Shown piece by piece: positions 1 to 64,000 of a stretch of DNA of 64,000 bases. Under the pieces are notes generated by a model. That model did not search any database and was not told where the DNA came from. It saw only the letters and a program-made list of their open reading frames with translations. The stretch comes from Clostridium massiliamazoniense (GTDB lineage Bacteria; Bacillota; Clostridia; Clostridiales; Clostridiaceae). The translations under genes were made by a program, and so were the position numbers. The stretch spans positions 1,883,501 through 1,947,500 of the forward strand of contig NZ_LN879468.1 in assembly GCF_001403635.1 (NCBI RefSeq). The letters run 5' to 3'. The number at the start of each line of letters is the position of its first letter. The first letter of the stretch is position 1.

Positions 1-1066
1 CTAAAATATGACTTATAAAATGCAATTGGAATATTCTATTATTATTTATTGATATTGGATATAAGTTTACTATGCCACTTACTGAGCCTTTAGTTGGCTT
101 TCTTAACTTACATCCGTCATATAATTTATTTAAATATAAAATATCTCTCTGCCTTATATCAACAAAATATTCATAATTCATTACTCCGCCACTTACTCTA
201 ACAGCATAATTATCTAAATATTCCACGTTATAATTAACATCTCTATTAAATTGTAATGAATCAAAAATTTTAGTTAGTTTATTATCAATATATGAATAAG
301 CATAATAAATATAGAAGCCTCCACTTTCTCCTGATTGCATTGAAATTAATATATCCTGAACTCCATTTGCAGTTAAATCAAAGAGTCCTATATTAGGATC
401 ATAACCAAATCTGCTAAGCTTCACTTCATCTTTAAATGTTCCGTTTATAGCTCTTATAGTTAAGTATAGTTCCTTTACAGTTTTCCCATCCTTTTTACTA
501 TCTCTTTCAACAACACAGACCTTTTCTATTCTTCCTCGTCCTGTAACATTACCATCAATACATTCTAAAACTTTATCTCCTGTCATTCCTGTATAGCCTT
601 CTTGTGCACCCTTGTTACTTCCTATTAATTCTTCCTTTGGAACTACTTTAACAGGAGTCTTAAAAGGAGCTGTCGTATTCATATGAGGTGCTTGATTCAT
701 ATTAGATGTCACATTTATAGGCGCTACTGCTCCCGTATTGGATGTCACATTTATAGGAGTTGTTGCCTTCAACATCTTCTTTTCACCTCTGGTTGCCTCT
801 TCTATTTCTTCCTCCAAGGCATCTCTTATTTCTGTTCTCATTTCGCAAGGTCTCCCACCAAAGGAATCAAATATCTCCTTAATATACCACTCTCCATTTT
901 CATTTTCTAAAATCATGGTATATTCTCCCGAACGAAAAATATACTCTACGATTACATTTTCTACTTCTTCACCTCTAAAGCCACTCTTCTCAACATCAAC
1001 ATTAACTACCTTAGAGTTCCGTGGAAGAAAGTCGTTGACAAAGTTCATAAGCTCTACGCCATTCAT
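1..1066 (-). CDS. FG-GAP/VCBS-like protein, 3' end outside window
   Basis: An open frame reads from an ATG at 1066 (upstream GAGGTAAT ribosome-binding site) without a stop to the window edge, about 355 codons. The N-terminal ~90 residues are acidic and contain EWYIKEIFDSFGG. Two imperfect copies of PINVTSN follow at about residues 95-120. The rest is beta-rich, with DLTANGVQDILISMQSGESG resembling an FG-GAP/VCBS calcium-binding blade, then aromatic repeats. No signal peptide is visible. It lies in the same direction as the metF-metH operon, 67 bp downstream of metH, but may have its own promoter. Specific function is not recognised. Confidence 0.7.
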   Translation of the reverse strand, partial: MNGVELMNFVNDFLPRNSKVVNVDVEKSGFRGEEVENVIVEYIFRSGEYTMILENENGEWYIKEIFDSFGGRPCEMRTEIRDALEEEIEEATRGEKKMLKATTPINVTSNTGAVAPINVTSNMNQAPHMNTTAPFKTPVKVVPKEELIGSNKGAQEGYTGMTGDKVLECIDGNVTGRGRIEKVCVVERDSKKDGKTVKELYLTIRAINGTFKDEVKLSRFGYDPNIGLFDLTANGVQDILISMQSGESGGFYIYYAYSYIDNKLTKIFDSLQFNRDVNYNVEYLDNYAVRVSGGVMNYEYFVDIRQRDILYLNKLYDGCKLRKPTKGSVSGIVNLYPISINNNRIFQLHFISHIL

Positions 1067-1133
1067 AAATTACCTCTATACAATTAATTTAGTATAGTAT
1101 ATGATAAGCCTCCTTAAAATGAAACTTTATTTA

Positions 1134-3506
1134 TTATTTAAATATTTCCTTGGCAATATTTACAGCCTCCTTTGCATCCTTAGAATAATAATCAGCTCCT
1201 ATTATTTCAGCATACTCTGGAGTTAAAACAGCACCACCTACCATTATTTTAGTGTCTATTGCTTCATTTCTAATAGCTTTTATAGTTTCTTCCATACTTT
1301 TCAGAGTTGTTGTCATCAACGCACTAAGACCAACTAATTTAGGTTTTTCAGTTTTGGCTATTTCTAAAATTCTCTCTATAGGGACATCTTTTCCTAAGTC
1401 AATAACCTCATAACCGTAATTTTCTAAAATTACCTTTACTATATTTTTACCTATATCATGGATATCTCCTTTAACCGTAGCTAAAACTATTTTCCCCTTA
1501 CTTATTTTTTCAACATTCTTTTTGCTAAGACTTTCTTTTAAGACTTCAAAGGCAACTTTAACAGTTTCAGCTGATCTTATTAATTGTGGTAAAAATATTA
1601 TTTCTTTTTCATATTTATAGCCTACTTCATCTAATGCTGGAATTAGATAATTATTAACTATAGATAATTCATCTGTATTTTTTAATAATTGCTTTGTAGC
1701 TTCTCTTATATCCTCCTTAAGACCTTTTATAACCATAACTTTCAAATCTGTAACCTCATTACCGTCCTTTTTAGGTTCATTGTCGCTTTTTTCTATAGCA
1801 TAAGCCTCTATATACTTTTCAGCTCCAACATCTTCATTATTTAAAACTCTATAAGCTCTTATTACATCCATCATTCCTTCTGAATTTGGATTCATTATAG
1901 GCAAATCTAATCCAGCCCCTAATGCTAAAGCAAGGAAACTTTCATTTATTAATGCTCTATTTGGCAATCCAAAAGAAATATTAGAAACCCCCAATAAGGT
2001 TTTAACCTTAAATTTTTCCTTTACTAAAGTAACTGCTTTTAAGGTTTCTTTTACTTCTTTTTGCTGTGCTGAAGCTGTTAGCACTAAACAATCTATAAAT
2101 ATATCTTCTCTCTTTATTCCATAACTCTCAGCTCTTTTTATTATTTTTTCTGCAATAGCTACTCTTTCTTCTGCCTTTGGTGGAATTCCTCCTTTATCTA
2201 GTGTAAGTCCTATAACTGCTGCTCCATATTTTTTTACTATAGGAAGCACTTCATCTAAAACTTTATCTTCACCATTAACAGAATTAACTATAGGTTTTCC
2301 GTTATAATATCTAAGTGCTTTTTCTATAACTTTCTTATTAGTAGAATCTATTTGAAGAGGAGTATCTATAACTGATTGAATTTCCTTTATTGTCCTAACC
2401 ATAACCTCTTCTTCATTTATTTGAGGTATTCCAACATTAACATCTAAAATTTCTGCTCCTCCTTCTACTTGGGTTATAGCTTGTTTTAATATATAATCCA
2501 TATCTCCTTTTATTAAAGCTTCTTTAAACATTTTTTTTCCCGTTGGATTTATTCTTTCACCAACAACTCTTACTCCATCTATATAAACTACCTTTGAATC
2601 AGAACATATACTTGCTCTATATTCTATTGTTCTTTTTACTAGACTTCTATTATTAAGTCTTTCCTTTACCTCCCTAATATAATCAAAGGTCGTTCCACAA
2701 CATCCACCTATTATGGAAGTACCTAAATTAAAGAAAGTCTCGGCTCCATCTGCAAAGTCCTTAGTACTAATATCAAAAACAGTTTCTCCATTCCTAATTT
2801 TAGGCAACCCTGCATTAGCTTGAACCATTACAGGTAAACTAGATACTTTTGTTATTCTTTCTACTATAGGAAGTAATTCCTTTGGTCCTAAAGAACAGTT
2901 AACTCCTAAAGCATCTACTCCTAAACCCTCTAAGGTCAATACCATTGCTTCTGGAATACATCCTGTAAATGTTCTTTCATTACTTTCAAAGGTCATTGTA
3001 GCAAAAACAGGTAAATCACAATTTTCTTTAACAGCTAAAACAGCTGCCTTCAACTCGTATAAATCTGTCATTGTTTCTAGTAAAATAAGATCTACTCCAT
3101 TTTCTAATCCAACTAAAACCTGTCTCTTAAATATCTCATAGGCTTCATCAAAACTTAATGTTCCCATTGGTTCTAAAAGTTCACCTATAGGTCCAATATC
3201 TAAAGCAACATAAGCTTCTCTTTCTCCAATAGCATCCTTAGCTATAGTCACTGCAGCTTTTATAATTTCTTCCACAGAATAACTTGTATTTCTTAGCTTT
3301 TTTTCATTTGCACCAAAGGTATTAGTTGTTATAACTCTCGCCCCTGCTTCTATGTACCCTTGATGAATGGATTTTATTACTTCTGGATTCTCTATATTAA
3401 AAATTTCTGGGCATTGTCCTAATTTAAGCCCTTTCTTTTGTAACATAGTCCCCATAGCTCCATCAAAAATTATTAATTCTTTTCCTATTAATTCTTTAAT
3501 CCCCAC
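1134..3506 (-). CDS. metH: Cobalamin-dependent methionine synthase (three-domain, no reactivation domain)
   Basis: It transfers a methyl group from methyltetrahydrofolate to homocysteine through cobalamin. Domains in order: homocysteine methyltransferase barrel (start IIFDGAMGTMLQ; zinc-site GVNCSLGP and GGCCGTT), pterin-binding domain (VVGERINPTGKK, DVNVG), B12-binding cap, and B12-binding domain with the cobalt-ligand signature KGDIHDIGKNIV. At 790 residues it lacks the C-terminal AdoMet reactivation domain of E. coli MetH (about 1200 residues); that function is supplied by the adjacent upstream gene. I chose the GTG at 3506 because AGAAAGGG lies 8 nt upstream. It overlaps the end of the activation gene by 11 bp, indicating translational coupling in the SAM-riboswitch operon. 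Confidence 0.95.
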   Translation of the reverse strand: MGIKELIGKELIIFDGAMGTMLQKKGLKLGQCPEIFNIENPEVIKSIHQGYIEAGARVITTNTFGANEKKLRNTSYSVEEIIKAAVTIAKDAIGEREAYVALDIGPIGELLEPMGTLSFDEAYEIFKRQVLVGLENGVDLILLETMTDLYELKAAVLAVKENCDLPVFATMTFESNERTFTGCIPEAMVLTLEGLGVDALGVNCSLGPKELLPIVERITKVSSLPVMVQANAGLPKIRNGETVFDISTKDFADGAETFFNLGTSIIGGCCGTTFDYIREVKERLNNRSLVKRTIEYRASICSDSKVVYIDGVRVVGERINPTGKKMFKEALIKGDMDYILKQAITQVEGGAEILDVNVGIPQINEEEVMVRTIKEIQSVIDTPLQIDSTNKKVIEKALRYYNGKPIVNSVNGEDKVLDEVLPIVKKYGAAVIGLTLDKGGIPPKAEERVAIAEKIIKRAESYGIKREDIFIDCLVLTASAQQKEVKETLKAVTLVKEKFKVKTLLGVSNISFGLPNRALINESFLALALGAGLDLPIMNPNSEGMMDVIRAYRVLNNEDVGAEKYIEAYAIEKSDNEPKKDGNEVTDLKVMVIKGLKEDIREATKQLLKNTDELSIVNNYLIPALDEVGYKYEKEIIFLPQLIRSAETVKVAFEVLKESLSKKNVEKISKGKIVLATVKGDIHDIGKNIVKVILENYGYEVIDLGKDVPIERILEIAKTEKPKLVGLSALMTTTLKSMEETIKAIRNEAIDTKIMVGGAVLTPEYAEIIGADYYSKDAKEAVNIAKEIFK

Positions 3507-4170
3507 AACTAACACCCTTTCTTCTATACAAACAATTCTCATAATTACTACAATTTTCACAACTTCTTTTTTTATGTTCCTTTATTTCATCATATACACC
3601 TATTATAGCTGTTACTGACTTTCTAGGTATTAAAATGTTATTACTTGTTGAACATAAACCTATTTTTCTACTCCCTTCAACCACAGATATAAAATCTCTT
3701 TGGCACTCTATTGGTAAATCACCATACCCTGGACTATATCTAAAAGTAATAGACTTTCCCTCTTTACTCTTTTTTTCTGAAATTTCTTTTTCAATGCTAT
3801 CACAAAATGACTCAATTAAAGTTGTTGCACAAGCATCTAAGATTATTCCATCTTCTAGGCTCAATCTCTCATTTAACTTTATAATTTTATCTATGTTATT
3901 ACCTAAAGTGGCTGCTAATAAAATAATTTTACTGCATCCCTTTAAATGTTTTTTTATATCTTTCCCTCTTAAAATAAAAGTACTTTTTGAAACTAATATT
4001 CCCTCATCTATATTTTCAATACTATATTCCCCTATAGTATACCTTGGCTTAGCATCTCTCATAATTATATCTATACACTTATCTATCTTTTTATTTAAAT
4101 CCTCATCTATTTCCTGCCCTTTATATGCCATATATCTAAGAACCTCATTCTTATCTATATTAAAACTCAC
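3496..4170 (-). CDS. Stand-alone methionine synthase activation protein
   Basis: A 224-residue protein matching the vitamin-B12-dependent methionine synthase activation domain. Visible features are the N-terminal VLRYMAYKGQ, the central ATLGNNIDK, and FRYSPGYGDLPIE, where RxSPGYGD-type residues bind AdoMet in the family. The C-terminus has Cys-rich CENCSNYENC. It should reactivate oxidised cob(II)alamin on MetH by reductive methylation with AdoMet. It overlaps metH and sits between luxS and metH in the same transcript. Splitting this domain from MetH is common in clostridia, so it is not a broken gene. Confidence 0.9.
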   Translation of the reverse strand: MSFNIDKNEVLRYMAYKGQEIDEDLNKKIDKCIDIIMRDAKPRYTIGEYSIENIDEGILVSKSTFILRGKDIKKHLKGCSKIILLAATLGNNIDKIIKLNERLSLEDGIILDACATTLIESFCDSIEKEISEKKSKEGKSITFRYSPGYGDLPIECQRDFISVVEGSRKIGLCSTSNNILIPRKSVTAIIGVYDEIKEHKKRSCENCSNYENCLYRRKGVSCGD

Positions 4171-4273
4171 CCTCCATCACTTCCTTAAAATTAACTTCCC
4201 TTTTATATTAAAATAGGTTGCATCAAAATTATAGGCTAATCCTAATTTACTATTGATACAACCAAAACTACTA

Positions 4274-4720
4274 TTAATTAAATAAAGTAAATCCTTCTTT
4301 TAAAACTTTTTTTGTATATTCCTTAGCTCCGAATAATGATAAATCCTTATAGTTCCCACATTGAATCTCATTAGCTGCTGGTATTTCTTCAGCTTCTAAA
4401 ACTACATTCAATGCCTTTTCTAAAGCTTCTCTTACTTCTGTTGTACTTCTATCTCCCCAAAGAATCAAGTAAAATCCTGTTCTACATCCCATTGGAGATA
4501 AATCTATAACATCATCTAAAAAGTTCCTTAATTCTGTAGCTAATAAGTGTTCTAAACCATGCATTGCCGCAGTTCCAAAGCTCTCTAAATTTGGTTGTAA
4601 AAATCTTAAATCAAACTTACTTACCTTATCTCCTTTAACTCCTCCTAAAGTACAACACTTTCTTACATATGGTGCTTTCACCTTTCTATGATCTAATTCA
4701 AAACTTTCTACTTTCTTCAT
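4274..4720 (-). CDS. luxS: S-ribosylhomocysteine lyase (LuxS)
   Basis: It cleaves S-ribosylhomocysteine to homocysteine and DPD, the AI-2 precursor. The protein has 148 residues, slightly short for the family. It starts with the typical VESFELDHRKVKAPYVR. The metal-binding HxxEH motif is present as HGLEH, and the third ligand Cys lies in EIQCGNYKDL; SPMGCRTGFY carries the catalytic Cys. It lies 12 bp downstream of metF and upstream of the MetH activation gene, so homocysteine release, methyl donor synthesis and remethylation share one transcript. No Pfs nucleosidase gene is in the window. Confidence 0.95.
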   Translation of the reverse strand: MKKVESFELDHRKVKAPYVRKCCTLGGVKGDKVSKFDLRFLQPNLESFGTAAMHGLEHLLATELRNFLDDVIDLSPMGCRTGFYLILWGDRSTTEVREALEKALNVVLEAEEIPAANEIQCGNYKDLSLFGAKEYTKKVLKEGFTLFN

Positions 4721-4732
4721 TTTTCCTTCCCC

Positions 4733-5620
4733 CTATACAACTCTTTTATTATTAACAGAACTTATTATTGATTGAATGCTTTCACTAATTCTTCTAGCAA
4801 CATAAGAATTATTCATTGTGTAAAGATGGATTCCATCAACCCCTGTAGATATTAAATCAACTATTTGCTCTACAGCATATGCAATTCCTGCATCTCTTAA
4901 AGCAATCTTATCATGTTCATATCTATTTACTATTTTCATAAATTTTTCTGGAAAAGTAGCCCCACAAAGAGATACTATTCTTTCTATTTGTTTTTTATTC
5001 ACCACAGGCATTATTCCTGCCTCTACAGGTACATTAATACCCTTTCCCCTTGCCTTATCTAAAAAATTATAAAAGTAATTATTACTAAAAAACAATTGAG
5101 ATACTAAATGTTCTGCTCCTGCATTAACTTTTTCTTTTAGATAAATTAAGTTTTCCTCCAAACTTTCTCCTTTATGGTGCCCCTCTGGATAACATGCTGC
5201 CGAAATATCAAATCCTCCAAATTCTTTTATATGCTTTATTAAATCTGAAGCATGATTATAATCTCCAACCTTTGCTCCTTGCTCTGGTATATCTCCTCTT
5301 AAAGCTAAAATATTTTTTACTCCCTTATTCTTTAAATTTATTAAAATACTTTCTATATCTTCTTTCTTTGAACCTATTGATGTTAGATGTGCCATTGGTT
5401 CAATATCATAATTATTCTTTATTATATTTGATATATGTCCCGTTCTATTTTCATTTATATTACCACCTGCACCATAGGTTACACTTATAAAATCAGGATT
5501 TAAATCCCTTAATTCTTCTAAGGTTTTATAGACAACCTCTATAGATGATGTTGATTTTGGTGGAAATATTTCAAATGAAAACACTAAATTATTTTCTTTA
5601 AATAAATCTTTTATATACAT
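4733..5620 (-). CDS. metF: 5,10-methylenetetrahydrofolate reductase
   Basis: It reduces methylene-THF to methyl-THF, the donor used by MetH downstream. The 295-residue length is normal. Family motifs include FSFEIFPPKS near the N-terminus, FISVTYGAGG (catalytic and folate region), HLTS, NILALRGD and GIMPVVN. First gene of the operon: its ATG follows a GGGGG-containing ribosome-binding site and lies about 35 bp after the terminator of the SAM-I riboswitch, so the whole met-lux operon is predicted to be switched off when AdoMet is abundant. Confidence 0.95.
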   Translation of the reverse strand: MYIKDLFKENNLVFSFEIFPPKSTSSIEVVYKTLEELRDLNPDFISVTYGAGGNINENRTGHISNIIKNNYDIEPMAHLTSIGSKKEDIESILINLKNKGVKNILALRGDIPEQGAKVGDYNHASDLIKHIKEFGGFDISAACYPEGHHKGESLEENLIYLKEKVNAGAEHLVSQLFFSNNYFYNFLDKARGKGINVPVEAGIMPVVNKKQIERIVSLCGATFPEKFMKIVNRYEHDKIALRDAGIAYAVEQIVDLISTGVDGIHLYTMNNSYVARRISESIQSIISSVNNKRVV

Positions 5621-5652
5621 ATTAACCCCCTTTTATTTTTTCTTTACCCCAA

Positions 5653-5758
5653 TAAAAAAAATGAGAATATATCAAGTACTACTTAATTTCTAAAAACAAC
5701 TTCTCAACTTTGAAAAAAGGTTATTTTTAGGATTAATCTAGAACTTGATATATCCTCA
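5653..5758 (-). terminator. Riboswitch-controlled terminator before metF
   Basis: On the minus strand GAGGATATATCAAGT and ACTTGATATATTCTC form a long stem with an extended, partly paired loop, followed by a run of eight Ts. It lies between the SAM-I aptamer and metF and is the expression platform. Confidence 0.85.
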
Positions 5759-5771
5759 TTAACTACTAAAA

Positions 5772-5874
5772 ATATCCTATCTCTCAGAAAATCCGCAGGA
5801 ATTAGCACCCATAGAAAATCTATTGGTTGCTGGGTTTCATTGGGCCAGTCCCTCCACCACTCATGATAAGATAA
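5772..5874 (-). promoter_or_regulatory. SAM-I (S-box) riboswitch of the metF-luxS-metH operon
   Basis: The minus strand carries the S-box core in order: CTTATCATGAGTGGTGGAGG, GACTGGCCC, GAAACCCAGCAACC, GGTGCTAATTCCTGC and the closing GAGAGATAGGAT that pairs back to the 5' strand. High AdoMet should stabilise the aptamer and allow the downstream terminator to form. Confidence 0.95.
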
Positions 5875-5878
5875 ATAT

Positions 5879-5907
5879 ATTATACATTTTTATCCAATAA
5901 TTGTAAA
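5879..5907 (-). promoter_or_regulatory. Probable vegetative promoter of the metF operon
   Basis: Minus-strand TTTACA (5907-5902), exactly 17 bp, then TATAAT (5884-5879), just upstream of the SAM-I aptamer. Confidence 0.75.
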
Positions 5908-6123
5908 TATATGTTTTAATTTTTATTACTTAGTTACTATCTACTCATTCTTTGAATAATATAAAATAATGAATTTTAATCTGATGACTAGTGTCTGTAA
6001 TACTAAAATTTCTATAAGATAGAGATAAATAGGCACATATCCCTAGATAATGTCCACTAAAATTCATCTAAAATCAAAGCTCTATGTGAATTAAGTCTTA
6101 GTTTATAAAGGAGGCCTAATTAT

Positions 6124-6801
6124 ATGAATGAAAATAACCTTGACCTTGCTAAAAACATAGAACTTCAAGGTGAAGTCCCTATAGATACATTAACAAACCT
6201 TGATGTAACTAATAAACTAAATGAAAGCATAATTAAGTATAAAACTCCCATTGGTAGAAGTGGACCTATTATTGGCATATTTCCTATAGTTTTATCTGAT
6301 TTTCAAATTGATATAAATTGCGAATTAAAATATAAATCCCCAATAAAGTCCATAAAAACCTTAAAAAATAATATTAAATTAAACAAATTAACCTTCTTAA
6401 ATGACTCCTACAAGTTATTAGTAGAAGGCTATTTGTCTAAACATGTAGAGATTTTATCTTTTAATAATAGATTTCAAAATAATACTATAAATATCCCATT
6501 TAGAACATTGGTGGATATAAACTATAATACTTACCCTAAATTCTCCTTTGATGAAGAACACCCTAATAAAAAAGATTTTAAACGAATTCCTCTATTCAGA
6601 GATACAAAATCTACAAAAATCTCTTGGAAAATAGAAGAAATAAACCTCTTTGAAAAAAAAGTTAGAGTTAAACATAAAGATGAAACAATTTATAAAATCA
6701 TAATCTCTTTTAATATTATTTTGCTTCAAAATCAAAAAGTTTTTATACCACAACCTATAGATTATTTAGACCCTAATAATTCTAATGAAAATAATGAGTA
6801 A
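6124..6801 (+). CDS. SPOCS/DUF3794-like protein, probable spore coat or exosporium component
   Basis: A 225-residue soluble protein starting at ATG after AAGGAGGCC. It is beta-rich, with two stretches in the style of SPOCS/DUF3794 domains: VLSDFQIDINCELKY with LVEGYLSKHVEI in the centre and IPFRTLVDI further on. Similar proteins in clostridia are spore surface components (CsxC-like). This is inferred from pattern only; no enzymatic motif, signal peptide or membrane segment is visible. It stands alone, divergent from the metF operon, with its own terminator. Confidence 0.55.
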   Translation: MNENNLDLAKNIELQGEVPIDTLTNLDVTNKLNESIIKYKTPIGRSGPIIGIFPIVLSDFQIDINCELKYKSPIKSIKTLKNNIKLNKLTFLNDSYKLLVEGYLSKHVEILSFNNRFQNNTINIPFRTLVDINYNTYPKFSFDEEHPNKKDFKRIPLFRDTKSTKISWKIEEINLFEKKVRVKHKDETIYKIIISFNIILLQNQKVFIPQPIDYLDPNNSNENNE

Positions 6802-6826
6802 TAAGTTACTCATTATTCATTCTTTA
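6790..6826 (+). terminator. Terminator after the SPOCS-like gene
   Basis: AATAATGAGTAA and TTACTCATTATT form a 12-bp stem with a 4-nt loop; a T-rich tail follows. The stem overlaps the stop codon of the gene. Confidence 0.7.
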
Positions 6827-6976
6827 ACCTTTTATACATTATATTTAAATGATTAAGCAATATTTACATTATTTATTAAGGATATAACAACTTATTTATG
6901 ATTTTTTAAATAATACCTGTAATTCCCTGCATTTGACTTTAAATTATAGGAAGTTCTATAATTGTTTTACACAATA

Positions 6977-7031
6977 AAACTTATTAGTTTTTAATAAAAC
7001 TTATAAGTTTTATTATGAAACTTATTAGTTC
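6977..7031. promoter_or_regulatory. Three phased palindromic operators upstream of the MFS gene
   Basis: Copies of AAACTTATTAGTTT (6977-6990), the perfect palindrome AAACTTATAAGTTT (6997-7010) and AAACTTATTAGTTC (7018-7031) are spaced 20 and 21 bp apart, two helical turns. They lie 64 bp upstream of the efflux gene and look like cooperative sites for a dimeric regulator. No candidate regulator gene is adjacent. Confidence 0.65.
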
Positions 7032-7094
7032 TCAATTATTTTTTAATAAATAATTTTATAAGTACAAAAGAAAAAATTAAAATGAGGTGACTTT

Positions 7095-8504
7095 ATGAGT
7101 ACTACTACCACCAATAAAGCCTTCAAAGCTCCAATTATAGCAGGAGTTTTTCTTTTTGGGGCTTTTGTAGCATTTTTGAATAGTACATTTATGAATGTAG
7201 CTATTCCTGACATTATGAAAGATTTACATATAAGTGTATCTACTGCTCAATGGTTAAGTACAGGCTATATGTTAGTCTTAGGAATAATGATTCCTTGTAC
7301 AGCTTTTCTAATAGATAGATTTAGAACAAGAACATTATTCTTTATATCAATGGGCTTATTTACTATCGGAACAATTATTGGTGCTTTTGCTAATAATTTT
7401 GAGTTTTTATTAGCTGCAAGACTTATTCAAGCCGCTGGTGCTGGAATAATTATTCCTCTTATGCAAACAGTATTTCTTATAATTTTCCCTATTGAGAAAA
7501 GAGGACTTGCTATGGGTATCTTTGGTATAGTTATTTCCTTCGCCCCTGCTATAGGACCTACTTTATCAGGTTGGATAATAAATTATTATCCTTGGAGATA
7601 CTTATTCTACATTACATTACCATTAGCAATAATAGATTTAATACTAGCTTACTTCTTACTAAAGAATGTTACTGATTCTAAGAAAGTTTCACTAGATATA
7701 CTTTCATTAATTACATCTACCGCTGGGTTCGGTGGACTACTTCTTGGTTTTAGTAATGCTGGAAACCATAGCTGGGGAAGCACTGATGTATACATACCTA
7801 TGATTGTTGGGGTAATTGCTCTTATAATATTTGTTTGGAGACAATTAACAATGGAAGACCCTATGCTTAATCTAAGTGTATTTAGAAGTAGAGTTTTCAC
7901 TTGTTCTACAATAATAATTATGATAGTTTATGCTGGTATGATTTCTTCAGAATTAATAATTCCTATGTATCTTCAAGATGCAAGATCTTACTCAGCTTTA
8001 GATGCTGGTTTAGCACTTATGCCTGGAGCAATTATAATGGGTGTAATGAATCCAGTAACAGGTTATTTATTTGATAAAATTGGTTCAAGATTATTATCTT
8101 TAATAGGTTTAATTTGTTTTACAGTAGGAACTTTTGCATTTTCATTCCTAACACCTGATACATCTGTTTCCTACATAATCGCCATGTATGCATTAAGATT
8201 GTTTGGACTTTCAATGTTTATGATGCCTTTAACAACATCAGGATTAAATACATTAGAAAGAAGATTATATTCACATGGTAATGCAGTTAATAATACCATG
8301 AGACAAATAGCTGGTGCTATAGGTACATCAATACTTGTAACTGCAATGAGTAAGTCTGCACTTCACTCAGGAATTCTTAATCCAGAAAAAGCAATGATTC
8401 ATGGAATGAACTTCTCCTTTGGATGTGCTGGAGCACTAGCTCTTATAGGCTTAATCATAGCATTCTTTACTGTAAAGAAAAAAGAAATTAAAGTAACAGA
8501 CTAA
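7095..8504 (+). CDS. MFS drug:H+ antiporter, DHA2 (EmrB/QacA) family
   Basis: A 469-residue integral membrane protein with many hydrophobic helices, consistent with the 14-helix DHA2 group. Motifs seen: MNVAIPDIMKDL in helix 1, FLIDRFRTR (motif A loop), and FAPAIGPTLSGWI, matching the motif C antiporter signature in helix 5. It probably exports lipophilic toxic compounds using the proton gradient. ATG after AATGAGGTG. The operator array upstream suggests inducible control. It converges on the yhgE pair, sharing a bidirectional terminator. Confidence 0.85.
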   Translation: MSTTTTNKAFKAPIIAGVFLFGAFVAFLNSTFMNVAIPDIMKDLHISVSTAQWLSTGYMLVLGIMIPCTAFLIDRFRTRTLFFISMGLFTIGTIIGAFANNFEFLLAARLIQAAGAGIIIPLMQTVFLIIFPIEKRGLAMGIFGIVISFAPAIGPTLSGWIINYYPWRYLFYITLPLAIIDLILAYFLLKNVTDSKKVSLDILSLITSTAGFGGLLLGFSNAGNHSWGSTDVYIPMIVGVIALIIFVWRQLTMEDPMLNLSVFRSRVFTCSTIIIMIVYAGMISSELIIPMYLQDARSYSALDAGLALMPGAIIMGVMNPVTGYLFDKIGSRLLSLIGLICFTVGTFAFSFLTPDTSVSYIIAMYALRLFGLSMFMMPLTTSGLNTLERRLYSHGNAVNNTMRQIAGAIGTSILVTAMSKSALHSGILNPEKAMIHGMNFSFGCAGALALIGLIIAFFTVKKKEIKVTD

Positions 8505-8560
8505 AAAAAAAGATTGTCATCAAGTTTGGAATTATTCCATCTTGAGACAATCTTTTTTTA
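8503..8560. terminator. Bidirectional terminator between MFS and yhgE genes
   Basis: AAAAAAAGATTGTC...CAAG pairs with CTTG...GACAATCTTTTTTT; A and T runs on both sides make it functional for both convergent genes. Confidence 0.85.
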
Positions 8561-8566
8561 TTTATT

Positions 8567-10723
8567 TTATAATCCTGATTCTTTAAATAATTCTTCCATT
8601 TTCTCTGTTCTCTTATGCATAACAATTTGTAAGAATCCTAAAATAAAGAATACAACTAAATAAATAAGTAATATTTTAAAATCATGGATAACTCTAGGTA
8701 CATCAGGTCCTCCAATAGATTCTCTAAAAGCATCTATAGCATAGGTAAATGGCCATACATAATATAATTTTTGGAATATTTCAGGATTTACTTGTATTGG
8801 GTATATTGCACCAGTACCTGCAACTTGCATTACCATTATTACTATACAAAGTGCTTTTCCCATATTACCCATTAAGGAAACTAAAGTAAATATTATTACC
8901 GTAAAGGTTATTCCTGAAAGCCATGCAAAGCCTAAAAGCATCCAAATACTATAAGGTGATATGCCTAGTAAGAAAACATCTCCTAAGGTTACTATTGTTG
9001 CCTGTATAAAGTTTATAGTCAAGAACAGTAACATCTTACCAAAGTGAATTTCCATTAAAGTTTTCTTAGTTCCATCCTCTTCCTCTGGATCTCCTACTTT
9101 TAATAGTGATGTTAAAAGTAATGCTCCAACCCATATTGATAATACTGTATAGAATGGTGCAAGACCAATTCCAAAAACAGACATTCCATAAAGCTCTTCA
9201 ACTTTTATAGAAACTGGTGAAGATAAAAATGATGAAATATCATTTGGATTCTTTTCTAATACAGTAACTAAGTTGTTTAATGCCTCACTATTTAATCCCT
9301 TAGTTTTATCTTGCAACTCTGATAAAGTTCCCTTAAAGCTATTTAATTTCTTACTTAATTCTTGTGTTTTTTCAGTAGTTAAATTTCCTGCTGAGATACC
9401 TAAATTAGTTAATGCTTTAAGTTGTGGAACAATGGCTCTACTTGATTCTAAAATGCTATTTACATTATTTAATGTTAAGTTTAAGTTATTACTTAAACCA
9501 TTAACTGTTGCTGAACCATTAGTAGTAAAATTATTTGCAAAACCTGTTATATCAGAAGTTAATCCATTACTAACATTACTTATATTGTTTAATACACCTT
9601 CGATTTTCTCAGCTGGTGCTTTATTAGCCAAGTTAGTTTTTAATGTATTAAGTTCTGTTCTTTGCTCATTTAATTGATTTTGAGTTTGATTTAATTGTCC
9701 TATAAGTCCACTTAATGCATTATTTTGCAACATATTATTAAGTCCTTGTAATAAACTTATAGTTGAATTAACAGTTCCTGAAAGTTTCTCATTAGCTCCT
9801 AAAGCATTATTTACAAGTTGAATTGTAGATTCATTATTACTTGCTGTAGCATTAAGTTCCTTTAAACTACTTATAAAGCCTTGAAGCTGAGTATTGGTAT
9901 TTTCCATCTGACTTATATTACTGTTTATATTATTATTAGCATTACTAACAGTATTTTTAGTTGATTGAATAAGCGCCTGACTTGCTCCTGTTACTTGTTG
10001 TAATGAGTCTATGGCATTAGTTATTGTAGGTAAATTATTTTGAATATTACTTAAATAACTACTTAATTCATTTACATTAACTGTAGCTCCATTTATGTTT
10101 TGCTCTATTTTACCAATACTATTATTAGTAGATGCTATAACATCTTTTAATTGTAATATCATTGGCTCATTTTTCTTTATTTCTCCACCAACAACATTTG
10201 CCTTTTTTATAATAGCTTCATTTACACTCTTAACAAAACTTTCCTTGATTTGTTGTTGTAATTGACTGGCTGCTATATCAGTTATTTTTGTAGCTATAGC
10301 ATTGGTTTTCTCATTAACTTTATATATTATATCAGGTTTTACTGGTGTTCCAGTAGATAATGTTGCTAAATCTGATGAGAAATCACTAGGTATTACTATT
10401 ACTGCATAGTATTCTCCTGATTTTAATCCTTGATTTGCAACTGCCTCACCAACAAAAGTCCATTTGATATCTTTATTTTGCTTAAGTTGATCTACGATTT
10501 GATCACCAACATTAACTATTTGGTTATTTATAATAGTTCCTTTATCTTCATTTACTACAGCTACTGGAACATTCCCTGTATCAACATAGGGATTCCAGTT
10601 AGCCTTTAAAGTAATCCAAGCATAAAGTGAAGGAATTATACAAAGTCCTAAAACTACAACTAAAGCTGCTGGATTTTTCAGTATATTTTTAAGATTTTTC
10701 TTATATATCTTAAATATTTTCAT
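8567..10723 (-). CDS. YhgE/Pip family membrane protein (second of tandem pair)
   Basis: 718 residues: one N-terminal membrane helix (about residues 14-36), a large extracytoplasmic region with long Asn/Gln-rich coiled coil (about 170-490), and six or so C-terminal membrane helices (from about 510) ending in a short cytoplasmic tail. The domain layout matches YhgE/Pip (phage infection protein) and the related EsaA of type VII secretion; the C-terminal half resembles ABC-2 permeases. The specific substrate is unknown. It lies 26 bp downstream of a paralog of nearly identical length, almost certainly an operon. ATG follows GAGGTGAAG. Confidence 0.85.
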   Translation of the reverse strand: MKIFKIYKKNLKNILKNPAALVVVLGLCIIPSLYAWITLKANWNPYVDTGNVPVAVVNEDKGTIINNQIVNVGDQIVDQLKQNKDIKWTFVGEAVANQGLKSGEYYAVIVIPSDFSSDLATLSTGTPVKPDIIYKVNEKTNAIATKITDIAASQLQQQIKESFVKSVNEAIIKKANVVGGEIKKNEPMILQLKDVIASTNNSIGKIEQNINGATVNVNELSSYLSNIQNNLPTITNAIDSLQQVTGASQALIQSTKNTVSNANNNINSNISQMENTNTQLQGFISSLKELNATASNNESTIQLVNNALGANEKLSGTVNSTISLLQGLNNMLQNNALSGLIGQLNQTQNQLNEQRTELNTLKTNLANKAPAEKIEGVLNNISNVSNGLTSDITGFANNFTTNGSATVNGLSNNLNLTLNNVNSILESSRAIVPQLKALTNLGISAGNLTTEKTQELSKKLNSFKGTLSELQDKTKGLNSEALNNLVTVLEKNPNDISSFLSSPVSIKVEELYGMSVFGIGLAPFYTVLSIWVGALLLTSLLKVGDPEEEDGTKKTLMEIHFGKMLLFLTINFIQATIVTLGDVFLLGISPYSIWMLLGFAWLSGITFTVIIFTLVSLMGNMGKALCIVIMVMQVAGTGAIYPIQVNPEIFQKLYYVWPFTYAIDAFRESIGGPDVPRVIHDFKILLIYLVVFFILGFLQIVMHKRTEKMEELFKESGL

Positions 10724-10749
10724 ATGTTCTTCACCTCACTTCTCTTAGC

Positions 10750-12900
10750 CTATTCTGCTATACCAGATTCTTCAAATTTCTCTTCAAATTTAGTAAAGAA
10801 ACCTTCTGTACGTGGCTTCAAGAAGTATCCTAATAGTGCAAATACTATTCCAAATATTGTTAAAATTACTATATCATTAATTGTATTTGGCCAATAAGGT
10901 CCACCTATAGCTTCCCTCATTCCCTCAATTCCATAAGGAAATGGTAAGAAAGGTTTTAGCATTCTAAATATCTTAGGTAATGCTTGTATTGGATAAGTTC
11001 CACCTGTTCCTGATAATTGAACAACCATTAATACTATACAAACAGCTTTCCCCATAGTTCTAAATAGAGAAACTATTGTAAAGATTATTATTGAAAATAC
11101 TATACCTGTTAGTACTGATATTCCCATAAATAAAGGTAAATTTACAGTTTGCACCCCTAATAAGAATTTATCTCCTAAGGCTATTATTAATGATTGAATA
11201 AAACCAAGGAATACAAATGTTAGCATTTTTCCAAAATACTTCTCTCTACTTGTCATTCTTTCAATACCTTCAAAGTAAGCTGACTCAGTTTTAAGAAGTG
11301 ATGTTAATAATAACACTCCAACCCAAAAAGCAAGAACACTATAAACTGGTGTCATACCTGAACCATAGTTTGCAACTGGATAGATTGATTCTTGTTTAAA
11401 ATTAAATGGTGAAGATATGAAATCTCCCATTAACATTGGATTACCTTGTAAAACACTTATCATTTGATTTATATCATTATCACTTAAAGCTGATAACTTA
11501 TTACTTAATTGACTTATTAAATCTTTATATTGACTTAAGTCATTACTTAATTGAGTGGCTGTACTTCCTGCTAATTGACTACCCTGACTTGCTGTACTTA
11601 TAACATTTTCTATTTTTTGACCTAAACCTTGAGTTTGGCTTATTAATTGTGTTGCATCGTTTGTAGCAGATATTAAACCATTGCTTATAGTGTTTAAGTT
11701 ACCTTTTACATTATTGTTATAGTTGCTAATTGCAGCACCTATATTATTTGATGCATTGGATGTTGCACTTTGTAATGAACCTAAAGTTGATGATGCTAAA
11801 GCTCCACCTTTAGATACACTATTTTGCGCATCACTTACAACAGCTTTTTCATGATTTAATGCACCTTGAACATCCTTTAATTGATTTACTAATCCTGCTA
11901 CGGATGTATTGCCAGTACTTTGGCTAACACTATTTAAGAAGTTTATATTAGCTGATACTCCGTTATTCATTGAATCTATATCAGATGATATTCTATTTAA
12001 TAATGAAGTCGCTTGGGCTGTATCTACATTTCCTTTTAATTGTCCAAGTAAATTACTAACATTATTTAATATTCCTTGAGCTTGAGTTAAATTTAATTGA
12101 ACATTATTTAAGGATGTATTCATTAAGTTTTTAGTACTTGATGCAATAGAAGCTATGTTACTTGTATTACTTTGAACTTGATTAAGTCCACTAGTTAACT
12201 CTGGTAATGTACTTTTAATTGTGTTTAAGTATGAAGTTAAACTTTGTGAACTACTTCCAACATTATTTAAAGCTGTAGTAACAGTTCCCATATTAGTATT
12301 TAAGTTTATAATACCTTCTTTTAATGCTATAATTTCATTCTTATTCTTAGCAGCTTTCTCCCCAAAAGTATTTAAGACAGTAAATAATTGTTGGCTAATA
12401 GTAGACATTACACTACTTTTTATTTGACCTAATAAATTCTGTTGGGCTACCTCTGTTATCTTGTTAGCAACAGGACCAAGTTTTGTATTTACTTTATATA
12501 TAAGTTCTGGTTTCACTGGATTATCACTTGTTAATGTTGCTAAATTTGATGAAAAGTTCGACGGTATTTCGAGTTCTGCAAAATATTCACCCGATGCCAA
12601 TCCTATTTTAGCTTGTTCTGGACTAACAAATTGCCAATTTAAGTTCTTATTGGTCTTCAATTGTGCAACTATATTGTCCCCTACATTTATTTGTTTTCCT
12701 GCTATAGTAGCACCTTGATCTGTATTTACTACGGCTACGGGTACTTGTTGTGTATTTGTATAAGGATCCCAAGCTGCTTTAATATTGACCCATGCATATA
12801 AAGATGGAATTATGCATATTCCTGCTATCATTAAAATAGCTATAGGGTTCTTAATCATACCTTTAAGGTCCCTTCGAAAGACCTTCAAAGCATTTTTCAT
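10750..12900 (-). CDS. YhgE/Pip family membrane protein (first of tandem pair)
   Basis: 716 residues with the same layout as its downstream neighbour: N-terminal helix with PSLYAWVNIKAAWDPY just after it, an extracellular Pip domain (VPVAVVNTDQGA), a long Ser/Asn-rich coiled-coil region, and a block of six C-terminal membrane helices containing GTYPIQALPKIF. Shared blocks such as IPSLYAW and the GAxYPIQ motif show that the two genes arose by duplication, with divergence concentrated in the coiled coil. ATG with GAGGTGAAT upstream. No WXG100 or EssC genes are nearby, so a link to type VII secretion is not shown here. Confidence 0.85.
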   Translation of the reverse strand: MKNALKVFRRDLKGMIKNPIAILMIAGICIIPSLYAWVNIKAAWDPYTNTQQVPVAVVNTDQGATIAGKQINVGDNIVAQLKTNKNLNWQFVSPEQAKIGLASGEYFAELEIPSNFSSNLATLTSDNPVKPELIYKVNTKLGPVANKITEVAQQNLLGQIKSSVMSTISQQLFTVLNTFGEKAAKNKNEIIALKEGIINLNTNMGTVTTALNNVGSSSQSLTSYLNTIKSTLPELTSGLNQVQSNTSNIASIASSTKNLMNTSLNNVQLNLTQAQGILNNVSNLLGQLKGNVDTAQATSLLNRISSDIDSMNNGVSANINFLNSVSQSTGNTSVAGLVNQLKDVQGALNHEKAVVSDAQNSVSKGGALASSTLGSLQSATSNASNNIGAAISNYNNNVKGNLNTISNGLISATNDATQLISQTQGLGQKIENVISTASQGSQLAGSTATQLSNDLSQYKDLISQLSNKLSALSDNDINQMISVLQGNPMLMGDFISSPFNFKQESIYPVANYGSGMTPVYSVLAFWVGVLLLTSLLKTESAYFEGIERMTSREKYFGKMLTFVFLGFIQSLIIALGDKFLLGVQTVNLPLFMGISVLTGIVFSIIIFTIVSLFRTMGKAVCIVLMVVQLSGTGGTYPIQALPKIFRMLKPFLPFPYGIEGMREAIGGPYWPNTINDIVILTIFGIVFALLGYFLKPRTEGFFTKFEEKFEESGIAE

Positions 12901-13215
12901 AAGTTATTCACCTCCATATTTCAAAGAAAAACATCTAATCATTTTTATTATGTAACTTCTACTTTTTATTTAGTTTTTGCCTTAAAAGAAGTAATTATCC
13001 ATCTTTTATATTAACAAAAAATAGTTTACAATTAAACTATTTTATTTAATATTCATACTTTGGTTTTAAGGTTTCTTTTCATTATTTAAAAAAATTTCTT
13101 TACTAAAATTAAACCATCACTAAAACACTACTTTTAATAACAATTTATCCTTTAAATAAAGAAATTTTTATAAAAAAAATTTTTTAACTTTTTTGATTTT
13201 GTTAAAATTTTATTT
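12901..13215. other. Intergenic region, AT-rich
   Basis: About 315 bp without a gene. An 11-bp inverted repeat AAAATTTCTTT/AAAGAAATTTT (about 13090 and 13158) is separated by roughly 60 bp. T/A runs near 13170-13210 may serve as the terminator of the minus-strand antiporter gene before it. No other signal is visible. Confidence 0.4.
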
Positions 13216-14394
13216 TTAATTTGTTCTTATTTTCTGTTCCTTGAAAATTAATTTTAATAATATAGGTGTTATAACTGTGGTTACAACAACTACCAAAACT
13301 ACAGGTGCTAAAAATTTATCTAACATTAACCCAATTGCAATCCCTTTACTTGCTACTATTAATGCTACTTCACCTCTTGAAATCATTCCTACACCTATTT
13401 GTAAAGCTTCCTTATTGTTATATTTACAAAGTTTAGCTCCTAACCCACATCCTATTATCTTGGTTACTATAGCTACCACTATTAATATTAAAGTGAATAT
13501 TATCATTTCTGTTGTCATACTTCCAAGTTCCACCTTAACTCCCACACTAGCAAAAAATATAGGTGATAACATTATATAAGATAGAGTCTCAAACCTTGAA
13601 TTAATATAACCTGTTTTTTCTGTATTTGATATTATTAATCCTGCTATAAAAGCTCCTGTTATATCAGCAACTCCAAAAAACTCTTCAGCTATAAAAGAAA
13701 GTAATAAACATATTACAAAAGATATTATTACAAACCTTCTTCTATCTTCATCATATCTTTTTACCCACTTGCCAAATAAATAATGTAATAAGATTCCTAA
13801 TACAGCAGCAAAAATGAAAAATAATACTATTTTAAGAATTACAATTCCTATGCTTATAGATGAATCTGCACAACTAGTAATTAAAGTTAATGCTATAATT
13901 CCTAAAATATCATCTATTAACGCTGCACCTAAAATTGTATTTCCAGCCTTTGTAGTAAGCTTACCTAATTCCTTTAGAGTTTCCACTGTTATACTTACTG
14001 ATGTTGCTGTTAAAATTACCCCAATAAATATGTTTTGAAGTATTACTTCAGTTGATGAACCTTTATTAAATAACATAGCTAATAAAAAACCACCTATTAA
14101 AGGTACAATTACCCCCATTAAAGCTATAATAAATGATGCTACTCCAGTCTTTTTTAATTCTTTTATATCTGTTTCAAGACCTGCTGTAAACATAAGAACT
14201 ATAACACCTAAAGAAGATAATTGTTGTAAAAAATCAGTTTCATGCAAAACATCTAGCATTGCTGGTCCTAAAACAATTCCCGCTACTAAAGCTCCTACAA
14301 CTTGAGGTAAATGAACTCTCTTTGTTACAAGTCCTAATAGCTTTGTACTTAATAGTATTATAGCTATATCAAATAAAAATTTATGTGTTAACAC
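13216..14394 (-). CDS. Na+/H+ antiporter, CPA2/NapA type
   Basis: 392 residues, about 12-13 membrane helices, matching the Na+/H+ exchanger fold. Helix 1 begins [14 protein letters not shown], helix 2 has [13 protein letters not shown], and the ion-binding region shows [14 protein letters not shown], with Asp as the probable cation/proton carboxylate. It ends without a TrkA domain. The start is GTG at 14394 with GGGGGGAATTTAG upstream. It resembles the gene at 14904-16094 closely across its length; the two are tandem paralogs but separated by about 500 bp and a mobile-like repeat, so they are probably transcribed independently. Confidence 0.88.
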
Positions 14395-14617
14395 CTAAAT
14401 TCCCCCCTTCTTATTCTCCTATAGATGTAATTATATATCTATAATATTTCTTCCTCAAAGTTCAAAATATCATTAATATACTCACCACAATCCATTTACC
14501 ATTATTTTACATCAAATATTTGTTATATACTTATCATTGCTTAGAATTACTTAAATTTAAAAGTATCAAAAAAATAGGTACTGTATCAACTCAGCACCTT
14601 AATTTATATTATTTTTA
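14395..14617. other. Intergenic region upstream of the first antiporter gene
   Basis: AT-rich leader of the minus-strand antiporter at 13216. No unambiguous promoter, operator or riboswitch recognised. Confidence 0.3.
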
Positions 14618-14831
14618 TCTGCCGAGATAGCTATATAGGTACAAAATGCTGTGACCATTGAACTAGTATTAGAAGCTCTTTATTTTTGAACAATAGTTTC
14701 GTAAAAAAATTCCATTGTTTGAACAAAGTGAGTTTGGAAATTTTATAAACTGTTGTAAAAAAATATTAGAGCTTCTTTACGTAGGTGAGTGACCACCAAT
14801 GATGAACCTATATATCTAGATAAAAGGCAGA
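14618..14831. repeat. MITE-like long-hairpin repeat, copy A
   Basis: Imperfect terminal inverted repeats start TCTGCC...ATAGCTATATAGG and end CCTATATATCTAGATA...GGCAGA. The interior is a long imperfect palindrome: AGAAGCTCT...GAACAATAGTTTC pairs with AACTGTTGTAA...AGAGCTTCT, and AAAATTCCA with TGGAAATTTT at the centre. A near-identical copy lies at 61453-61667 and an internally deleted copy at 36347-36381. It has no coding capacity. Confidence 0.75.
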
Positions 14832-14840
14832 GAAATAGAA

Positions 14841-14876
14841 AGGATGTATCTATAATTTGATACATCCTCTACTTTT
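14841..14876 (-). terminator. Terminator after the second antiporter gene
   Basis: AGGATGTATC and GATACATCCT form the stem. The same stem follows the repeat in all three copies and also occurs alone at 20778 and 42474. Confidence 0.75.
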
Positions 14877-14903
14877 TATAAATATATTAACTTAAGCTTT
14901 TTT

Positions 14904-16094
14904 CTAAGCAAAACTTTCATTACCTTCTTTTTCTTTTCTTTCTGCAAAAGCAACTTTTAATAATACTGGTGTTATTACTGTTGTTATTACAACACATATA
15001 ACTAATGGTGGAAGTAATGAATTTGTCATTAATCCAACTGCAATACCTTTACTTGCTACTATTAAAGCTACTTCTCCTCTAGACACCATTCCTGAACCTA
15101 TTTGTAATGATTCTTTATTGGTATACTTACATAGTTTAGCTCCTATTCCACAACCAATTATCTTAGTTAAAATTGCTACGATAGTTATTACTATAGTAAA
15201 TAACCAAAGTGACCCATTCATAGAAGCAAATGAAACTTTTAAACCTATACTTGCAAAGAAAACAGGTGATAAAAGCATATATGATAATGTTTCAAACCTC
15301 TCATTGATATACTCTGTTTTTACTGTATTAGATACTATAAGACCTGCTATAAAAGCCCCTGTTATATCTGCAACCCCAAAGAATTCTTCTGCAACATATG
15401 CTAAAACTAAGCAAATTACAAAAGCAGCTAAAACATAACGTCTTCTATCATTTGGAGTTCTACACACCCATTTTTCAAATAATTTGTGACATACATATCC
15501 AAATCCTCCCGCTAAAACAAAGAAAGCTAATATCTTAATTAAAACCATGCTTATTTTAACTGTTGGATCAGCTAAACTAGTTATTAATGTTAAGGCTATA
15601 ATCCCTAATATATCATCAATAAGAGCTGCTCCTAATATTGTGTTTCCTGCTTTAGTACTTAATTTTCCTAATTCCTTTAAAGTTTCAACTGTAATACTAA
15701 CTGATGTAGCTGTTAAAATAACACCTATAAATATATATTGTAAAAGTTTATTATTTCCTACTCCCACATGGAAAGCATTTGCAACTATAAACCCTCCAGC
15801 CAGAGGTATAGCAACACCTAAAATAGCTATAATTATAGATGCAACCCCAGTTTTCTTTAATTCTTTTATATCTGTTTCTAAACCAGCTGCAAACATTAAT
15901 ACTATAACACCCAAAGCTGATAAATCATGGATAAAACCTGTTTCTTGAATTAAGTTAAGCATTGATGGTCCTAAAACTATTCCGGCCACTAAAGCACCAA
16001 CAACCTGTGGCATATTAAACTTCTTTGATATAATTCCGAATAATTTAGTACTTAATAAAATTAGGGCTATATCCATTAAAAATTTGTAAGACAT
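14904..16094 (-). CDS. Na+/H+ antiporter, CPA2/NapA type (paralog)
   Basis: 396 residues with the same helix pattern and motifs as the gene at 13216: [48 protein letters not shown] and the carboxylate-bearing [15 protein letters not shown]. The ATG at 16094 is preceded by AAGGGGGAG. It probably exchanges cytoplasmic Na+ or K+ for protons. Both paralogs keep the Asp of the ADITG motif, so both are probably active; differences are concentrated in loops and the C-terminal tail. Monocistronic by position, with the GGATGTATC terminator downstream. Confidence 0.88.
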   Translation of the reverse strand: MSYKFLMDIALILLSTKLFGIISKKFNMPQVVGALVAGIVLGPSMLNLIQETGFIHDLSALGVIVLMFAAGLETDIKELKKTGVASIIIAILGVAIPLAGGFIVANAFHVGVGNNKLLQYIFIGVILTATSVSITVETLKELGKLSTKAGNTILGAALIDDILGIIALTLITSLADPTVKISMVLIKILAFFVLAGGFGYVCHKLFEKWVCRTPNDRRRYVLAAFVICLVLAYVAEEFFGVADITGAFIAGLIVSNTVKTEYINERFETLSYMLLSPVFFASIGLKVSFASMNGSLWLFTIVITIVAILTKIIGCGIGAKLCKYTNKESLQIGSGMVSRGEVALIVASKGIAVGLMTNSLLPPLVICVVITTVITPVLLKVAFAERKEKEGNESFA

Positions 16095-16480
16095 TCATAC
16101 TCCCCCTTGATTTTTGTCAAAATTCCCCGTTTTTCTTTATGATGTTATTATTATATTAACTCCTTTTTTTGTACTATATATTTATAAATAGTAAACTTTT
16201 TACTAACTCTCACTTGATTTTGTTAACATTTTTTCCTTTTATGTTTAATTAAAATCAAGTTGTTCCTTATATATTGCCTTGCTTAAACACTTTTAAATAT
16301 AATTAATGAAATTTAAAACAATTATTAAGTTATGTTAAAATATTCATGTATCTAAAAAAGTTCATTGAATTTTGGCAGGTAATTTGTTAAGAATTTTTTT
16401 TAATATTTCCTGTTATTTTTGAATAAAATTCTCACTTTTAGATAATAATTTACTAAACTAAAGTTAAAGGATGATGTAAC
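16095..16480. other. Divergent intergenic region
   Basis: About 385 bp between the divergent antiporter and patatin genes, very AT-rich. It presumably holds both promoters. No hairpin with a T run or known riboswitch motif is visible. Confidence 0.35.
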
Positions 16481-17323
16481 GTGCCAAGCTTAATATTAGA
16501 AGGAGGAACCTTTAGACCAATTTTTTCAGCTGGAATATTAGATGCTCTAATGGACAATGATGTAATGTTCCCATATTGTATTGGTGTCTCAGCAGGAATT
16601 ACTAATGGTGTCTCATACATATCTAAACAAAAAAGAAGAAACCTAACTATCTTAGAGCAATACAGAAACGACCACAGATATTTAGGATGGAGAAACTATT
16701 TTAAGTGCAAAAGCTTATTTGGACTTGATTTTATATTTGATGAAGTTCCAAATAAAATAAACTTATTTGATATGAAGACTTATAGAGAATATGAGGGTAA
16801 GGTTCTTGTTGGTGTCACCAATGCAGATACAGGAAAAACTGAATACCTTGATGGAAAAGACTTAGATGACAAGTGTCAAATGTTAAGAGCAACCTGTGCT
16901 ATTCCTATATTCTTCCCACCAATTGTAGTTAATGGTCAAAAGTACTTTGATGGTGGAATTTGTGACCCTATTCCTATAAGAAAAGCCATAGCTGATGGTA
17001 ATGAAAAACATTTAATACTTCTTACTAGACCAAAAGGTTTCAAACTTGATTTAAAGAAAAAAAATGTTTGGGCATCTAGAGTCATGAAAAGAAGATATCC
17101 TAATCTTGTTGGTGGATTTCTTAACAGACATGAACTTTATAATGAAACAGTTGCTTTCTGTGAAGAACTTGAAAGACAAGGTAAGGCAATTATTCTTAGA
17201 CCTACAGAGGAACAAGTTGTAGAGAGTTTTGAAAAAAATGTTTCAAGACTTCAATATTCCTATGAAGAAGGATATAAACTAGGACTTGAAAAATTAGATG
17301 AAATAAAAAAACTTTTTGAATAG
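16481..17323 (+). CDS. Patatin-like phospholipase (RssA/YjjU type)
   Basis: 280 residues. Glycine-rich oxyanion loop LEGGTFRPIFSAG near residues 6-18, nucleophile elbow GVSAG (Ser37) and catalytic dyad motif DGGICDPIP about residue 157. This is a cytoplasmic Ser-Asp lipid hydrolase, with no signal peptide. Starts at GTG with AAAGGATGATG upstream; the start is well placed because the oxyanion loop lies right after it. Monogenic, with its own terminator. Substrate not predictable. Confidence 0.88.
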   Translation: MPSLILEGGTFRPIFSAGILDALMDNDVMFPYCIGVSAGITNGVSYISKQKRRNLTILEQYRNDHRYLGWRNYFKCKSLFGLDFIFDEVPNKINLFDMKTYREYEGKVLVGVTNADTGKTEYLDGKDLDDKCQMLRATCAIPIFFPPIVVNGQKYFDGGICDPIPIRKAIADGNEKHLILLTRPKGFKLDLKKKNVWASRVMKRRYPNLVGGFLNRHELYNETVAFCEELERQGKAIILRPTEEQVVESFEKNVSRLQYSYEEGYKLGLEKLDEIKKLFE

Positions 17324-17330
17324 TGTAACT

Positions 17331-17396
17331 AAAAAAGCTAAATTGATTTAAAACTACCCTTTAATAACTATGATAGTTTAATCAATTTAGCTTTTA
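17331..17396. terminator. Bidirectional terminator between patatin and ddh genes
   Basis: AAAAAGCTAAATTGATT pairs with AATCAATTTAGCTTTT, with an inner AAACTA/TAGTTT stem. A and T flanks on both sides serve both convergent genes. Confidence 0.85.
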
Positions 17397-17446
17397 TTTA
17401 AATATTATTTAACTCTATTTAGTATCATTAGGAATAAAGTTAAATC

Positions 17447-18424
17447 TTAAAGTAATTCTTTTCTTAATTCACTTGCACTTTTAGTTGAAAGGTATGATGG
17501 AGCTACATCAAATACAGTAATAGCACCTTTTCTTCCTTCTTTAGCCATTCTATAAATAGCTCTTGCATAAGCTGTTAAAACAGATGATGTAAATTCTGGA
17601 TTACTATCTAATTGAAGAGAAAACTCTATTTTTTCGTTGTTTCCTGCTCCTGTTTTTCCTGATCTAATTACAAATCCACCATGAGGCATTGCTCTATGCT
17701 CTTTGTTGAATTCTTCTTCTGATATGAAATTCACAACTGTATCATATTCATCAAAGTAGTTTGGCATAGTTTTTATTTCATTAGCAACTTTTTCTTTATC
17801 TGCTCCTTCATCTAAAACTACATAACAAACTCTTAAGTGTTTTTCTCTTGTAGTTAACTCTGGATTTGCACCTGTTCTTACTTTTTCTAAAGCTTCTTCT
17901 TTTGGAACTGTGTATTGAACACCATTTTTAACACCTTCAACTCTTCTTATAGCATCTGAATGTCCTTGGCTAACGCCTTTGCCCCAGAAAGTATAAGTCT
18001 TTCCTTCTGGAAGTATTGATTCAGCATATACTCTGTTTAATGAGAATAAACCTGGATCCCAGCCTACTGATATTATTGAAAGCTTTCCTGATTCTTTTGC
18101 TGATTTATCAACAGCTTCGAAGTATTCTGGTATTTTTGCATGAGTATCAAAGCTATCAACAGTATTAAAATACTTAGAAATTTCTGGTCCTTGTTTTGGT
18201 AAATCTGTTGCAGAACCACCACAAAGTATCATTACATCAATTTTATCTTTGAACTTCTCAATTTCAGAAATATTTGTTGCAGGTCCAAAGCCTTCAACTT
18301 CTACGTTATTTCTTCTTGTGAATATTGCTTCAACAGACATATCTGGATTTTGAGCTACAGATTTAAGAACACCTCTACCTAAGTTTCCATAACCAACTAT
18401 CCCTATTCTTATTTTGTTTTCCAT
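17447..18424 (-). CDS. ddh: meso-diaminopimelate dehydrogenase
   Basis: It forms meso-diaminopimelate directly from tetrahydrodipicolinate, ammonia and NADPH, for lysine and cell wall synthesis. From the ATG at 18424, preceded by TAGGGGGC, the protein has 325 residues, the usual length. A Rossmann motif IGIVGYGNLGRG sits at the N-terminus, and the DapDH signatures DSFDTHAKIPEY, SVGWDPGLFSLNR, SQGHSDAIRR and MPHGGFVIRSG are present. A further upstream in-frame ATG gives a non-homologous extension and is rejected. Confidence 0.95.
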   Translation of the reverse strand: MENKIRIGIVGYGNLGRGVLKSVAQNPDMSVEAIFTRRNNVEVEGFGPATNISEIEKFKDKIDVMILCGGSATDLPKQGPEISKYFNTVDSFDTHAKIPEYFEAVDKSAKESGKLSIISVGWDPGLFSLNRVYAESILPEGKTYTFWGKGVSQGHSDAIRRVEGVKNGVQYTVPKEEALEKVRTGANPELTTREKHLRVCYVVLDEGADKEKVANEIKTMPNYFDEYDTVVNFISEEEFNKEHRAMPHGGFVIRSGKTGAGNNEKIEFSLQLDSNPEFTSSVLTAYARAIYRMAKEGRKGAITVFDVAPSYLSTKSASELRKELL

Positions 18425-18577
18425 AAAAAAGCCCCCTATCATATTAAGTATTTTATTTCCATAGGTTATATATAAATTATATAATTTCAACTTTATTAGG
18501 GCAATAAAAATTATTCTTTAAAATCAATTATTTATTAACTTAAACTTATTTTAAGTTTAGTATTCTCCCTTATAACC

Positions 18578-19462
18578 CTATTCTTCCTCTAAAACTTCAA
18601 TAAATTTTTTTGCTGCTGGAGATAATGAAAGATTCTTTAAATAGCAATAACCAATACTTCTTTTTGGGATTTTTTCTTTAGTTTCTATCTCATGTAATAG
18701 ACCTGTTTTTAAGTAGTCCTGTGAAAATTCCTTTATAACACAAGCTATTCCTAGGTTAATTTTTGCAAACTCTAGTAATAAGTCATGGGAACCTAACTCT
18801 ATTTCTGCTGTTATTTTTATTCCCTTAGACAATATATGTTTTTCAACATATCTTCTTGAATTTGACTCTCTTTCTAATAAAATTAAAGGATAATCCATCA
18901 AATCACTAAAATCTATTTTTTCCTTAAAGTTTTCTTTATATTTATCACCACAAACAAAGATATCTTCTATTTCCATAGTTTCTTTCATCACTAAATCATT
19001 ATCATCAATAGGAAAGTTACAAATAGCTATATCTAATTTCCCTGATTTTAATATATTACAAAGTTGCAAAGTGGTGCTATTAATTATCTTTAATTTTATA
19101 TTTGGATATAACTTATTAAACTTTTCCAAGTACTTTAAAAGAAAATATCTAGATATAGTATCTCCTACACCTATTTTTAATTCTCCCATTATTAAATTTC
19201 TTGCCTCATATATTTTTTCTTCTCCCGTATTTATTAAATTCATGGCAGAAAAAATATATTCATATAAAATTGCACCTTCCTTTGTTAATTCAGCTCCCCT
19301 TGGTGTTCTAATAAAAAGCTTAGTATCTATTTCTTGCTCTAATTGCATTATAGATTGACTTACTGCTGGTTGTGTCATATATAAAGATTTAGCAGCCTTT
19401 GAAAAACTTTTTTCCTTACCCACTTCATAAAAAACCTTATAGAGGTCCAGTTTTCCTATCAT
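18578..19462 (-). CDS. LysR-family transcriptional regulator
   Basis: 294 residues. An N-terminal winged helix-turn-helix (residues about 5-60; FYEVGKEKSFSKAAKSLYMTQPAVSQSI) is followed by a LysR substrate-binding domain (about 88-290). It is divergent from the F420-ligase-like gene, with 107 bp between starts, the typical arrangement for LysR autoregulation and control of the divergent gene. The effector is not predictable. Confidence 0.9.
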   Translation of the reverse strand: MIGKLDLYKVFYEVGKEKSFSKAAKSLYMTQPAVSQSIMQLEQEIDTKLFIRTPRGAELTKEGAILYEYIFSAMNLINTGEEKIYEARNLIMGELKIGVGDTISRYFLLKYLEKFNKLYPNIKLKIINSTTLQLCNILKSGKLDIAICNFPIDDNDLVMKETMEIEDIFVCGDKYKENFKEKIDFSDLMDYPLILLERESNSRRYVEKHILSKGIKITAEIELGSHDLLLEFAKINLGIACVIKEFSQDYLKTGLLHEIETKEKIPKRSIGYCYLKNLSLSPAAKKFIEVLEEE

Positions 19463-19569
19463 ATAAGTCCTCCTTATATCTAATATATAATCTATTTATT
19501 TTACTTATACCATATATTTGTATTAAAGTATATATGTAATTATTATTTGAATTTTAAGGAGAGATTATA

Positions 19570-20760
19570 GTGGAAAGAGTAGTTGGAACTGTTGTTAGAG
19601 GATTACGTTGTCCTATTATAAATGAAGGAGATAAAATTGACGAAATCGCAACTAGCACTCTTTTAAGAGCCGCTGAAGTTGAAGGGTTTAAAATTGAAGA
19701 TAGAGATATCTTAACTATCACTGAATCTATCGTTGCTCGTGCTCAAGGTAACTATGCAACAATAGACAATATAGCTAAGGATATTAATGAAAAATTCGGT
19801 GATGATACTATAGGTGTTATTTTCCCAATATTAAGCCGTAACAGATTTGCTATCTGTCTTCGTGGTATTGCAAAAGGAGCTAAAAAAATAGTTTTAATGC
19901 TTAGCTATCCATCTGATGAAGTTGGTAACCACTTAGTTGATATAGAAGAATTAGATGAAAAAGGAATAAATCCTTGGAGTGATGTTTTAACTGAAGCTGA
20001 CTTCCGTAAGCATTTTGGTTACAAAAAACATAGATTCACAGGAATTGATTATGTAGATTACTACAAATCATTAATCGAAGAGTATGGTGTTGAATGTGAA
20101 GTTATCTTCTCAAACAATCCCAAAACAATCTTAGACTATACTAAGAATGTTCTTACTTGTGATATACATACAAGATTCAGAACTAAAAAAATATTAAAGA
20201 ACAATGGCGGAGAAAAAATCTACAGCCTTGATGATATATTATCAAAATCAATAGATGGTAGCGGATACAATGCAGATTACGGTCTATTAGGTTCAAACAA
20301 ATCAACTGAAGAAAGTGTTAAACTTTTCCCAAGAGATTCACAAGCTTTAGTTGAAAGAATTCAAGCTTCAATAAAAGAGAAAACAGGAAAAACTGTTGAA
20401 GTAATGGTTTATGGAGATGGAGCATTTAAAGATCCAGTAGGAAAGATATGGGAACTTGCTGACCCAGTTGTTTCACCTGGATACACTAAAGGTCTTGATG
20501 GTACTCCAAACGAAGTTAAGCTTAAATACTTAGCTGATAATAACTTCGCTGATTTAAGAGGAGAAGAGCTTCAAAATGCAATCTCTGAATATATCAAAAA
20601 CAAAGAGGATGACCTTGTTGGAGCTATGGAAGCTCAAGGAACTACTCCAAGAAGACTTACAGATTTAATCGGTTCTTTATCTGATTTAACATCTGGAAGT
20701 GGAGATAAAGGAACTCCTATGATATATATCAAAGGATACTTCGATAACTACACTAAATAA
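19570..20760 (+). CDS. F420-0:gamma-glutamyl ligase-like (CofE family) protein
   Basis: 396 residues; GTG start with AAGGAGAGA upstream. The N-terminal half has the CofE-type pattern GTVVRGLRCPII, GDKIDEIATST and DILTITESIVARAQG; later come NRFAICLRGIAKG and VMVYGDGAFKDP. CofE enzymes add glutamate to F420-0, but clostridia of this kind are not known to make F420. The protein is also longer than archaeal CofE (about 250 residues), so it probably acts on another substrate. Codon choice is less AT-biased than its neighbours, suggesting high expression. Confidence 0.8.
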   Translation: MERVVGTVVRGLRCPIINEGDKIDEIATSTLLRAAEVEGFKIEDRDILTITESIVARAQGNYATIDNIAKDINEKFGDDTIGVIFPILSRNRFAICLRGIAKGAKKIVLMLSYPSDEVGNHLVDIEELDEKGINPWSDVLTEADFRKHFGYKKHRFTGIDYVDYYKSLIEEYGVECEVIFSNNPKTILDYTKNVLTCDIHTRFRTKKILKNNGGEKIYSLDDILSKSIDGSGYNADYGLLGSNKSTEESVKLFPRDSQALVERIQASIKEKTGKTVEVMVYGDGAFKDPVGKIWELADPVVSPGYTKGLDGTPNEVKLKYLADNNFADLRGEELQNAISEYIKNKEDDLVGAMEAQGTTPRRLTDLIGSLSDLTSGSGDKGTPMIYIKGYFDNYTK

Positions 20761-20776
20761 TTAATATAAATAACAA

Positions 20777-20812
20777 GGGGATGTATCAAAATTACAGATA
20801 CATCCCTTTTTT
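20777..20812 (+). terminator. Terminator after the CofE-like gene
   Basis: GGGATGTATC and GATACATCCC stem followed by seven Ts. It uses the same stem sequence found after the hairpin repeats. Confidence 0.85.
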
Positions 20813-20825
20813 TAAGCCCTATATA

Positions 20826-21449
20826 TTATTCTAATATTTCTTTTTTATAATTATTTTTTAACTCTAAATAATAATTTGCTTGTGTTAAATTTACATAAGG
20901 TATAATCCATATATAAGCTAATCCAAAGGTTATAATTCCTAATAAATACCATAATACAAAACTAATATCCAATACAAAGTACTCAAACTTATGACCTTTC
21001 ATCATTGCCCAACTTTCTTTTAAAACTTCTATTACTCCTTTATTATTATCATCAGCCAAAATATATGGTGCCATAGATAAACCATAAGCTATTATAATAC
21101 CTGGAATTATTAATAATACCATTCCTATAACTGTTAAAAGTGATATTAAAATATATAAACCTAAAGTTTTTAAATAAATATTAAATCCTGAAAATAAATT
21201 TGTAAACTTAGGATTATATTTATTAGCTACATTAATTAAAAATCTACATAATCCAATTGAGAATGCTCCACTGGTAAGTATAATAAAAATATTATAACCT
21301 GTATAAACTGCAGTATCAGGATATTTTATATTTAGAAAACTTTCTAATCCAGATAATAAAATAAAAAATAAAGTTACTCCTATACATACCCATAAATTAT
21401 TATTAAGTTGAATCTTTGCCCTTGATTTCAACTCTCTTCGTGATACCAT
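20826..21449 (-). CDS. DUF975 family membrane protein
   Basis: 207 residues. N-terminal VSRRELKSRAKIQL, typical of DUF975, precedes about five or six membrane helices, with GLSMAPYILADD and ESWAMMKGHKFEYFVLDISF as family-type motifs. Function unknown in the family. Monogenic; ends 14 bp from the terminator of the convergent CofE-like gene. The nearly 300 bp upstream (21450-21747) contain no recognisable gene and separate it from the tail cassette. Confidence 0.8.
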   Translation of the reverse strand: MVSRRELKSRAKIQLNNNLWVCIGVTLFFILLSGLESFLNIKYPDTAVYTGYNIFIILTSGAFSIGLCRFLINVANKYNPKFTNLFSGFNIYLKTLGLYILISLLTVIGMVLLIIPGIIIAYGLSMAPYILADDNNKGVIEVLKESWAMMKGHKFEYFVLDISFVLWYLLGIITFGLAYIWIIPYVNLTQANYYLELKNNYKKEILE

Positions 21450-21747
21450 AAAATCAAACCCCTTATTAATTATTATTTTTAATTGTTAATTATAATATAT
21501 AATATAGTAATAAATAACTCAATAAATTTCGTTCGACTTTTTCTGACAATACATAACCTCTATGTCTTAAAAAAGCATAATCTAATATAAACTATTCTAT
21601 TAATCCTAAATTTGATACTATACTTTTTTAATCATTTATTTTTAATTTCTACTTTTACTAAGTATCCTGTATTATTGGGACTTTCTTTAATAATATTTAG
21701 GTATTAACTTTATTTCTTTATTTCTATATTTTTTAATATTATTTTCT

Positions 21748-22227
21748 CTATTTTTTTAACTTTTTTTTTATATTTTGTGGTGATTCTCCATATAAATTCG
21801 AAATTTTTTTATAAGTCATATCACTTTTGTATCTTAATGTAATGAGCTTTTTACTTTTCTCATCTAAATTTCTTATAATATCATAAAACATCAAATTTTC
21901 ATCAATTGTTTCTACTTGTAAGTTATTTTTCTGTAATTCCTTAAATATATTGTTTTTAACATAATAATTACTTCTTCTCCACATAAATCTTTTTAGTGAA
22001 ATATTAATATAAGATCTTATTGCTTTATCATTTTCAAAATTATCTAAATTTAATTTTAAAATTAATTCACAAAAATAAGATTCTAATTCTTCATAGCTAT
22101 CACTTGCAGGAATAAAAAAAGAATATCCCTTTAATATATCCCTATACTTTGATAATAATTTTTGAAAACTATAATAATCATTATTTCTTATTAATTTAAT
22201 TAATCCTCTGATTGTATCATTTTTCAT
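21748..22227 (-). CDS. TcdR/UviA-like alternative sigma factor of the tail cassette
   Basis: 159 residues. Sigma region 2-like part at about 20-90 (FQKLLSKYRDILKGYSFF, ESYFCELILKLNLDNF, RSYINISLKRFMWRR) and a region 4 helix-turn-helix at about 115-157 (LDEKSKKLITLRYKSDMTYKKI, GESPQNIKKKLKK). Size and layout fit the group 5 sigma factors TcdR, BotR, TetR and UviA, which drive toxin and bacteriocin genes in clostridia. ATG after AAGGAAGGTGG. It is the last gene of the tail cassette and sits directly downstream of the cassette terminator, so it depends on read-through or its own promoter. Assignment to the UviA subgroup is by resemblance only. Confidence 0.7.
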   Translation of the reverse strand: MKNDTIRGLIKLIRNNDYYSFQKLLSKYRDILKGYSFFIPASDSYEELESYFCELILKLNLDNFENDKAIRSYINISLKRFMWRRSNYYVKNNIFKELQKNNLQVETIDENLMFYDIIRNLDEKSKKLITLRYKSDMTYKKISNLYGESPQNIKKKLKK

Positions 22228-22260
22228 AATATATCCACCTTCCTTTAAATTACTATAAAT

Positions 22261-22307
22261 AAAAATAAGCTATATCCATGATAAACTCATGAATATAGCT
22301 TATTTTT
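22261..22307 (-). terminator. Terminator between holin and sigma genes
   Basis: AATAAGCTATATTCATGA and TCATGGATATAGCTTATT form a nearly perfect long stem followed by a T run on the minus strand. It separates the lysis genes from the sigma gene. Confidence 0.85.
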
Positions 22308-22333
22308 CATTTTACATATTTTTCATGGATGCA

Positions 22334-22720
22334 TTATCCATTCGCTCTAGTTATTTTTATATCTTTCTCAATTTTATTTATTATAATTTTTGCAACATTA
22401 TTATCTACTACTATATCCATAGCTTCAAGTATTGCTACAATCACGTCATACTTTCTATTAACAAAATTTTCTTCATTAATATTATCATTTTTAAGAATAT
22501 TTATTGTTGTAGTTATCACATCTAATATTTTAGATACATCACTACTTGGATCTACTTTTTTAGATATATTATCACTTATACTCAATATTTCTTCAAATTT
22601 TTTATCTATATATTTTAAGGATGGAATATTTTTAGCTGTAGCACTTAAATTATATATTAAGAAAATTATACAAATAAAAATAATAAAAGTTATTAATAAA
22701 ATTGTCAAATAAAAATCCAT
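22334..22720 (-). CDS. Holin-like protein (LLH-type)
   Basis: 128 residues with one strongly hydrophobic N-terminal helix (about 3-26), then a mostly helical, charged cytoplasmic part. Layout and position after the lysozyme gene resemble phage holins of the LL-H type. It would allow the endolysin to reach the wall during release of tail particles. The lysozyme stop and this gene's ATG are 23 bp apart. Confidence 0.6.
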   Translation of the reverse strand: MDFYLTILLITFIIFICIIFLIYNLSATAKNIPSLKYIDKKFEEILSISDNISKKVDPSSDVSKILDVITTTINILKNDNINEENFVNRKYDVIVAILEAMDIVVDNNVAKIIINKIEKDIKITRANG

Positions 22721-22743
22721 AATTTCAATTTACCTCCAATCTA

Positions 22744-23625
22744 TTAATTATTTATATATTTCCTATATAAAAACATATTAGCTTCTGCTAATCTTCGTCT
22801 TTCTAAACCCCATAATTTTTTTCCATCACAATAACTCCACGCTGTAAAATCATTAATTATTATATTATTATCTAAACACTCAATAATATTTTGTAATAAA
22901 TCACTTCTCTTTAACGCATTTATCCCTAAATTATATGAAAAGTCAACAAGACTATCAAATTGATACTGTGTTAAATTTAAATCTTTAGTTATTAAAAATA
23001 CCTCTTTTGCTAAAGAATTTAATGTATTTTCCAAGTCACTCATAGCTTCTTCTAATGTTACTGGTGCAGGTTTAGTATTATATGTACAATCCCCAAAGCC
23101 AACTGTCCAATTTCCTCCTGCATCTTTATAAGGTACTGATGAAAAACCTTCCCAAGAAGCTGTAAACTTAATTAACTCATTTGATACTTGATTTATTTCT
23201 TTTGTTTCAATATTTGTATATTGTTTACTTATATATCCAATTTCAGGAGATGAAATTTTATACCATTCTCCTACTTCATCAATAATTTTAAATCTTTGAC
23301 CAAAATCTAAAACTGATATAATATCAGAATATACACTATCATTTTTTCTTACATTCAAACCAATTTCACTTATTATATATCCAAATCTGTCAGATATATT
23401 ACTTCTATTATTTTCACCATTTTCATTCTCATAAACTAAATCACCTAATAACTTCTTACAAGCATCATATAATTCTTCATTTAATGGTACAGTTTGAAGC
23501 CAAATCCCATAATTATTTTTAAAAAGAAAAATTTCTATATCATTAGGTATTAAATTTAATATTGATTTAATATCTATTTTCCCATTTTTCTCTTTTAATA
23601 ATTTAGTACAAATTATTCTATTCAT
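22744..23625 (-). CDS. Endolysin: SH3b plus GH24 phage lysozyme
   Basis: 293 residues. An N-terminal ~75-residue module of unknown function is followed by a bacterial SH3 domain (about 85-135; GLNVRKNDSVYS, WYKISSPEIGYI) and a T4-type lysozyme domain (about 148-290). The catalytic E-(8)-D-(5)-T triad is intact: Glu159, Asp168, Thr174. It cleaves the MurNAc-GlcNAc bond. No signal peptide, so export needs a holin. ATG after AGGAGGAAAAT. Placed between the tail fibre group and the holin, as in prophages and tailocins. Confidence 0.9.
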   Translation of the reverse strand: MNRIICTKLLKEKNGKIDIKSILNLIPNDIEIFLFKNNYGIWLQTVPLNEELYDACKKLLGDLVYENENGENNRSNISDRFGYIISEIGLNVRKNDSVYSDIISVLDFGQRFKIIDEVGEWYKISSPEIGYISKQYTNIETKEINQVSNELIKFTASWEGFSSVPYKDAGGNWTVGFGDCTYNTKPAPVTLEEAMSDLENTLNSLAKEVFLITKDLNLTQYQFDSLVDFSYNLGINALKRSDLLQNIIECLDNNIIINDFTAWSYCDGKKLWGLERRRLAEANMFLYRKYINN

Positions 23626-23648
23626 ATATTTTCCTCCTAATAAATTAA

Positions 23649-23674
23649 GAGCTATTGTAAATTTACAATAGCTC
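23649..23674. repeat. 26-bp perfect palindrome upstream of the endolysin gene
   Basis: GAGCTATTGTAAA followed by its exact complement TTTACAATAGCTC. It lies between the XkdX-like gene and the endolysin ribosome-binding site. As RNA it would form a 13-bp (no-loop) or about 11-bp hairpin without a T run, so it could be an operator or an RNA processing or attenuation element. Confidence 0.7.
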
Positions 23675-23696
23675 CTTTAATCTTTTTATTTACTAC

Positions 23697-23858
23697 TTAA
23701 AAAAACTTTCTAAATGCTTCAGTATTAGTTACTAAAGGTTCTCCTACAATTTCTTTATATTGTTCTGAAGTTAATAACCCTTCACTAACTGCTTCTACTA
23801 ATTGTTCTTTTGTAGCCATTCCCCATTGATAAAATTCTTTCCATGTTTCAAAATTCAT
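23697..23858 (-). CDS. XkdX-like small tail-module protein
   Basis: A 53-residue frame starting MNFETWKEFYQWGMATKEQL, with AGGAGGAAATAATT upstream. The pattern (aromatic N-terminus, then TKEQL...GLLTSEQYKEIVGE) matches the XkdX family, small proteins coded just after tail fibre genes in PBSX-like and other Firmicute prophages. Role unknown. In the same direction as the fibre and lysin genes, it adds to the evidence for a tail module. Confidence 0.75.
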   Translation of the reverse strand: MNFETWKEFYQWGMATKEQLVEAVSEGLLTSEQYKEIVGEPLVTNTEAFRKFF

Positions 23859-23885
23859 AATTATTTCCTCCTAAATAAATTCTTA

Positions 23886-24338
23886 TTATTTTTTTAATTC
23901 CATTGATGTTACAACTTGTCCAAGAGCTTGAATTTCCTTTAATAAAATGCTATTTTGCTCTTTTAATTTTTTATTTTCACTAGCCATATTATCTACTAAA
24001 TTACTTAATGCAGTTTGTTTATTATTACTTATTTGCGATTGTAATTGTAACTCACAAAGTACTCTTCCAATCATTTGTTCTTTAGTTAATGGTCTTGGTG
24101 GTTGTGCTGGTCTCTCTTTAAATACAAAATCTTTTATTGTTAATACTTGCCCTTCTATTGGATTACTTTTGAATAATATTAATTTTTTAAATTCCTTAAC
24201 TAAATTATTAAATAGTTCATCAGTTACTTCTATATACTTTAATTCATTATTAAATACTCCACCGCTTAAATCTCCATTAAAATCTGCTAATAATGATTTT
24301 ATTTCTAATTTACTATTGTATAAAACTAAATTTTTCAT
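23886..24338 (-). CDS. Small tail-fibre-associated protein with coiled coil
   Basis: 150 residues. The N-terminal half is beta-rich (NLVLYNSKLEIKSLLADFNG), followed by a Pro-rich hinge ERPAQPPRPLTKEQM and a C-terminal coiled coil (about 105-145; ASENKKLKEQNSILLKEI). Proteins of this build are common directly downstream of fibres in Firmicute phages and may be fibre chaperones or hinge proteins. This one is 20 bp downstream of the fibre gene. Function inferred from position. Confidence 0.6.
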   Translation of the reverse strand: MKNLVLYNSKLEIKSLLADFNGDLSGGVFNNELKYIEVTDELFNNLVKEFKKLILFKSNPIEGQVLTIKDFVFKERPAQPPRPLTKEQMIGRVLCELQLQSQISNNKQTALSNLVDNMASENKKLKEQNSILLKEIQALGQVVTSMELKK

Positions 24339-24358
24339 ATTGATTATATTCCTTTCTA

Positions 24359-26158
24359 TTAGTTTGTAATTATTAATCTAACATAAGTTTCGGTTAAGTA
24401 CTCACTAGAACTATCCATACTTATAGTAATTGATGAGTCATTTATCTTACTTATATAAAATGGTGTTGTTGTTGCTTGTACTTGAATAAAAGGAACATTA
24501 ACCCCCATAGCTGTCCTTAAGTGTGCATTAGCAAATGGAGATCCATTTAAATCAATAGTAATATCTTCTGTTACTGTTATTCCATTTTCATTAGTAAGAT
24601 TTACACCTATTACTCCAAAGAAACCACAATCAGTTGCTGTTGTTTCTGTTAATAAATACGGGCTACAATACCATCCATTTACAACATATTGTATTGGTTC
24701 TCCTGATGTTGTGTAAGAAGTTCCACTTTGATTTACTGCTGTATTCATAAAATTTTGACCTTTTACTCTTAAACATTCATTAATATCTATTGCTGTTGTT
24801 GATATAGTATCAACGACATCAATATTATTTGATTTTATATATCCAGTCACTACATTTCCATAAATATTAAGAGTATCTTCACCTGATGTAACTGGTGTAA
24901 ATCCTAAAAGGTTATTATTTGTATTTGTATTATATATAACAAATTCATTTGAACCATTTATCTCCATGCCAACTGTAGGATTTGTACTTGAATTTAATGC
25001 AAATTCTATATTATCATTTACAAGAAGTTCTCCATCTATAGTTACTTCATCGTTCATAGTTACATTAGATTGTATGTCTAAGTTTCCATATATATTTAAT
25101 GTATCTGTCCCTGATGTAACTGGCGTAAATCCTAAAATACTATTGTTAGTATTATTATTATATATAATAAATTCTTTTGAACTGTTTATTTCAATCCCAG
25201 CTGTAGGATTTGTACTAGAATTCAATGCAAATTCTAAATAATCACTTACAGTCACTGGATTGCTCATACTTACATCTCCATAAATATTTACACTACCAAT
25301 ACTTCCAGAAGTATTTGATGGCACCATACCTATTAAATCGTTTCCAGTATTCATATTAGCCATAAAAAATGTATTTCCATTAGTTCCTAATTCAATACCA
25401 TTTCCAGCATTATTCTCAAAGGTAATTTGGCCATTATTATTAGTCATATTCACATTATTAGAAAAAGTCCATTGTCCACTTATTGTCGGAGATGAACTCG
25501 CAGTTAAATAATTACCTGAATTATTTTTTATAGAATTTATTTCTGATAAAAGTTTGGTAAGGTCTGCATTACTATAATCAGCCTTTACAGATGCAAACCA
25601 ATTATCAAAAGCTGATGTGAATTGATTAAATAATCCAGTAGTATCTATTTGATCTATGACCCCAGCAACAAAGCCACATACTTCATTATTTGCTCTAGTA
25701 TCTAATATTGAACTTTGTGATATATTAATAGCATTAGGCATTATCTTTATTTCAGCTAATGATAACTGATATACATTATTTCCATTTTCAATAGCTGGTG
25801 CTACTGGATTTGCACTAAAAGTTCCTGTTAATATATAAGTTTTTATATTTCTTGTATTTAAGTTTAGTTCACATACTACTCTATCTATTCTTGAATAAGA
25901 TGTATTTGATGCTGCTAAAGTTAATGTTAAAGGCTCAATATTATTATAATAATATCCATTAATCCATGCCTTTCCTGAATTCACAATAACACTTAATCCT
26001 GTACCAGCTTGTACTTGTAAACTATTAGCTGGATTTGCAAATACGCCATTTCCTATAAAACTCGCAAAATATTCTGCCCAATCACTAGCATCATATACCC
26101 TATCGTAAGTTCCATTTTCTTCTTTTATAGCATTAAAAAAACTACTTAATTCTGCCAT
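24359..26158 (-). CDS. Tail fibre / receptor-binding protein
   Basis: 599 residues. The N-terminal ~200 residues (YDASDWAEYFASFIGNGVF, GKAWINGYYY, ILDTRANNEVCGFVAGVI) match the conserved baseplate-attachment part of Firmicute phage fibres. The middle (about 245-435) is Asn/Ser/Thr-rich, with three related beta repeats ending NIYG. The C-terminal ~140 residues are unique and probably bind the receptor. Begins 3 bp after the Tal stop, with AGGAGG upstream. In a tailocin this protein would set the target range. Confidence 0.8.
   Translation of the reverse strand: MAELSSFFNAIKEENGTYDRVYDASDWAEYFASFIGNGVFANPANSLQVQAGTGLSVIVNSGKAWINGYYYNNIEPLTLTLAASNTSYSRIDRVVCELNLNTRNIKTYILTGTFSANPVAPAIENGNNVYQLSLAEIKIMPNAINISQSSILDTRANNEVCGFVAGVIDQIDTTGLFNQFTSAFDNWFASVKADYSNADLTKLLSEINSIKNNSGNYLTASSSPTISGQWTFSNNVNMTNNNGQITFENNAGNGIELGTNGNTFFMANMNTGNDLIGMVPSNTSGSIGSVNIYGDVSMSNPVTVSDYLEFALNSSTNPTAGIEINSSKEFIIYNNNTNNSILGFTPVTSGTDTLNIYGNLDIQSNVTMNDEVTIDGELLVNDNIEFALNSSTNPTVGMEINGSNEFVIYNTNTNNNLLGFTPVTSGEDTLNIYGNVVTGYIKSNNIDVVDTISTTAIDINECLRVKGQNFMNTAVNQSGTSYTTSGEPIQYVVNGWYCSPYLLTETTATDCGFFGVIGVNLTNENGITVTEDITIDLNGSPFANAHLRTAMGVNVPFIQVQATTTPFYISKINDSSITISMDSSSEYLTETYVRLIITN
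24854..25234 (-). repeat. Internal repeats in the tail fibre
   Basis: Residues 309-359 and 385-435 are near-identical 51-residue units (FALNSSTNPT...NEF.IYN...LGFTPVTSG.DTLNIYGN) with a 76-residue period. A weaker third unit lies at about 246-294. Confidence 0.85.
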
Positions 26159-26160
26159 AT

Positions 26161-27336
26161 TTATAGCCTCCTCATATATACTGAATTTATTTTTTTAATT
26201 ATAGATGGTAAAGGGTACCCAAAAGTTATAACTATATTTAAGCCATTAACTGAATACTCTTCACTTACTGCAACAATTAAACTATTCATGTTTAAATCCC
26301 AATCCTTATTCAAGCAGGTAACAATATCTCCAACTTTAAAATCACTTCCATAAGTTAAATTAGATCTTATATTTAAGCTACCGGAAAAACTTTTAATTTC
26401 TTGACTTAAACTTAATACCTCATATCCTAAAGCTTCTGAAATTTGTCCAAAATTACTATTTGTTAAAGTTATCTTTTTGCCATTTATCTCTGGATTAGAA
26501 CAATCTATTGATGTTTCATATCTATTTAATCCCACAAAGCTACTATCTATGGGATATTCTATAATTGATTCTTTATTTTCTCCATTTGCATTGTTTTTAT
26601 TATCTATAGTTCCATAAACATATGCTGTATTTTTATAATTAACTGAACTTTCTATATAACTATTTGAAAGTATATTATTTAAATTTTCACTAAATATAAT
26701 AGGTGAGTCTGAAATCCCTATGGATTTATCCTCACCTTTAAAAACATTTACTATATAATTCTTTTGTTTTAAATTCATCAATATTTCTATTCCATAATAA
26801 TGAGCTTGACATATTGATGATATACTGTCTAAAAGAGAAGAATATTTTGTTATTGTATATGTTGTTTCCTCTAATAAACTTCCATTTTCTAAGATAGATA
26901 AATTAGGTATTATTCTGTTACTATCTTCTGGATTTATACACTGTTTTGATATAATTTCTTTAATAATATCAAATACTTTTCCACTTACTACATCTTTATC
27001 TATATTAGATATAATTCTTTGAGAAAACCAATTAAGTAAACTTACACCTTGTATTTGAAGAGTTTGAACTCCTTCATCATCTATTGATAAATTTACATAA
27101 GTTATAACAAAAGGTTCTAATAGATCTCCATCTTTTGATAAGCTACTTTTTGTTACTAAATTTCCAATTTTAAAAAGTGATAAATTTTTACTATTAAGAG
27201 GAATTGACAGTGTAAAGTTTCCTGGTTCATTTAACTGTTTAGTCCATTGTAATGATATTATATTATCTACAATTCCTAATGCATTAAAGTTCGTATCCCA
27301 TACTGTTAAAAAAAAGTTTTTTAAATTACACATCAT
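26161..27336 (-). CDS. Tail-associated protein (Tal, ReqiPepy6 Gp37-like)
   Basis: 391 residues. The N-terminus (FFLTVWDTNFNALGIVDNI, LNEPGNFTLSIPLN) is typical of the siphovirus Gp37-like/Tal hub proteins that cap the tail tube below Dit. It includes the usual GDLLEPFVITYVNL and C-terminal KVGDIVTC elements. No separate peptidase domain is visible. I chose the ATG at 27336 because it forms an ATGA overlap with the Dit stop codon and has GGGGGA upstream; a TTG at 27351 is possible but poorly spaced. Confidence 0.8.
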   Translation of the reverse strand: MMCNLKNFFLTVWDTNFNALGIVDNIISLQWTKQLNEPGNFTLSIPLNSKNLSLFKIGNLVTKSSLSKDGDLLEPFVITYVNLSIDDEGVQTLQIQGVSLLNWFSQRIISNIDKDVVSGKVFDIIKEIISKQCINPEDSNRIIPNLSILENGSLLEETTYTITKYSSLLDSISSICQAHYYGIEILMNLKQKNYIVNVFKGEDKSIGISDSPIIFSENLNNILSNSYIESSVNYKNTAYVYGTIDNKNNANGENKESIIEYPIDSSFVGLNRYETSIDCSNPEINGKKITLTNSNFGQISEALGYEVLSLSQEIKSFSGSLNIRSNLTYGSDFKVGDIVTCLNKDWDLNMNSLIVAVSEEYSVNGLNIVITFGYPLPSIIKKINSVYMRRL

Positions 27337-28199
27337 AGTACAATCCCCCAATATGACTCATAATACTCTATTTGAGCATCAAATCCATATTTATTCCCCT
27401 CATTACACTCATAAGTAAATTCATTTAAACCTGGATTTAACATAAGCCAAGTTGAATTTAATATATCAACTGTTCCTATTACATTTTCTCCATTTAAAAG
27501 GACAGACTTATTACCAAATTCTGAATTTATCACCAAAGTATCTTCTGCTTTCATTTTTATATCTATGCTAAAGAATTGACCTGTTGTTAAATTAGTTATT
27601 TTTATTCCACTAATTTCCTTAAGTGCTGTTAAGGTTATAATCATAGGGACTTCGACGTTACATTGATTATAAATACTACTTATTGTATTATTTACTCTTT
27701 CAGCAAAAATCATTCCTTGCTCTTCAGGGATAGATAGTTTAAATTTAAATTCATCTATATAGGAATTTGAAGTAACGACAGTAGGATTTAAATTATGCCA
27801 TAGTGTCCCTGGACATAAAATATTTATCATAAACTTTACAAACATACTATTATTATTATCATATCCTATTGCCCATTTTACTAATCCATCACATTTCCCT
27901 TTTATTTGATATTTATTATTCACTACTAATTGAACTTCACTAAATGGGCTAGTTATATTAAGCAACTTTTCTCTCTTGCTAGCCATATCTAAATCAGAAT
28001 TTGCAAAAATATATCCTATAATAGAAATACTCCTACTATTTACATTAGTAGAAGTAATATATTCACCAATTTGTTTTATTGTTTTACTTGTTGAATGTTG
28101 TGTATCACAGTTATCTGTAACTATTTGATTTAAAATATAATTTATATTATCAAATTCTATAAATTCATTAGTATTAAGATTTTTCAATAAAACCTCCAA
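27333..28199 (-). CDS. Distal tail protein (Dit, Sipho_tail family)
   Basis: 288 residues. N-terminal belt part (LLKNLNTNEFIEFDNINYIL; SKREKLLNITSPFSEVQL) and a galectin-like C-terminal half (LNPGLNEFTYECNEG) match Dit/Sipho_tail proteins, hexameric hubs joining the tube to fibres. The annotated start is TTG at 28199 after AGGAGGTG; a second TTG at 28187 with TGGAGG at 5 nt is equally plausible. Between tape measure and Tal, as expected for a siphovirus tail. Confidence 0.8.
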   Translation of the reverse strand: MEVLLKNLNTNEFIEFDNINYILNQIVTDNCDTQHSTSKTIKQIGEYITSTNVNSRSISIIGYIFANSDLDMASKREKLLNITSPFSEVQLVVNNKYQIKGKCDGLVKWAIGYDNNNSMFVKFMINILCPGTLWHNLNPTVVTSNSYIDEFKFKLSIPEEQGMIFAERVNNTISSIYNQCNVEVPMIITLTALKEISGIKITNLTTGQFFSIDIKMKAEDTLVINSEFGNKSVLLNGENVIGTVDILNSTWLMLNPGLNEFTYECNEGNKYGFDAQIEYYESYWGIVL

Positions 28200-28212
28200 A
28201 ACCTCTCACCTC

Positions 28213-30291
28213 CTAATAAAAACCATTTGCCATATTACGGCTTGTTTGTTCTAACTGTCTTCTAACTTCAAATGGATTTAATGCTTTAGGACTATTAATA
28301 ACCACATTAACTCCCTTATCGCTACTTCCTCCAAATATTGCTGAAGAACCTTTCCTTAATCTACTATGATCCCAAGTAGATTCTAGTGTATTATTAATAG
28401 TAGCAACTGCAAACAGAGCATCACCAATGCCAATATCACGGTCACCTGAGCCTAGCATATTCGCCTCTATAGTTTTTTCATTAAGTAAATTTTTTGCTCC
28501 ATCTGATCTTTCTGTGATTCCACTAAGAACTCTACCTATATAGCTTGAAACTCTATCAAATGTATTTTCTATTCCAGATACCCATGATCCTACATCATTT
28601 GATATAGAATTCAACCCACTAGAGAAGCTACTAACCCAGCTTGGTGAATTTGATGATATAATACCTGTTATTCCAGTTGCTAATCCTCCAATTATACCTA
28701 ATGCTGAATTTTTAAATGATCCAATAAGATTAGAAATACTTCCTGTACTTCCATTAACACTTCTTACTGAATTATTTCCAGTATCATTAACTATTCCATT
28801 TATAGCACTTCCGTTAGAACTAATTGATGCCTTTATACTATTTAATCCTCTTTTTATTGTTCCTAAAGTTGTTGACATAGACCTTGAAGATTCTCTAACT
28901 ATATTCTTACCAAGTCCATTTGCAATTTCATAAATAGTCTTAGTTCTACTTCTCCAATCAGAAATTATATCATTAAGTTTAGATTTAGTATTTCTATTAA
29001 ACAAATCTAATGCACCTGAATTAGCTGAATTTAGGTTTTTTCCACCTTTGGAAACTATTGAATCTAAAGTATTTTCCATTGATTTAAAGATTAAAGGTAT
29101 TTCACTTAATCCTTTACTAGTACTTTTTTCTAAATCTGAATAAAAACTATTATAATTACCTAAAATATTTTTATTAGACTTGGCAGTATTATTAAATAAA
29201 TCTTTATTTAAAATATTATTGTCTGATAGTACTTTTCCATTTCCCTTTTCTATAATAGCTACAATACCATTTGATTGTACTTCTAAATCTTTACCTAACT
29301 TTGAATAAAAGCTATTATAATTCTTTAAAAGTTCCTTATTGAATTTTACATTATTATTAAGAATCCCTTTATTTAAAAGGTTATTTCCTTGTAATATTTC
29401 ATTGTTTCCTTTGTTTATAATAGCTATAACTCCACCTGACTGAGTTTTTAGATCTTTATCTAATTTTGAATAAAAACTATTATTAGTCTTTATAAATTCT
29501 TTATTAAACTTTGTAGCATTATTAAGAATATTCTTATTTAAAAGAACATATCCTTCTAATATTTTTCCATTTTGACTATTTGCATTAATAGCAAATTTAT
29601 TAAATTGAACCTCTGAATCTTTATTAAATTTCGCTAATGCAACTTCAACTGATGATAAACTTTTTATTATTGGAGTACTAATTGTCTCACCTATTTTAGG
29701 AGCCACTCCTTTTGCATAAAGATAAACCTTAAGTAAAGTACCATCAAAAGTATTAGCAAATTCCCTTGTTGCTAACATTGCTGAATCAAGAGAATTTACA
29801 GTTTCATCTATTGTCTCGCTTAATTTACCTCCTCCGCCACTTGAAGCATTAGGAATCTCATTATCTTCATCATCTTCATCATCTTCACCACCAGGATTAC
29901 CTCCACCAGAGCAATCACAATGACATTCACAATGACATTCTATTTTTTTATTATCTTCATCATCACTTTCCTTACCTAATAGCTTAGATAAGAATCTTTT
30001 TCCTCCCACGGAAGCAGCAATGATTGTAGATATTCCCCCTATAACTGCTACTAATTCACTTAGTGATGTTATTATACTTCCATAAGGATCTTTGCTTTCT
30101 GCATGTAACAACCACTCTTCTACTTTATTAGTCGTTACTATTTGATTCGCTAAAGCATCCACATTATTATTAATATTTTTTAAATAATTACACATTGTTG
30201 GAAGGAAAGTATACGTAAGGTATTGTATATCACCAATGTTACTACTTATATCATTAATTATCTCATCAACTACTCCTACCTCATCATTCAT
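28213..30291 (-). CDS. Tape measure protein with Cys/His cluster
   Basis: 692 residues; ATG after AGGAGGTG. Order: N-terminal helical part, a hydrophobic stretch at about 78-97, an Asp/Glu/Gly-rich linker holding CHCECHCDC (119-127), three roughly 55-residue repeats (about 218-390), long amphipathic helices, a Gly/Ser-rich hydrophobic segment (about 540-560) and a C-terminal KALNPFEVRRQLEQTSRN typical of tape measures. Using the usual 1.5 angstrom per residue, the tail would be about 100 nm. Position before Dit supports the call. The metal-binding-like cluster is unusual for the family. Confidence 0.75.
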   Translation of the reverse strand: MNDEVGVVDEIINDISSNIGDIQYLTYTFLPTMCNYLKNINNNVDALANQIVTTNKVEEWLLHAESKDPYGSIITSLSELVAVIGGISTIIAASVGGKRFLSKLLGKESDDEDNKKIECHCECHCDCSGGGNPGGEDDEDDEDNEIPNASSGGGGKLSETIDETVNSLDSAMLATREFANTFDGTLLKVYLYAKGVAPKIGETISTPIIKSLSSVEVALAKFNKDSEVQFNKFAINANSQNGKILEGYVLLNKNILNNATKFNKEFIKTNNSFYSKLDKDLKTQSGGVIAIINKGNNEILQGNNLLNKGILNNNVKFNKELLKNYNSFYSKLGKDLEVQSNGIVAIIEKGNGKVLSDNNILNKDLFNNTAKSNKNILGNYNSFYSDLEKSTSKGLSEIPLIFKSMENTLDSIVSKGGKNLNSANSGALDLFNRNTKSKLNDIISDWRSRTKTIYEIANGLGKNIVRESSRSMSTTLGTIKRGLNSIKASISSNGSAINGIVNDTGNNSVRSVNGSTGSISNLIGSFKNSALGIIGGLATGITGIISSNSPSWVSSFSSGLNSISNDVGSWVSGIENTFDRVSSYIGRVLSGITERSDGAKNLLNEKTIEANMLGSGDRDIGIGDALFAVATINNTLESTWDHSRLRKGSSAIFGGSSDKGVNVVINSPKALNPFEVRRQLEQTSRNMANGFY
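29120..29640 (-). repeat. 55-residue repeats in the tape measure gene
   Basis: Units contain NSFYSKL.KDL..QS.G..AII.KGN and NNLLNK..LNN...FNKE. Two are well conserved, with a degenerate first and last copy. Variation in copy number would change tail length in 55-residue steps. Confidence 0.75.
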
Positions 30292-30356
30292 TTCTACACC
30301 TCCTATAAAAAAAGAAATTACTTATTCTGTAATCTCTTTCTACTATATTACCTACT

Positions 30357-31007
30357 TTAAATCAAAGACATAAGTCCTTGTACAATTATAAAAACTTTAA
30401 TCATACCTAATAAAACTACTAATATTAATACAATATATAATAGTTTAACTGCTATATTTACCATAAAATAGATAATTTTATTATATCCACTTTGATTAAA
30501 CTTAATCTTTTCATATCTTATTTTAGTATTATAATAAAATACCCACCCTTTTAACAATTCTATAACTTTATCCTCATCAAGGTAATTCTTATATGACCAA
30601 TAATTAGAATTATCACTCCAAACTATTTTAATTTTACTAGTATTATCTAAGTTTTTACCTCTTAACTTTTTTAATAAAGCACCTAATTTAAAAGCATCTT
30701 TCCTCTTCAAAATTTTTACTTCTATTATAACCTTATCTTTATTATTATCAAATTTTTTACATACAAATTCATCAAAATTCTCTAAAATCCATTTAGGTTT
30801 TGAATTTTTTATTTTATTATTTATTTTTTTTATTTCTTCATCAAGCATCTTATTTAGTAAAATCTCTTCTTGATCTTTAATTTTATTAGATTCTAATCTT
30901 GTATTTTTTTCCTTTATTTCCGCTATTGTTTTATCTATTTGATTTACTTCTTTATTATCCACCAACTTAAACTCCAATCCTATATAATTTAATATTTTTA
31001 TTAACAT
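30357..31007 (-). CDS. Unknown membrane-anchored protein in the tail cassette
   Basis: 216 residues, not recognised. It has an N-terminal charged coiled coil (about 20-75), a Lys-rich alpha/beta middle (KVIIEVKILKRKDAFKLGALLKKLRG), and one or two hydrophobic helices at the C-terminus (about 175-214) that would anchor it in the membrane, facing the cytoplasm. It lies between the UviB-like gene and the tape measure, where most siphoviruses have nothing. It could act in immunity, lysis timing or tail assembly; nothing in the sequence decides. Confidence 0.5.
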   Translation of the reverse strand: MLIKILNYIGLEFKLVDNKEVNQIDKTIAEIKEKNTRLESNKIKDQEEILLNKMLDEEIKKINNKIKNSKPKWILENFDEFVCKKFDNNKDKVIIEVKILKRKDAFKLGALLKKLRGKNLDNTSKIKIVWSDNSNYWSYKNYLDEDKVIELLKGWVFYYNTKIRYEKIKFNQSGYNKIIYFMVNIAVKLLYIVLILVVLLGMIKVFIIVQGLMSLI

Positions 31008-31192
31008 TATTATATATAGGAAATATTTTTAAAAGTAAGATACGTTGACTATTATTTACCATATTACTTGTTTATATTGTAATTAAATAATTTTACTTTA
31101 TTTTTCTTATGATAATAATATTATTAAACTCTGCAATCGAATAAATAATTAAATAGTATTAAATTAAATATTAAAATTGTTAAATATTTAAA
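31008..31192. other. AT-rich gap inside the tail cassette
   Basis: About 185 bp without a frame or hairpin terminator. May hold a promoter for the tape measure half of the cassette; none is convincing. Confidence 0.3.
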
Positions 31193-31393
31193 TCACTTTA
31201 AATTAACTAATTTGTTTTTTATCTCTTCTAACTCTTCTTTTATTACAGGTAAAGTTGATGTAAGCTTGTCTATTATATTTTGATAATTTTCTTCTCTTAT
31301 GCTATTTTGTTTTAGTACATATATTAATAAGTAACAAAATAATATAGCAAATATACCTTGGCTTATTATCATTTTTAAAATAGCTGAATCCAT
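31193..31393 (-). CDS. UviB/BhlA-type holin-like bacteriocin protein
   Basis: 66 residues: [28 protein letters not shown] forms one N-terminal membrane helix, followed by a charged tail ending [12 protein letters not shown]-like coiled coil. This is the build of the BhlA/UviB family, found with clostridial bacteriocin BCN5 (uviAB on pIP404) and in Bacillus prophages, where it is thought to permeabilise the membrane. ATG after AGGGGGAATG. Unusual place: between the tail chaperones and the tape measure rather than by the endolysin. Confidence 0.75.
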
Positions 31394-31443
31394 ATCATTC
31401 CCCCTTGCATAGTTTATTAATCATATTAAGATAAATTTTAACC

Positions 31444-31766
31444 TTAATTCACCTGCTCTTGCTTAACAACTTTTCTTAAAGCATCATAATCTGGATCAGC
31501 TTGCATTAGATCTCTTAACTCTTTTAAGAATTTCCTACCATCTTCGCTTTGTTTTAATAAATATATCCAACTATCACGTTTGTATACACAAAATAAATAG
31601 TATGGTAGTTCTGATATTTCTGTAAAATTTAGTCCAGTATAATCCTTAATACTTTTAATATTACTAGTTATTACAGAATACTTTTCTTCTAATTCCCAAT
31701 CTTCCACATCAAAATATTTCTTCATTATTAATGAACCTATTTCACCTTCTGGAATTGGGATTCTTA
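31444..31766 (-). CDS. Tail assembly chaperone, frameshift extension (gpT-like)
   Basis: This frame is open from the shift site at 31767 through CTAAGAATCCCAATTCC to the stop at 31444. An internal ATG at 31725 would give 93 residues alone but has no good ribosome-binding site. Reached by -1 slippage from the gene at 31764-32051, it yields a fusion of about 201 residues. The C-terminal part (LPYYLFCVYKRDSWIYLLKQ) is the region that binds tape measure in gpGT-type chaperones. Confidence 0.75.
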
Positions 31767-32051
31767 GTTTTTTTCTATATCTGCTACTCCATTAACTATA
31801 AATTTCATAAGCTCTGCAATTTGTTTCATTGATAATGTTGCTTCTATTTCTTCAACAGTAAATTTTATATTTTCTCTATTTGTATTTAAGTATTCTGTAA
31901 TTAGCTCTATTACTTCTTCTAAATTATTCTCTTTTATTTTTCCAAACTTAATTGCTATCTTATATGAAATTGGTGGAATGTTATATGCCACATTTTTTAT
32001 TGTTATAATTGAATCCTTACAAAAATTATCTAAATTTATTGAATTACTCAT
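31764..32051 (-). CDS. Tail assembly chaperone, short form (gpG-like)
   Basis: 95 residues: NSINLDNFCKDSIITIKNV... through TVEEIEATLSMKQIAELM to DIEKN. Size, position after the tail tube gene and the frameshift at its 3' end identify it as the gpG-like chaperone that coats tape measure before tube polymerisation. ATG with AAGAGGTAAT upstream. No head genes accompany it. Confidence 0.8.
   Translation of the reverse strand: MSNSINLDNFCKDSIITIKNVAYNIPPISYKIAIKFGKIKENNLEEVIELITEYLNTNRENIKFTVEEIEATLSMKQIAELMKFIVNGVADIEKN
31767..31773 (-). promoter_or_regulatory. Programmed -1 frameshift site A AAA AAC
   Basis: The zero frame reads GAA AAA AAC TAA, giving the canonical heptamer A AAA AAC directly before the stop. 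After -1 slippage the frame CTA AGA ATC stays open for 106 codons. A Shine-Dalgarno-like GGAG lies about 12 nt upstream, a known stimulator in bacteria. Confidence 0.8.
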
Positions 32052-32075
32052 ATTAATTACCTCTTCTTTCTTTTA

Positions 32076-32110
32076 GTAAAAAAGACACTATTTCTTAAAT
32101 AGTGTCTTTA
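32076..32110 (-). terminator. Terminator/attenuator after the tail tube gene
   Basis: AAAGACACTATTT and AAATAGTGTCTTT, 13-bp stem with a 3-nt loop, then a T run. It lies 9 bp after the tube gene and 25 bp before the chaperone gene, so it would keep tube expression above the rest. Confidence 0.8.
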
Positions 32111-32118
32111 AAAATATT

Positions 32119-32736
32119 TTAATTTGCTGGTGTTGAAGAAACTTCTTCTCTGAATTCAGCTAAGAATTTATTGAAGTACTGAATTCCTGTTATTTCTGCA
32201 TTTATAGATGTTGCTTTATCTGTAAAGTCCATGCTGAATCCTTGTCCACCTTGACCTACCATTGTAAATCTTATTTTATTTCCATCTGGTTTTGTGTAAA
32301 CAAATCTTAATATTACAACCTCTAAGTCTCCACTTCCTGTGAATACAACTCTTTTCTCAGAATTACTTTCTATTATTTCTGCATTACTTAAACTAGCTAT
32401 GTTATCTACATTCCATGTTAATATACCTGTTTGTGCTGTAAAATCTTCTTGTGTTGTAAATGTTCTAACTAATTGATTGTATTGATTATAAACACTAGTT
32501 TGTTTTGGTTTATAAGTTATTTTAAATCCTCCTGTGCAGTATCCTACATTATATTCTGCCACCTCAATTTCAGAGTCATCTGGTAGAGCTGTTAAATCAC
32601 CTACTGGCATAATGTATACTTCTCCACCTCCTAATAATATTTCACCCTTTCCTGAATTAGCTAAAGAGCTACCAAATGGTTGTCCATTTGCTAAAATTCC
32701 TGCGGCTGTTGATGATCCTTTTGCTACTGTACTCAT
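32119..32736 (-). CDS. Major tail tube protein
   Basis: 205 residues, beta-rich. The Gly/Ser-rich N-terminal arm is followed by GEVYIMPVGDLTALPDDSEI, EYNVGYCTGGFKITYKPK and FTTQEDFTAQTGILTW, the tail tube fold of siphovirus-type tails. There is one tube gene and no sheath gene in the cassette, so the tail is non-contractile. Strong AAGGAGGAA ribosome-binding site and a downstream attenuator fit its need in hundreds of copies. Confidence 0.8.
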   Translation of the reverse strand: MSTVAKGSSTAAGILANGQPFGSSLANSGKGEILLGGGEVYIMPVGDLTALPDDSEIEVAEYNVGYCTGGFKITYKPKQTSVYNQYNQLVRTFTTQEDFTAQTGILTWNVDNIASLSNAEIIESNSEKRVVFTGSGDLEVVILRFVYTKPDGNKIRFTMVGQGGQGFSMDFTDKATSINAEITGIQYFNKFLAEFREEVSSTPAN

Positions 32737-32893
32737 ATTAAATTTCCTCCTTGGTATTTTCTAATTTCTTTAGAAAATTAATTTTTATTTGCTAATGATT
32801 AATTAGCTTGATATTATCTTAACTCAAGACTTTATTCATATTCTGTCTTTCTTTTGTTTACTTTTTGTTCTCAAATTGTTTTCTATAATCCAA

Positions 32894-33310
32894 CTAACAA
32901 TTTATAATTGCATCTATCTTTTTTAATGACCTCATATATATTCCTCTTGCAGCTCCATAGCTCATATTTAATCTCTCTGCAATTAGATACCAAGTATATG
33001 GAAAATCATCAAAATACCTTAACTCTATAATTTTTCTTTCATCTTCACTTAGAATTTTTATTACATTAAATATCTTGCTTTGTTTTTTTTCTAATATACT
33101 TTTTTTCTTTTCTAAAGCTTCTATCTTTAAATTATTATTAATCACTATGTTTTCTACTATACTTTTATTTCCTCCAGCTGTAGATAAGTTATCCTTATAT
33201 TCAACAGCTTTTAATCCATCTTCTTCTTTAAAAATTTCTATCTCTATTTCTATATTTTTAATTTTAATTTGGTTCTTTTTGTATTCTTTTAATAATTCAC
33301 TTGCTTTCAT
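32894..33310 (-). CDS. ArpU/sigma-region-4-like regulator of the tail cassette
   Basis: 138 residues: long N-terminal coiled coil (about 1-85; MKASELLKEYKKNQIKIKN, EALEKKKSILEKKQ) and a C-terminal sigma-70 region 4-like helix-turn-helix (about 90-135; LSEDERKIIELRYFDDFPYTW, AERLNMSYGAARGIYMRSLKKI). This is the build of ArpU and related late-gene regulators in Firmicute phages. It is the first gene of the cassette with AGAGGAGAG upstream, and probably switches on the tail genes. The 157 bp after it may hold the tail promoter. Confidence 0.75.
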   Translation of the reverse strand: MKASELLKEYKKNQIKIKNIEIEIEIFKEEDGLKAVEYKDNLSTAGGNKSIVENIVINNNLKIEALEKKKSILEKKQSKIFNVIKILSEDERKIIELRYFDDFPYTWYLIAERLNMSYGAARGIYMRSLKKIDAIINC

Positions 33311-33589
33311 AATATCTCTCCTCTTTTGATGTTAAAATAAAAAACTCTCTATATACTTAAAGACTTACTCACAACCTTTTTTAAACCTAAAAAATAATTT
33401 TTCATATATCAATATTAATTTAAATTCCTTTTTATTAAACTACTTCAAAATCTTAAAAAAATTAAATAATATGTTAATTATATTAATTTTATCCAATCAC
33501 AGTTGACAACCAATCTTTAACAATTAAAAATATATTGTGTTTTAAATTATTAATGCTACGTAAAAATAAAATAGTTAGGGGGAACTTTT
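33311..33589. other. Divergent promoter region of tail cassette and yitT
   Basis: About 280 bp. On the minus strand TTTAAA-(16)-TCTTTA upstream of the ArpU-like gene faintly resembles promoters read by TcdR/UviA-type sigma factors (TTTACA/CTCTTTA); this is weak. No integrase or att-like repeat is visible. Confidence 0.3.
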
Positions 33590-34432
33590 ATGAAAAGACT
33601 TAAAGAGTATGGAATAATTACTTTAGGAGTATTATTAGTTGTTATAGCTTTTGAATTTTTCTTTTTTCCAAATAATATAGCAAGTGGTGGTGTTTCTGGT
33701 TTAGCTCTTGTTTTAAATAATTTACTTGGTCTTGAACCTGGAATAATCATGTTTATTTGCAATGCAATATTATTTGCCATAGCATTTATATTTATAGGAG
33801 GAAATTTTGGAGTTAAAAGTATCTATGCTGCTTTTAGCTTATCTGGAATCCTTTCTATTATTGAGAAAATTGGTGCTCCCAATGCTGTAACTAACAATTT
33901 AATATTAGCCTCAATATTCGGAAGTGCACTTTTAGCCCTTGGTTCTTCAATTATCTTTTCTCAAGGTGCATCAACAGGTGGTACAAGTATTACAGCTAAA
34001 CTTTTAAATAAATATGCTCACATAGACATAGGAAAGGGAATGTTTATTTCTGATTCAGTAGTTATTCTTTTAGCTATGTATACTTTTGGTATAGAACTTG
34101 GTTTGTTTGGACTTTTAAGTGTTTACTTAACAGGAAACTTTATTGATAAATTCATAAATGGAGCTAAATCATGCAAAAAACTACTTATATTCACTAAGAA
34201 AAAAGACTTAGTTGTTGATTATATAACAAAGGATATTGACAGAGGATGTACTATTTTAAAAGGGGAAGGTGGATATACTAAAGAAGAAAATGACGTTATA
34301 TTAACTATTTTAGATAGAAGACAATTTATAATGTTAAAAAAATTTATGAAGGAAAATGACCCAAATGCCTTTATAACAGTTAGCACAACTAATGAGGTTC
34401 TAGGGGAAGGTTTCGCTAGTATAATAGAATAA
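33590..34432 (+). CDS. YitT family membrane protein (DUF161/DUF2179)
   Basis: 280 residues: five or six N-terminal membrane helices with FFFPNNIASGGVSGLALVLN and FSQGASTGGTSITAKLLNKY motifs typical of YitT, then a cytoplasmic DUF2179 domain (about 195-280; ITKDIDRGCTILKGEGGYT, FITVSTTNEVLGEGF). ATG after AGGGGGAAC. Transport function likely but substrate unknown. Monogenic with its own terminator. Confidence 0.9.
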   Translation: MKRLKEYGIITLGVLLVVIAFEFFFFPNNIASGGVSGLALVLNNLLGLEPGIIMFICNAILFAIAFIFIGGNFGVKSIYAAFSLSGILSIIEKIGAPNAVTNNLILASIFGSALLALGSSIIFSQGASTGGTSITAKLLNKYAHIDIGKGMFISDSVVILLAMYTFGIELGLFGLLSVYLTGNFIDKFINGAKSCKKLLIFTKKKDLVVDYITKDIDRGCTILKGEGGYTKEENDVILTILDRRQFIMLKKFMKENDPNAFITVSTTNEVLGEGFASIIE

Positions 34433-34450
34433 GTTTCACTAAAATAAGTT

Positions 34451-34492
34451 GGAGGGTGTATAATTTATTTATAGACTATACACCCTCTTTTA
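34451..34492. terminator. Terminator shared by yitT and LRR genes
   Basis: GAGGGTGTATA and TATACACCCTC stem followed by TTTT. It overlaps the 3' end of the convergent LRR gene. Confidence 0.85.
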
Positions 34493-35316
34493 TCTAATTC
34501 ACTCAATATTTCATCAGCTTCTAAATTAATATTCCATCTTAAATCTAGCTTTTCTAAACCTTCGATATTAAGTATTTCTTTTGGTAAAGTGATAATATCA
34601 TTCCCTCTTAAATCAATTTCTAAAAGTCCTTTAATCTCTCCAATTTCTTTAGGTATTTCTCTTAATTCATTATTTTTTAAATTTATTCTTCTCAAGGATT
34701 GTAAGTTTTCAAATTCCTTTGGTATTTCTTTTAAATTGTTATCACTAATATCTAAAACTCTTAACTTATTTAAATTGCATAATTTACTAGGAATATAAGA
34801 TATATTATTCTCTTTAAAATGTAATTCTCTTAAATCAGAAAGCTCCCCTAAAATTGTTGGGATTTCATTTAGCTTATTAGAATTTACTCTTAGTTCAACT
34901 AAAGATTTTAAATGTCCAATTTCTAAAGGCAATTTACTTATTCTATTTTCACTTAAATTTAAGTATCTTAATTTCTTTAAGTTTTTTATTTCTTTAGGAA
35001 TAGTAACTATATTATTTCCATGAAGATTTAAATATTCACTTAATTCCTCTAACTCAAAAATCTCTTTAGGTAAAAATTCTATTTTATTATAACCTAAGTC
35101 TAAAATTTTTAATTTTTTAAGTTTTATTATATCCTTAGGAATTTCCTTTATTTTATTGACAGATAAATTAAGGTTCTCTATACTAGTAATGTTGAAAAAT
35201 TCCTCTGGTATTTCTTCCACATCATTTCTAAAAAAACTTATCTCTTCAATAAACTTATGTTTAAATAATTCTTTTGGAATTTTCTTTAACATTTTATTTC
35301 TATAATCTAATTTCAA
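34465..35316 (-). CDS. Leucine-rich repeat protein
   Basis: About 283 residues of consecutive 23-residue repeats (LxxLxxLxLxxNxIxxIPxEIxxL), roughly eleven units, filling the whole protein. No signal peptide, sortase motif or membrane helix, so cytoplasmic. Probably a protein-binding scaffold; partner unknown. Start: TTG at 35316 has GAGGTG at ideal spacing; ATG (35322) and GTG (35325) lie too close to it. Confidence 0.8.
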   Translation of the reverse strand: MKLDYRNKMLKKIPKELFKHKFIEEISFFRNDVEEIPEEFFNITSIENLNLSVNKIKEIPKDIIKLKKLKILDLGYNKIEFLPKEIFELEELSEYLNLHGNNIVTIPKEIKNLKKLRYLNLSENRISKLPLEIGHLKSLVELRVNSNKLNEIPTILGELSDLRELHFKENNISYIPSKLCNLNKLRVLDISDNNLKEIPKEFENLQSLRRINLKNNELREIPKEIGEIKGLLEIDLRGNDIITLPKEILNIEGLEKLDLRWNINLEADEILSELDKRGCIVYK

Positions 35317-35341
35317 ATACATCACCTCATTTTAATTATAA

Positions 35342-35458
35342 TAATCCACAATTAATAATTCAAAAAGTTACCCACAACATTAATTATCGAAAATTATCCA
35401 CAACTCTAAATAAAAAAAGTTATCCACAGATAATTTTAATAAAAATAATTGTGGATAA
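35342..35458. promoter_or_regulatory. Cluster of DnaA-box-like sites
   Basis: Two perfect TTATCCACA (35394-35402, 35420-35428), one perfect inverted TGTGGATAA (35450-35458), plus near matches TTACCCACA (35368-35376) and TAATCCACA (35342-35350). The last two perfect boxes form a 14-bp inverted repeat AAAAGTTATCCACA/TGTGGATAACTTTT. Lies in an intergenic gap between two minus-strand genes. Confidence 0.65.
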
Positions 35459-35525
35459 CTTTTAAAAATTCCAAACTTATAATTAACTTAGATGTAATAA
35501 GAAATTTATTTTTTATTTATTGATA

Positions 35526-36248
35526 TTATTTCTTTAATTCATCAACATCTACTTTTCCAACATATTCTCCACCGTGATAGCAAAGAACTTTTTCTATATC
35601 TAAACCTCTTAATTCTTCTAATGAATTTTTAGCTTGTTCTGGATTATAATGAGCACCATCTCTAACTCTAATTAATTTTCCATCTTCTAAAGATACGGCA
35701 TCACCTGTTATTAAAGTTTTTTGTTCTCTTGCATATATACATATATGTCCTAAAGTATGCCCTGGCATGTCCAAAGTTTCAACTTCATTAAATATTGGTA
35801 GTCTATCACCAGCTTTAAAAGTTTCATCAACTTTAACATAAGAACTATCAAAACCTTTTTTGAAGAATTTTAATCTACCTTTTCCAGCCTCATCTAAATT
35901 AGCTTCATTTTCTATTAATTTAGCAAGCTTTAATGGAGTCTTTTCTCCTGAAATATAGTCTGCTTCTACATCAGTTGAATATATTTTAAAATCATTTCCT
36001 AAAAGTTCTTTAAATTCTCTAGCAGCACCAACATGGTCTATATCATGATGAGTTATAACTAAAGCTTTTAATTTATTAATATCTATATATTTTTCTACTT
36101 CTGACTTTAATGCCTCAAATTGACCTGGAAGACCTGAATCTATTAAAACTGCTTTTTCTTCATCATAAATAAGAACTGGGCAAACAGTCATTTCTCTACC
36201 AAATGCACTTGATGTAGCTTCTAATATTTTTACGTTTAAATTACTCAT
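35526..36248 (-). CDS. Metallo-beta-lactamase-fold hydrolase
   Basis: 240 residues. The metal-binding motif reads THHDIDHVG (residues 66-74): the usual HxHxDH appears as HHDIDH, so the second His is Asp, a variant common in Firmicute MBL proteins. Later ligands are in MPGHTLGHICIY and TGDAVSL, with a final His in YHGGEYVG. Cytoplasmic. Glyoxalase II-like or other thioester or phosphoester hydrolase; substrate not predictable. Confidence 0.85.
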   Translation of the reverse strand: MSNLNVKILEATSSAFGREMTVCPVLIYDEEKAVLIDSGLPGQFEALKSEVEKYIDINKLKALVITHHDIDHVGAAREFKELLGNDFKIYSTDVEADYISGEKTPLKLAKLIENEANLDEAGKGRLKFFKKGFDSSYVKVDETFKAGDRLPIFNEVETLDMPGHTLGHICIYAREQKTLITGDAVSLEDGKLIRVRDGAHYNPEQAKNSLEELRGLDIEKVLCYHGGEYVGKVDVDELKK

Positions 36249-36346
36249 AATAACCTTCTCCTTTTCTTTTGTTCACTTTTATTATATCTTATCAAAATAA
36301 TAAATTAAAAATTATCTTTTTTGCTGAATTTATTATATTACTTTTA

Positions 36347-36381
36347 TCTGCCGAGATAGCTATATAGCTAGATAAAAAACA
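36347..36381. repeat. Internally deleted copy of the hairpin/MITE-like repeat
   Basis: The left end TCTGCCGAGATAGCTATATA joins directly to the right end GCTAGATAAAA; about 180 bp of interior seen at 14618-14831 and 61453-61667 is missing. The junction falls in the shared CTATATAG core of both ends. Confidence 0.75.
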
Positions 36382-36382
36382 A

Positions 36383-36415
36383 AGAGGATGTATCCGTAAC
36401 TTGATACATCCTCCT
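36383..36415 (-). terminator. Terminator after the APC permease gene
   Basis: GAGGATGTATC and GATACATCCTC stem, the family stem also found at 14841, 20777, 42474 and 61670. Confidence 0.8.
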
Positions 36416-36421
36416 ATTATA

Positions 36422-37921
36422 TTAATTTAAATGTTCTACTAACTCTTCTTTTGTTGAATCTTTTTCCTCCACTATTGTTCCCCTTACTTTACTAATTGAG
36501 TAAATTACAAATGGAAGAACCATTATAACTAGGAAACAAACTACTAAAAGAATTGTGTAACTTTCTACATTTTGTTTTGGTAATCCTGTTGGTGGTAAAA
36601 ATGATATAAAGAATGCAACTACTGTGAATATTAAGGCTATAATTGCTGCTGTTAATTTTACTATTTTTCCACCTGGTATTTCATAACTTCTTTTTAAATT
36701 GCCATGCTTTATTACTAAAGTTATGTAACCTAATAAAAATAAGAAGTATGCTGCAAGATATACTATAACAGTTAGTGTCATTGCCATGAAGAATGAAGTA
36801 TTTGAACTTCCTCCTCCGAAAGTTAATACTGCTGCCCATACACTTACTATAATTCCTTGAATTATTAAAAGATAAGGAGCAACGTCATTTTTATTTCTTT
36901 CAGCTAATTTTTTAGGAAATATTCCTCTTTCACCAGCCACAGATAATCCTCTTGATGGTCCTATAATCCATGAACTTACCTCTGCAATTGAACCCATTGC
37001 AAGTAAAAGTGCTATTATGTTAACAAGCCATTGGTAATGTCCAAAATGTCCAAGTAATCCTGAAAATGTTTGGAATACACCTTCACTAAGACTTAATTCT
37101 GATTGTGGTACTACTGCTGCCACTGATAAAGCCCCAACTGTATTTAAAACAATAGCTAAAATTAATAATATTATTACTGCTATAGGATAATCTCTTTTTG
37201 GATTTTCCATATCCTTAACATGGGTTGCTGAAACTTCAACTCCCATATAAGAAAGCATAAATGAAACTAATACTACTAATGTACTTGTTTTTGAAAAATC
37301 AGGTACAAAAGTTTTTGAGCTTATTACAACATGTACAGGAAAACCTTTTGCAATATATAATCCTGCTAAAATAAATAAAATAGCTCCCGGTATAAGAACT
37401 CCACCTATAAATCCAACTTTAGCTATTAAAGCAGTATTTTTTACACCAGTTAATTGAACTGCTGTTATTGCCCAGAAAATAACTAAAACTGCTATAAACT
37501 TAATAAGTGGATCATTATTTAAGGCTGTCCATCCTGTTACATAAGCCAAAGCACCTATAATAAAATAAATCATTGTTATAGCCCCAATAGTAAAGACCAT
37601 AAATTGAAAGAATATGTGAGCAAATCCCCACTTTTCACCTAAAGTATTTCCTGTCCAAGAAAATACTCCACCATCTCCCCATCCGTCTACAGTTGCCATT
37701 TCAGCAGCTGCTAAAACTATAGGTAAGAACCATAAAAAGCCTCCTGCTAGTAAATAAAATATAGCACTGAATCCACTAGTTGCGAAGGTTGGATACTCGT
37801 ATATTTCTACTAATACTGAACCAGTAAGAAATAAAAATCCAAACATAGTAAGTTTTTTTGTTCCTTTTTTCAAATTTTTATCCTCCTCTTTTGTTTTTTC
37901 CTCACTATATAGCTTGTACAT
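36422..37921 (-). CDS. APC-superfamily amino acid permease (glutamate:GABA antiporter type) under SAM riboswitch
   Basis: 499 residues from ATG at 37921 (AGGAGAAAA upstream); about 12-14 membrane helices. FGFLFLTGSVLVEIYEYPTF, AEMATVDGWGDGGVFSW, SFMLSYMGVEVSATHVKDM and NPKRDYP are typical of the GadC/GGA family. Such transporters are usually annotated as glutamate/GABA exchangers, but the gene is directly downstream of a SAM-I riboswitch and terminator, so its substrate is more likely methionine or a related sulphur amino acid. A TTG start after AGAGGAGGAT, 48 nt inside, is an alternative. Confidence 0.85.
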   Translation of the reverse strand: MYKLYSEEKTKEEDKNLKKGTKKLTMFGFLFLTGSVLVEIYEYPTFATSGFSAIFYLLAGGFLWFLPIVLAAAEMATVDGWGDGGVFSWTGNTLGEKWGFAHIFFQFMVFTIGAITMIYFIIGALAYVTGWTALNNDPLIKFIAVLVIFWAITAVQLTGVKNTALIAKVGFIGGVLIPGAILFILAGLYIAKGFPVHVVISSKTFVPDFSKTSTLVVLVSFMLSYMGVEVSATHVKDMENPKRDYPIAVIILLILAIVLNTVGALSVAAVVPQSELSLSEGVFQTFSGLLGHFGHYQWLVNIIALLLAMGSIAEVSSWIIGPSRGLSVAGERGIFPKKLAERNKNDVAPYLLIIQGIIVSVWAAVLTFGGGSSNTSFFMAMTLTVIVYLAAYFLFLLGYITLVIKHGNLKRSYEIPGGKIVKLTAAIIALIFTVVAFFISFLPPTGLPKQNVESYTILLVVCFLVIMVLPFVIYSISKVRGTIVEEKDSTKEELVEHLN

Positions 37922-37935
37922 TTTTCTCCTATGCA

Positions 37936-37983
37936 AATAAAAAAAGACCACTTCTTATTCGCAGAAGAATAAGAAACAGTCTT
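37936..37983 (-). terminator. Riboswitch-controlled terminator before the APC permease
   Basis: AAGACTGTTTCTTATTC pairs with GAATAAGAAGTGGTCTT, followed by a T run, between the SAM-I aptamer and the permease start. Confidence 0.88.
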
Positions 37984-38021
37984 GAAATTTTGAATTTGGC
38001 GTTCAAATTTACATTCATAAA

Positions 38022-38146
38022 CTCTATATCTCTCATCTTCCAAGAATAAAATTCTTGCAGGATTTAGCACAGTTCCGACTATATAAATATCGGTTGTTGC
38101 CAGGTTTCACAGGGCCAGTCCCTCCACCGTTCTTGATAAAAGATTT
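38022..38146 (-). promoter_or_regulatory. SAM-I (S-box) riboswitch of the APC permease
   Basis: Minus-strand S-box core: CTTTTATCAAGAACGGTGGA, GGGACTGGCCC, GAAACCTGGCAACA, GTGCTAAATCCTGC and the closing GATGAGAGATATAG. The 5' region holds TTGATA-(18)-TATAAT near 38200-38230 as a likely promoter. Confidence 0.95.
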
Positions 38147-38308
38147 CTATCTGAAATGACTCAGACAGAATTAAATATTATTCGATTGTCATCATTATAC
38201 TACATTTATCAACAAATTATCAATATTTTTTTAAAGTTTTATTCATATTTAATTATTCCTTATTCACTTGACTAAATTTATATCCCTTAGTTAATCCCTA
38301 AATATTAA

Positions 38309-39628
38309 CTATTTTATTTTTATAGTTTCTGTTTTAACATTATCTAAATCTAAATTGCTGTCATAAGTAATCAACCTACTTTTCTTATTTAAATCAACAT
38401 TATTAAATTCAAGAATATAACCATTTTCATCTTTTTTTATAATACCTATATTTTGTATTAAAGTTTCCTTTTCTTCATCACCTGTCCATAAAGTCATATT
38501 TCCTAATGTTCCTAAAGCTTCAAAATTACTCTTAAAATGCAATCTTATTTTATTATCATGAATTTCAACATTATAGAACTCACCTTCTAATCCATTCTTT
38601 GTTTTTAATTTACTAGGATAAATTAAGCTCCCTTTTCTACTCTCTTCAAATTCAACAAGTTCCTCTTCTGCTCCAAATCTTTTAGCTTCTGCAACTATTA
38701 ATTCTATACTCTTCGCACTCTTTATTTCCTCTGCTGTTAAGTAAGGAAAATTAAAACTACCAATACCATCATCAAAGCTAGAGTTATTATTAATATCAAC
38801 CTTATGAATTACTCCATCAACATTTAAATAATACTTATGATCTATCATATAATTTGGATTGCTATCATTATAAATTAATGTATCCTTTACTTTTAAATTA
38901 CTTCCCTTCACAGTTCCTTTCAATGAATAAATATATATATTATCATTTAATTTTTTTCTTACATTAATTACTTTTAATTTACTAAGTGCTCCTTTAAAAT
39001 CTACATTTAAATCAAATGAAACATTCATTAAATTATTATTTGAAACCTCATCTAACATTGATATAACAAGCTTTATTCCTTTATTACTTGAAATTTGATT
39101 TATATCAGATAAATTAATACTATGAGTTATTATTACTGTTTTGTTATCTATATAAGAAAAGCTTGATGCAGCACTTACACTACCAGATTTAGGTTTATTT
39201 ATTAACTCAGTAAAACAATTTATATATTTATTTTTAATTTCTTCTTTTTCACTCTCCACTCTTATTCCTACTAATAAATTAGCTCCATTAGTACTTATAT
39301 TATCAATAGTCACTTTATAACCATTCTCACTCTTACTTTCACCTATATACTTCGTATACTCTTCGTAACCATCAAAGAAACCTAACTCCTTATATATATC
39401 ACTTATAAATGGCAAGTTCTTTGCTACAGCTGGTGTGAACATAGTTCCTGTTATTATTATAGCTGTTGAAGCTGCAACTATTTTTCCTCTTTTTCTTGGC
39501 TTTTTAATTTTACTTTTTACCTCTTTTCTTATTGCTTCTATTTCTATTTCACATAAATTATCTTCTGAAAGCTCTAGTTCATCTATATTAAAATTATCTA
39601 AATTCTCATTAATTTTATTTATATCCAT
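38309..39628 (-). CDS. DUF4179-domain membrane protein, probable anti-sigma factor
   Basis: 439 residues: acidic cytoplasmic N-terminus (about 1-45), one membrane helix at about 49-68 (GKIVAASTAIIITGTMFTP), then a DUF4179-type external domain (GYKVTIDNISTNGANLLVGIRV) and beta-rich remainder. Such proteins are coded beside ECF sigma genes and hold them at the membrane. Here it lies 6 bp after the sigma gene, which carries an amber codon. ATG after GAGAGGAGTTAGGGAG. Confidence 0.75.
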   Translation of the reverse strand: MDINKINENLDNFNIDELELSEDNLCEIEIEAIRKEVKSKIKKPRKRGKIVAASTAIIITGTMFTPAVAKNLPFISDIYKELGFFDGYEEYTKYIGESKSENGYKVTIDNISTNGANLLVGIRVESEKEEIKNKYINCFTELINKPKSGSVSAASSFSYIDNKTVIITHSINLSDINQISSNKGIKLVISMLDEVSNNNLMNVSFDLNVDFKGALSKLKVINVRKKLNDNIYIYSLKGTVKGSNLKVKDTLIYNDSNPNYMIDHKYYLNVDGVIHKVDINNNSSFDDGIGSFNFPYLTAEEIKSAKSIELIVAEAKRFGAEEELVEFEESRKGSLIYPSKLKTKNGLEGEFYNVEIHDNKIRLHFKSNFEALGTLGNMTLWTGDEEKETLIQNIGIIKKDENGYILEFNNVDLNKKSRLITYDSNLDLDNVKTETIKIK

Positions 39629-39634
39629 AACTCC

Positions 39635-40177
39635 CTAACTCCTCTCATTACTAAAACCCTCTTTTAATTTTTTTCTTCCTCTAAAAATTCTAAGATTAAT
39701 GAACTTTTCTGTTACCCCTAATTCTTCTGCAACTTCCTTACTGCTCTTTTCTTCAAAAAATTTTTTTAAGAATATCTCTTTATCTACAGCACTCATTTTA
39801 TTTATTTGATTCCGTACTCCTTCTATAGCCTCATTATTTATTATTTTTTCTTCTATATTATGACTATAAGTTATTTTTGCACTATCTAGTTCTTCATTTC
39901 CATAGTGCTTCTTTTCCTTTCTTAACATATCAATAGCTGTATATTTACTAATTGCCATTACCTATAAATTAAATTTATTTTCTTCTCTATTAAAGGATTT
40001 TGAGTTGTTCCATATTTTTAATATAACGTCATTAACACACTCTTTACTTAATTCTCTATCATTTAAAATTCCATTAGCTATTTTAAATATAAGATTTGAA
40101 TAATTATCAACTAAATAATCTAAGGCTTTAGGGTCTTTCTTCTTTAATTCCTTAATAAATCCTAGGTCTTTAGCCAT
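39635..40177 (-). pseudogene. ECF sigma factor gene interrupted by an in-frame amber codon
   Basis: Two frame-matched halves make one 180-codon sigma-70 factor: region 2 (residues 1-71; ALDYLVDNYSNLIFKIANGI, SKECVNDVILKIWNNSKSF) and the region 2.4-to-4 part (ISKYTAIDMLRKEKK to VAEELGVTEKFINLRIFRG). They are separated only by TAG GTA. In the family this site reads KF..W..AI.KY, so TAG at 39962-39964 most likely replaces a TGG Trp codon. ATG lies 4 nt after the TAG and could allow reinitiation. Recent single-base loss or sequencing error are both possible. Confidence 0.75.
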
Positions 40178-40256
40178 ACTGTCCCCCTCCTCAATTCTCT
40201 TGAAAGTACTTTCATATATATATTCGAAATTAACTTTAAATTTATTTCACTAAAAT

Positions 40257-40294
40257 AAAAAAACTTGTAAGTTCTACACCTACAAGTTTTTTTA
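40257..40294. terminator. Terminator after the 111-residue gene
   Basis: AAAAAACTTGTA and TACAAGTTTTTT, 12-bp stem with A and T flanks; serves the minus-strand gene at 40299. Confidence 0.85.
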
Positions 40295-40298
40295 TTGT

Positions 40299-40634
40299 TT
40301 ATTGTTCTATATTTACTAAAATCTTATCATATCTCTTAGCTAGTCTCATTAATGGAAGATTATCAACTTCTCCATTTATCACTGCTGCAAAATGTGTTAT
40401 TTCATCATCTTCCATAAGTTCTTTTTCTAATCTCTCTATTTCAACCATTTTTCTTTCTATTGTATAAATAGCATTATTCTTTATTTTAAATTTATCCAAC
40501 GTAGCCTTAAAATCCTTACCTTCTTCCCCACTAATTACAGTAAGTATTTTATCATCTTTTCCCATGGAATCCCTTAACATTTCCCCTATTTCACCTTTAT
40601 TACTTTCTTGCACCAATAATTCCATTGAAAACAC
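40299..40634 (-). CDS. Conserved-looking small cytoplasmic protein, unknown
   Basis: About 111 residues from GTG at 40634 with GGGGGG at good spacing; an ATG at 40625 is the alternative. Alternating alpha/beta with an acidic C-terminal half (MELLVQESNKGEIGEMLRDS; ELMEDDEITHFAAVINGEVD). No catalytic motif recognised. Monogenic with its own terminator, divergent from the MFS/marR operon. Confidence 0.6.
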   Translation of the reverse strand: MFSMELLVQESNKGEIGEMLRDSMGKDDKILTVISGEEGKDFKATLDKFKIKNNAIYTIERKMVEIERLEKELMEDDEITHFAAVINGEVDNLPLMRLAKRYDKILVNIEQ

Positions 40635-40733
40635 TCTAATCCCCCCAATCAATTGTAAAATTATCCATATTTTTATTATCTTATAAAATAAAGAACTCTA
40701 TATAAACTTATGTTAAATAAAGTTTAAATTTAA

Positions 40734-40788
40734 TAGTTGACATATCAACTATCTAATGTTATATTATTTTTAGTTGATAAGTCAACTA
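40734..40788. promoter_or_regulatory. Two palindromic operators upstream of the MFS/marR operon
   Basis: TAGTTGA-CATA-TCAACTA (40734-40751) and TAGTTGA-TAAG-TCAACTA (40771-40788), identical 7-bp arms and 37-bp spacing. Size fits MarR dimers. Probable targets of the MarR protein coded at 42002. Confidence 0.75.
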
Positions 40789-40810
40789 ATTTGACAAAGG
40801 AGAAATCTTA

Positions 40811-41980
40811 ATGAAAGCTTTAGAAAAAATAGCAATACTATCAATTTCATTTTTATCCCTTATTGCAACAGCTGCAATGGCTCCTGCTTTAACTGGGATT
40901 CAAAATCATTTTTTATCTGCATCACCTGTTTTAGTAAAGTTAGTAATAACATTACCAGCACTTATATGTATACCAGTTAGTTTATTAAACACTAACTTTT
41001 TAAAATATATGTCAGATAAACTTTTAATCATAATAGGATTATTATTATTCTTAATAGGTGGAATATGCTCAGCTATAGCACCTGATATATACACTTTACT
41101 TATAACTAGAGGTATCCTTGGTTTAGGTCTTGGAATCACTGCACCAATGTCTCTTGTTCTTATTGGAGAATACTTTGAAGGAAAAGAAAGAGCTAAATTC
41201 ATGGGATTTTCAACAGCTTCAACAAACTTAGGTGGGATTGTTTCCACTTTAATCGTTGGGGTTCTTGCAAATATAGGTTGGAGAGTTTCATTCTTAATTT
41301 ACTTATCAGTTGCAGTAGTTTTACTTATAGTAATTTTCTATCTACCTTCTAAGAAAAAAGTAAATGATACTTCAGAAAAACATAACTTACATAATACTAC
41401 TAAGGAAATTAAATTAAATAAATCAGTATTTAAATATTCATTCTTAGTATTTTTAGCACTTGTAGCATTTTATGCTGTTCCTACTAACATGGACTTCTTA
41501 ATAAAAGCTAAAAATCTAGGTGGAGATTCAGTTGCGGCTAGCCTAGTTTCACTTAGCACACTTTCATCATTAGTTAGTGCCTTACTATTTGGAAAATTTA
41601 TAAAAGTACTAAAAAAATATTATTCTATGTTAATATTTATATTAATGGCTATAGGTTTTGCTCTTGCAGGATATGGAAATAATTTATTTACTATTGGGCT
41701 TGGAATAATTCTTGGTGGATATGGCTTTGGATCTATAATTCCATACACAATGTTATTTGCTTCAAATATAGTTCATAAAACTCATACATCCCTAGCTATA
41801 TTAATAATAACTACTGGATTATATTTAGGAGAATTTGTTTCACCTATGATACTTCAAAGTATAGCCAATATCATAGGAATGAAAAATTCTACAGGCAATT
41901 TCTACGCTGCTGTAATAATTGCATTAATTGCATTAATCTGTTCAATATATACTGCATTAAAGGAAGACTTAATTATATAA
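40811..41980 (+). CDS. MFS transporter (DHA1-like)
   Basis: 389 residues, 12 predicted membrane helices. Contains KYMSDKLLIIIGLLLF after helix 2 (motif A region), TRGILGLGLGITAPMSL and ASTNLGGIVSTLIVG. It probably exports a toxic compound sensed by the co-transcribed MarR regulator 21 bp downstream. ATG preceded by AAAGGAGAAATC. Confidence 0.85.
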   Translation: MKALEKIAILSISFLSLIATAAMAPALTGIQNHFLSASPVLVKLVITLPALICIPVSLLNTNFLKYMSDKLLIIIGLLLFLIGGICSAIAPDIYTLLITRGILGLGLGITAPMSLVLIGEYFEGKERAKFMGFSTASTNLGGIVSTLIVGVLANIGWRVSFLIYLSVAVVLLIVIFYLPSKKKVNDTSEKHNLHNTTKEIKLNKSVFKYSFLVFLALVAFYAVPTNMDFLIKAKNLGGDSVAASLVSLSTLSSLVSALLFGKFIKVLKKYYSMLIFILMAIGFALAGYGNNLFTIGLGIILGGYGFGSIIPYTMLFASNIVHKTHTSLAILIITTGLYLGEFVSPMILQSIANIIGMKNSTGNFYAAVIIALIALICSIYTALKEDLII

Positions 41981-42001
41981 AATTTAAGAAGGTGATTCAC
42001 A

Positions 42002-42418
42002 TTGAATAATAACGCTTTAACTTTAGTAAACAACATGGCCCTTTTTAGAAAGCAATATCATGCCTTCGTTAATGAACGAGTTGCTGAATTAGAAATCACA
42101 AGTTCTGAATTCTCATACTTAAAGCAATTAGTAAATAACGATGGTGCACTTCAAGATATTATTGTTAAAAATACCTGTGTAGATAAAGCCGCTACCACTC
42201 GAATAGCTCAATCCTTAGAGAAAAAGGATTTGATAAAAAGAGTTAAAAATGAAAAAGATAAGAGAAATTTCAATGTTTATTTAACTGAGAAAGGAAAGCC
42301 TTATATAAAAATAATTAATGAAATCCTTGAAGATTGGTATACCACCTTAGGTAAAGATGTAGATAAAGATATCTTATCAGCCTTTGAGGAAACACTAGAT
42401 AAATTAACTCATAATTAA
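42002..42418 (+). CDS. MarR-family transcriptional regulator
   Basis: 138 residues; TTG start with AAGAAGGTG upstream. Winged helix (about 30-95): LEITSSEFSYLKQLVNNDGAL, VDKAATTRIAQSLEKKDLI, RVKNEKDKRNFNVYLTEKG. It should repress its own operon through the TAGTTGA palindromes. Ends the operon before a GGATGTATC terminator. Confidence 0.9.
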   Translation: MNNNALTLVNNMALFRKQYHAFVNERVAELEITSSEFSYLKQLVNNDGALQDIIVKNTCVDKAATTRIAQSLEKKDLIKRVKNEKDKRNFNVYLTEKGKPYIKIINEILEDWYTTLGKDVDKDILSAFEETLDKLTHN

Positions 42419-42473
42419 ACCTTATTATACAGTAAAATTTTTAAGGTAATATTAATAAAGAGTTTAATTGTAT

Positions 42474-42512
42474 AAAGAGGATGTATCTACAATTTTGATA
42501 CATCCTCTTTAT
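42474..42512 (+). terminator. Terminator of the MFS/marR operon
   Basis: AAAGAGGATGTATC and GATACATCCTCTTT, 14-bp stem. Confidence 0.85.
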
Positions 42513-42552
42513 CTTTTAACAGAATAAATTTTCTATATATTATTTTTCCCAA

Positions 42553-42592
42553 TAAAAAAACAGCCTATTATACCCCAATAGTCTGTCTTTTT
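42553..42592 (-). terminator. Terminator downstream of the 351-residue gene
   Basis: On the minus strand AAAAAGACAG.CTATT and AATAG.CTGTTTTTTT, then a T run. 135 bp after the stop. Confidence 0.65.
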
Positions 42593-42726
42593 ATAATTAA
42601 TTCTCAATTAAGCCTTAGACAATATCCTATTCTCAACAAGCTTTTATACCATACCCAAATTTATTATCGACCATGTTTATGAAAACTTTATCATAAAATA
42701 AATTTTTTTTATATTTTTATTTCTTT

Positions 42727-43782
42727 CTACACTAACTCTTTATCTATCATTAAAAAATCACAGTTGAAACTCTTAATATTACCAGTAAATATATCATGTA
42801 AATTTATATTTTTATGTCCTTTAGAACTATTATTACTGTAAACTAATATTCTTTCTTCCATAAAAGCTCTAATTTTAATATCTTCATCTTTCTCTATTTC
42901 TTTGTAAGAATAAATAGTATTATTATCAGTATTTATAACTTCTTTCTTATTTTTATTTTTAGATATAAGAAGTAAATCACCCTTTGATACCAAATCATCT
43001 ATTTCTTTATTAACTGTTCTAAAAGCAATATTATCATCTATAGAAAAATATATTAATTTATTTTTTACTCCTTTATGAAAAACTACTATTTTATTATCAT
43101 AAATTCCAAGTAAAGTTACATATTCTCTCCCATGAGAATCTATAAGCAAATTTTTCTTTATTTTTTCCCCTTCAATAACAGATTGAACTAAATCATTTAT
43201 GTCATATAATACAATATCATTTCTTGTAAGTTCAGTTTCTCCATAACTATTCCTTAAATCGATAATTTCCTTAGGACTATAGTAACTTTCATCAACTACC
43301 ATATAAGCAATATCATCTTGTTTGAAAAATACTCTTTTCCCTACAGTTTCTAGAAATACCCTATCATTAATCTCAAAAGTTAAAGTTTCTTCTACAGAAT
43401 AAATAAATCCCTTTGTGAAATCCTTATTATTTTTATATCTTACAAAAATATAATTATCTATTGCAAATAAATCTATTAACTTACTTCCTCTCCCAAGATT
43501 ATATTTAAATATTTCTATAGGATCATATAAACTAACCTCTCTTACTATTAAAAAGCTATTTTTTATGTAGTATTCATAGATATTTTTCCTGTGTTCATCA
43601 ACGAAAAAATTATATCTCATATCACTAGTAGAAGTGAACTCCGTAAGTTTCTCTATTTCCTTATGGTAAACATAAATACTCTTAGAATCTTTATAATCAA
43701 CTTCTAAATAACATTTAAACTCATCCTCTAATATTATCTTAGAGCTTAATGAGCCATAAAAATTAAGCTCCCTAACTCTCAT
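42727..43782 (-). CDS. Unknown protein, beta-rich
   Basis: 351 residues, no signal peptide or membrane helix. Beta-strand blocks recur (IFVRYKNNKD, KIVVFHKGVKNKLIYFS, RILVYSNNSSKG), suggesting a beta-propeller-like fold. No enzyme motif recognised. ATG after GGAGGGGAAA. Monogenic. Function unknown. Confidence 0.6.
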   Translation of the reverse strand: MRVRELNFYGSLSSKIILEDEFKCYLEVDYKDSKSIYVYHKEIEKLTEFTSTSDMRYNFFVDEHRKNIYEYYIKNSFLIVREVSLYDPIEIFKYNLGRGSKLIDLFAIDNYIFVRYKNNKDFTKGFIYSVEETLTFEINDRVFLETVGKRVFFKQDDIAYMVVDESYYSPKEIIDLRNSYGETELTRNDIVLYDINDLVQSVIEGEKIKKNLLIDSHGREYVTLLGIYDNKIVVFHKGVKNKLIYFSIDDNIAFRTVNKEIDDLVSKGDLLLISKNKNKKEVINTDNNTIYSYKEIEKDEDIKIRAFMEERILVYSNNSSKGHKNINLHDIFTGNIKSFNCDFLMIDKELV

Positions 43783-44284
43783 TTTTCCCCTCCGAACAAA
43801 ACTTTTCTCTGATAACTAGTACTGCGCTCAATCTTCTCAAACACAAACACAGCCCCTAAATAATCTTCACTAAAATATATCTAAAGTTAAAACTTTACTT
43901 AAATTAACCCTAGGTTTATTTCCAAATATTGTAACACATATTTAATTTATTTTCCATATATTTACATAATATATTTAAATTAAGTTTTGATCTTTCTAAT
44001 TAACTTATTTAACAGTACTCTTTGTGTAAAAATCATATTAATTTAGATAAAGTAAAGCAACAATAGAGAAGTGAGAAACTCTATTGTTGCTTTGAATTTA
44101 ACATATATTTTTATTGCATATCTATCTCGATTTTGTTATTAGGATAATATTAGGGAAGCATTTATTACTTCATTTTTAAATTAATCTATACTTTTAATTT
44201 CTTATACAACGGTCTTTTATTTTTCAACTTATTTTTACTAACACATACTTAACTAACTTAACTTTTACTTATTTAATTTATTAT
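43783..44284. other. Intergenic region with an orphan hairpin
   Basis: About 500 bp, no gene. AAAGCAACAATAGAG and CTCTATTGTTGCTTT (44054-44068 and 44079-44093) form a perfect 15-bp stem with a 10-nt loop and no long T run. It is 190 bp from the nearest stop codon, so may end an unseen small RNA or the gene at 44285. Confidence 0.5.
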
Positions 44285-44917
44285 TTATCTTAAGTTTCTT
44301 ATAATATCATTTGTTTTTAGTGAACCACTTGATAGCATATCAAAATTTATTTCTGCAGCTTTATAAGCATCCACCCCTGGTGCTCCAGTTGCATCCTTTG
44401 CAATATATACCTCAAATCCCTGTTCTACTAAGTCTCTCATATGTGATTCAATACAAATGTTTGAATTCATTCCACCAAGAATCACCTTATCTATTTTTTG
44501 TTTCCTTAATTGTAATACTAAATCATTTGTTTGTGGTCCAAATATCTTATGTGGACTAGCTATTACAGTTTCATCATCTTCTATATATGGCTTAAATAAT
44601 TCATATATATCAGCTCTTGAGTTTTTATCTACTGCTTCAGATGGTCCTTTCCTCTCAAACATTTTTAATGAGTGCATCATCTTTTCACCCTTTGATTCAA
44701 ATTCCCACTTATGGTCATGTGGATAATAATAATGTGGTGATACAAATACCTTATATCCATTCTCTTTTGATGCCTTAAGTAAATCTTCTATATTTTTTAT
44801 AGTATTATTTTCCTCCAAAACATCCTTTGCTAATGGGTATCCTGCTCCCATCTCATGTAAAAATTCATTTTGTGGATCAACTAGTACTATAGCTGTATCT
44901 TTTTTATTAAAGTTCAT
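44285..44917 (-). CDS. Isochorismatase-family cysteine hydrolase
   Basis: 210 residues. Catalytic triad visible: Asp14 (IVLVDPQNEF), Lys124 (ASPHKIFGP) and Cys155 (GGMNSNICIESHM), with the usual cis-peptide region before Cys. Cytoplasmic amidohydrolase of the nicotinamidase/isochorismatase group; no second gene points to a substrate. ATG after AAGGGGATG. Confidence 0.88.
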   Translation of the reverse strand: MNFNKKDTAIVLVDPQNEFLHEMGAGYPLAKDVLEENNTIKNIEDLLKASKENGYKVFVSPHYYYPHDHKWEFESKGEKMMHSLKMFERKGPSEAVDKNSRADIYELFKPYIEDDETVIASPHKIFGPQTNDLVLQLRKQKIDKVILGGMNSNICIESHMRDLVEQGFEVYIAKDATGAPGVDAYKAAEINFDMLSSGSLKTNDIIRNLR

Positions 44918-45227
44918 ACTTACATCCCCTTACTTTTTAATCTTTCGATTTTACTTTTTGTTATTTAATAACTTGTTTTACCTTATGTATTTATAATAAT
45001 TCTAAAGTAATTAACTCACAATTAGGCACTTTAAAGTAACTAACCCATGTAATAAATTTTATTCTACTCGAATTTATTCTTTATATTATTTTTCTTCTGA
45101 ATCATATATTTTTTATTAAATTTCAGCATTTGTATCTGGTTATTTTGTCTTATTCCGGAACATTTTATTGTATAAATTTATATCATATATTGTAAGCAAT
45201 TTAATTATGTTAAAAGGAGGCTATATC
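44918..45227. other. Divergent intergenic region
   Basis: About 310 bp between the isochorismatase and the first small coat-like gene. Apart from AT-rich promoter-like stretches, no structure recognised. Confidence 0.3.
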
Positions 45228-45407
45228 ATGGCTAGTTTAATAACAAATAATTACCAAGGTGCACCTATAACATTAGGTATTACAGGATTACCTATAACAA
45301 TAACTGGTGAAGTTTTAAAAAGTAATGGTGATGACACAGTAACTCTTAAATTAAAGGATGGAAAAATTGTTCATATCTCAAATGAACTTATAGCATTCTT
45401 TTTCTAA
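45228..45407 (+). CDS. 59-residue Sm-like/DUF2642-like protein, copy 1
   Basis: Starts at ATG 45228 with AAAAGGAGG upstream; a longer frame beginning at 45168 lacks a site. Sequence pattern: N.FQGAPITLGITGLPITITG, EVLKSNGDDTVTLKLKDGKI and a C-terminus IAFFF. Short beta strands with ITG.V and LK..DGKI suggest an Sm-like barrel as in DUF2642 spore-coat-associated proteins. A paralog of equal length lies at 46353 and a third copy of the domain ends the gene at 48246. Function unknown; spore surface role inferred. Confidence 0.75.
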   Translation: MASLITNNYQGAPITLGITGLPITITGEVLKSNGDDTVTLKLKDGKIVHISNELIAFFF

Positions 45408-45870
45408 ACACTATTAAATATTAGAGAAATTATAGGCTACTTTGATAATGGCTACCTACTTGAACTCTCCTTAATTTCATCTAAGTAAGATATAAATAAC
45501 ATTATACTTCTAGATACTTAATGTAATTTTAACATTAAATAGCACCTGAAGATAAATATTGTTATGCTCTTATGTATGAATAATATTAATTCACTTTATG
45601 CTAAGTTTCATTTTATATTGTAGCCTATTATTATAAAAATTTATTTAGTAAGTAAATTCTATAACTTTTTTGATATTCCTAATTTTCTAAATAACTTTCA
45701 TTAAGATTTAGTTAAATTTACTAATTTCTATTGGATAAACTTAAGTAACTAAATCGAAGATTTATAAATTTACTTAAAGATCCACTTTGATTAGTTTATT
45801 ATATGGCTATTTTCTTATGTGTAAATTTAAATAACTCATAATCTATGTATTAAACAGGAGGTTTTAATAA
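45408..45870. other. Long gap inside the small-protein cluster
   Basis: About 460 bp, very AT-rich, no gene. An inverted pair TATAGGCTAC (about 45431) and GTAGCCTAT (about 45620) brackets about 170 bp. Could be a leader RNA of the Asp/Lys-rich gene; no known riboswitch recognised. Confidence 0.35.
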
Positions 45871-46335
45871 ATGTTTGAAGATTTAAAAAGTGCGGGAAAA
45901 CCTTTAAAAGAACTAACAGCAGGTCCCAACAGTGCATTTAAAGAACTTTCTTCATTGAAAGATATTTCTCTTCCATTAAAAGAACTCGGTAAAATGGAAT
46001 CATTCAATGAATTATCAAGTTTAAAAGAAGGTTTTGCTCCATTAAAAGACTTAAAGGGACCAGATCCTCATGGCCCTAAACATGATTCATCAAATAATGA
46101 TGATAATAAAAAAGACAAAGACAATAAAGATGATAGCAAAAAGGATGATGGTAAAAAAGATAAAGACAATAAAGATGACAATAAGAAAGATGACAATAAG
46201 AAAGACAAAGACGAAAAAGATGACAACAAGAAAGATGATGATAAAAAAGATAAAGACAATAAAGACGACCACAAAAAAGATGATAATAAAAAAGATAAAG
46301 ACAATAAAGATGATAAACACAAAAAAGATAAATAA
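45871..46335 (+). CDS. Asp/Lys-rich repeat protein
   Basis: 154 residues; ATG after AACAGGAGG. The N-terminal half has repeated LKEL/FKELSSLK-type units (about 10-65). The C-terminal half (about 75-154) is almost only Lys, Asp and Asn in tandem KKDDNKKDKDNKDD units: highly charged, disordered, and about neutral in net charge. No membrane or signal part. Coded between the two 59-residue paralogs, likely one transcript with the second. Perhaps a spore surface or cation-binding polymer; unknown. Confidence 0.75.
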   Translation: MFEDLKSAGKPLKELTAGPNSAFKELSSLKDISLPLKELGKMESFNELSSLKEGFAPLKDLKGPDPHGPKHDSSNNDDNKKDKDNKDDSKKDDGKKDKDNKDDNKKDDNKKDKDEKDDNKKDDDKKDKDNKDDHKKDDNKKDKDNKDDKHKKDK

Positions 46336-46352
46336 ATTAGAGGTGATTAATA

Positions 46353-46532
46353 ATGTATGATTTATTAACAAATGATTTTAAAGGTGCTACAATTACTGTT
46401 GCAATTACAGGTTTACCAATAGTAATAACAGGTAAGGTTATCACTAGTGAAAAAGAAGGAATTATTTCTCTAAAGGCAGAAGATGGAAAAATAATTAATA
46501 TAGCTGAAAATCTTATTGCATTTTTCTTTTAA
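46353..46532 (+). CDS. 59-residue Sm-like/DUF2642-like protein, copy 2
   Basis: 59 residues from ATG 46353 with AGAGGTGAT upstream, 17 bp after the Asp/Lys-rich gene. N.FKGATITVAITGLPIVITG, GIISLKAEDGKIINI, and the same LIAFFF end as copy 1. Aligned without gaps over most of the length, the two share the ITGLPI, ITG.V, LK..DGKI and AFFF blocks. Followed by a terminator. Confidence 0.8.
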   Translation: MYDLLTNDFKGATITVAITGLPIVITGKVITSEKEGIISLKAEDGKIINIAENLIAFFF

Positions 46533-46545
46533 TAAATTTCCATAT

Positions 46546-46580
46546 ATAAAGGACTGTAAATCTGATTTACAGTCCTTTAA
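46546..46580 (+). terminator. Terminator after the second 59-residue gene
   Basis: AAAGGACTGTAAAT and ATTTACAGTCCTTT, 14-bp stem with a 3-nt loop. Confidence 0.85.
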
Positions 46581-46710
46581 ATAAATCTTTTAAGATTTAT
46601 TTTCTACTTTTCAATTTTATATTGTTTTATATTTTTCCCTGAACACTTATTTTGAACATATATTTTATAAAAATATATGGAATAAAAATATTGAAAGGTA
46701 GGCAAATTTT

Positions 46711-48132
46711 ATGATTCCAATTCTCATTATTTTAGTCATCTATATTTTAATGGTGTTTTCAGTTAAATATCGTACTGCTATATCAATTTTAGGTGTTGGC
46801 GCCTTGTTGATGTATACAACTTTATTTGAAGGTTACACCTTCGTGGATGTATTTAAGAGTTTCCCATTAGAAATAGTCTTATTGATTTTAGCCTTAGCAT
46901 TATTCTCGAAAATATTTGAGAATAATGGTTTTTTAGAGGCTATAGGAAATAAATTATTAAAATTATCTAAGGGAAGCAAAACATTTATAATAGTTGTTCT
47001 ACCGCTTGTTATGTATGTTACATCTTTATTCATGAACAACTTAAGTGTTATTCTTATATTCACATTTATAGTATTAACCATTGTAAGACAATTTAAATTC
47101 CCTGTGACACCAATTTTAGTAGCTTGTTTAATAGCTTCAAATATAGGTGGTTGTCCTCTGCCATGGGCTGATACTCCCGCAGTAATTATTACCTTGTATT
47201 CAGACTTTACACTTTTTGATTTTCTAAATAAACTTTTTATACCATGTGCTGTATTTGAAGGATTACTAATACTTTATTTATTCCTTTGGTATAAATATTT
47301 AAATAAAATAAAATTATTTAAATTTAAGCATAATACAAAGAACAAAGAGAAAAGCTTAATTTTGAAGGCTACTCCTCTAGCACCACTTCCACCTTTACCA
47401 GAGGATGAGGATGCTCCAACACCACCTCCACCACATGAACCACCTCCACATATTAAAGCCATTATTCCAAAATCAAAATTCAAAAGACTTTATTGGCCAT
47501 TAATAGTGTTTGGTCTCTTTATTGTTGGTGTTTGCATTGCTCCTTTTATAAATCTCTCTATTTCTTATGTATGTATGTTCTTTATTGGATTTACATTGAT
47601 TTTTGTATCAGGTAATCCTGGTGATATACTAAACTCCCTTGATGTAACAGATTCATTGGTGTTTATTTCATCACTCTTTATGATCTCTGGAGTATTAGAG
47701 CATTATGGAGTATTAAAAACAGCAGTAAATTATCTACTTTCATTTACAGGCGATAATAAGATTTTAATTCTTCTTTGCATATTGTTCTGTTCATTTCTAA
47801 TTGCAACCTTCCTATCAGCTGGTCCTGCTGCTGCAACTATCTTACCAATGTGTGCACAATTAATTCCTATAATCGGAAGTAACTTTGTTTTCGTTCCATT
47901 AGCTTTAGGAATTCTTGCTGGAAGTAGTATGTTACCTTGGTCAGCCACAGGAGGCCCTATAATGCTTAGTGAAGTTAATAGATATTTATATCATCGTAAG
48001 GTATCCGATGAAGAAAAAAATAATATTATGAATATTTATAACTTAAAAGAATATGCAGCTTTTTCAATACCATTTTCTTTAATTATATTACTAGGTAGTG
48101 CTATATATATTTCCATATACATGGCTCTATAA
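46711..48132 (+). CDS. Ion transporter (IT) superfamily permease, ArsB/NhaD-like, with proline-rich loop
   Basis: 473 residues, about 11-12 membrane helices in two halves. Helical hairpin motifs: SLFMNNLSVILIF with SNIGGCPLPWADTP in the first half and LSAGPAAATILP with GSSMLPWSATGGP in the second, as in ArsB/NhaD/citrate carriers. The central loop (about 221-248) is unique: APLPPLPEDEDAPTPPPP then HEPPPH, a cytoplasmic polyproline/acidic segment. Substrate unknown, perhaps an anion or Na+. ATG after TTGAAAGGTAGGC. Lies within the small-protein cluster but after a terminator, so separately transcribed. Confidence 0.8.
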   Translation: MIPILIILVIYILMVFSVKYRTAISILGVGALLMYTTLFEGYTFVDVFKSFPLEIVLLILALALFSKIFENNGFLEAIGNKLLKLSKGSKTFIIVVLPLVMYVTSLFMNNLSVILIFTFIVLTIVRQFKFPVTPILVACLIASNIGGCPLPWADTPAVIITLYSDFTLFDFLNKLFIPCAVFEGLLILYLFLWYKYLNKIKLFKFKHNTKNKEKSLILKATPLAPLPPLPEDEDAPTPPPPHEPPPHIKAIIPKSKFKRLYWPLIVFGLFIVGVCIAPFINLSISYVCMFFIGFTLIFVSGNPGDILNSLDVTDSLVFISSLFMISGVLEHYGVLKTAVNYLLSFTGDNKILILLCILFCSFLIATFLSAGPAAATILPMCAQLIPIIGSNFVFVPLALGILAGSSMLPWSATGGPIMLSEVNRYLYHRKVSDEEKNNIMNIYNLKEYAAFSIPFSLIILLGSAIYISIYMAL

Positions 48133-48188
48133 GTAACAAAATTAATAAAAAATAAATATATTATTATATGTTTATAATAATCAAGTGA

Positions 48189-48218
48189 TGATAAGCGTAG
48201 AGATATCTACGCTTATTA
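48189..48218 (+). terminator. Terminator after the permease
   Basis: ATAAGCGTAGA and TCTACGCTTAT stem with a 4-nt loop; the T tail is weak. Confidence 0.65.
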
Positions 48219-48245
48219 AATATATTAATTGAGTAAGGTGAAAGC

Positions 48246-49358
48246 ATGGATATTTTAATAGTACTTTTATTAAGTTGTTGTTTACCGAGAGGTATTCCAC
48301 TTATACCTATTTATTTCTTACTACGTAATAATTCAGAATTTCATAATTTTCATGGTTTCAATAATTCCTCTACATTTTCACAAAATAACTCCGTTTTATT
48401 AAATAACCCTTTCCCAGAAAGCTCAAAAACTCAAAATATAAATGCTAATATCCAAAATCAAACTATGAATAAATTGAAATATTATAATCATGAAATTATA
48501 CCTAATTACATTCCTCCAAATAGATATGGAAATATTAATTGTTCACCTCGCTCTATTAACTGCCATTTAAATAGAGCATCAACTAATAATCAAAATACAT
48601 TTACAAATAATAATGTACTTAAGAAGAATAAAGCTTTTCAAAAGAATGAAGCAATAAAAACATATGATAAAATTAAAGATAATAATATTTATAACATAGC
48701 CGCAAATGAAGAAGAACAATTAGTAACTAAATTATCTAGTGATCCAAAATATCGTTCTTATAATTATATATATTCAAATAAATATATGCCTATAATTGAT
48801 ATTAATAGTATTCTTATTGATTATATTGATATTAATGACATTCCTTTTAATATTAATGATATTACTTTTGAATATAATGAAAATAATTATAACGAAACTG
48901 ATTATGATGAAATTAATTATGACAATATTGATTGTAGTAATATTGATTTTGAATATAATGAAAACTTTTCTATCCCTTCCACTGAAATAGAGCTTATTAA
49001 TAGCAATGTAAATAAAAGTAATATTACTGAAAGTAATGCCAATGAAAGTAATTCTAATGAAAAAGAAATAATTTTAAAAGAAGTATCAAAACCTAAATTA
49101 AAAGAATTGCCAATACCTAATTCAGAAGAAAAACAACTTTCTAAATCAGACAAAGTATCAATAGTTAATTCAAAGGAGAATCTAATTTCTGATTTAATAG
49201 AAAAAAATTTTAAAGGCACTACTATTTCGACTATAATTAATGGATTTGGCATTATCACTGGAGTAGTTGTTTTAGACTTCAAGGAAGTAATTGCTTTGAA
49301 ACTTGAAAGTAATATAATACTCTTTATAAATAAAAAATACATCACTAATTTTTATTAA
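48246..49358 (+). CDS. Asn-rich protein with C-terminal Sm-like/DUF2642-like domain
   Basis: 370 residues; ATG after GTAAGGTGAAAGC. N-terminal hydrophobic segment (about 1-25, with CC at 10-11), a long Asn/Ile/Asp/Tyr-rich middle with YNE/DEINYD-type repeats (about 190-245), a Lys/Ser region, and a C-terminal ~58 residues (NFKGTTISTIINGFGIITG, VIALKLESNIILFI) that match the two 59-residue paralogs. So the small fold is used both alone and as the tail of a large disordered protein. Probably spore surface; function unknown. Confidence 0.7.
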   Translation: MDILIVLLLSCCLPRGIPLIPIYFLLRNNSEFHNFHGFNNSSTFSQNNSVLLNNPFPESSKTQNINANIQNQTMNKLKYYNHEIIPNYIPPNRYGNINCSPRSINCHLNRASTNNQNTFTNNNVLKKNKAFQKNEAIKTYDKIKDNNIYNIAANEEEQLVTKLSSDPKYRSYNYIYSNKYMPIIDINSILIDYIDINDIPFNINDITFEYNENNYNETDYDEINYDNIDCSNIDFEYNENFSIPSTEIELINSNVNKSNITESNANESNSNEKEIILKEVSKPKLKELPIPNSEEKQLSKSDKVSIVNSKENLISDLIEKNFKGTTISTIINGFGIITGVVVLDFKEVIALKLESNIILFINKKYITNFY

Positions 49359-49442
49359 ATACTTATCCACTGGCTATGTCTTATAATAAGGACTTATTCC
49401 TCACCTTTAGTTCATGATATTGTATTTTAATTAATTTTACTA

Positions 49443-49482
49443 AAAGGTGGAGGTATTTACTCTCCATATCTCCACCTTTAAG
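49443..49482. terminator. Terminator between convergent Asn-rich and BRO genes
   Basis: AAAGGTGGAG.TAT and ATATCTCCACCTTT stem. Confidence 0.8.
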
Positions 49483-49492
49483 TTATCCACAA

Positions 49493-50461
49493 TTAAAATA
49501 TTCCACTTTCCTCATTAATAAAAATCATTTCTAATATTTCTTTTAAATCACTTAACTTATTTTCATTATTACTTCTAACTATACTGTCTATGGTCTTAAT
49601 TATTTCTAACATTTTATCTGCTTCTTGAACTTTTAATAAGTTATCCACAGGCTTTGAACTTAAATTTTCTCCACAGGATAAGTCCACTTCTTCATCCTTC
49701 ACCTCATCAAGTGAATAATACTTATTCTTTCTTAAGCTAGGCAATACCTCTCTTCTAAGCCATTTTCTAAATTCAATTCCTATAGGTTTTTCTGAATATT
49801 GAAGAAAACCATAAAGACCATCTTCATAAAAAATAGTTAACCTTGCTACACGCTCTTTATTAGATATTGTATCTCCTACAATATCTTTAAATACCCTAAG
49901 ATTATTGCCTTCTAATATTTCATATTCAAATTCTTTCTCAAAACGTTCTGACTTTATACAATTATTGATTGTTCTTGACGGGTCTATATATCCAAAAGCC
50001 TTTGCAATATCAGTGGCTATCCAACAAGGTTTACCTTTCCATATAAAAGTATAAATATTATTTCCATTAAATTCTCTCATTAAAATATTAGGGTTAACAT
50101 TATCATCTTCATTTTCACCCATAAACTCTTTAATTTCTAAATCACTTAACTTATTCCTATACTTTAAGAAGTCTAATAAAGCATTTTCATAAAATAAAAC
50201 TAATTTAGGTGATTGCTTATATCTACTTATTCCATTACTAAAAAGCATTATTTTAAATTCCTTTAACTCCTCTCTAGTTAGTACTTCATAGTCTATTCCT
50301 TCAAGAAAATTACCTGAATTAATAAAGTAATTCACTATCTTAGATGGATTTTCATATCCAAGCATAGAAGCTACCTCTATACCTATCCAACATAACCTTC
50401 CATTCCAAAGGAAACTATGAACTTCCTCTCCATTAAATTTTTGTACATTTGTATTTTTCAT
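49493..50461 (-). CDS. Tandem BRO-N domain protein (phage antirepressor type)
   Basis: 322 residues containing two BRO-N domains in tandem: about 5-110 (FNGEEVHSFLWNGRLCWIGIE, EVASMLGYENPSKIV) and about 128-245 (FNGNNIYTFIWKGKPCWIAT, DIAKAFGYIDPSRTI, FRKWLRREVLPSLRK). Only the second keeps the C-terminal FRKWL...VLP.L part usually seen in antirepressors; the first appears shortened. BRO-N proteins bind DNA and are typical of phages. No other phage gene is beside it. The 5' leader carries a terminator-like hairpin. Confidence 0.8.
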   Translation of the reverse strand: MKNTNVQKFNGEEVHSFLWNGRLCWIGIEVASMLGYENPSKIVNYFINSGNFLEGIDYEVLTREELKEFKIMLFSNGISRYKQSPKLVLFYENALLDFLKYRNKLSDLEIKEFMGENEDDNVNPNILMREFNGNNIYTFIWKGKPCWIATDIAKAFGYIDPSRTINNCIKSERFEKEFEYEILEGNNLRVFKDIVGDTISNKERVARLTIFYEDGLYGFLQYSEKPIGIEFRKWLRREVLPSLRKNKYYSLDEVKDEEVDLSCGENLSSKPVDNLLKVQEADKMLEIIKTIDSIVRSNNENKLSDLKEILEMIFINEESGIF

Positions 50462-50478
50462 TTAAATCACTCCTAAAA

Positions 50479-50525
50479 AATCTCTCCAAAATCCCTAATT
50501 AAATCTAAGGGACTTTGGAGAGATT
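50479..50525 (-). terminator. Terminator-like hairpin in the leader of the BRO gene
   Basis: Minus-strand AATCTCTCCAAAGTCCCT and AGGGATTTTGGAGAGATT form a long stem followed by TTTTTT, ending right before the ribosome-binding site TAGGAGTG. It could attenuate transcription or end an upstream RNA. Confidence 0.75.
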
Positions 50526-50849
50526 AATATCTTAAAATTAAAAGTACTTCTAAAATTATTACCTATAAATAAATTACAATTGAATAAATTATAGTTTATT
50601 GGCTATACTACAAAAGAAGTCTTCGATTTTATGGTTCCTTAGATAGTTCGGTATCTATTGAATTTATAGGTGCAGCAACACCTTATAAAATCCTAGGCTT
50701 TATTTAAAACTAGTTTTTACTTAAATTCTCTCAAATATACTAATTAATTTTAATTTAAGTTAATATATGCTTAGATAGTTCTAAATGTAATGAAAAAATA
50801 ATTAATATAGAAAACCTTAAAAACCTTTTAAAGAATATTAATGACATAA
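50526..50849. other. Intergenic region upstream of the BRO gene
   Basis: About 325 bp. Contains a short less AT-rich segment near 50615-50700 with a small hairpin (AGGTGCAGCAACACCT). No gene recognised; it may encode the RNA ended by the hairpin at 50479-50525. Confidence 0.35.
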
Positions 50850-50886
50850 AAAAAGTCTTAATCCAATTAAGGATTAAGACTTTTTT
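50850..50886 (-). terminator. Terminator after the 100-residue gene
   Basis: AAAAGTCTTAATCC and GGATTAAGACTTTT, 14-bp stem and T run. Confidence 0.88.
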
Positions 50887-51187
50887 ATTTGTAATATCCA
50901 TATTCACAAAGTAAATCATAGCAACTATTTACTTCATCATCAGTAAAAAGTTCACCATACTTTGTATCAATAACAGTAGCTTCCATTGTTAGGTCTATAC
51001 GATTTGCTTGTTGTAATTTATCAAACCCGTCAGAAATTCTTCCCTTACGGATAATTTCCTTAGCTGTTTTTACTCCTCCAAACTTTGCTACTGTTTGTAA
51101 AAACTTTGTTGGATTATATCCATATTGTTTTTGTGCTATTTCACACTTTTTAATAAGGTCTTCATCAAACTTTTTCTCTAAAGTCAT
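50885..51187 (-). CDS. Conserved small protein of unknown function
   Basis: 100 residues: YGYNPTKFLQTVAKFGGVKTAKEII, GRISDGFDKLQQANRIDLTMEA and GELFTDDEVNSCYDLLCEYGY. I recognise this pattern as a widespread small domain, often found alone or attached to other proteins in bacteria, without a known role. Alpha-helical, cytoplasmic. ATG with AATGGAG upstream; monogenic. Confidence 0.7.
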   Translation of the reverse strand: MTLEKKFDEDLIKKCEIAQKQYGYNPTKFLQTVAKFGGVKTAKEIIRKGRISDGFDKLQQANRIDLTMEATVIDTKYGELFTDDEVNSCYDLLCEYGYYK

Positions 51188-51256
51188 AACTATTACTCCA
51201 TTATAATAAATTTTATTTTAATTATAACATATCAATTAATTTGAACTACCCTTTTA

Positions 51257-52129
51257 TTATAATGTTTGAGCTGGATCTATATGTACTGTAACCCTTACAT
51301 TTTCAAGTTTTTCACTCATCTCTTTTTTAATATGTCCTATAATATCATGAGCTTCTTTAACTGTCATTTCTGGATTGACTCTAATATGAAAATCTACATG
51401 TTTCATATCTCCTGATTTTCTAGTTTTTAATTTATGGTAATCTATAAAATAATTTTTATATCCTTCTATGATACTTTTTATTTCTTCTTCCTCTTCATCA
51501 TCTAATCTTTTATCAATTATTTCACCAAAATTCTCTTCAATTACTTCTAAGGCTTCTCTAATTATCAGACAAGCAACTATAATAGCAATTATAGGGTCTA
51601 AAATATGTATTCCAGTTAATTTTATAAGAATGATTCCTAATCCAACACCTAATGAAATATATACATCAGTTTTTAAATGAACAGCATCTGCTTTAAGTGC
51701 CATTGAATCTTCTTCTGTTCCAACCTTATGTAATATTCTTGATACAACAAAGTTAACAAAAGCTGCAACAAGCATCACTATTATAGCTATCTCACCATTT
51801 TGGATTGGAGTAGGGACAAAAATTCTTCTAATAGCTTCTAGTATAATAATTATTGATGCTACTAAAACTAATGATCCTTCTATTAATCCAGATATATTTT
51901 CTATTTTTCCGTATCCATATGGATGTAATTCATCAGCAGGTCTAGAAGATATTTTTACTGAAAGAAATGCTACTATAGATGCTACTAAATCTATAGATGA
52001 ATGTATTGCCTCTGATATAACACTTATTGATCCACTTAAAACACCTGCTACAAGCTTTAAAATTATAAGTATTGCATTAGATGCTACTGATAAAGAAGCT
52101 ACCCTATCCTTTCTGTTATGTTTAGTCAT
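51257..52129 (-). CDS. Cation diffusion facilitator transporter
   Basis: 290 residues: six membrane helices (about 10-205) and a C-terminal cytoplasmic ferredoxin-like domain (about 210-290). Metal-site motifs HSSIDLVAS (helix 2) and HLKTDVYIS (helix 5) both keep the HxxxD pattern typical of zinc/iron/manganese exporters of this family. ATG after AGGAGAAAT. Metal specificity cannot be decided. Confidence 0.9.
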   Translation of the reverse strand: MTKHNRKDRVASLSVASNAILIILKLVAGVLSGSISVISEAIHSSIDLVASIVAFLSVKISSRPADELHPYGYGKIENISGLIEGSLVLVASIIIILEAIRRIFVPTPIQNGEIAIIVMLVAAFVNFVVSRILHKVGTEEDSMALKADAVHLKTDVYISLGVGLGIILIKLTGIHILDPIIAIIVACLIIREALEVIEENFGEIIDKRLDDEEEEEIKSIIEGYKNYFIDYHKLKTRKSGDMKHVDFHIRVNPEMTVKEAHDIIGHIKKEMSEKLENVRVTVHIDPAQTL

Positions 52130-52327
52130 AATTTATTTCTCCTTTGTTTTAATGATTTAATGATTTAATAATTTATGTTTTTTAATCAATCCATTGATTT
52201 ATTCAAATTATATAATGTTTTTCCTCAGAATTCACTATTTTTAATAAAAAAAATAATGCTTTACATATTAAATCATTATTTTATATCATAGCTAAATATT
52301 GTAGTACTACTATTTATATAAAAATAA

Positions 52328-52368
52328 AAAAAGCCTCAACCTCTAATTTAGATTAAGACTTTTTTATT
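52328..52368 (-). terminator. Possible terminator downstream of the methyltransferase
   Basis: Imperfect stem AAAAAAGTCTTAATCTAAA / AGAGGTTGAGGCTTTTT on the minus strand, about 80 bp after the methyltransferase stop. Confidence 0.5.
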
Positions 52369-52447
52369 TTTATTATTTTAATAATGCTTACTTGCTAATT
52401 CTATGAATTATAGCTATAATCTTAACACCTTTATACTATTATTTAAG

Positions 52448-53077
52448 TTATATTTTCATAGCAGTAGCACAAAGCCATCCTTCTTCTTCATTATGATCTA
52501 TATTAATATCTGAGAAACCAGCATTTTCAAGTAATTCTTTTAATTGTTCTGGGGTAGGACAATTCATGTTTAAATGTTCAGCAATGGCACTACTTCTTTC
52601 GCTCATATTTCCACCGACCATTTCTAATGCAGTCATAAATTTACCACCAATTTTTAGTACACGAAATACTTCCTTTAAATCTTCTTGTTGATTAGGCCAA
52701 AAATAAAGGCTTTCAATAGAATATACAGAATCAAAGGCATCACTTGGGAAGTTTAAATTTGAAACTCCACATTGTTCTAATTTTAATTTACCTTTTTCAA
52801 TAAGTTCTTTATTTCTTTCACGTGTGCATTCAATAGATACAGGTGAAACATCACATCCGTACATTAGTGAATTAGGATACATAGCTGCAAGTCTTTCAAT
52901 AGCTGCTCCTCCGCCACATCCTATATCAAGAATGTTTTTTCCAAATTCCATATGTTCAAAGCCCCATTTAGTAAGTCCATAATGACTTTCATTCATGTGA
53001 CTTAGAATCTCACTTCCTTGTTCTCCTTCTGGATATGCTGCATTTTTTATAAAATCAAAATCTATTTTTTCAGACAT
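52448..53077 (-). CDS. Class I SAM-dependent methyltransferase
   Basis: 209 residues. Motif I NILDIGCGGGAAIERLA (about 48-64), acidic GCDVSPVSIECT after strand 2, and DSVYSIESLYFWPN motif for strand 4; methyltransferase type 11 core. N-terminal NESHYGLTKWGFEHM is typical of small-molecule methyltransferases of this group. Substrate unknown. ATG after TGGAGGAT; no clear operon partner. Confidence 0.88.
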   Translation of the reverse strand: MSEKIDFDFIKNAAYPEGEQGSEILSHMNESHYGLTKWGFEHMEFGKNILDIGCGGGAAIERLAAMYPNSLMYGCDVSPVSIECTRERNKELIEKGKLKLEQCGVSNLNFPSDAFDSVYSIESLYFWPNQQEDLKEVFRVLKIGGKFMTALEMVGGNMSERSSAIAEHLNMNCPTPEQLKELLENAGFSDINIDHNEEEGWLCATAMKI

Positions 53078-53439
53078 AATTAATCCTCCATAATTCTTAT
53101 ATTACTTATTTAAGTTTTGGCTTTCTAAAGTTCTTATTAACTCCTATTTATGATGTGCTTATTTTTATCATAATATAATTATACTCCGTAATGATATAAT
53201 TTCCAAAAGTTCAAATCCATATTATACCTTTTTATATTTAAAAAATATCTCCCTATATAGTCACACATAGCTATATCTCTCTATTAACTTTGAATTTATA
53301 ATATCATTGTCTTTTTTAAAATTTAATTTTTCTTTAAATAAAAACTTAAATCACTTAACTTTGCACCTGCAATTCCTTAATAAAGAATCTCATGAAAATC
53401 TAATTTATGACTTTCATGAGATTCTAATAAAAATATAAA
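53078..53439. other. Intergenic region with terminator
   Basis: About 360 bp, no gene. AGAATCTCATGAAA (53384-53397) and TTTCATGAGATTCT (53412-53425) form the terminator of the K+/H+ antiporter gene. The remainder is the methyltransferase upstream region. Confidence 0.7.
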
Positions 53440-54870
53440 TTATCTAATTAAATATTCTATATCTTTACCACTTAAAACTAAAATATCTCCCTCCTTTATA
53501 GTAGTTGAGCCCTTAGGAACTAATATATTATTTTTTCGTTTTATCATTACAATAAGTATTTCCTCGGGAATATTTGCATCCATAATAGTTTTATTTACCC
53601 ATTTACTCTCCTTTGTTATATTTACTTCTAGTAAATCAGTATTAATTTCTCCAGTATAATCAGTAAATGTTTTTAGTACTGAACTCTTCTCTTCACTATC
53701 AACTAAGTTTAATAAGTTTGCAATTTTAGGTATAAGAGTTCCTTGTATTGAAACTGAAAATAAAGCTATAAAAAATATTATATGAAATATATCATTTTCT
53801 ATAGAAACCCCATAGGTAGATGCAAGTATTGCAAAAACAACTGATGCAGCTCCTCTAAGACCAACCCAAGATATAAATATTTTTTCCTTTATAGTGAATT
53901 TAAATGGACTAAGTATTATAAATGTAGCTAGTGGCCTTGCAACTAATATCATAAATATGGATATGGATATTGCCATTCCTGTGACGTGTGGTAACTCTGA
54001 TGGAAAAGATAGAAGTCCTAACATAAAAAATAAAGCTATTTGCATAACCCAAGAAATTCCATCAAAAAAGTGAAATATACCTTTTTTATGAGGTATTTTA
54101 CTATTCCCTATTATTATTCCTGCAATGTATACACTCAAATATCCATTTCCACCTAAAAGTTCACTAAATGAATATGAAAGTATTGCAACTGCTATTACAA
54201 ATATTGTGTAAAATCCCTCTATTTCAAAGTTTGAATATCTAAGAATATATACTGCTCCCTTTGCAAGTAAAAAGCCTACAACTAATCCAAAGATGACTTG
54301 TATGAATATCATAGGAATGATTGTGCCTAAACTTAATTCTCCCGAATTTTTTATTATAGTCAATATTGTGAGAGTCATCATATAAGCAATTGGATCATTA
54401 CTCCCACTTTCAACCTCTAAAAGTGATGCTAATGAACCTTTTAAATTTAACTTTTGAGCTCTTAAAATTGCAAATACTGATGCAGCATCAGTAGATGCAA
54501 CCACTGCTCCTATTAAAAGCCCCTCTAATAAGGTTGTCTTTAACACTAAATTGCAAAACAAACCTGTAAGTCCAGCTGTAACTATTACTCCCAAGGAAGA
54601 CATCAATATAGATGGAATCGCTACTGGCTTAGCCATCTTCCAATTGGTTCCGAACCCCCCATAGAACATGATAAAGACTAAGGCTATAGAACATAATTGA
54701 CTAGTTAATTCATAGTTATCAAAATAAATTCCCACTAATCCATCAGAACCAAATAGCATTCCTAAAGCAATAAAGATAAGAAGTATTGGCACACCAAACT
54801 TATATAATACTTTAGTAGAAGTTATACAAATAATTAATACTAAACCACTAATTATCATTAATTCCGTCAT
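53440..54870 (-). CDS. CPA1 K+/Na+:H+ antiporter with C-terminal TrkA-C domain
   Basis: 476 residues: about 12 membrane helices (1-385) with GSDGLVGIYF, AVVASTDAASVFAILR and EVESGSNDPIAYMMT, where the Asp pair is the ion-binding site of NhaP/CvrA-type antiporters. A C-terminal RCK_C (TrkA-C) domain (about 405-476; ITKESKWVNKTIMDANIPEEI, GSTTIKEGDILVLSG) probably senses a cyclic dinucleotide or other ligand. ATG after GGGGGG. Monogenic. Confidence 0.9.
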   Translation of the reverse strand: MTELMIISGLVLIICITSTKVLYKFGVPILLIFIALGMLFGSDGLVGIYFDNYELTSQLCSIALVFIMFYGGFGTNWKMAKPVAIPSILMSSLGVIVTAGLTGLFCNLVLKTTLLEGLLIGAVVASTDAASVFAILRAQKLNLKGSLASLLEVESGSNDPIAYMMTLTILTIIKNSGELSLGTIIPMIFIQVIFGLVVGFLLAKGAVYILRYSNFEIEGFYTIFVIAVAILSYSFSELLGGNGYLSVYIAGIIIGNSKIPHKKGIFHFFDGISWVMQIALFFMLGLLSFPSELPHVTGMAISISIFMILVARPLATFIILSPFKFTIKEKIFISWVGLRGAASVVFAILASTYGVSIENDIFHIIFFIALFSVSIQGTLIPKIANLLNLVDSEEKSSVLKTFTDYTGEINTDLLEVNITKESKWVNKTIMDANIPEEILIVMIKRKNNILVPKGSTTIKEGDILVLSGKDIEYLIR

Positions 54871-54953
54871 ATAATCCCCCCTTTTATTTTTTTATACATC
54901 TATATATATTTCTTACTTAATAATATTAAAACTTACACTTTATTGATCCAAAA

Positions 54954-54995
54954 AAATAAACTAGATGAGGTAACATACTTCATCTAGTTTATTAC
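54954..54995 (-). terminator. Terminator after the creatininase-family gene
   Basis: AATAAACTAGATGA and TCATCTAGTTTATT, 14-bp stem. Confidence 0.8.
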
Positions 54996-55130
54996 TCTAC
55001 TTTAAAATTTTCAGAATATATTATTTAATTATATAAACACCAACAATTTCACCATAATACATAATAAGTTATATAAAAATCTCTATTTATATTATTAATT
55101 AACATATATCTATTATTTTATTTACTTAAT

Positions 55131-55883
55131 TTACATTCCAAACTCCTTGTTAATTATTTTTATCATTCCTTCTAAAGCTTCTTCAACTATTAAATCACCC
55201 TTTTCTTTAGAACTAGTTCTACCTATTGATAAAAGTCCTGACTTTGGTACTAAATTAGTTGGTATTGGATATACTTGATAATTTGGAACTTCTTCTATTT
55301 TTTCATCTATTAATCTTTCCATATGAACAGCTTCTGGTTTAAAAGTTAAAATTAAAGATGTTTCTGTAATAGCAGCATGTTCTAACGCCCACCCTGGGAA
55401 TTCAACTTCATCAAAAACTTTATCAATAGTTTTTTGAGTTATTAAATCCCACCAACTCATCATTATAATTTTTGTTCCTTTAGGCATAGTTCTACTTACT
55501 AAGTCTATTGCTTCTAGTAAAAATGCTTGATTTTCAAAGTGAGAATTTATTAAAACTATCTTTTTAACACCATCTCTTATCAATTCTTCTATAATATCTT
55601 TTACTAATGCTATTAGTGTTGTTCCATTTAAATCTATTGTACCTGGAAATAATGGCCCTCCTCCAGATGTAGGTTGAGATTTATATCCATAATTTATAGG
55701 TGGCATCACTATTCCATTTACTTTATCTGCTAAAAGCTTAGAAAATCCCTCTGATATTATTGTATCTGTATAAAGTGGTAAGTGAGGTCCATGTTGCTCT
55801 ACAGATCCCACAGGTAATATTACTATATCTTTATCCTTTCTTTCATTAAATTCATACCATGTCATATCCTGCATTAAAGTCAT
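55131..55883 (-). CDS. Creatininase-family amidohydrolase
   Basis: About 250 residues. Metal ligands in LPVGSVEQHGPHLPLYTDT (Glu, His, Asp), INSHFENQAFLLEA and the Glu in HAAITETSL are all present. Family members hydrolyse creatinine or cyclic amides in sugar and cofactor pathways; no partner gene here. ATG at 55883 with GGAGGA upstream preferred over the TTG just before it. Confidence 0.88.
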   Translation of the reverse strand: MTLMQDMTWYEFNERKDKDIVILPVGSVEQHGPHLPLYTDTIISEGFSKLLADKVNGIVMPPINYGYKSQPTSGGGPLFPGTIDLNGTTLIALVKDIIEELIRDGVKKIVLINSHFENQAFLLEAIDLVSRTMPKGTKIIMMSWWDLITQKTIDKVFDEVEFPGWALEHAAITETSLILTFKPEAVHMERLIDEKIEEVPNYQVYPIPTNLVPKSGLLSIGRTSSKEKGDLIVEEALEGMIKIINKEFGM

Positions 55884-55886
55884 CAA

Positions 55887-56411
55887 TATTCCTCCTTAAC
55901 AAATTCAATATTAATTAATACTATCACAATTCAATTACATAATGATTATACACTCTGTTTAATTATTTTTACTAATTTTAATTTTGTATAACACATATAA
56001 AAATTTTATCTATTTATGGTACAGTTCTCCGTAACAATTTCAAGTGCGTTTTTTCTAAATTACTCTTTTCAATTCTATTTTCCCTAATTTTAATTTTTGA
56101 ATAATATGAATATATCTCCTTTATAAACTCTTTTTACTCTTAAATTCAACATTATATGAAATAAGCTAGATAAAATAGATTACTATCTTGTCTAGCTTTA
56201 TTCTTAATCATTCTAAAGTTTAAATTTAGTGTCTCTTAATATGTCTCTCAATTTATCTTCCCTCTAATAATTCTTTTCTATAATAGTACAACAATACTTG
56301 AATAATTTTACAGTTTGATAAAATAAAAAACATTTATGATAAAGCCTTATTATAATTAAGTTTCCACACAAAACAACAGCAAGGAGTATACATAAATGTT
56401 TCACATATTAA
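55887..56411. other. Intergenic region with terminator
   Basis: About 525 bp without a gene. AATAAGCTAGA...TAGA and its complement TATCT...TCTAGCTTTATT (56160-56203) form a terminator-like hairpin about 210 bp downstream of the ABC permease stop. The rest is AT-rich upstream sequence of the creatininase gene. Confidence 0.55.
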
Positions 56412-58010
56412 TTATAATATTTCCTCAATATTTTTTATATTATTAATATGCATAACTCTAAGAATACCTATTATAACTAAATTAATGATAATACTCACAA
56501 ATATATAACTTAAATCTTGAGATAAATATATAAGTGTTAAAACTATAGCTGATAAAGTAAATCCTCCAATTATTCCAACGATTACTGTAATTCCCTCCTT
56601 AATAACTTGTACTTCATTTGTCCATTCAAAGTTTATATTTCTTAAATTTACAAATATACCCCATTCTGCAACAAACAAAGCAAAAATAAGTTGAGTAATT
56701 ATATTAATAATAATTCTTGAAAAAGATAGATTATAACTTAAAGAGAAAATTAATGATGATATTATTGCTGCTGGAATTGTTATAGTTAAATTAACAAGCA
56801 TCTTAGACTTAATAATAATATTCCCTGTAATAGGAATACTTTTCATTATCCATGCAGTATCTCCTTCCAAAGATATGGAAGCATAAGTTGTACATGATAA
56901 TGATATAAGTAAAACTATTATGTAATTTCCACATCTCATAATAATATTATTAACATCAATATTTAAATTTCTAACTAAAGTTTCAATATTGTCTACTCCC
57001 CCAAAAGCAATAATTATTGAAAAAATCACTGCAAGTGTAGCTCCAATACCACTATTAAATACATAAATAGGTATGAAAAAATAATGCTTTATTTCTTTTC
57101 TATATAAACTCCCCAAAATACTACCACTTGAATATTTCATTTCATTTATATCATTTACTTTTACATTTGACTGTCTAAATATAAAAGCATTTTTTACATA
57201 TACTTTAGCTATAACAATAGCACAAACATGATATATTATGCATATTATTGCTGTTATAATTAAAACAACTAATATATTTTCTCTACGTACTGCTAAATTA
57301 AATATATTTGCTCCAGGTATATACTTTAATATAAGATTTGAAATTGAATCTACAATTTCATTAATGCTACTTCCATGTAAGTTCATATTTACATATATCA
57401 TAGAAGCACACATTATGATAAGTATTAATCCAGTCATAACAAGTATATAAGCCTTTTCTGAAATTTTCATTTTTGTAACTACTGAACTTACTATTAAAGA
57501 AACAATATTGGCAGTACAAACAAATATTAATGAAATTGCCGCTAAACCTATTATCCATATAATCCAGAATATTATTTTGTTATATGTCATAGTAGAATAA
57601 ATAATTCCCATGGGTATCATAATAATTGCACATAAAAATGTATCCATAATAACTATCATATCCGTCTTGCTAAAAACAACATCTTTTACTTTTATAGGAA
57701 ATGACATAAGTATATCATAATCTTTCCCACCATATAAAGTAGTATTTATTTTAAATATACTTTCAATAAATACTACTAATCCTGAAATAGTAAAAGCTAT
57801 TAATGGAATTTTCCTTCCAAATCCAAGCTCTTTTAACCCATAAGCAAATCCACAACTATAACTCATAACAGCAAATATTACTATGAAAGCTATTAGTAGC
57901 GTATTTCTTCTTTGCTTTTTAACCTTTCCTTCACCATGAAAGTATTCTTGTATTTTAAATTGATTTAATAGATTCATTTTCAAGAGATTAAATCTTATAC
58001 TATTTTTCAT
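56412..58010 (-). CDS. ABC exporter permease (ABC_tran_2-like)
   Basis: 532 residues, 12 or more hydrophobic helices. N-terminal FKIQEYFHGEGKVKKQRRNTL, then GGKDYDILMSFPIKVKDVVFSK, a motif of the large clostridial/bacillar ABC-2-type exporters. No solute-binding protein. Overlaps the 3' end of the ATPase gene by 11 bp, so the two are coupled. If the ATPase is not made the permease would be idle. Confidence 0.82.
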   Translation of the reverse strand: MKNSIRFNLLKMNLLNQFKIQEYFHGEGKVKKQRRNTLLIAFIVIFAVMSYSCGFAYGLKELGFGRKIPLIAFTISGLVVFIESIFKINTTLYGGKDYDILMSFPIKVKDVVFSKTDMIVIMDTFLCAIIMIPMGIIYSTMTYNKIIFWIIWIIGLAAISLIFVCTANIVSLIVSSVVTKMKISEKAYILVMTGLILIIMCASMIYVNMNLHGSSINEIVDSISNLILKYIPGANIFNLAVRRENILVVLIITAIICIIYHVCAIVIAKVYVKNAFIFRQSNVKVNDINEMKYSSGSILGSLYRKEIKHYFFIPIYVFNSGIGATLAVIFSIIIAFGGVDNIETLVRNLNIDVNNIIMRCGNYIIVLLISLSCTTYASISLEGDTAWIMKSIPITGNIIIKSKMLVNLTITIPAAIISSLIFSLSYNLSFSRIIINIITQLIFALFVAEWGIFVNLRNINFEWTNEVQVIKEGITVIVGIIGGFTLSAIVLTLIYLSQDLSYIFVSIIINLVIIGILRVMHINNIKNIEEIL

Positions 58011-58718
58011 CTCTATTAAGCTCCTCCATAAATATATTTTCTAATGATAGTTCCTTAGTTAACTCATCTACCCTTCCACACTTCACTAGTCTTCCCTTAT
58101 TAATCATTCCCACCTTAGTGCAAATCTTTTCCACTACTTCTAGAACATGAGATGAGAAAAATATTGTGCTTCCTTCCTTGCACATTTCTTTCATAATAGT
58201 TTTTAAACTAAAAGCTGCCCTAGGATCTAATCCTACAAAAGGCTCATCCATTACAAGTAGCTCGGGTCTATGTATTAAAGCTGCAATAATAGCCACTTTT
58301 TGTTTCATACCATGTGAAAAAGAAGAAATTGTGCTGTTTAGTTTTTTTCAATCTCAAAAACTTCAGCATATTTCTTTACTTGATTACTGCAATCTATAAA
58401 ATCCATTCCATATACATTTCCTACAAAGTGTAAATAATCGATAGCAGTTAAATATTCATATAAATTGGGGTTATCAGGTATATACGCCATTCTTTTTTTA
58501 CATTCATAAGGATTATATTTTATTGATTTTCCAGAAATACTAATATCTCCTTCTTCAAAATCTATTATTCCTGTAATAGACTTAATGGTTGTACTCTTTC
58601 CTGCACCATTATGTCCAATAAAACCAAAAATTTCACCTTTGTTAACATGCAAATTCAAATTATCAACTGCTTTATTTTTACTATCATAAGACTTACTAAA
58701 ATTATTAATGTATAGCAT
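58000..58718 (-). pseudogene. ABC transporter ATPase, frame interrupted at an A7 tract
   Basis: The 5' part (58338-58718, 126 codons) has Walker A GHNGAGKSTTIK and Q-loop region MAYIPDNPNLYEY. The 3' part continues in the -1 frame from 58341: LNSTISSFSHGMKQK carries the ABC signature, and LLVMDEPFVGLDPR is Walker B plus D-loop, then SSHVLE the switch His. Zero frame stops at GAA AAA AAC TAA, right at the junction. One A fewer than expected in the tract (mutation or sequencing error), or -1 slippage at A AAA AAC, would explain it. Length of the joined product is about 238 residues. Confidence 0.85.
58341..58347 (-). promoter_or_regulatory. Slippery heptamer A AAA AAC in the ABC ATPase gene
   Basis: Same 12-mer GAAAAAAACTAA as the tail chaperone shift site at 31764-31775. 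A -1 shift here restores the ATPase frame. Confidence 0.6.
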
Positions 58719-58775
58719 TCTATATTACCTCCCCTTATCAATCCTTTAAACAAGTTTTTCTACTGGTCTAAATTC

Positions 58776-58892
58776 TTAGTACCAAAGCCATGCAAGATCG
58801 ATTACTATTACTATACCAACACCATAATCACCTAATGCTTCGTTTCCTCCAGTAAGTTTTATCATTATAGGATATATATTCCTACATTTCAT
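58776..58892 (-). CDS. 38-residue peptide upstream of the ABC exporter
   Basis: An ATG-started frame with AAAAGAAGATGAA upstream, 57 bp before the ATPase start. The first 14 residues are basic and polar (CRN..PIMIK), then LTGG at 13-16, and a hydrophobic C-terminus GVGIVIVIDLAWLWY. A double glycine followed by a hydrophobic peptide beside an exporter is the look of a small bacteriocin or signal peptide, but the leader lacks the usual double-glycine consensus. It could also be a chance frame. Confidence 0.4.
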   Translation of the reverse strand: MKCRNIYPIMIKLTGGNEALGDYGVGIVIVIDLAWLWY

Positions 58893-58952
58893 CTTCTTTT
58901 ATTTTACTTATTTTAACGTATTTATATTATTATGTAAATGAGTTGTGTATTA

Positions 58953-59114
58953 TTAATTAAAAAAAATTGAAAATAATATTATCTTATCCATCTTATTGAA
59001 ATTTCGAGTCAATATTGCACCACCCCAATAGATAGAAAGGCTTACTATACTCATAATAAAACATATACTTGGCATCAACATTGCCATAACTCTATTTTCA
59101 AATAAGTTAACCAT
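58953..59114 (-). pseudogene. Remnant of an ABC multidrug exporter membrane domain
   Basis: A 53-codon frame: FENRVMAMLMPSICFIMSIV, SLSIYWGGAIL, FNKMDKIILFS. This matches the transmembrane region before the last helices of YfiB/YfiC-type ABC exporters (a motif LMP..M..M...S..I.W.GA). Both the start and the ATPase part are missing. Confidence 0.55.
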
Positions 59115-59318
59115 TATAATTTAAATCGCCTTTCTTCCTTCAATGATTGTGCATTTTATTATAATATCTAAATAAAACTCTGGTGTATCGTGTAAACTTT
59201 ATTTTATATTACTTACATTATGGTAATTCTATGAAACATACTTAGTACCTATTGATGAGAAGATAATACCTATTTGTCTATTACTTAACTTTCTTCCTAG
59301 TATTTTTACCTATAAAAA
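59115..59318. other. Region between the exporter remnant and the rlmH terminator
   Basis: Roughly 200 bp of AT-rich sequence without a recognisable frame, probably further decayed remnant. Confidence 0.3.
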
Positions 59319-59353
59319 TAGTCTTAGACAAATCATATCAATGTCTAAGACTA
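59319..59353 (-). terminator. Terminator downstream of rlmH
   Basis: TAGTCTTAGACA and TGTCTAAGACTA, 12-bp stem followed by TTTTTA on the minus strand. Confidence 0.85.
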
Positions 59354-59445
59354 AAAACCTTATTTATTTAAAGGAAACAGGAAACACGCTACTCACATTC
59401 ATTCGTAGGTGTAAGTTCTCCTGACCAAATCAAAAATTTGGAGGC

Positions 59446-59925
59446 TTACTTATGATACGGTTCATTGTTACTTATTCTAAAAGCTCTATATATTTGTTCT
59501 AAAAGCATTACTCTAAATAATTGGTGTGGAAATGTCATTTTTGAGAAGCAAAGTTTATAGTTTGCTCTTTTTATTACTTCTTGTGAAAGTCCAAGACTTC
59601 CGCCTATTACAAACACTATATTTGAATTTCCTAGTACTCCACAGTTCTCTAAGTGTTTTGAAAATTCTTCTGATGTTATTTCTTTTCCCTTTAAATCCAT
59701 AGCTATTACATAGGAGTTTTCTTTAATTTTTGATAGTATTAGCTGTCCTTCTTTTTCTTTTATTAATTGTTCTTCCTTTTCTGAAGCATTATCTGGTGTT
59801 TTTTCATCTGGAAGTTCTATTATGTTTAATTTGCAGTATCTAGTTAATCTTTTTGAATACTCATTTATGGCATCCTTTAAGTACTTTTCTTTTAATTTTC
59901 CTACAGAAACTACTGTTATATTCAT
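59446..59925 (-). CDS. rlmH: 23S rRNA (pseudouridine1915-N3)-methyltransferase
   Basis: 159 residues, exact family length. SPOUT knot methyltransferase: N-terminal NITVVSVGKLKEKYL, MDLKGKEITSEEF, FVIGGSLGLS (AdoMet loop) and the invariant end LLEQIYRAFRISNNEPYHK. It methylates pseudouridine 1915 in helix 69. The gene often lies near the replication origin in Firmicutes. ATG after GAGGATAG. Confidence 0.97.
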   Translation of the reverse strand: MNITVVSVGKLKEKYLKDAINEYSKRLTRYCKLNIIELPDEKTPDNASEKEEQLIKEKEGQLILSKIKENSYVIAMDLKGKEITSEEFSKHLENCGVLGNSNIVFVIGGSLGLSQEVIKRANYKLCFSKMTFPHQLFRVMLLEQIYRAFRISNNEPYHK

Positions 59926-60074
59926 TATTCTATCCTCATTTCATCTGTTCTCTATTATTAATAAAATTCTTATAATTCACTAAAAATATAAGCCCTAAAA
60001 TCAAATGTTATAACAAAACTCTTTTAGAATTTTATTATAACAAATTTTGATTTATAGAGCTTTTTTACTGTTCT

Positions 60075-60581
60075 TTAATTTGATGAATCTGGTATAGCTG
60101 TTAAATCCCCTAAAGAATTCACTTGCAATTTATAAGCTGGAGTATTTATTATAGTTTGTAATTGTGACATTGTTGGATCTACTCCTCCACCTGTTAATAC
60201 AGAAGCATCACTTTGACTTTGAATTTGCCCAGCTTGGAATAGTGCACTAACTGCTATGGTTACAGGTAACTCTGGAAATTCTTCAGTTGTTACAATTTGA
60301 TTATTTGTTACTAAAGTTCCAGCATTAACATTTGCCTGAGCTGCACTATAAATTGTTGCTGCTTCAGTTTGTACTCTTTTTTGTGCATCTGTTCCTGTAG
60401 TTGGTTTTGCCCAAAAATGCATAGTAACAAGTATTGCTATTAAGAAAAAGGCTCCTATTACTATAATCTTTATTACTAATGGACTCGCCTTTCTCAAATC
60501 TGCATTTTCTTTCTTTACTTCTTCTTGATTACTTACTTCCTCTTGGTTATTTAGTTTTTCCTTACCTTCATTTTCACCCAC
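60075..60581 (-). CDS. Single-pass membrane protein, unknown
   Basis: 168 residues; GTG start with AGGAGGAATTTTC. Charged N-terminus with repeated NQEEV (1-30), one membrane helix (about 33-52; PLVIKIIVIGAFFLIAILVT), then an extracytoplasmic ~115 residues rich in Thr/Gln/Ala (TVQTEAATIYSAAQANV-like) and ending GDLTAIPDSSN. Resembles pilin-like or competence minor proteins only in layout. Function unknown. Confidence 0.65.
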   Translation of the reverse strand: MGENEGKEKLNNQEEVSNQEEVKKENADLRKASPLVIKIIVIGAFFLIAILVTMHFWAKPTTGTDAQKRVQTEAATIYSAAQANVNAGTLVTNNQIVTTEEFPELPVTIAVSALFQAGQIQSQSDASVLTGGGVDPTMSQLQTIINTPAYKLQVNSLGDLTAIPDSSN

Positions 60582-61073
60582 GAAAATTCCTCCTAAGTTT
60601 CTACTTAAATTAATCCTCTATTATTTTAACTATTATAATATTTAAATAATATTACATCAACTGAATTATTTCTCCATTAATTAATATCAATAAATTATTA
60701 TCAATTGATATTTTCTCAATTGATTGTATATTATCTTCTTTTAATAATTATTTTTCTAAATTTAATAATTCAATTTAATTTTTATCTAATATTAATTTAT
60801 CTAAATGATAGATTATTATCAATTAAAAGTTTATTTTTAATTATATTTATTAAATAATTTATTAAAAAAAGTTCTATTTTTATATTAAATTAAAAAATAA
60901 TACCTTTATTCTATTACTTCATTAAAAAAACTTTATTTTTCTTATCTTTATTATTATTTAACATTTTATCAGTTGATAAAATATTAAATTACTCTAATTG
61001 ATAATATAGAAAACTTATTTTATCCTATAGTCATGCAAAGGAAATAATTTTATACATAAGGAGTGTATTAGTT
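60582..61073. other. Very AT-rich intergenic region with repeated palindromes
   Basis: About 490 bp with very little G or C. Near-identical palindromes TATCAATTGATA (60699-60710) and TATCAGTTGATA (60967-60978), plus partial copies near 60714, 60815 and 60995. Upstream of the His/Cys-rich gene. Candidate operator or a bent-DNA region. Confidence 0.45.
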
Positions 61074-61439
61074 ATGGAAACAAAGAAATTGAATCATACT
61101 CATGAAAATTGCAATTGCGGTTGTGATGAACATAAACATAGTGCTGAGGTTTGTCATTGTGGATGTGATGAACATAAGCACACTCATACAGAAACTCACC
61201 ACCACCATGAAGTAAGTGAACATAGTCAAACTTGCCATTGTGGTTGTGAAGAGCATAAACATAGTCATGATACCTTACATCATCACCACGATTCTAGTGA
61301 ACATGCTCAAAGCTGTCACTGTGGATGTGAGGAACATAAACATAGTCATCAGTCACTTCACCATCATCATGATTTAAGCAATCATGCACAAAGTTGCCAT
61401 TGTGGTTGTGAAGAACATAAACACACTCATACTATTTAA
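61074..61439 (+). CDS. His/Cys-rich metal-binding repeat protein
   Basis: 121 residues with 35 His and 15 Cys. Five C.CGC.EHKH units start at Cys13, 27, 54, 81 and 108; the last three repeats have a 27-residue period and are linked by HHHH. No signal peptide. ATG after AAGGAGTG. Composition fits a cytoplasmic store or buffer for nickel, zinc or copper. It is the gene before the urease operon on the same strand, so nickel storage for urease is an attractive inference, comparable in concept to Hpn proteins of Helicobacter but not homologous as far as I can see. Confidence 0.8.
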   Translation: METKKLNHTHENCNCGCDEHKHSAEVCHCGCDEHKHTHTETHHHHEVSEHSQTCHCGCEEHKHSHDTLHHHHDSSEHAQSCHCGCEEHKHSHQSLHHHHDLSNHAQSCHCGCEEHKHTHTI

Positions 61440-61452
61440 TATATTTTTTTAT

Positions 61453-61667
61453 ATGCCGAGATAGCTATATAGGTACAAAATGCTGTGACCATTGAACTAG
61501 TATTAGAAGCTCTTTATTTTGGAACAATAGTTTCATGAAAAAATTTTCACTGTTTGAACAAAGTGAGTTCGGAAATTTTAGAAACTGTTGTAGAAAAAAT
61601 ATTAGAGCTTCTTTACGTAGGTGAGTGGTCACAAATGGTGAACTTATATAGCTAGATAAAAGGCAGA
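61453..61667. repeat. MITE-like long-hairpin repeat, copy B
   Basis: Nearly identical to 14618-14831 over the full length: ATATGCCGAGATAGCTATATA at the left, CTATTGAAC-type interior arms, and TATATAGCTAGATAAAAGGC at the right. It sits between the His/Cys-rich gene and its terminator. Confidence 0.75.
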
Positions 61668-61669
61668 AA

Positions 61670-61708
61670 GGATGTATCTGTAATTTGATACATCCTCTTT
61701 TTTTATAT
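61670..61708 (+). terminator. Terminator after the hairpin repeat
   Basis: GGATGTATC and GATACATCC stem followed by TCTTTTTTT; separates the His/Cys-rich gene from urease. Confidence 0.85.
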
Positions 61709-61933
61709 AAAAAATCTATTTTTCTTTCATTACAATGAATATATTCCATAGAAAAAACAAATATTATTGTGTGAATACTATTATAAATTAAACTTAATTC
61801 ATAAACAGTAAATTTCAATCTAATCACTCTAGGGTTATGTCAATATTTATACTTTATTGGCTCCCTATGAACCAAACCCAAGTAATAATATCTTAATTAT
61901 TATTAGAACTTTTTATACAAAGGAGATACTACT
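61709..61933. other. Urease upstream region
   Basis: About 225 bp with the presumed promoter; no NikR-type palindrome or riboswitch recognised. Confidence 0.4.
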
Positions 61934-62236
61934 ATGAGACTATCAATGAAAGAACAAGAAAAGCTAATGATAGTTGTAGCAGCTGATGTTGCTAGAAGGA
62001 GATTAGCTAAAGGAATCAAATTAAACTATCCTGAATCAGTAGCACTTATTACAGATGCAATCATGGAAGGTGCTAGAGAGGGTAAAACTGTTGAAACTTT
62101 AATGGATGAATGCAGAAAAATCTTAAAAAGAGATGAAGTTATGGAAGGAATTCCAGAAATGATTCATGCAATTCAAGTTGAATGTACTTTCCCAGATGGT
62201 ACTAAACTTGTAACTGTTCATGATCCTATTCACTAA
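61934..62236 (+). CDS. ureA: Urease gamma subunit
   Basis: 100 residues, exact family length. [22 protein letters not shown] at the start and [17 protein letters not shown] in the middle are typical. It forms the trimeric urease base with beta and alpha subunits; urease hydrolyses urea to ammonia and carbamate. ATG with AAAGGAGAT upstream; 17 bp before ureB. Confidence 0.97.
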
Positions 62237-62253
62237 TTAAGGAGGCTTAAGTT

Positions 62254-62577
62254 ATGATACCAGGAGAATACAAATTATCACAAAAAGCAATACAATACAA
62301 TGCAGGCAGAGAAGCCACAGATTTAAAAGTAAAAAATACAGGCGATAGACCAGTTCAAGTTGGATCTCATTTTCACTTTTATGAAGTTAATAAAGCTTTA
62401 GATTTTGACAGAGATGCTTCTTATGGTAAGAGATTAGACATACCAGCTGGAACAGCTGTAAGATTCGAACCAGGTGATGAAAAAGTAGTTCATTTAATAG
62501 ACATTGGTGGAGTAAGAAGAGTTTACGGACTTAATAATAAAGTAGATGGATTCCTAGATGAAGGGGGCAAAAGATAA
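62254..62577 (+). CDS. ureB: Urease beta subunit
   Basis: 107 residues, normal length: [38 protein letters not shown] and [12 protein letters not shown] are family hallmarks. ATG with AAGGAGGC upstream. Its TAA overlaps the ATG of ureC (TAATG), so translation of the two is coupled. Confidence 0.97.
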
Positions 62578-64000
62578 TGAGCTTTGAAATAGATAGAAAA
62601 CATTATTCAGATTTATTTGGACCTACTGCAGGAGATAGTATAAGACTTGCAGATACAGGTTTATTCTTAAAAATAGAAAAAGACCTAACAGTTTACGGCG
62701 ATGAATGTAAATTCGGTGGTGGTAAATCTTTAAGAGATGGTATGGGGCAAAACTCAATCGAAACTAGAAAGAACCCTAAAGTAGTTGACTTAATAATCAC
62801 AGGAGCTACTATAGTAGACTACACTGGAATTTATAAAGCTGATATTGGTATAAAAGATGGCAAAATAGCTGCTATCGGTAAAGGTGGTAACCCACATGGA
62901 ATGGATGATATTGATTTTGTAGTTGGTGTTAGTACAGAAGCTTTAGCAGGAGAAGGTTGTATATTAACTGCTGGTGGTATTGATACACACGTTCACTACA
63001 TCAGCCCAGACTTAGTTGAAACAGCTCTACATGGAGGTATTACAACTGTTATAGGTGGAGGTACTGGTCCTAACGATGGTACTAATGCAACAACTTGTAC
63101 TCCAGGTGAATGGAACATACATAGAATGTTAGAATCCTTTGAATGTCTTCCAATAAACGTTGGTATATTAGGAAAAGGTAGTGGAGCTAGTGTAGAAGTT
63201 AACGCTGAGCAAATCAGAGCTGGTGCTTGTGGATTAAAAGTTCATGAAGACTGGGGTGCTACTAGATCAGCTATAAATTATTCATTAGCTGCTGCTGACG
63301 AATATGATGTTCAAGTTGCAATCCATACAGATACATTAAACGAAGGTGGATTCGTTGAAGATACAATTGATGCTATTAAAGGAAGAGTTATTCATACATT
63401 CCATACTGAAGGAGCTGGTGGTGGTCACGCACCTGATATCTTAAAAATGGCTTCACACTTAAACGTATTACCAGCATCAACAAACCCAACAAAACCATAC
63501 ACAGTTAACACAATAGCTGAGCACTTAGATATGCTTATGGTTTGTCACCACTTAGACTCAAAGGTTCCAGAAGATATAGCATTCGCTGACTCAAGAATAA
63601 GAAAACAAACTATCGCTGCTGAAGATATTCTTCATGACATGGGTATATTCAGTATCATGAGTTCAGATACAATGGCTATGGGAAGAATCGGAGAAGTTAT
63701 AGCTAGAACATGGCAAACAGCTTGTAAAATGAAAGAACAAAGAGGAATCATGGAAGGTGACTCAGAATACAACGATAACAACAGAATCAAGAGATATGTT
63801 TCTAAGTACACAATCAACCCAGCTATCGCTCATGGTGTATCAGAATATATCGGATCAGTTGAAGTTGGTAAAATTGCTGACTTAGTACTTTGGGATCCAG
63901 CATTCTTTGGCGTTAAACCTAAGATAGTAATCAAAGGTGGTATGATTAACCTTTCAGTTATGGGAGAAGCTAATGCTTCAATACCAACTTGTCAACCAGA
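62577..64000 (+). CDS. ureC: Urease alpha subunit, 3' end outside window
   Basis: First 474 codons of about 570. N-terminus [20 protein letters not shown]; nickel ligands His-Val-His in [12 protein letters not shown]; the carbamylated Lys in [13 protein letters not shown] in [10 protein letters not shown] and [13 protein letters not shown]; catalytic VCHHLD flap. All visible active-site residues are intact. Codon choice is more GC-rich than in most neighbours, in line with high expression. Accessory genes (ureEFGD) would be expected after the window edge. Confidence 0.97.

What the first reader, a model, noticed from the sequence alone, without database searches (positions are those of the whole stretch)
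21748..33310. Complete tail-only cassette with lysis genes: candidate F-type tailocin
In one direction on the minus strand: ArpU-like regulator, tail tube, frameshifted chaperones, UviB-like protein, unknown membrane protein, tape measure, Dit, Tal, fibre, fibre-associated protein, XkdX, GH24 endolysin, holin, sigma factor. No terminase, portal, capsid, head connector, integrase, repressor or replication gene, and no sheath. All frames are intact, so this is not a random prophage remnant. By analogy with F-type pyocins and Listeria monocins it should make non-contractile tail particles that kill related strains, about 100 nm long from the tape measure length. I do not recall such a clostridial element with a TcdR/UviA-type sigma gene at its end.
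Basis: partly seen in the sequence, partly recalled or inferred. Interest (0 to 1): 0.88.

Follow-up and report, generated by a model that had tools for sequence, protein, structure and literature searches.

The report
Headless phage tail in a Clostridium
A Clostridium-type chromosome carries the tail and lysis genes of a tailed virus with the head genes missing, so the cell may make free phage tails, of a kind that in other bacteria kills competing strains; we found no earlier report of such a flexible-tail (F-type) case in clostridia, and nothing has been tested in the laboratory.

Summary
The observation largely holds. Fifteen minus-strand genes (21748-33310) form a non-contractile tail and lysis module: ArpU/RinA-type activator, tube, chaperones with a conserved -1 frameshift site, UviB-type holin, membrane protein, tape measure, Dit, Tal, receptor-binding fibre, XkdX, GH24 endolysin, TM protein, sigma factor. 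The best relative, an IMG/VR prophage (L068), has nine of these in the same order, but with terminase, portal, capsid, connectors and a probable tail terminator between its ArpU-like gene and its tube gene. ORFs of 14 reference phage loci match the 64-kb window only inside the block, none of them a head gene. Tube relatives lie near head, packaging or neck genes in 34 of 34 genome places and 27 of 28 viral loci: the headless form is so far a singleton. Corrections: the sigma gene ends at least 11 residues short of 7 of 7 relatives and has SPQ for the group's SRQ; the block has no usable TTTACA element and no LexA box, so neither SOS induction nor sigma control is supported by sequence. Best reading: an F-type tailocin from a siphophage late region joined by uviAB-like bacteriocin genes. 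Particles and killing are untested. New variant of a known kind.

The parts
32894..33310 (-). ArpU/RinA-type late-gene activator (138 aa), first gene of the block
   Evidence: phrog_36 2e-20; RinA TIGR01636 33.7 bits over cut-off 31.9; 38% over 61 aa to the ArpU-like gene before the terminase genes of L068
32119..32736 (-). tail tube protein (205 aa)
   Evidence: 59% to L068 tube; AlphaFold model pLDDT 74; 6 of the 9 PDB matches with E up to 0.001 are titled tail tube or major tail proteins, best 6.5e-6
31764..32051 (-). tail assembly chaperone G (95 aa)
   Evidence: 33% over 94 aa to L068 gene at the same place; no family match
31767..31773 (-). -1 ribosomal frameshift heptamer A AAA AAC directly before the G stop codon
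   Evidence: position checked; same heptamer and read-through in L068
31444..31725 (-). chaperone T part of the G-T fusion (93-aa ORF)
   Evidence: 49% over 71 aa to L068; matches in most reference loci
31193..31393 (-). UviB/BhlA-family holin-like protein (66 aa)
   Evidence: PF10960 5.2e-17, phrog_2429 2.5e-18; 48-60% to UviB genes beside 4 of 7 UviA-like sigma genes
30357..31007 (-). unknown membrane protein (216 aa)
   Evidence: no accepted family; 1 weak match in 206 genomes
28213..30291 (-). tape measure protein (692 aa); only its C-terminal part resembles relatives; three 55-residue repeats
   Evidence: phrog_167 7.5e-8; C-terminal matches to Dulem virus 30 and L068, weak; no match in the phage collection; repeats
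27333..28199 (-). distal tail protein Dit
   Evidence: PF22768 4.6e-16; 40% to L068, 37% to Dulem virus 30
26161..27351 (-). tail-associated protein Tal (ReqiPepy6 Gp37-like)
   Evidence: PF14594 2.1e-59; 30% to L068
24359..26158 (-). receptor-binding fibre: N-terminal anchor about 1-185 conserved, repeats, C-terminal tip without match
   Evidence: 51% over 164 N-terminal residues to L068; anchor model resembles phage baseplate and receptor-binding proteins; tip no match in phages
23886..24338 (-). fibre-associated coiled-coil-like protein (150 aa)
   Evidence: 34% over 112 aa to L068 gene at the same place
23697..23858 (-). XkdX
   Evidence: PF09693 2.2e-13; 49% to L068
22744..23625 (-). GH24 endolysin with SH3 domain
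   Evidence: PF00959 3.5e-25, PF08239 1.6e-10; 50% to L068, 51% to Dulem virus 30
22334..22720 (-). TM protein (128 aa), candidate holin by position (L068 has a 127-aa TM protein there)
   Evidence: position only; sequence comparison E=0.41
22261..22307 (-). terminator-like hairpin between the 128-aa gene and the sigma gene
   Evidence: 6 terminator-like sites found in the region, 1.8 expected
21748..22227 (-). UviA/TcdR-like sigma factor (159 aa), C-terminus at least 11 residues shorter than relatives
   Evidence: sigma region 4 about 1e-4, below cut-off; TIGR03209 BotR 0.0017, far below cut-off; 7 relatives in 6 of 206 genomes, 27-37%; end compared

Best explanation
The block encodes an F-type (flexible, non-contractile) tailocin derived from a temperate siphophage of the L068 / Dulem virus 30 lineage. 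In L068 the late region runs ArpU-like activator, terminase, portal, capsid, connectors, probable tail terminator, tube, chaperones, tape measure, Dit, Tal, fibre, XkdX, endolysin; here the stretch from terminase to tail terminator is absent, so the activator stands directly before the tube gene (shown by comparison). Proposed working: the ArpU/RinA protein switches the operon on under an unknown signal; the tube polymerises on Dit-Tal-fibre around the tape measure with the G/GT chaperones, giving tails of roughly 100 nm; holin(s) and GH24 lysin burst the producer; the fibre's unmatched tip binds a surface receptor of related strains and the tail kills by membrane depolarisation (all inferred). 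A uviB gene inside the block and a uviA-like sigma gene at its end suggest a join with a clostridial bacteriocin regulatory pair, but whether the sigma gene still works is doubtful.
For: Nine block genes lie in the same order in the full prophage L068, with its own tape measure in its place; same order of the shared tail genes in Dulem virus 30 and in L051. No head, neck or packaging protein found in the window. Tube fold supported; the fibre anchor resembles receptor-binding proteins (weak, E 0.003-0.02, best hit a phi812 baseplate protein at 1.1e-4), so the PHROG label 'head protein' for it is misleading. Programmed frameshift site and read-through conserved. 14 of 15 ORFs show no interruption. 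UviB 48-60% identical to UviB of clostridial uviAB pairs. Headless tail and lysis genes are what the papers describe for F-type tailocins (PMC10811719, PMC7076858; passages).
Against: No tail terminator or completion gene, so a defined tail length is not assured. The sigma gene is short at its C-terminus, which fits slow decay. The headless form is a singleton in all that was searched, so maintenance by selection is not shown. No LexA box and no shared promoter motif found. No immunity gene recognised. The tape measure's N-terminal part has no match, so its fit to this tail is assumed. Nothing about killing can be read from sequence.
Confidence: 0.6

Rival explanations
1. Recently decapitated prophage remnant: a deletion removed the head genes and the rest has not yet decayed; no useful particle is made.
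For: Singleton; no tail terminator match; sigma gene short at its end.
Against: 14 of 15 ORFs without interruption and the frameshift site kept. No integrase, repressor or replication gene in the block either. Between chaperone T and the tape measure the window has the UviB gene and the membrane protein, where L068 has only a 35-base gap; that points to rearrangement, not one deletion.
Confidence: 0.27
2. Tail-supply element: tails made here are joined to heads of a co-resident phage, or serve a satellite.
For: The tail genes are there from the tube down.
Against: No packaging, integration or interference gene recognised in the block; the proteins that join tail to head are missing.
Confidence: 0.04
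3. Lysis-and-tail block used for self-lysis or release of cellular proteins, not for killing.
For: Two holin candidates and an endolysin; several uviA-like genes lie near genes that look like peptidoglycan hydrolases (read by eye).
Against: Does not explain retention of the tail genes and a modular receptor-binding fibre.
Confidence: 0.06

Closest known systems
Prophage IMGVR_UViG_2534682204_000004 (L068) and Dulem virus 30 (PP511706)
   Same: Same tail and lysis genes in the same order (tube 59% and 41%, Dit 40% and 37%, endolysin 50% and 51%)
   Different: They carry terminase, portal, capsid and connectors; no gene between chaperone T and tape measure in L068, and no sigma gene recognised after its lysis genes (the locus ends about 200 bases later)
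Listeria monocin (ftb cluster, F-type tailocin)
   Same: Headless non-contractile tail cluster ending in a holin-lysin cassette, in a Gram-positive (PMC7076858, passages)
   Different: 18 genes, weakly related to phage A118, SOS-induced (same passages); sequence relation to this block not tested gene by gene; only a weak tube-fold match to solved monocin (rank 14, E 0.007)
Rhizoviticin (F-type tailocin, Allorhizobium)
   Same: Tail and lysis genes without head genes; chimeric origin of regulators and tail (PMC10811719, passages)
   Different: Gram-negative; early phage genes retained
F-type pyocins of Pseudomonas
   Same: Flexible headless tails (named in PMC10811719; lambda kinship from a cited title)
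   Different: Different tail lineage and regulators (recalled)
Diffocin and the R-type tailocins of solvent clostridia
   Same: Clostridial phage-tail particles (PMC10538166 passages; PMC6088184 listing only)
   Different: Contractile; those of solvent clostridia keep capsid genes; this block has no sheath
uviAB of C. perfringens bacteriocin BCN5
   Same: A UviB-family gene and a UviA-like sigma gene together (PMC4031146, passages)
   Different: There one operon linked to bacteriocin BCN5; here about 9 kb apart with tail genes between them

Membership tests
F-type tailocin | Non-contractile tail genes (tube, tape measure, Dit/Tal tip, fibre), no sheath | tested here: met
   no sheath family among the 15 proteins
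F-type tailocin | No head, portal or terminase genes | tested here: met
   whole 64-kb window; the genome outside the window is not held
F-type tailocin | Own lysis cassette | tested here: met
   GH24 and BhlA/UviB; second holin by position only
F-type tailocin | Headless tail particles are made | not testable with these tools
   needs electron microscopy
F-type tailocin | Kills related strains | not testable with these tools
   needs killing assays
F-type tailocin | Headless block kept in several strains of the lineage | tested here: inconclusive
   34 of 34 genome places and 27 of 28 viral loci with a related tube have head, packaging or neck genes, against the reading; but none is closer than 59% and no genome of this species is held
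SOS-induced tailocin | LexA box (GAACN4GTTC) before the block | tested here: not met
   none in the block with up to 1 mismatch; indirect SOS control not excluded
TcdR/UviA group of sigma factors | SRQ in region 4.2 (marker from PMC4031146) | tested here: not met
   window SPQ; 6 of 7 relatives SRQ, one SKQ
TcdR/UviA group of sigma factors | TTTACA -35 element at target or own promoters | tested here: not met
   in the block's minus strand 12 occurrences, 11 inside genes, one inside a hairpin at 23661; upstream of sigma or uviB in 5 of 7 relatives (chance expectation not computed)
TcdR/UviA group of sigma factors | Association with a UviB gene | tested here: met
   UviB in the same block, about 9 kb away; adjacent in 4 of 7 relatives
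Intact siphoprophage | Head, packaging, integration and replication genes | tested here: not met
   head and packaging; integration and replication: none among the block's 15 genes
ArpU/RinA late-gene activators | Curated profile score | tested here: met
   RinA 33.7 bits, cut-off 31.9; phrog_36 2e-20

The most novel reading that the evidence does not exclude
A clostridial bacteriocin regulatory pair (uviA-like sigma and uviB) has captured a headless siphophage tail, making an F-type tailocin run as a bacteriocin regulon by a sigma factor whose altered recognition end has gone with a changed promoter, rather than by the SOS and repressor circuit of other tailocins.
Probability: 0.2. Interest if true: 0.75.

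Novelty: new variant of a known kind. Interest (0 to 1): 0.55.

Why it matters
Few F-type tailocins are documented: a 2024 paper names only F-pyocin and monocin besides its own (PMC10811719, passages), and the 2023 survey of solvent clostridia reports R-type tailocins that keep their capsid genes and no prophage it could class as a siphovirus (PMC10538166, passages). If it works, this shows that clostridia too have turned a siphophage tail into a stand-alone particle, with a full phage relative at hand (L068) that shows which genes were dropped. It also makes testable whether sigma factors of the bacteriocin/toxin-regulator kind can control such particles.

Tried and rejected
Species identity: no whole genome is held; in the 206 genomes of the family of G001 the best Ddh match is 75% and the best YitT match 72%, so no close relative seems to be among them. 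Empty-site test: none of the 18 loci around these two host genes (up to about 1.5 kb on each side) holds any other of the ten window flank genes, so the insertion site could not be compared. Attachment sites: no convincing flanking repeat; the only pair at both ends (21706, 33232) is 71% alike in AT-rich DNA. Shared promoter: pair search no better than shuffles. Sigma-70-type promoter-like sites at chance level (102 found, 105.9 expected). Rfam: none at gathering score in 20000-35000. Leader DNA ArpU-tube against L068 ArpU-terminase: no similarity beyond shuffles. The PHROG label 'head protein' for the fibre rejected by position and fold. First viral scans with single proteins found nothing. 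Tape measure and fibre tip: no match in 50,697 phage records; sigma: no match in plasmids, 3 short region-4 matches in phages. Most of the fibre model is of low confidence (mean pLDDT 50.8). The fibre scan kept 80 of 127 loci; only nine rows beside the window (one of them L004) entered the fibre alignment A8, and lack of head matches in the fibre-scan loci was not counted, because the head queries are too distant. The primary monocin paper is not held.
Full report
What is there. The ORF table shows fifteen contiguous minus-strand genes from 33310 down to 21748, between a YitT-family gene (33590-34432, plus strand) and a small membrane-protein gene (20826-21449, minus strand), beyond which lies a CofE-like gene (host names read by eye). 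Profile searches name most of the block: an ArpU/RinA-type activator, a tube protein, a BhlA/UviB-family protein, a tape measure, Dit, a Gp37-type Tal, a fibre, XkdX, a GH24 endolysin with an SH3 domain, and a protein with sigma region 4 (below Pfam's cut-offs). Five have no useful family match: the two chaperones, the 216-aa membrane protein, the 150-aa protein and the 128-aa TM protein. G+C is 25.8% in the block, 29.1% to its left and 27.3% to its right.

Where it comes from. Tube relatives among 50,697 phage records are only two (E up to 0.01): Dulem virus 30 (41%) and a faecal phage clone (29%); among 72,556 plasmids, one record of Paraclostridium bifermentans (48%). All three are phages with head genes: by annotation in Dulem virus 30 and the plasmid, read by eye in the clone. 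A profile scan of IMG/VR gave 28 loci. The best, L068, from a 30,247-base prophage contig, has tube 59%, chaperones 33% and 49%, Dit 40%, Tal 30%, fibre anchor 51%, 150-aa protein 34%, XkdX 49% and endolysin 50%, nine genes in the window's order, with its own tape measure (869 aa; weakly similar in the C-terminal part) between them. In L068 the ArpU-like gene (38% over 61 aa to the window's) is followed by terS, terL, portal, minor capsid, scaffold, capsid, two connectors, an HK97-gp10-type protein and a probable tail terminator, then the tube (terS, connectors and terminator named by position). In the window the ArpU gene is followed directly by the tube. So the block looks like this phage's late region without the stretch from terS to the terminator. 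The change was not one clean deletion, however: between chaperone T and tape measure the window has the UviB gene and the membrane protein, where L068 has 35 bases, and most of the tape measure has no match in phages.

Is the head really missing? Every ORF of at least 60 aa from 14 reference phage loci was searched against the whole 64-kb window (E up to 1e-3); matches fall only in the block, and none is a head, neck or packaging gene. The host genome beyond the window is not held.

How common is the headless form? In the 206 genomes held for the family of G001 (the genome of L004, Eubacterium multiforme), 17 have a tube relative, at 19 places. Eighteen regions were fetched and L004 was at hand; all 19 have at least one head, packaging or neck protein nearby, seven of them only a distant terminase match. 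The order (225 genomes, largely the same) added two places, the class (391 genomes drawn from more) thirteen. All fifteen have a terminase or portal match, five of them only a distant terminase match. So 34 of 34 places, 12 of them on a terminase match alone. Of the 28 viral loci 27 have such proteins (L085, a short contig, only the neck protein); L094 begins at the tube. Some viral loci may come from the same genomes. The window is the only headless case in all that was searched. That makes it new, but it also means that selection for the headless state could not be shown.

Signs that the tail still works. The fourteen genes other than sigma show no interruption, and those with a counterpart in L068 are of comparable length; the 216-aa gene has no comparator. 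The first chaperone ends at A AAA AAC TAA; after a -1 slip at this heptamer (31767-31773) the frame reads through LRIPIPEGEIGSLI into the second chaperone, and L068 has the same heptamer and LKIPIPDGEVGKLI. The AlphaFold model of the tube (mean pLDDT 74) has nine PDB matches with E up to 0.001; six are titled tail tube or major tail proteins. The fibre's first 185 residues or so are shared with relatives, then follow repeats and a tip with no match among phages. Only about residues 30-165 of the fibre model are reliable; its best PDB match is a phi812 baseplate protein (1.1e-4), followed by SPP1 gp22 and the lactococcal p2 receptor-binding protein (0.003-0.02). PHROG's label 'head protein' for this family should therefore not be taken as a head gene.

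Regulation. The ArpU/RinA gene passes the curated RinA cut-off and is the most likely switch (inference). The sigma gene has seven relatives in 6 of 206 genomes at E up to 1e-6 (27-37%). In four of the seven a UviB gene lies next door, 48-60% identical to the window's UviB, and in several, genes that look like peptidoglycan hydrolases are near (read by eye); no tail cluster was seen around the seven by eye (the regions are 3.5 to 20 kb). But six of the seven have the SRQ motif that PMC4031146 proposes as the group's marker, one has SKQ and the window SPQ; all seven run at least 19 residues past that motif, the window only 8, ending in runs of A. TTTACA, the group's -35 element in that paper, lies upstream of the sigma or uviB gene in five of seven relatives (chance not computed, and the DNA is AT-rich); in the window block it occurs outside genes only once, inside a hairpin before the endolysin gene. 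Two of seven relatives have a LexA-type box before the sigma gene; the block has none even with one mismatch. A terminator-like hairpin stands between the 128-aa gene and the sigma gene. So the sigma gene may be decaying, may act on other sites, or may not serve the block at all.

Literature. Eight searches - tailocin with Clostridium, F-type and monocin terms (9), UviA/UviB/TcdR (40), phage tail-like terms (43), F-type pyocin terms (81), F-type tailocin or Bacillota from 2023 (89), UviB with tail and prophage (99), noncontractile tailocin with Firmicutes (100) - listed no paper whose title or abstract opening reports an F-type tailocin in a Clostridium; most listings were cut to the best 12 to 25. 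PMC10811719 (passages) names F-pyocin and monocin as the other F-types; PMC10538166 (passages) reports R-type tailocins with capsid genes in solvent clostridia and no prophage classed as siphovirus. The library holds open-licence papers only, so absence there is not proof.

Judgement. Works like an F-type tailocin: about 0.6. Membership: anatomy met; particle and killing untested. The main rival is a decapitated prophage on its way out, about 0.27. The 100-nm length is the recalled rule of about 0.15 nm per tape-measure residue times 692, and assumes that the tube stops there although no terminator gene was found.

Noticed in passing
28213-30291: The tape measure has a Cys/His-rich stretch (CHCECHCDC) and an acidic run in its N-terminal third, and no match in the phage collection; unusual for a tape measure.
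   Followed up: partly
30357-31007: 216-aa protein with a C-terminal membrane segment and no family; one weak match in 206 genomes. Could be an immunity or lysis-control protein.
   Followed up: partly
L178 4729-4740 and L180 4424-4435: GAACN4GTTC (LexA-type) boxes directly before UviA-like sigma genes in two clostridial genomes, a few bases after a TTTACA motif: possible SOS-inducible, self-controlled sigma genes.
   Followed up: partly
L179 551-13724: Several similar secreted-protein-like genes and peptidoglycan-binding-like genes around a UviB gene and two sigma-like genes (read by eye); may be a bacteriolysin regulon.
   Followed up: no
49493-50461: 322-aa protein that looks like two Bro-N (phage antirepressor-type) domains in tandem, alone among host genes (read by eye, no family search).
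   Followed up: no
8567-12900: Two adjacent large genes of YhgE/Pip ('phage infection protein') appearance (read by eye).
   Followed up: no
45871-46335: 154-aa protein made mostly of Lys/Asp repeats.
   Followed up: no
62577-63998: Urease alpha-subunit-like gene running off the window end (read by eye).
   Followed up: no
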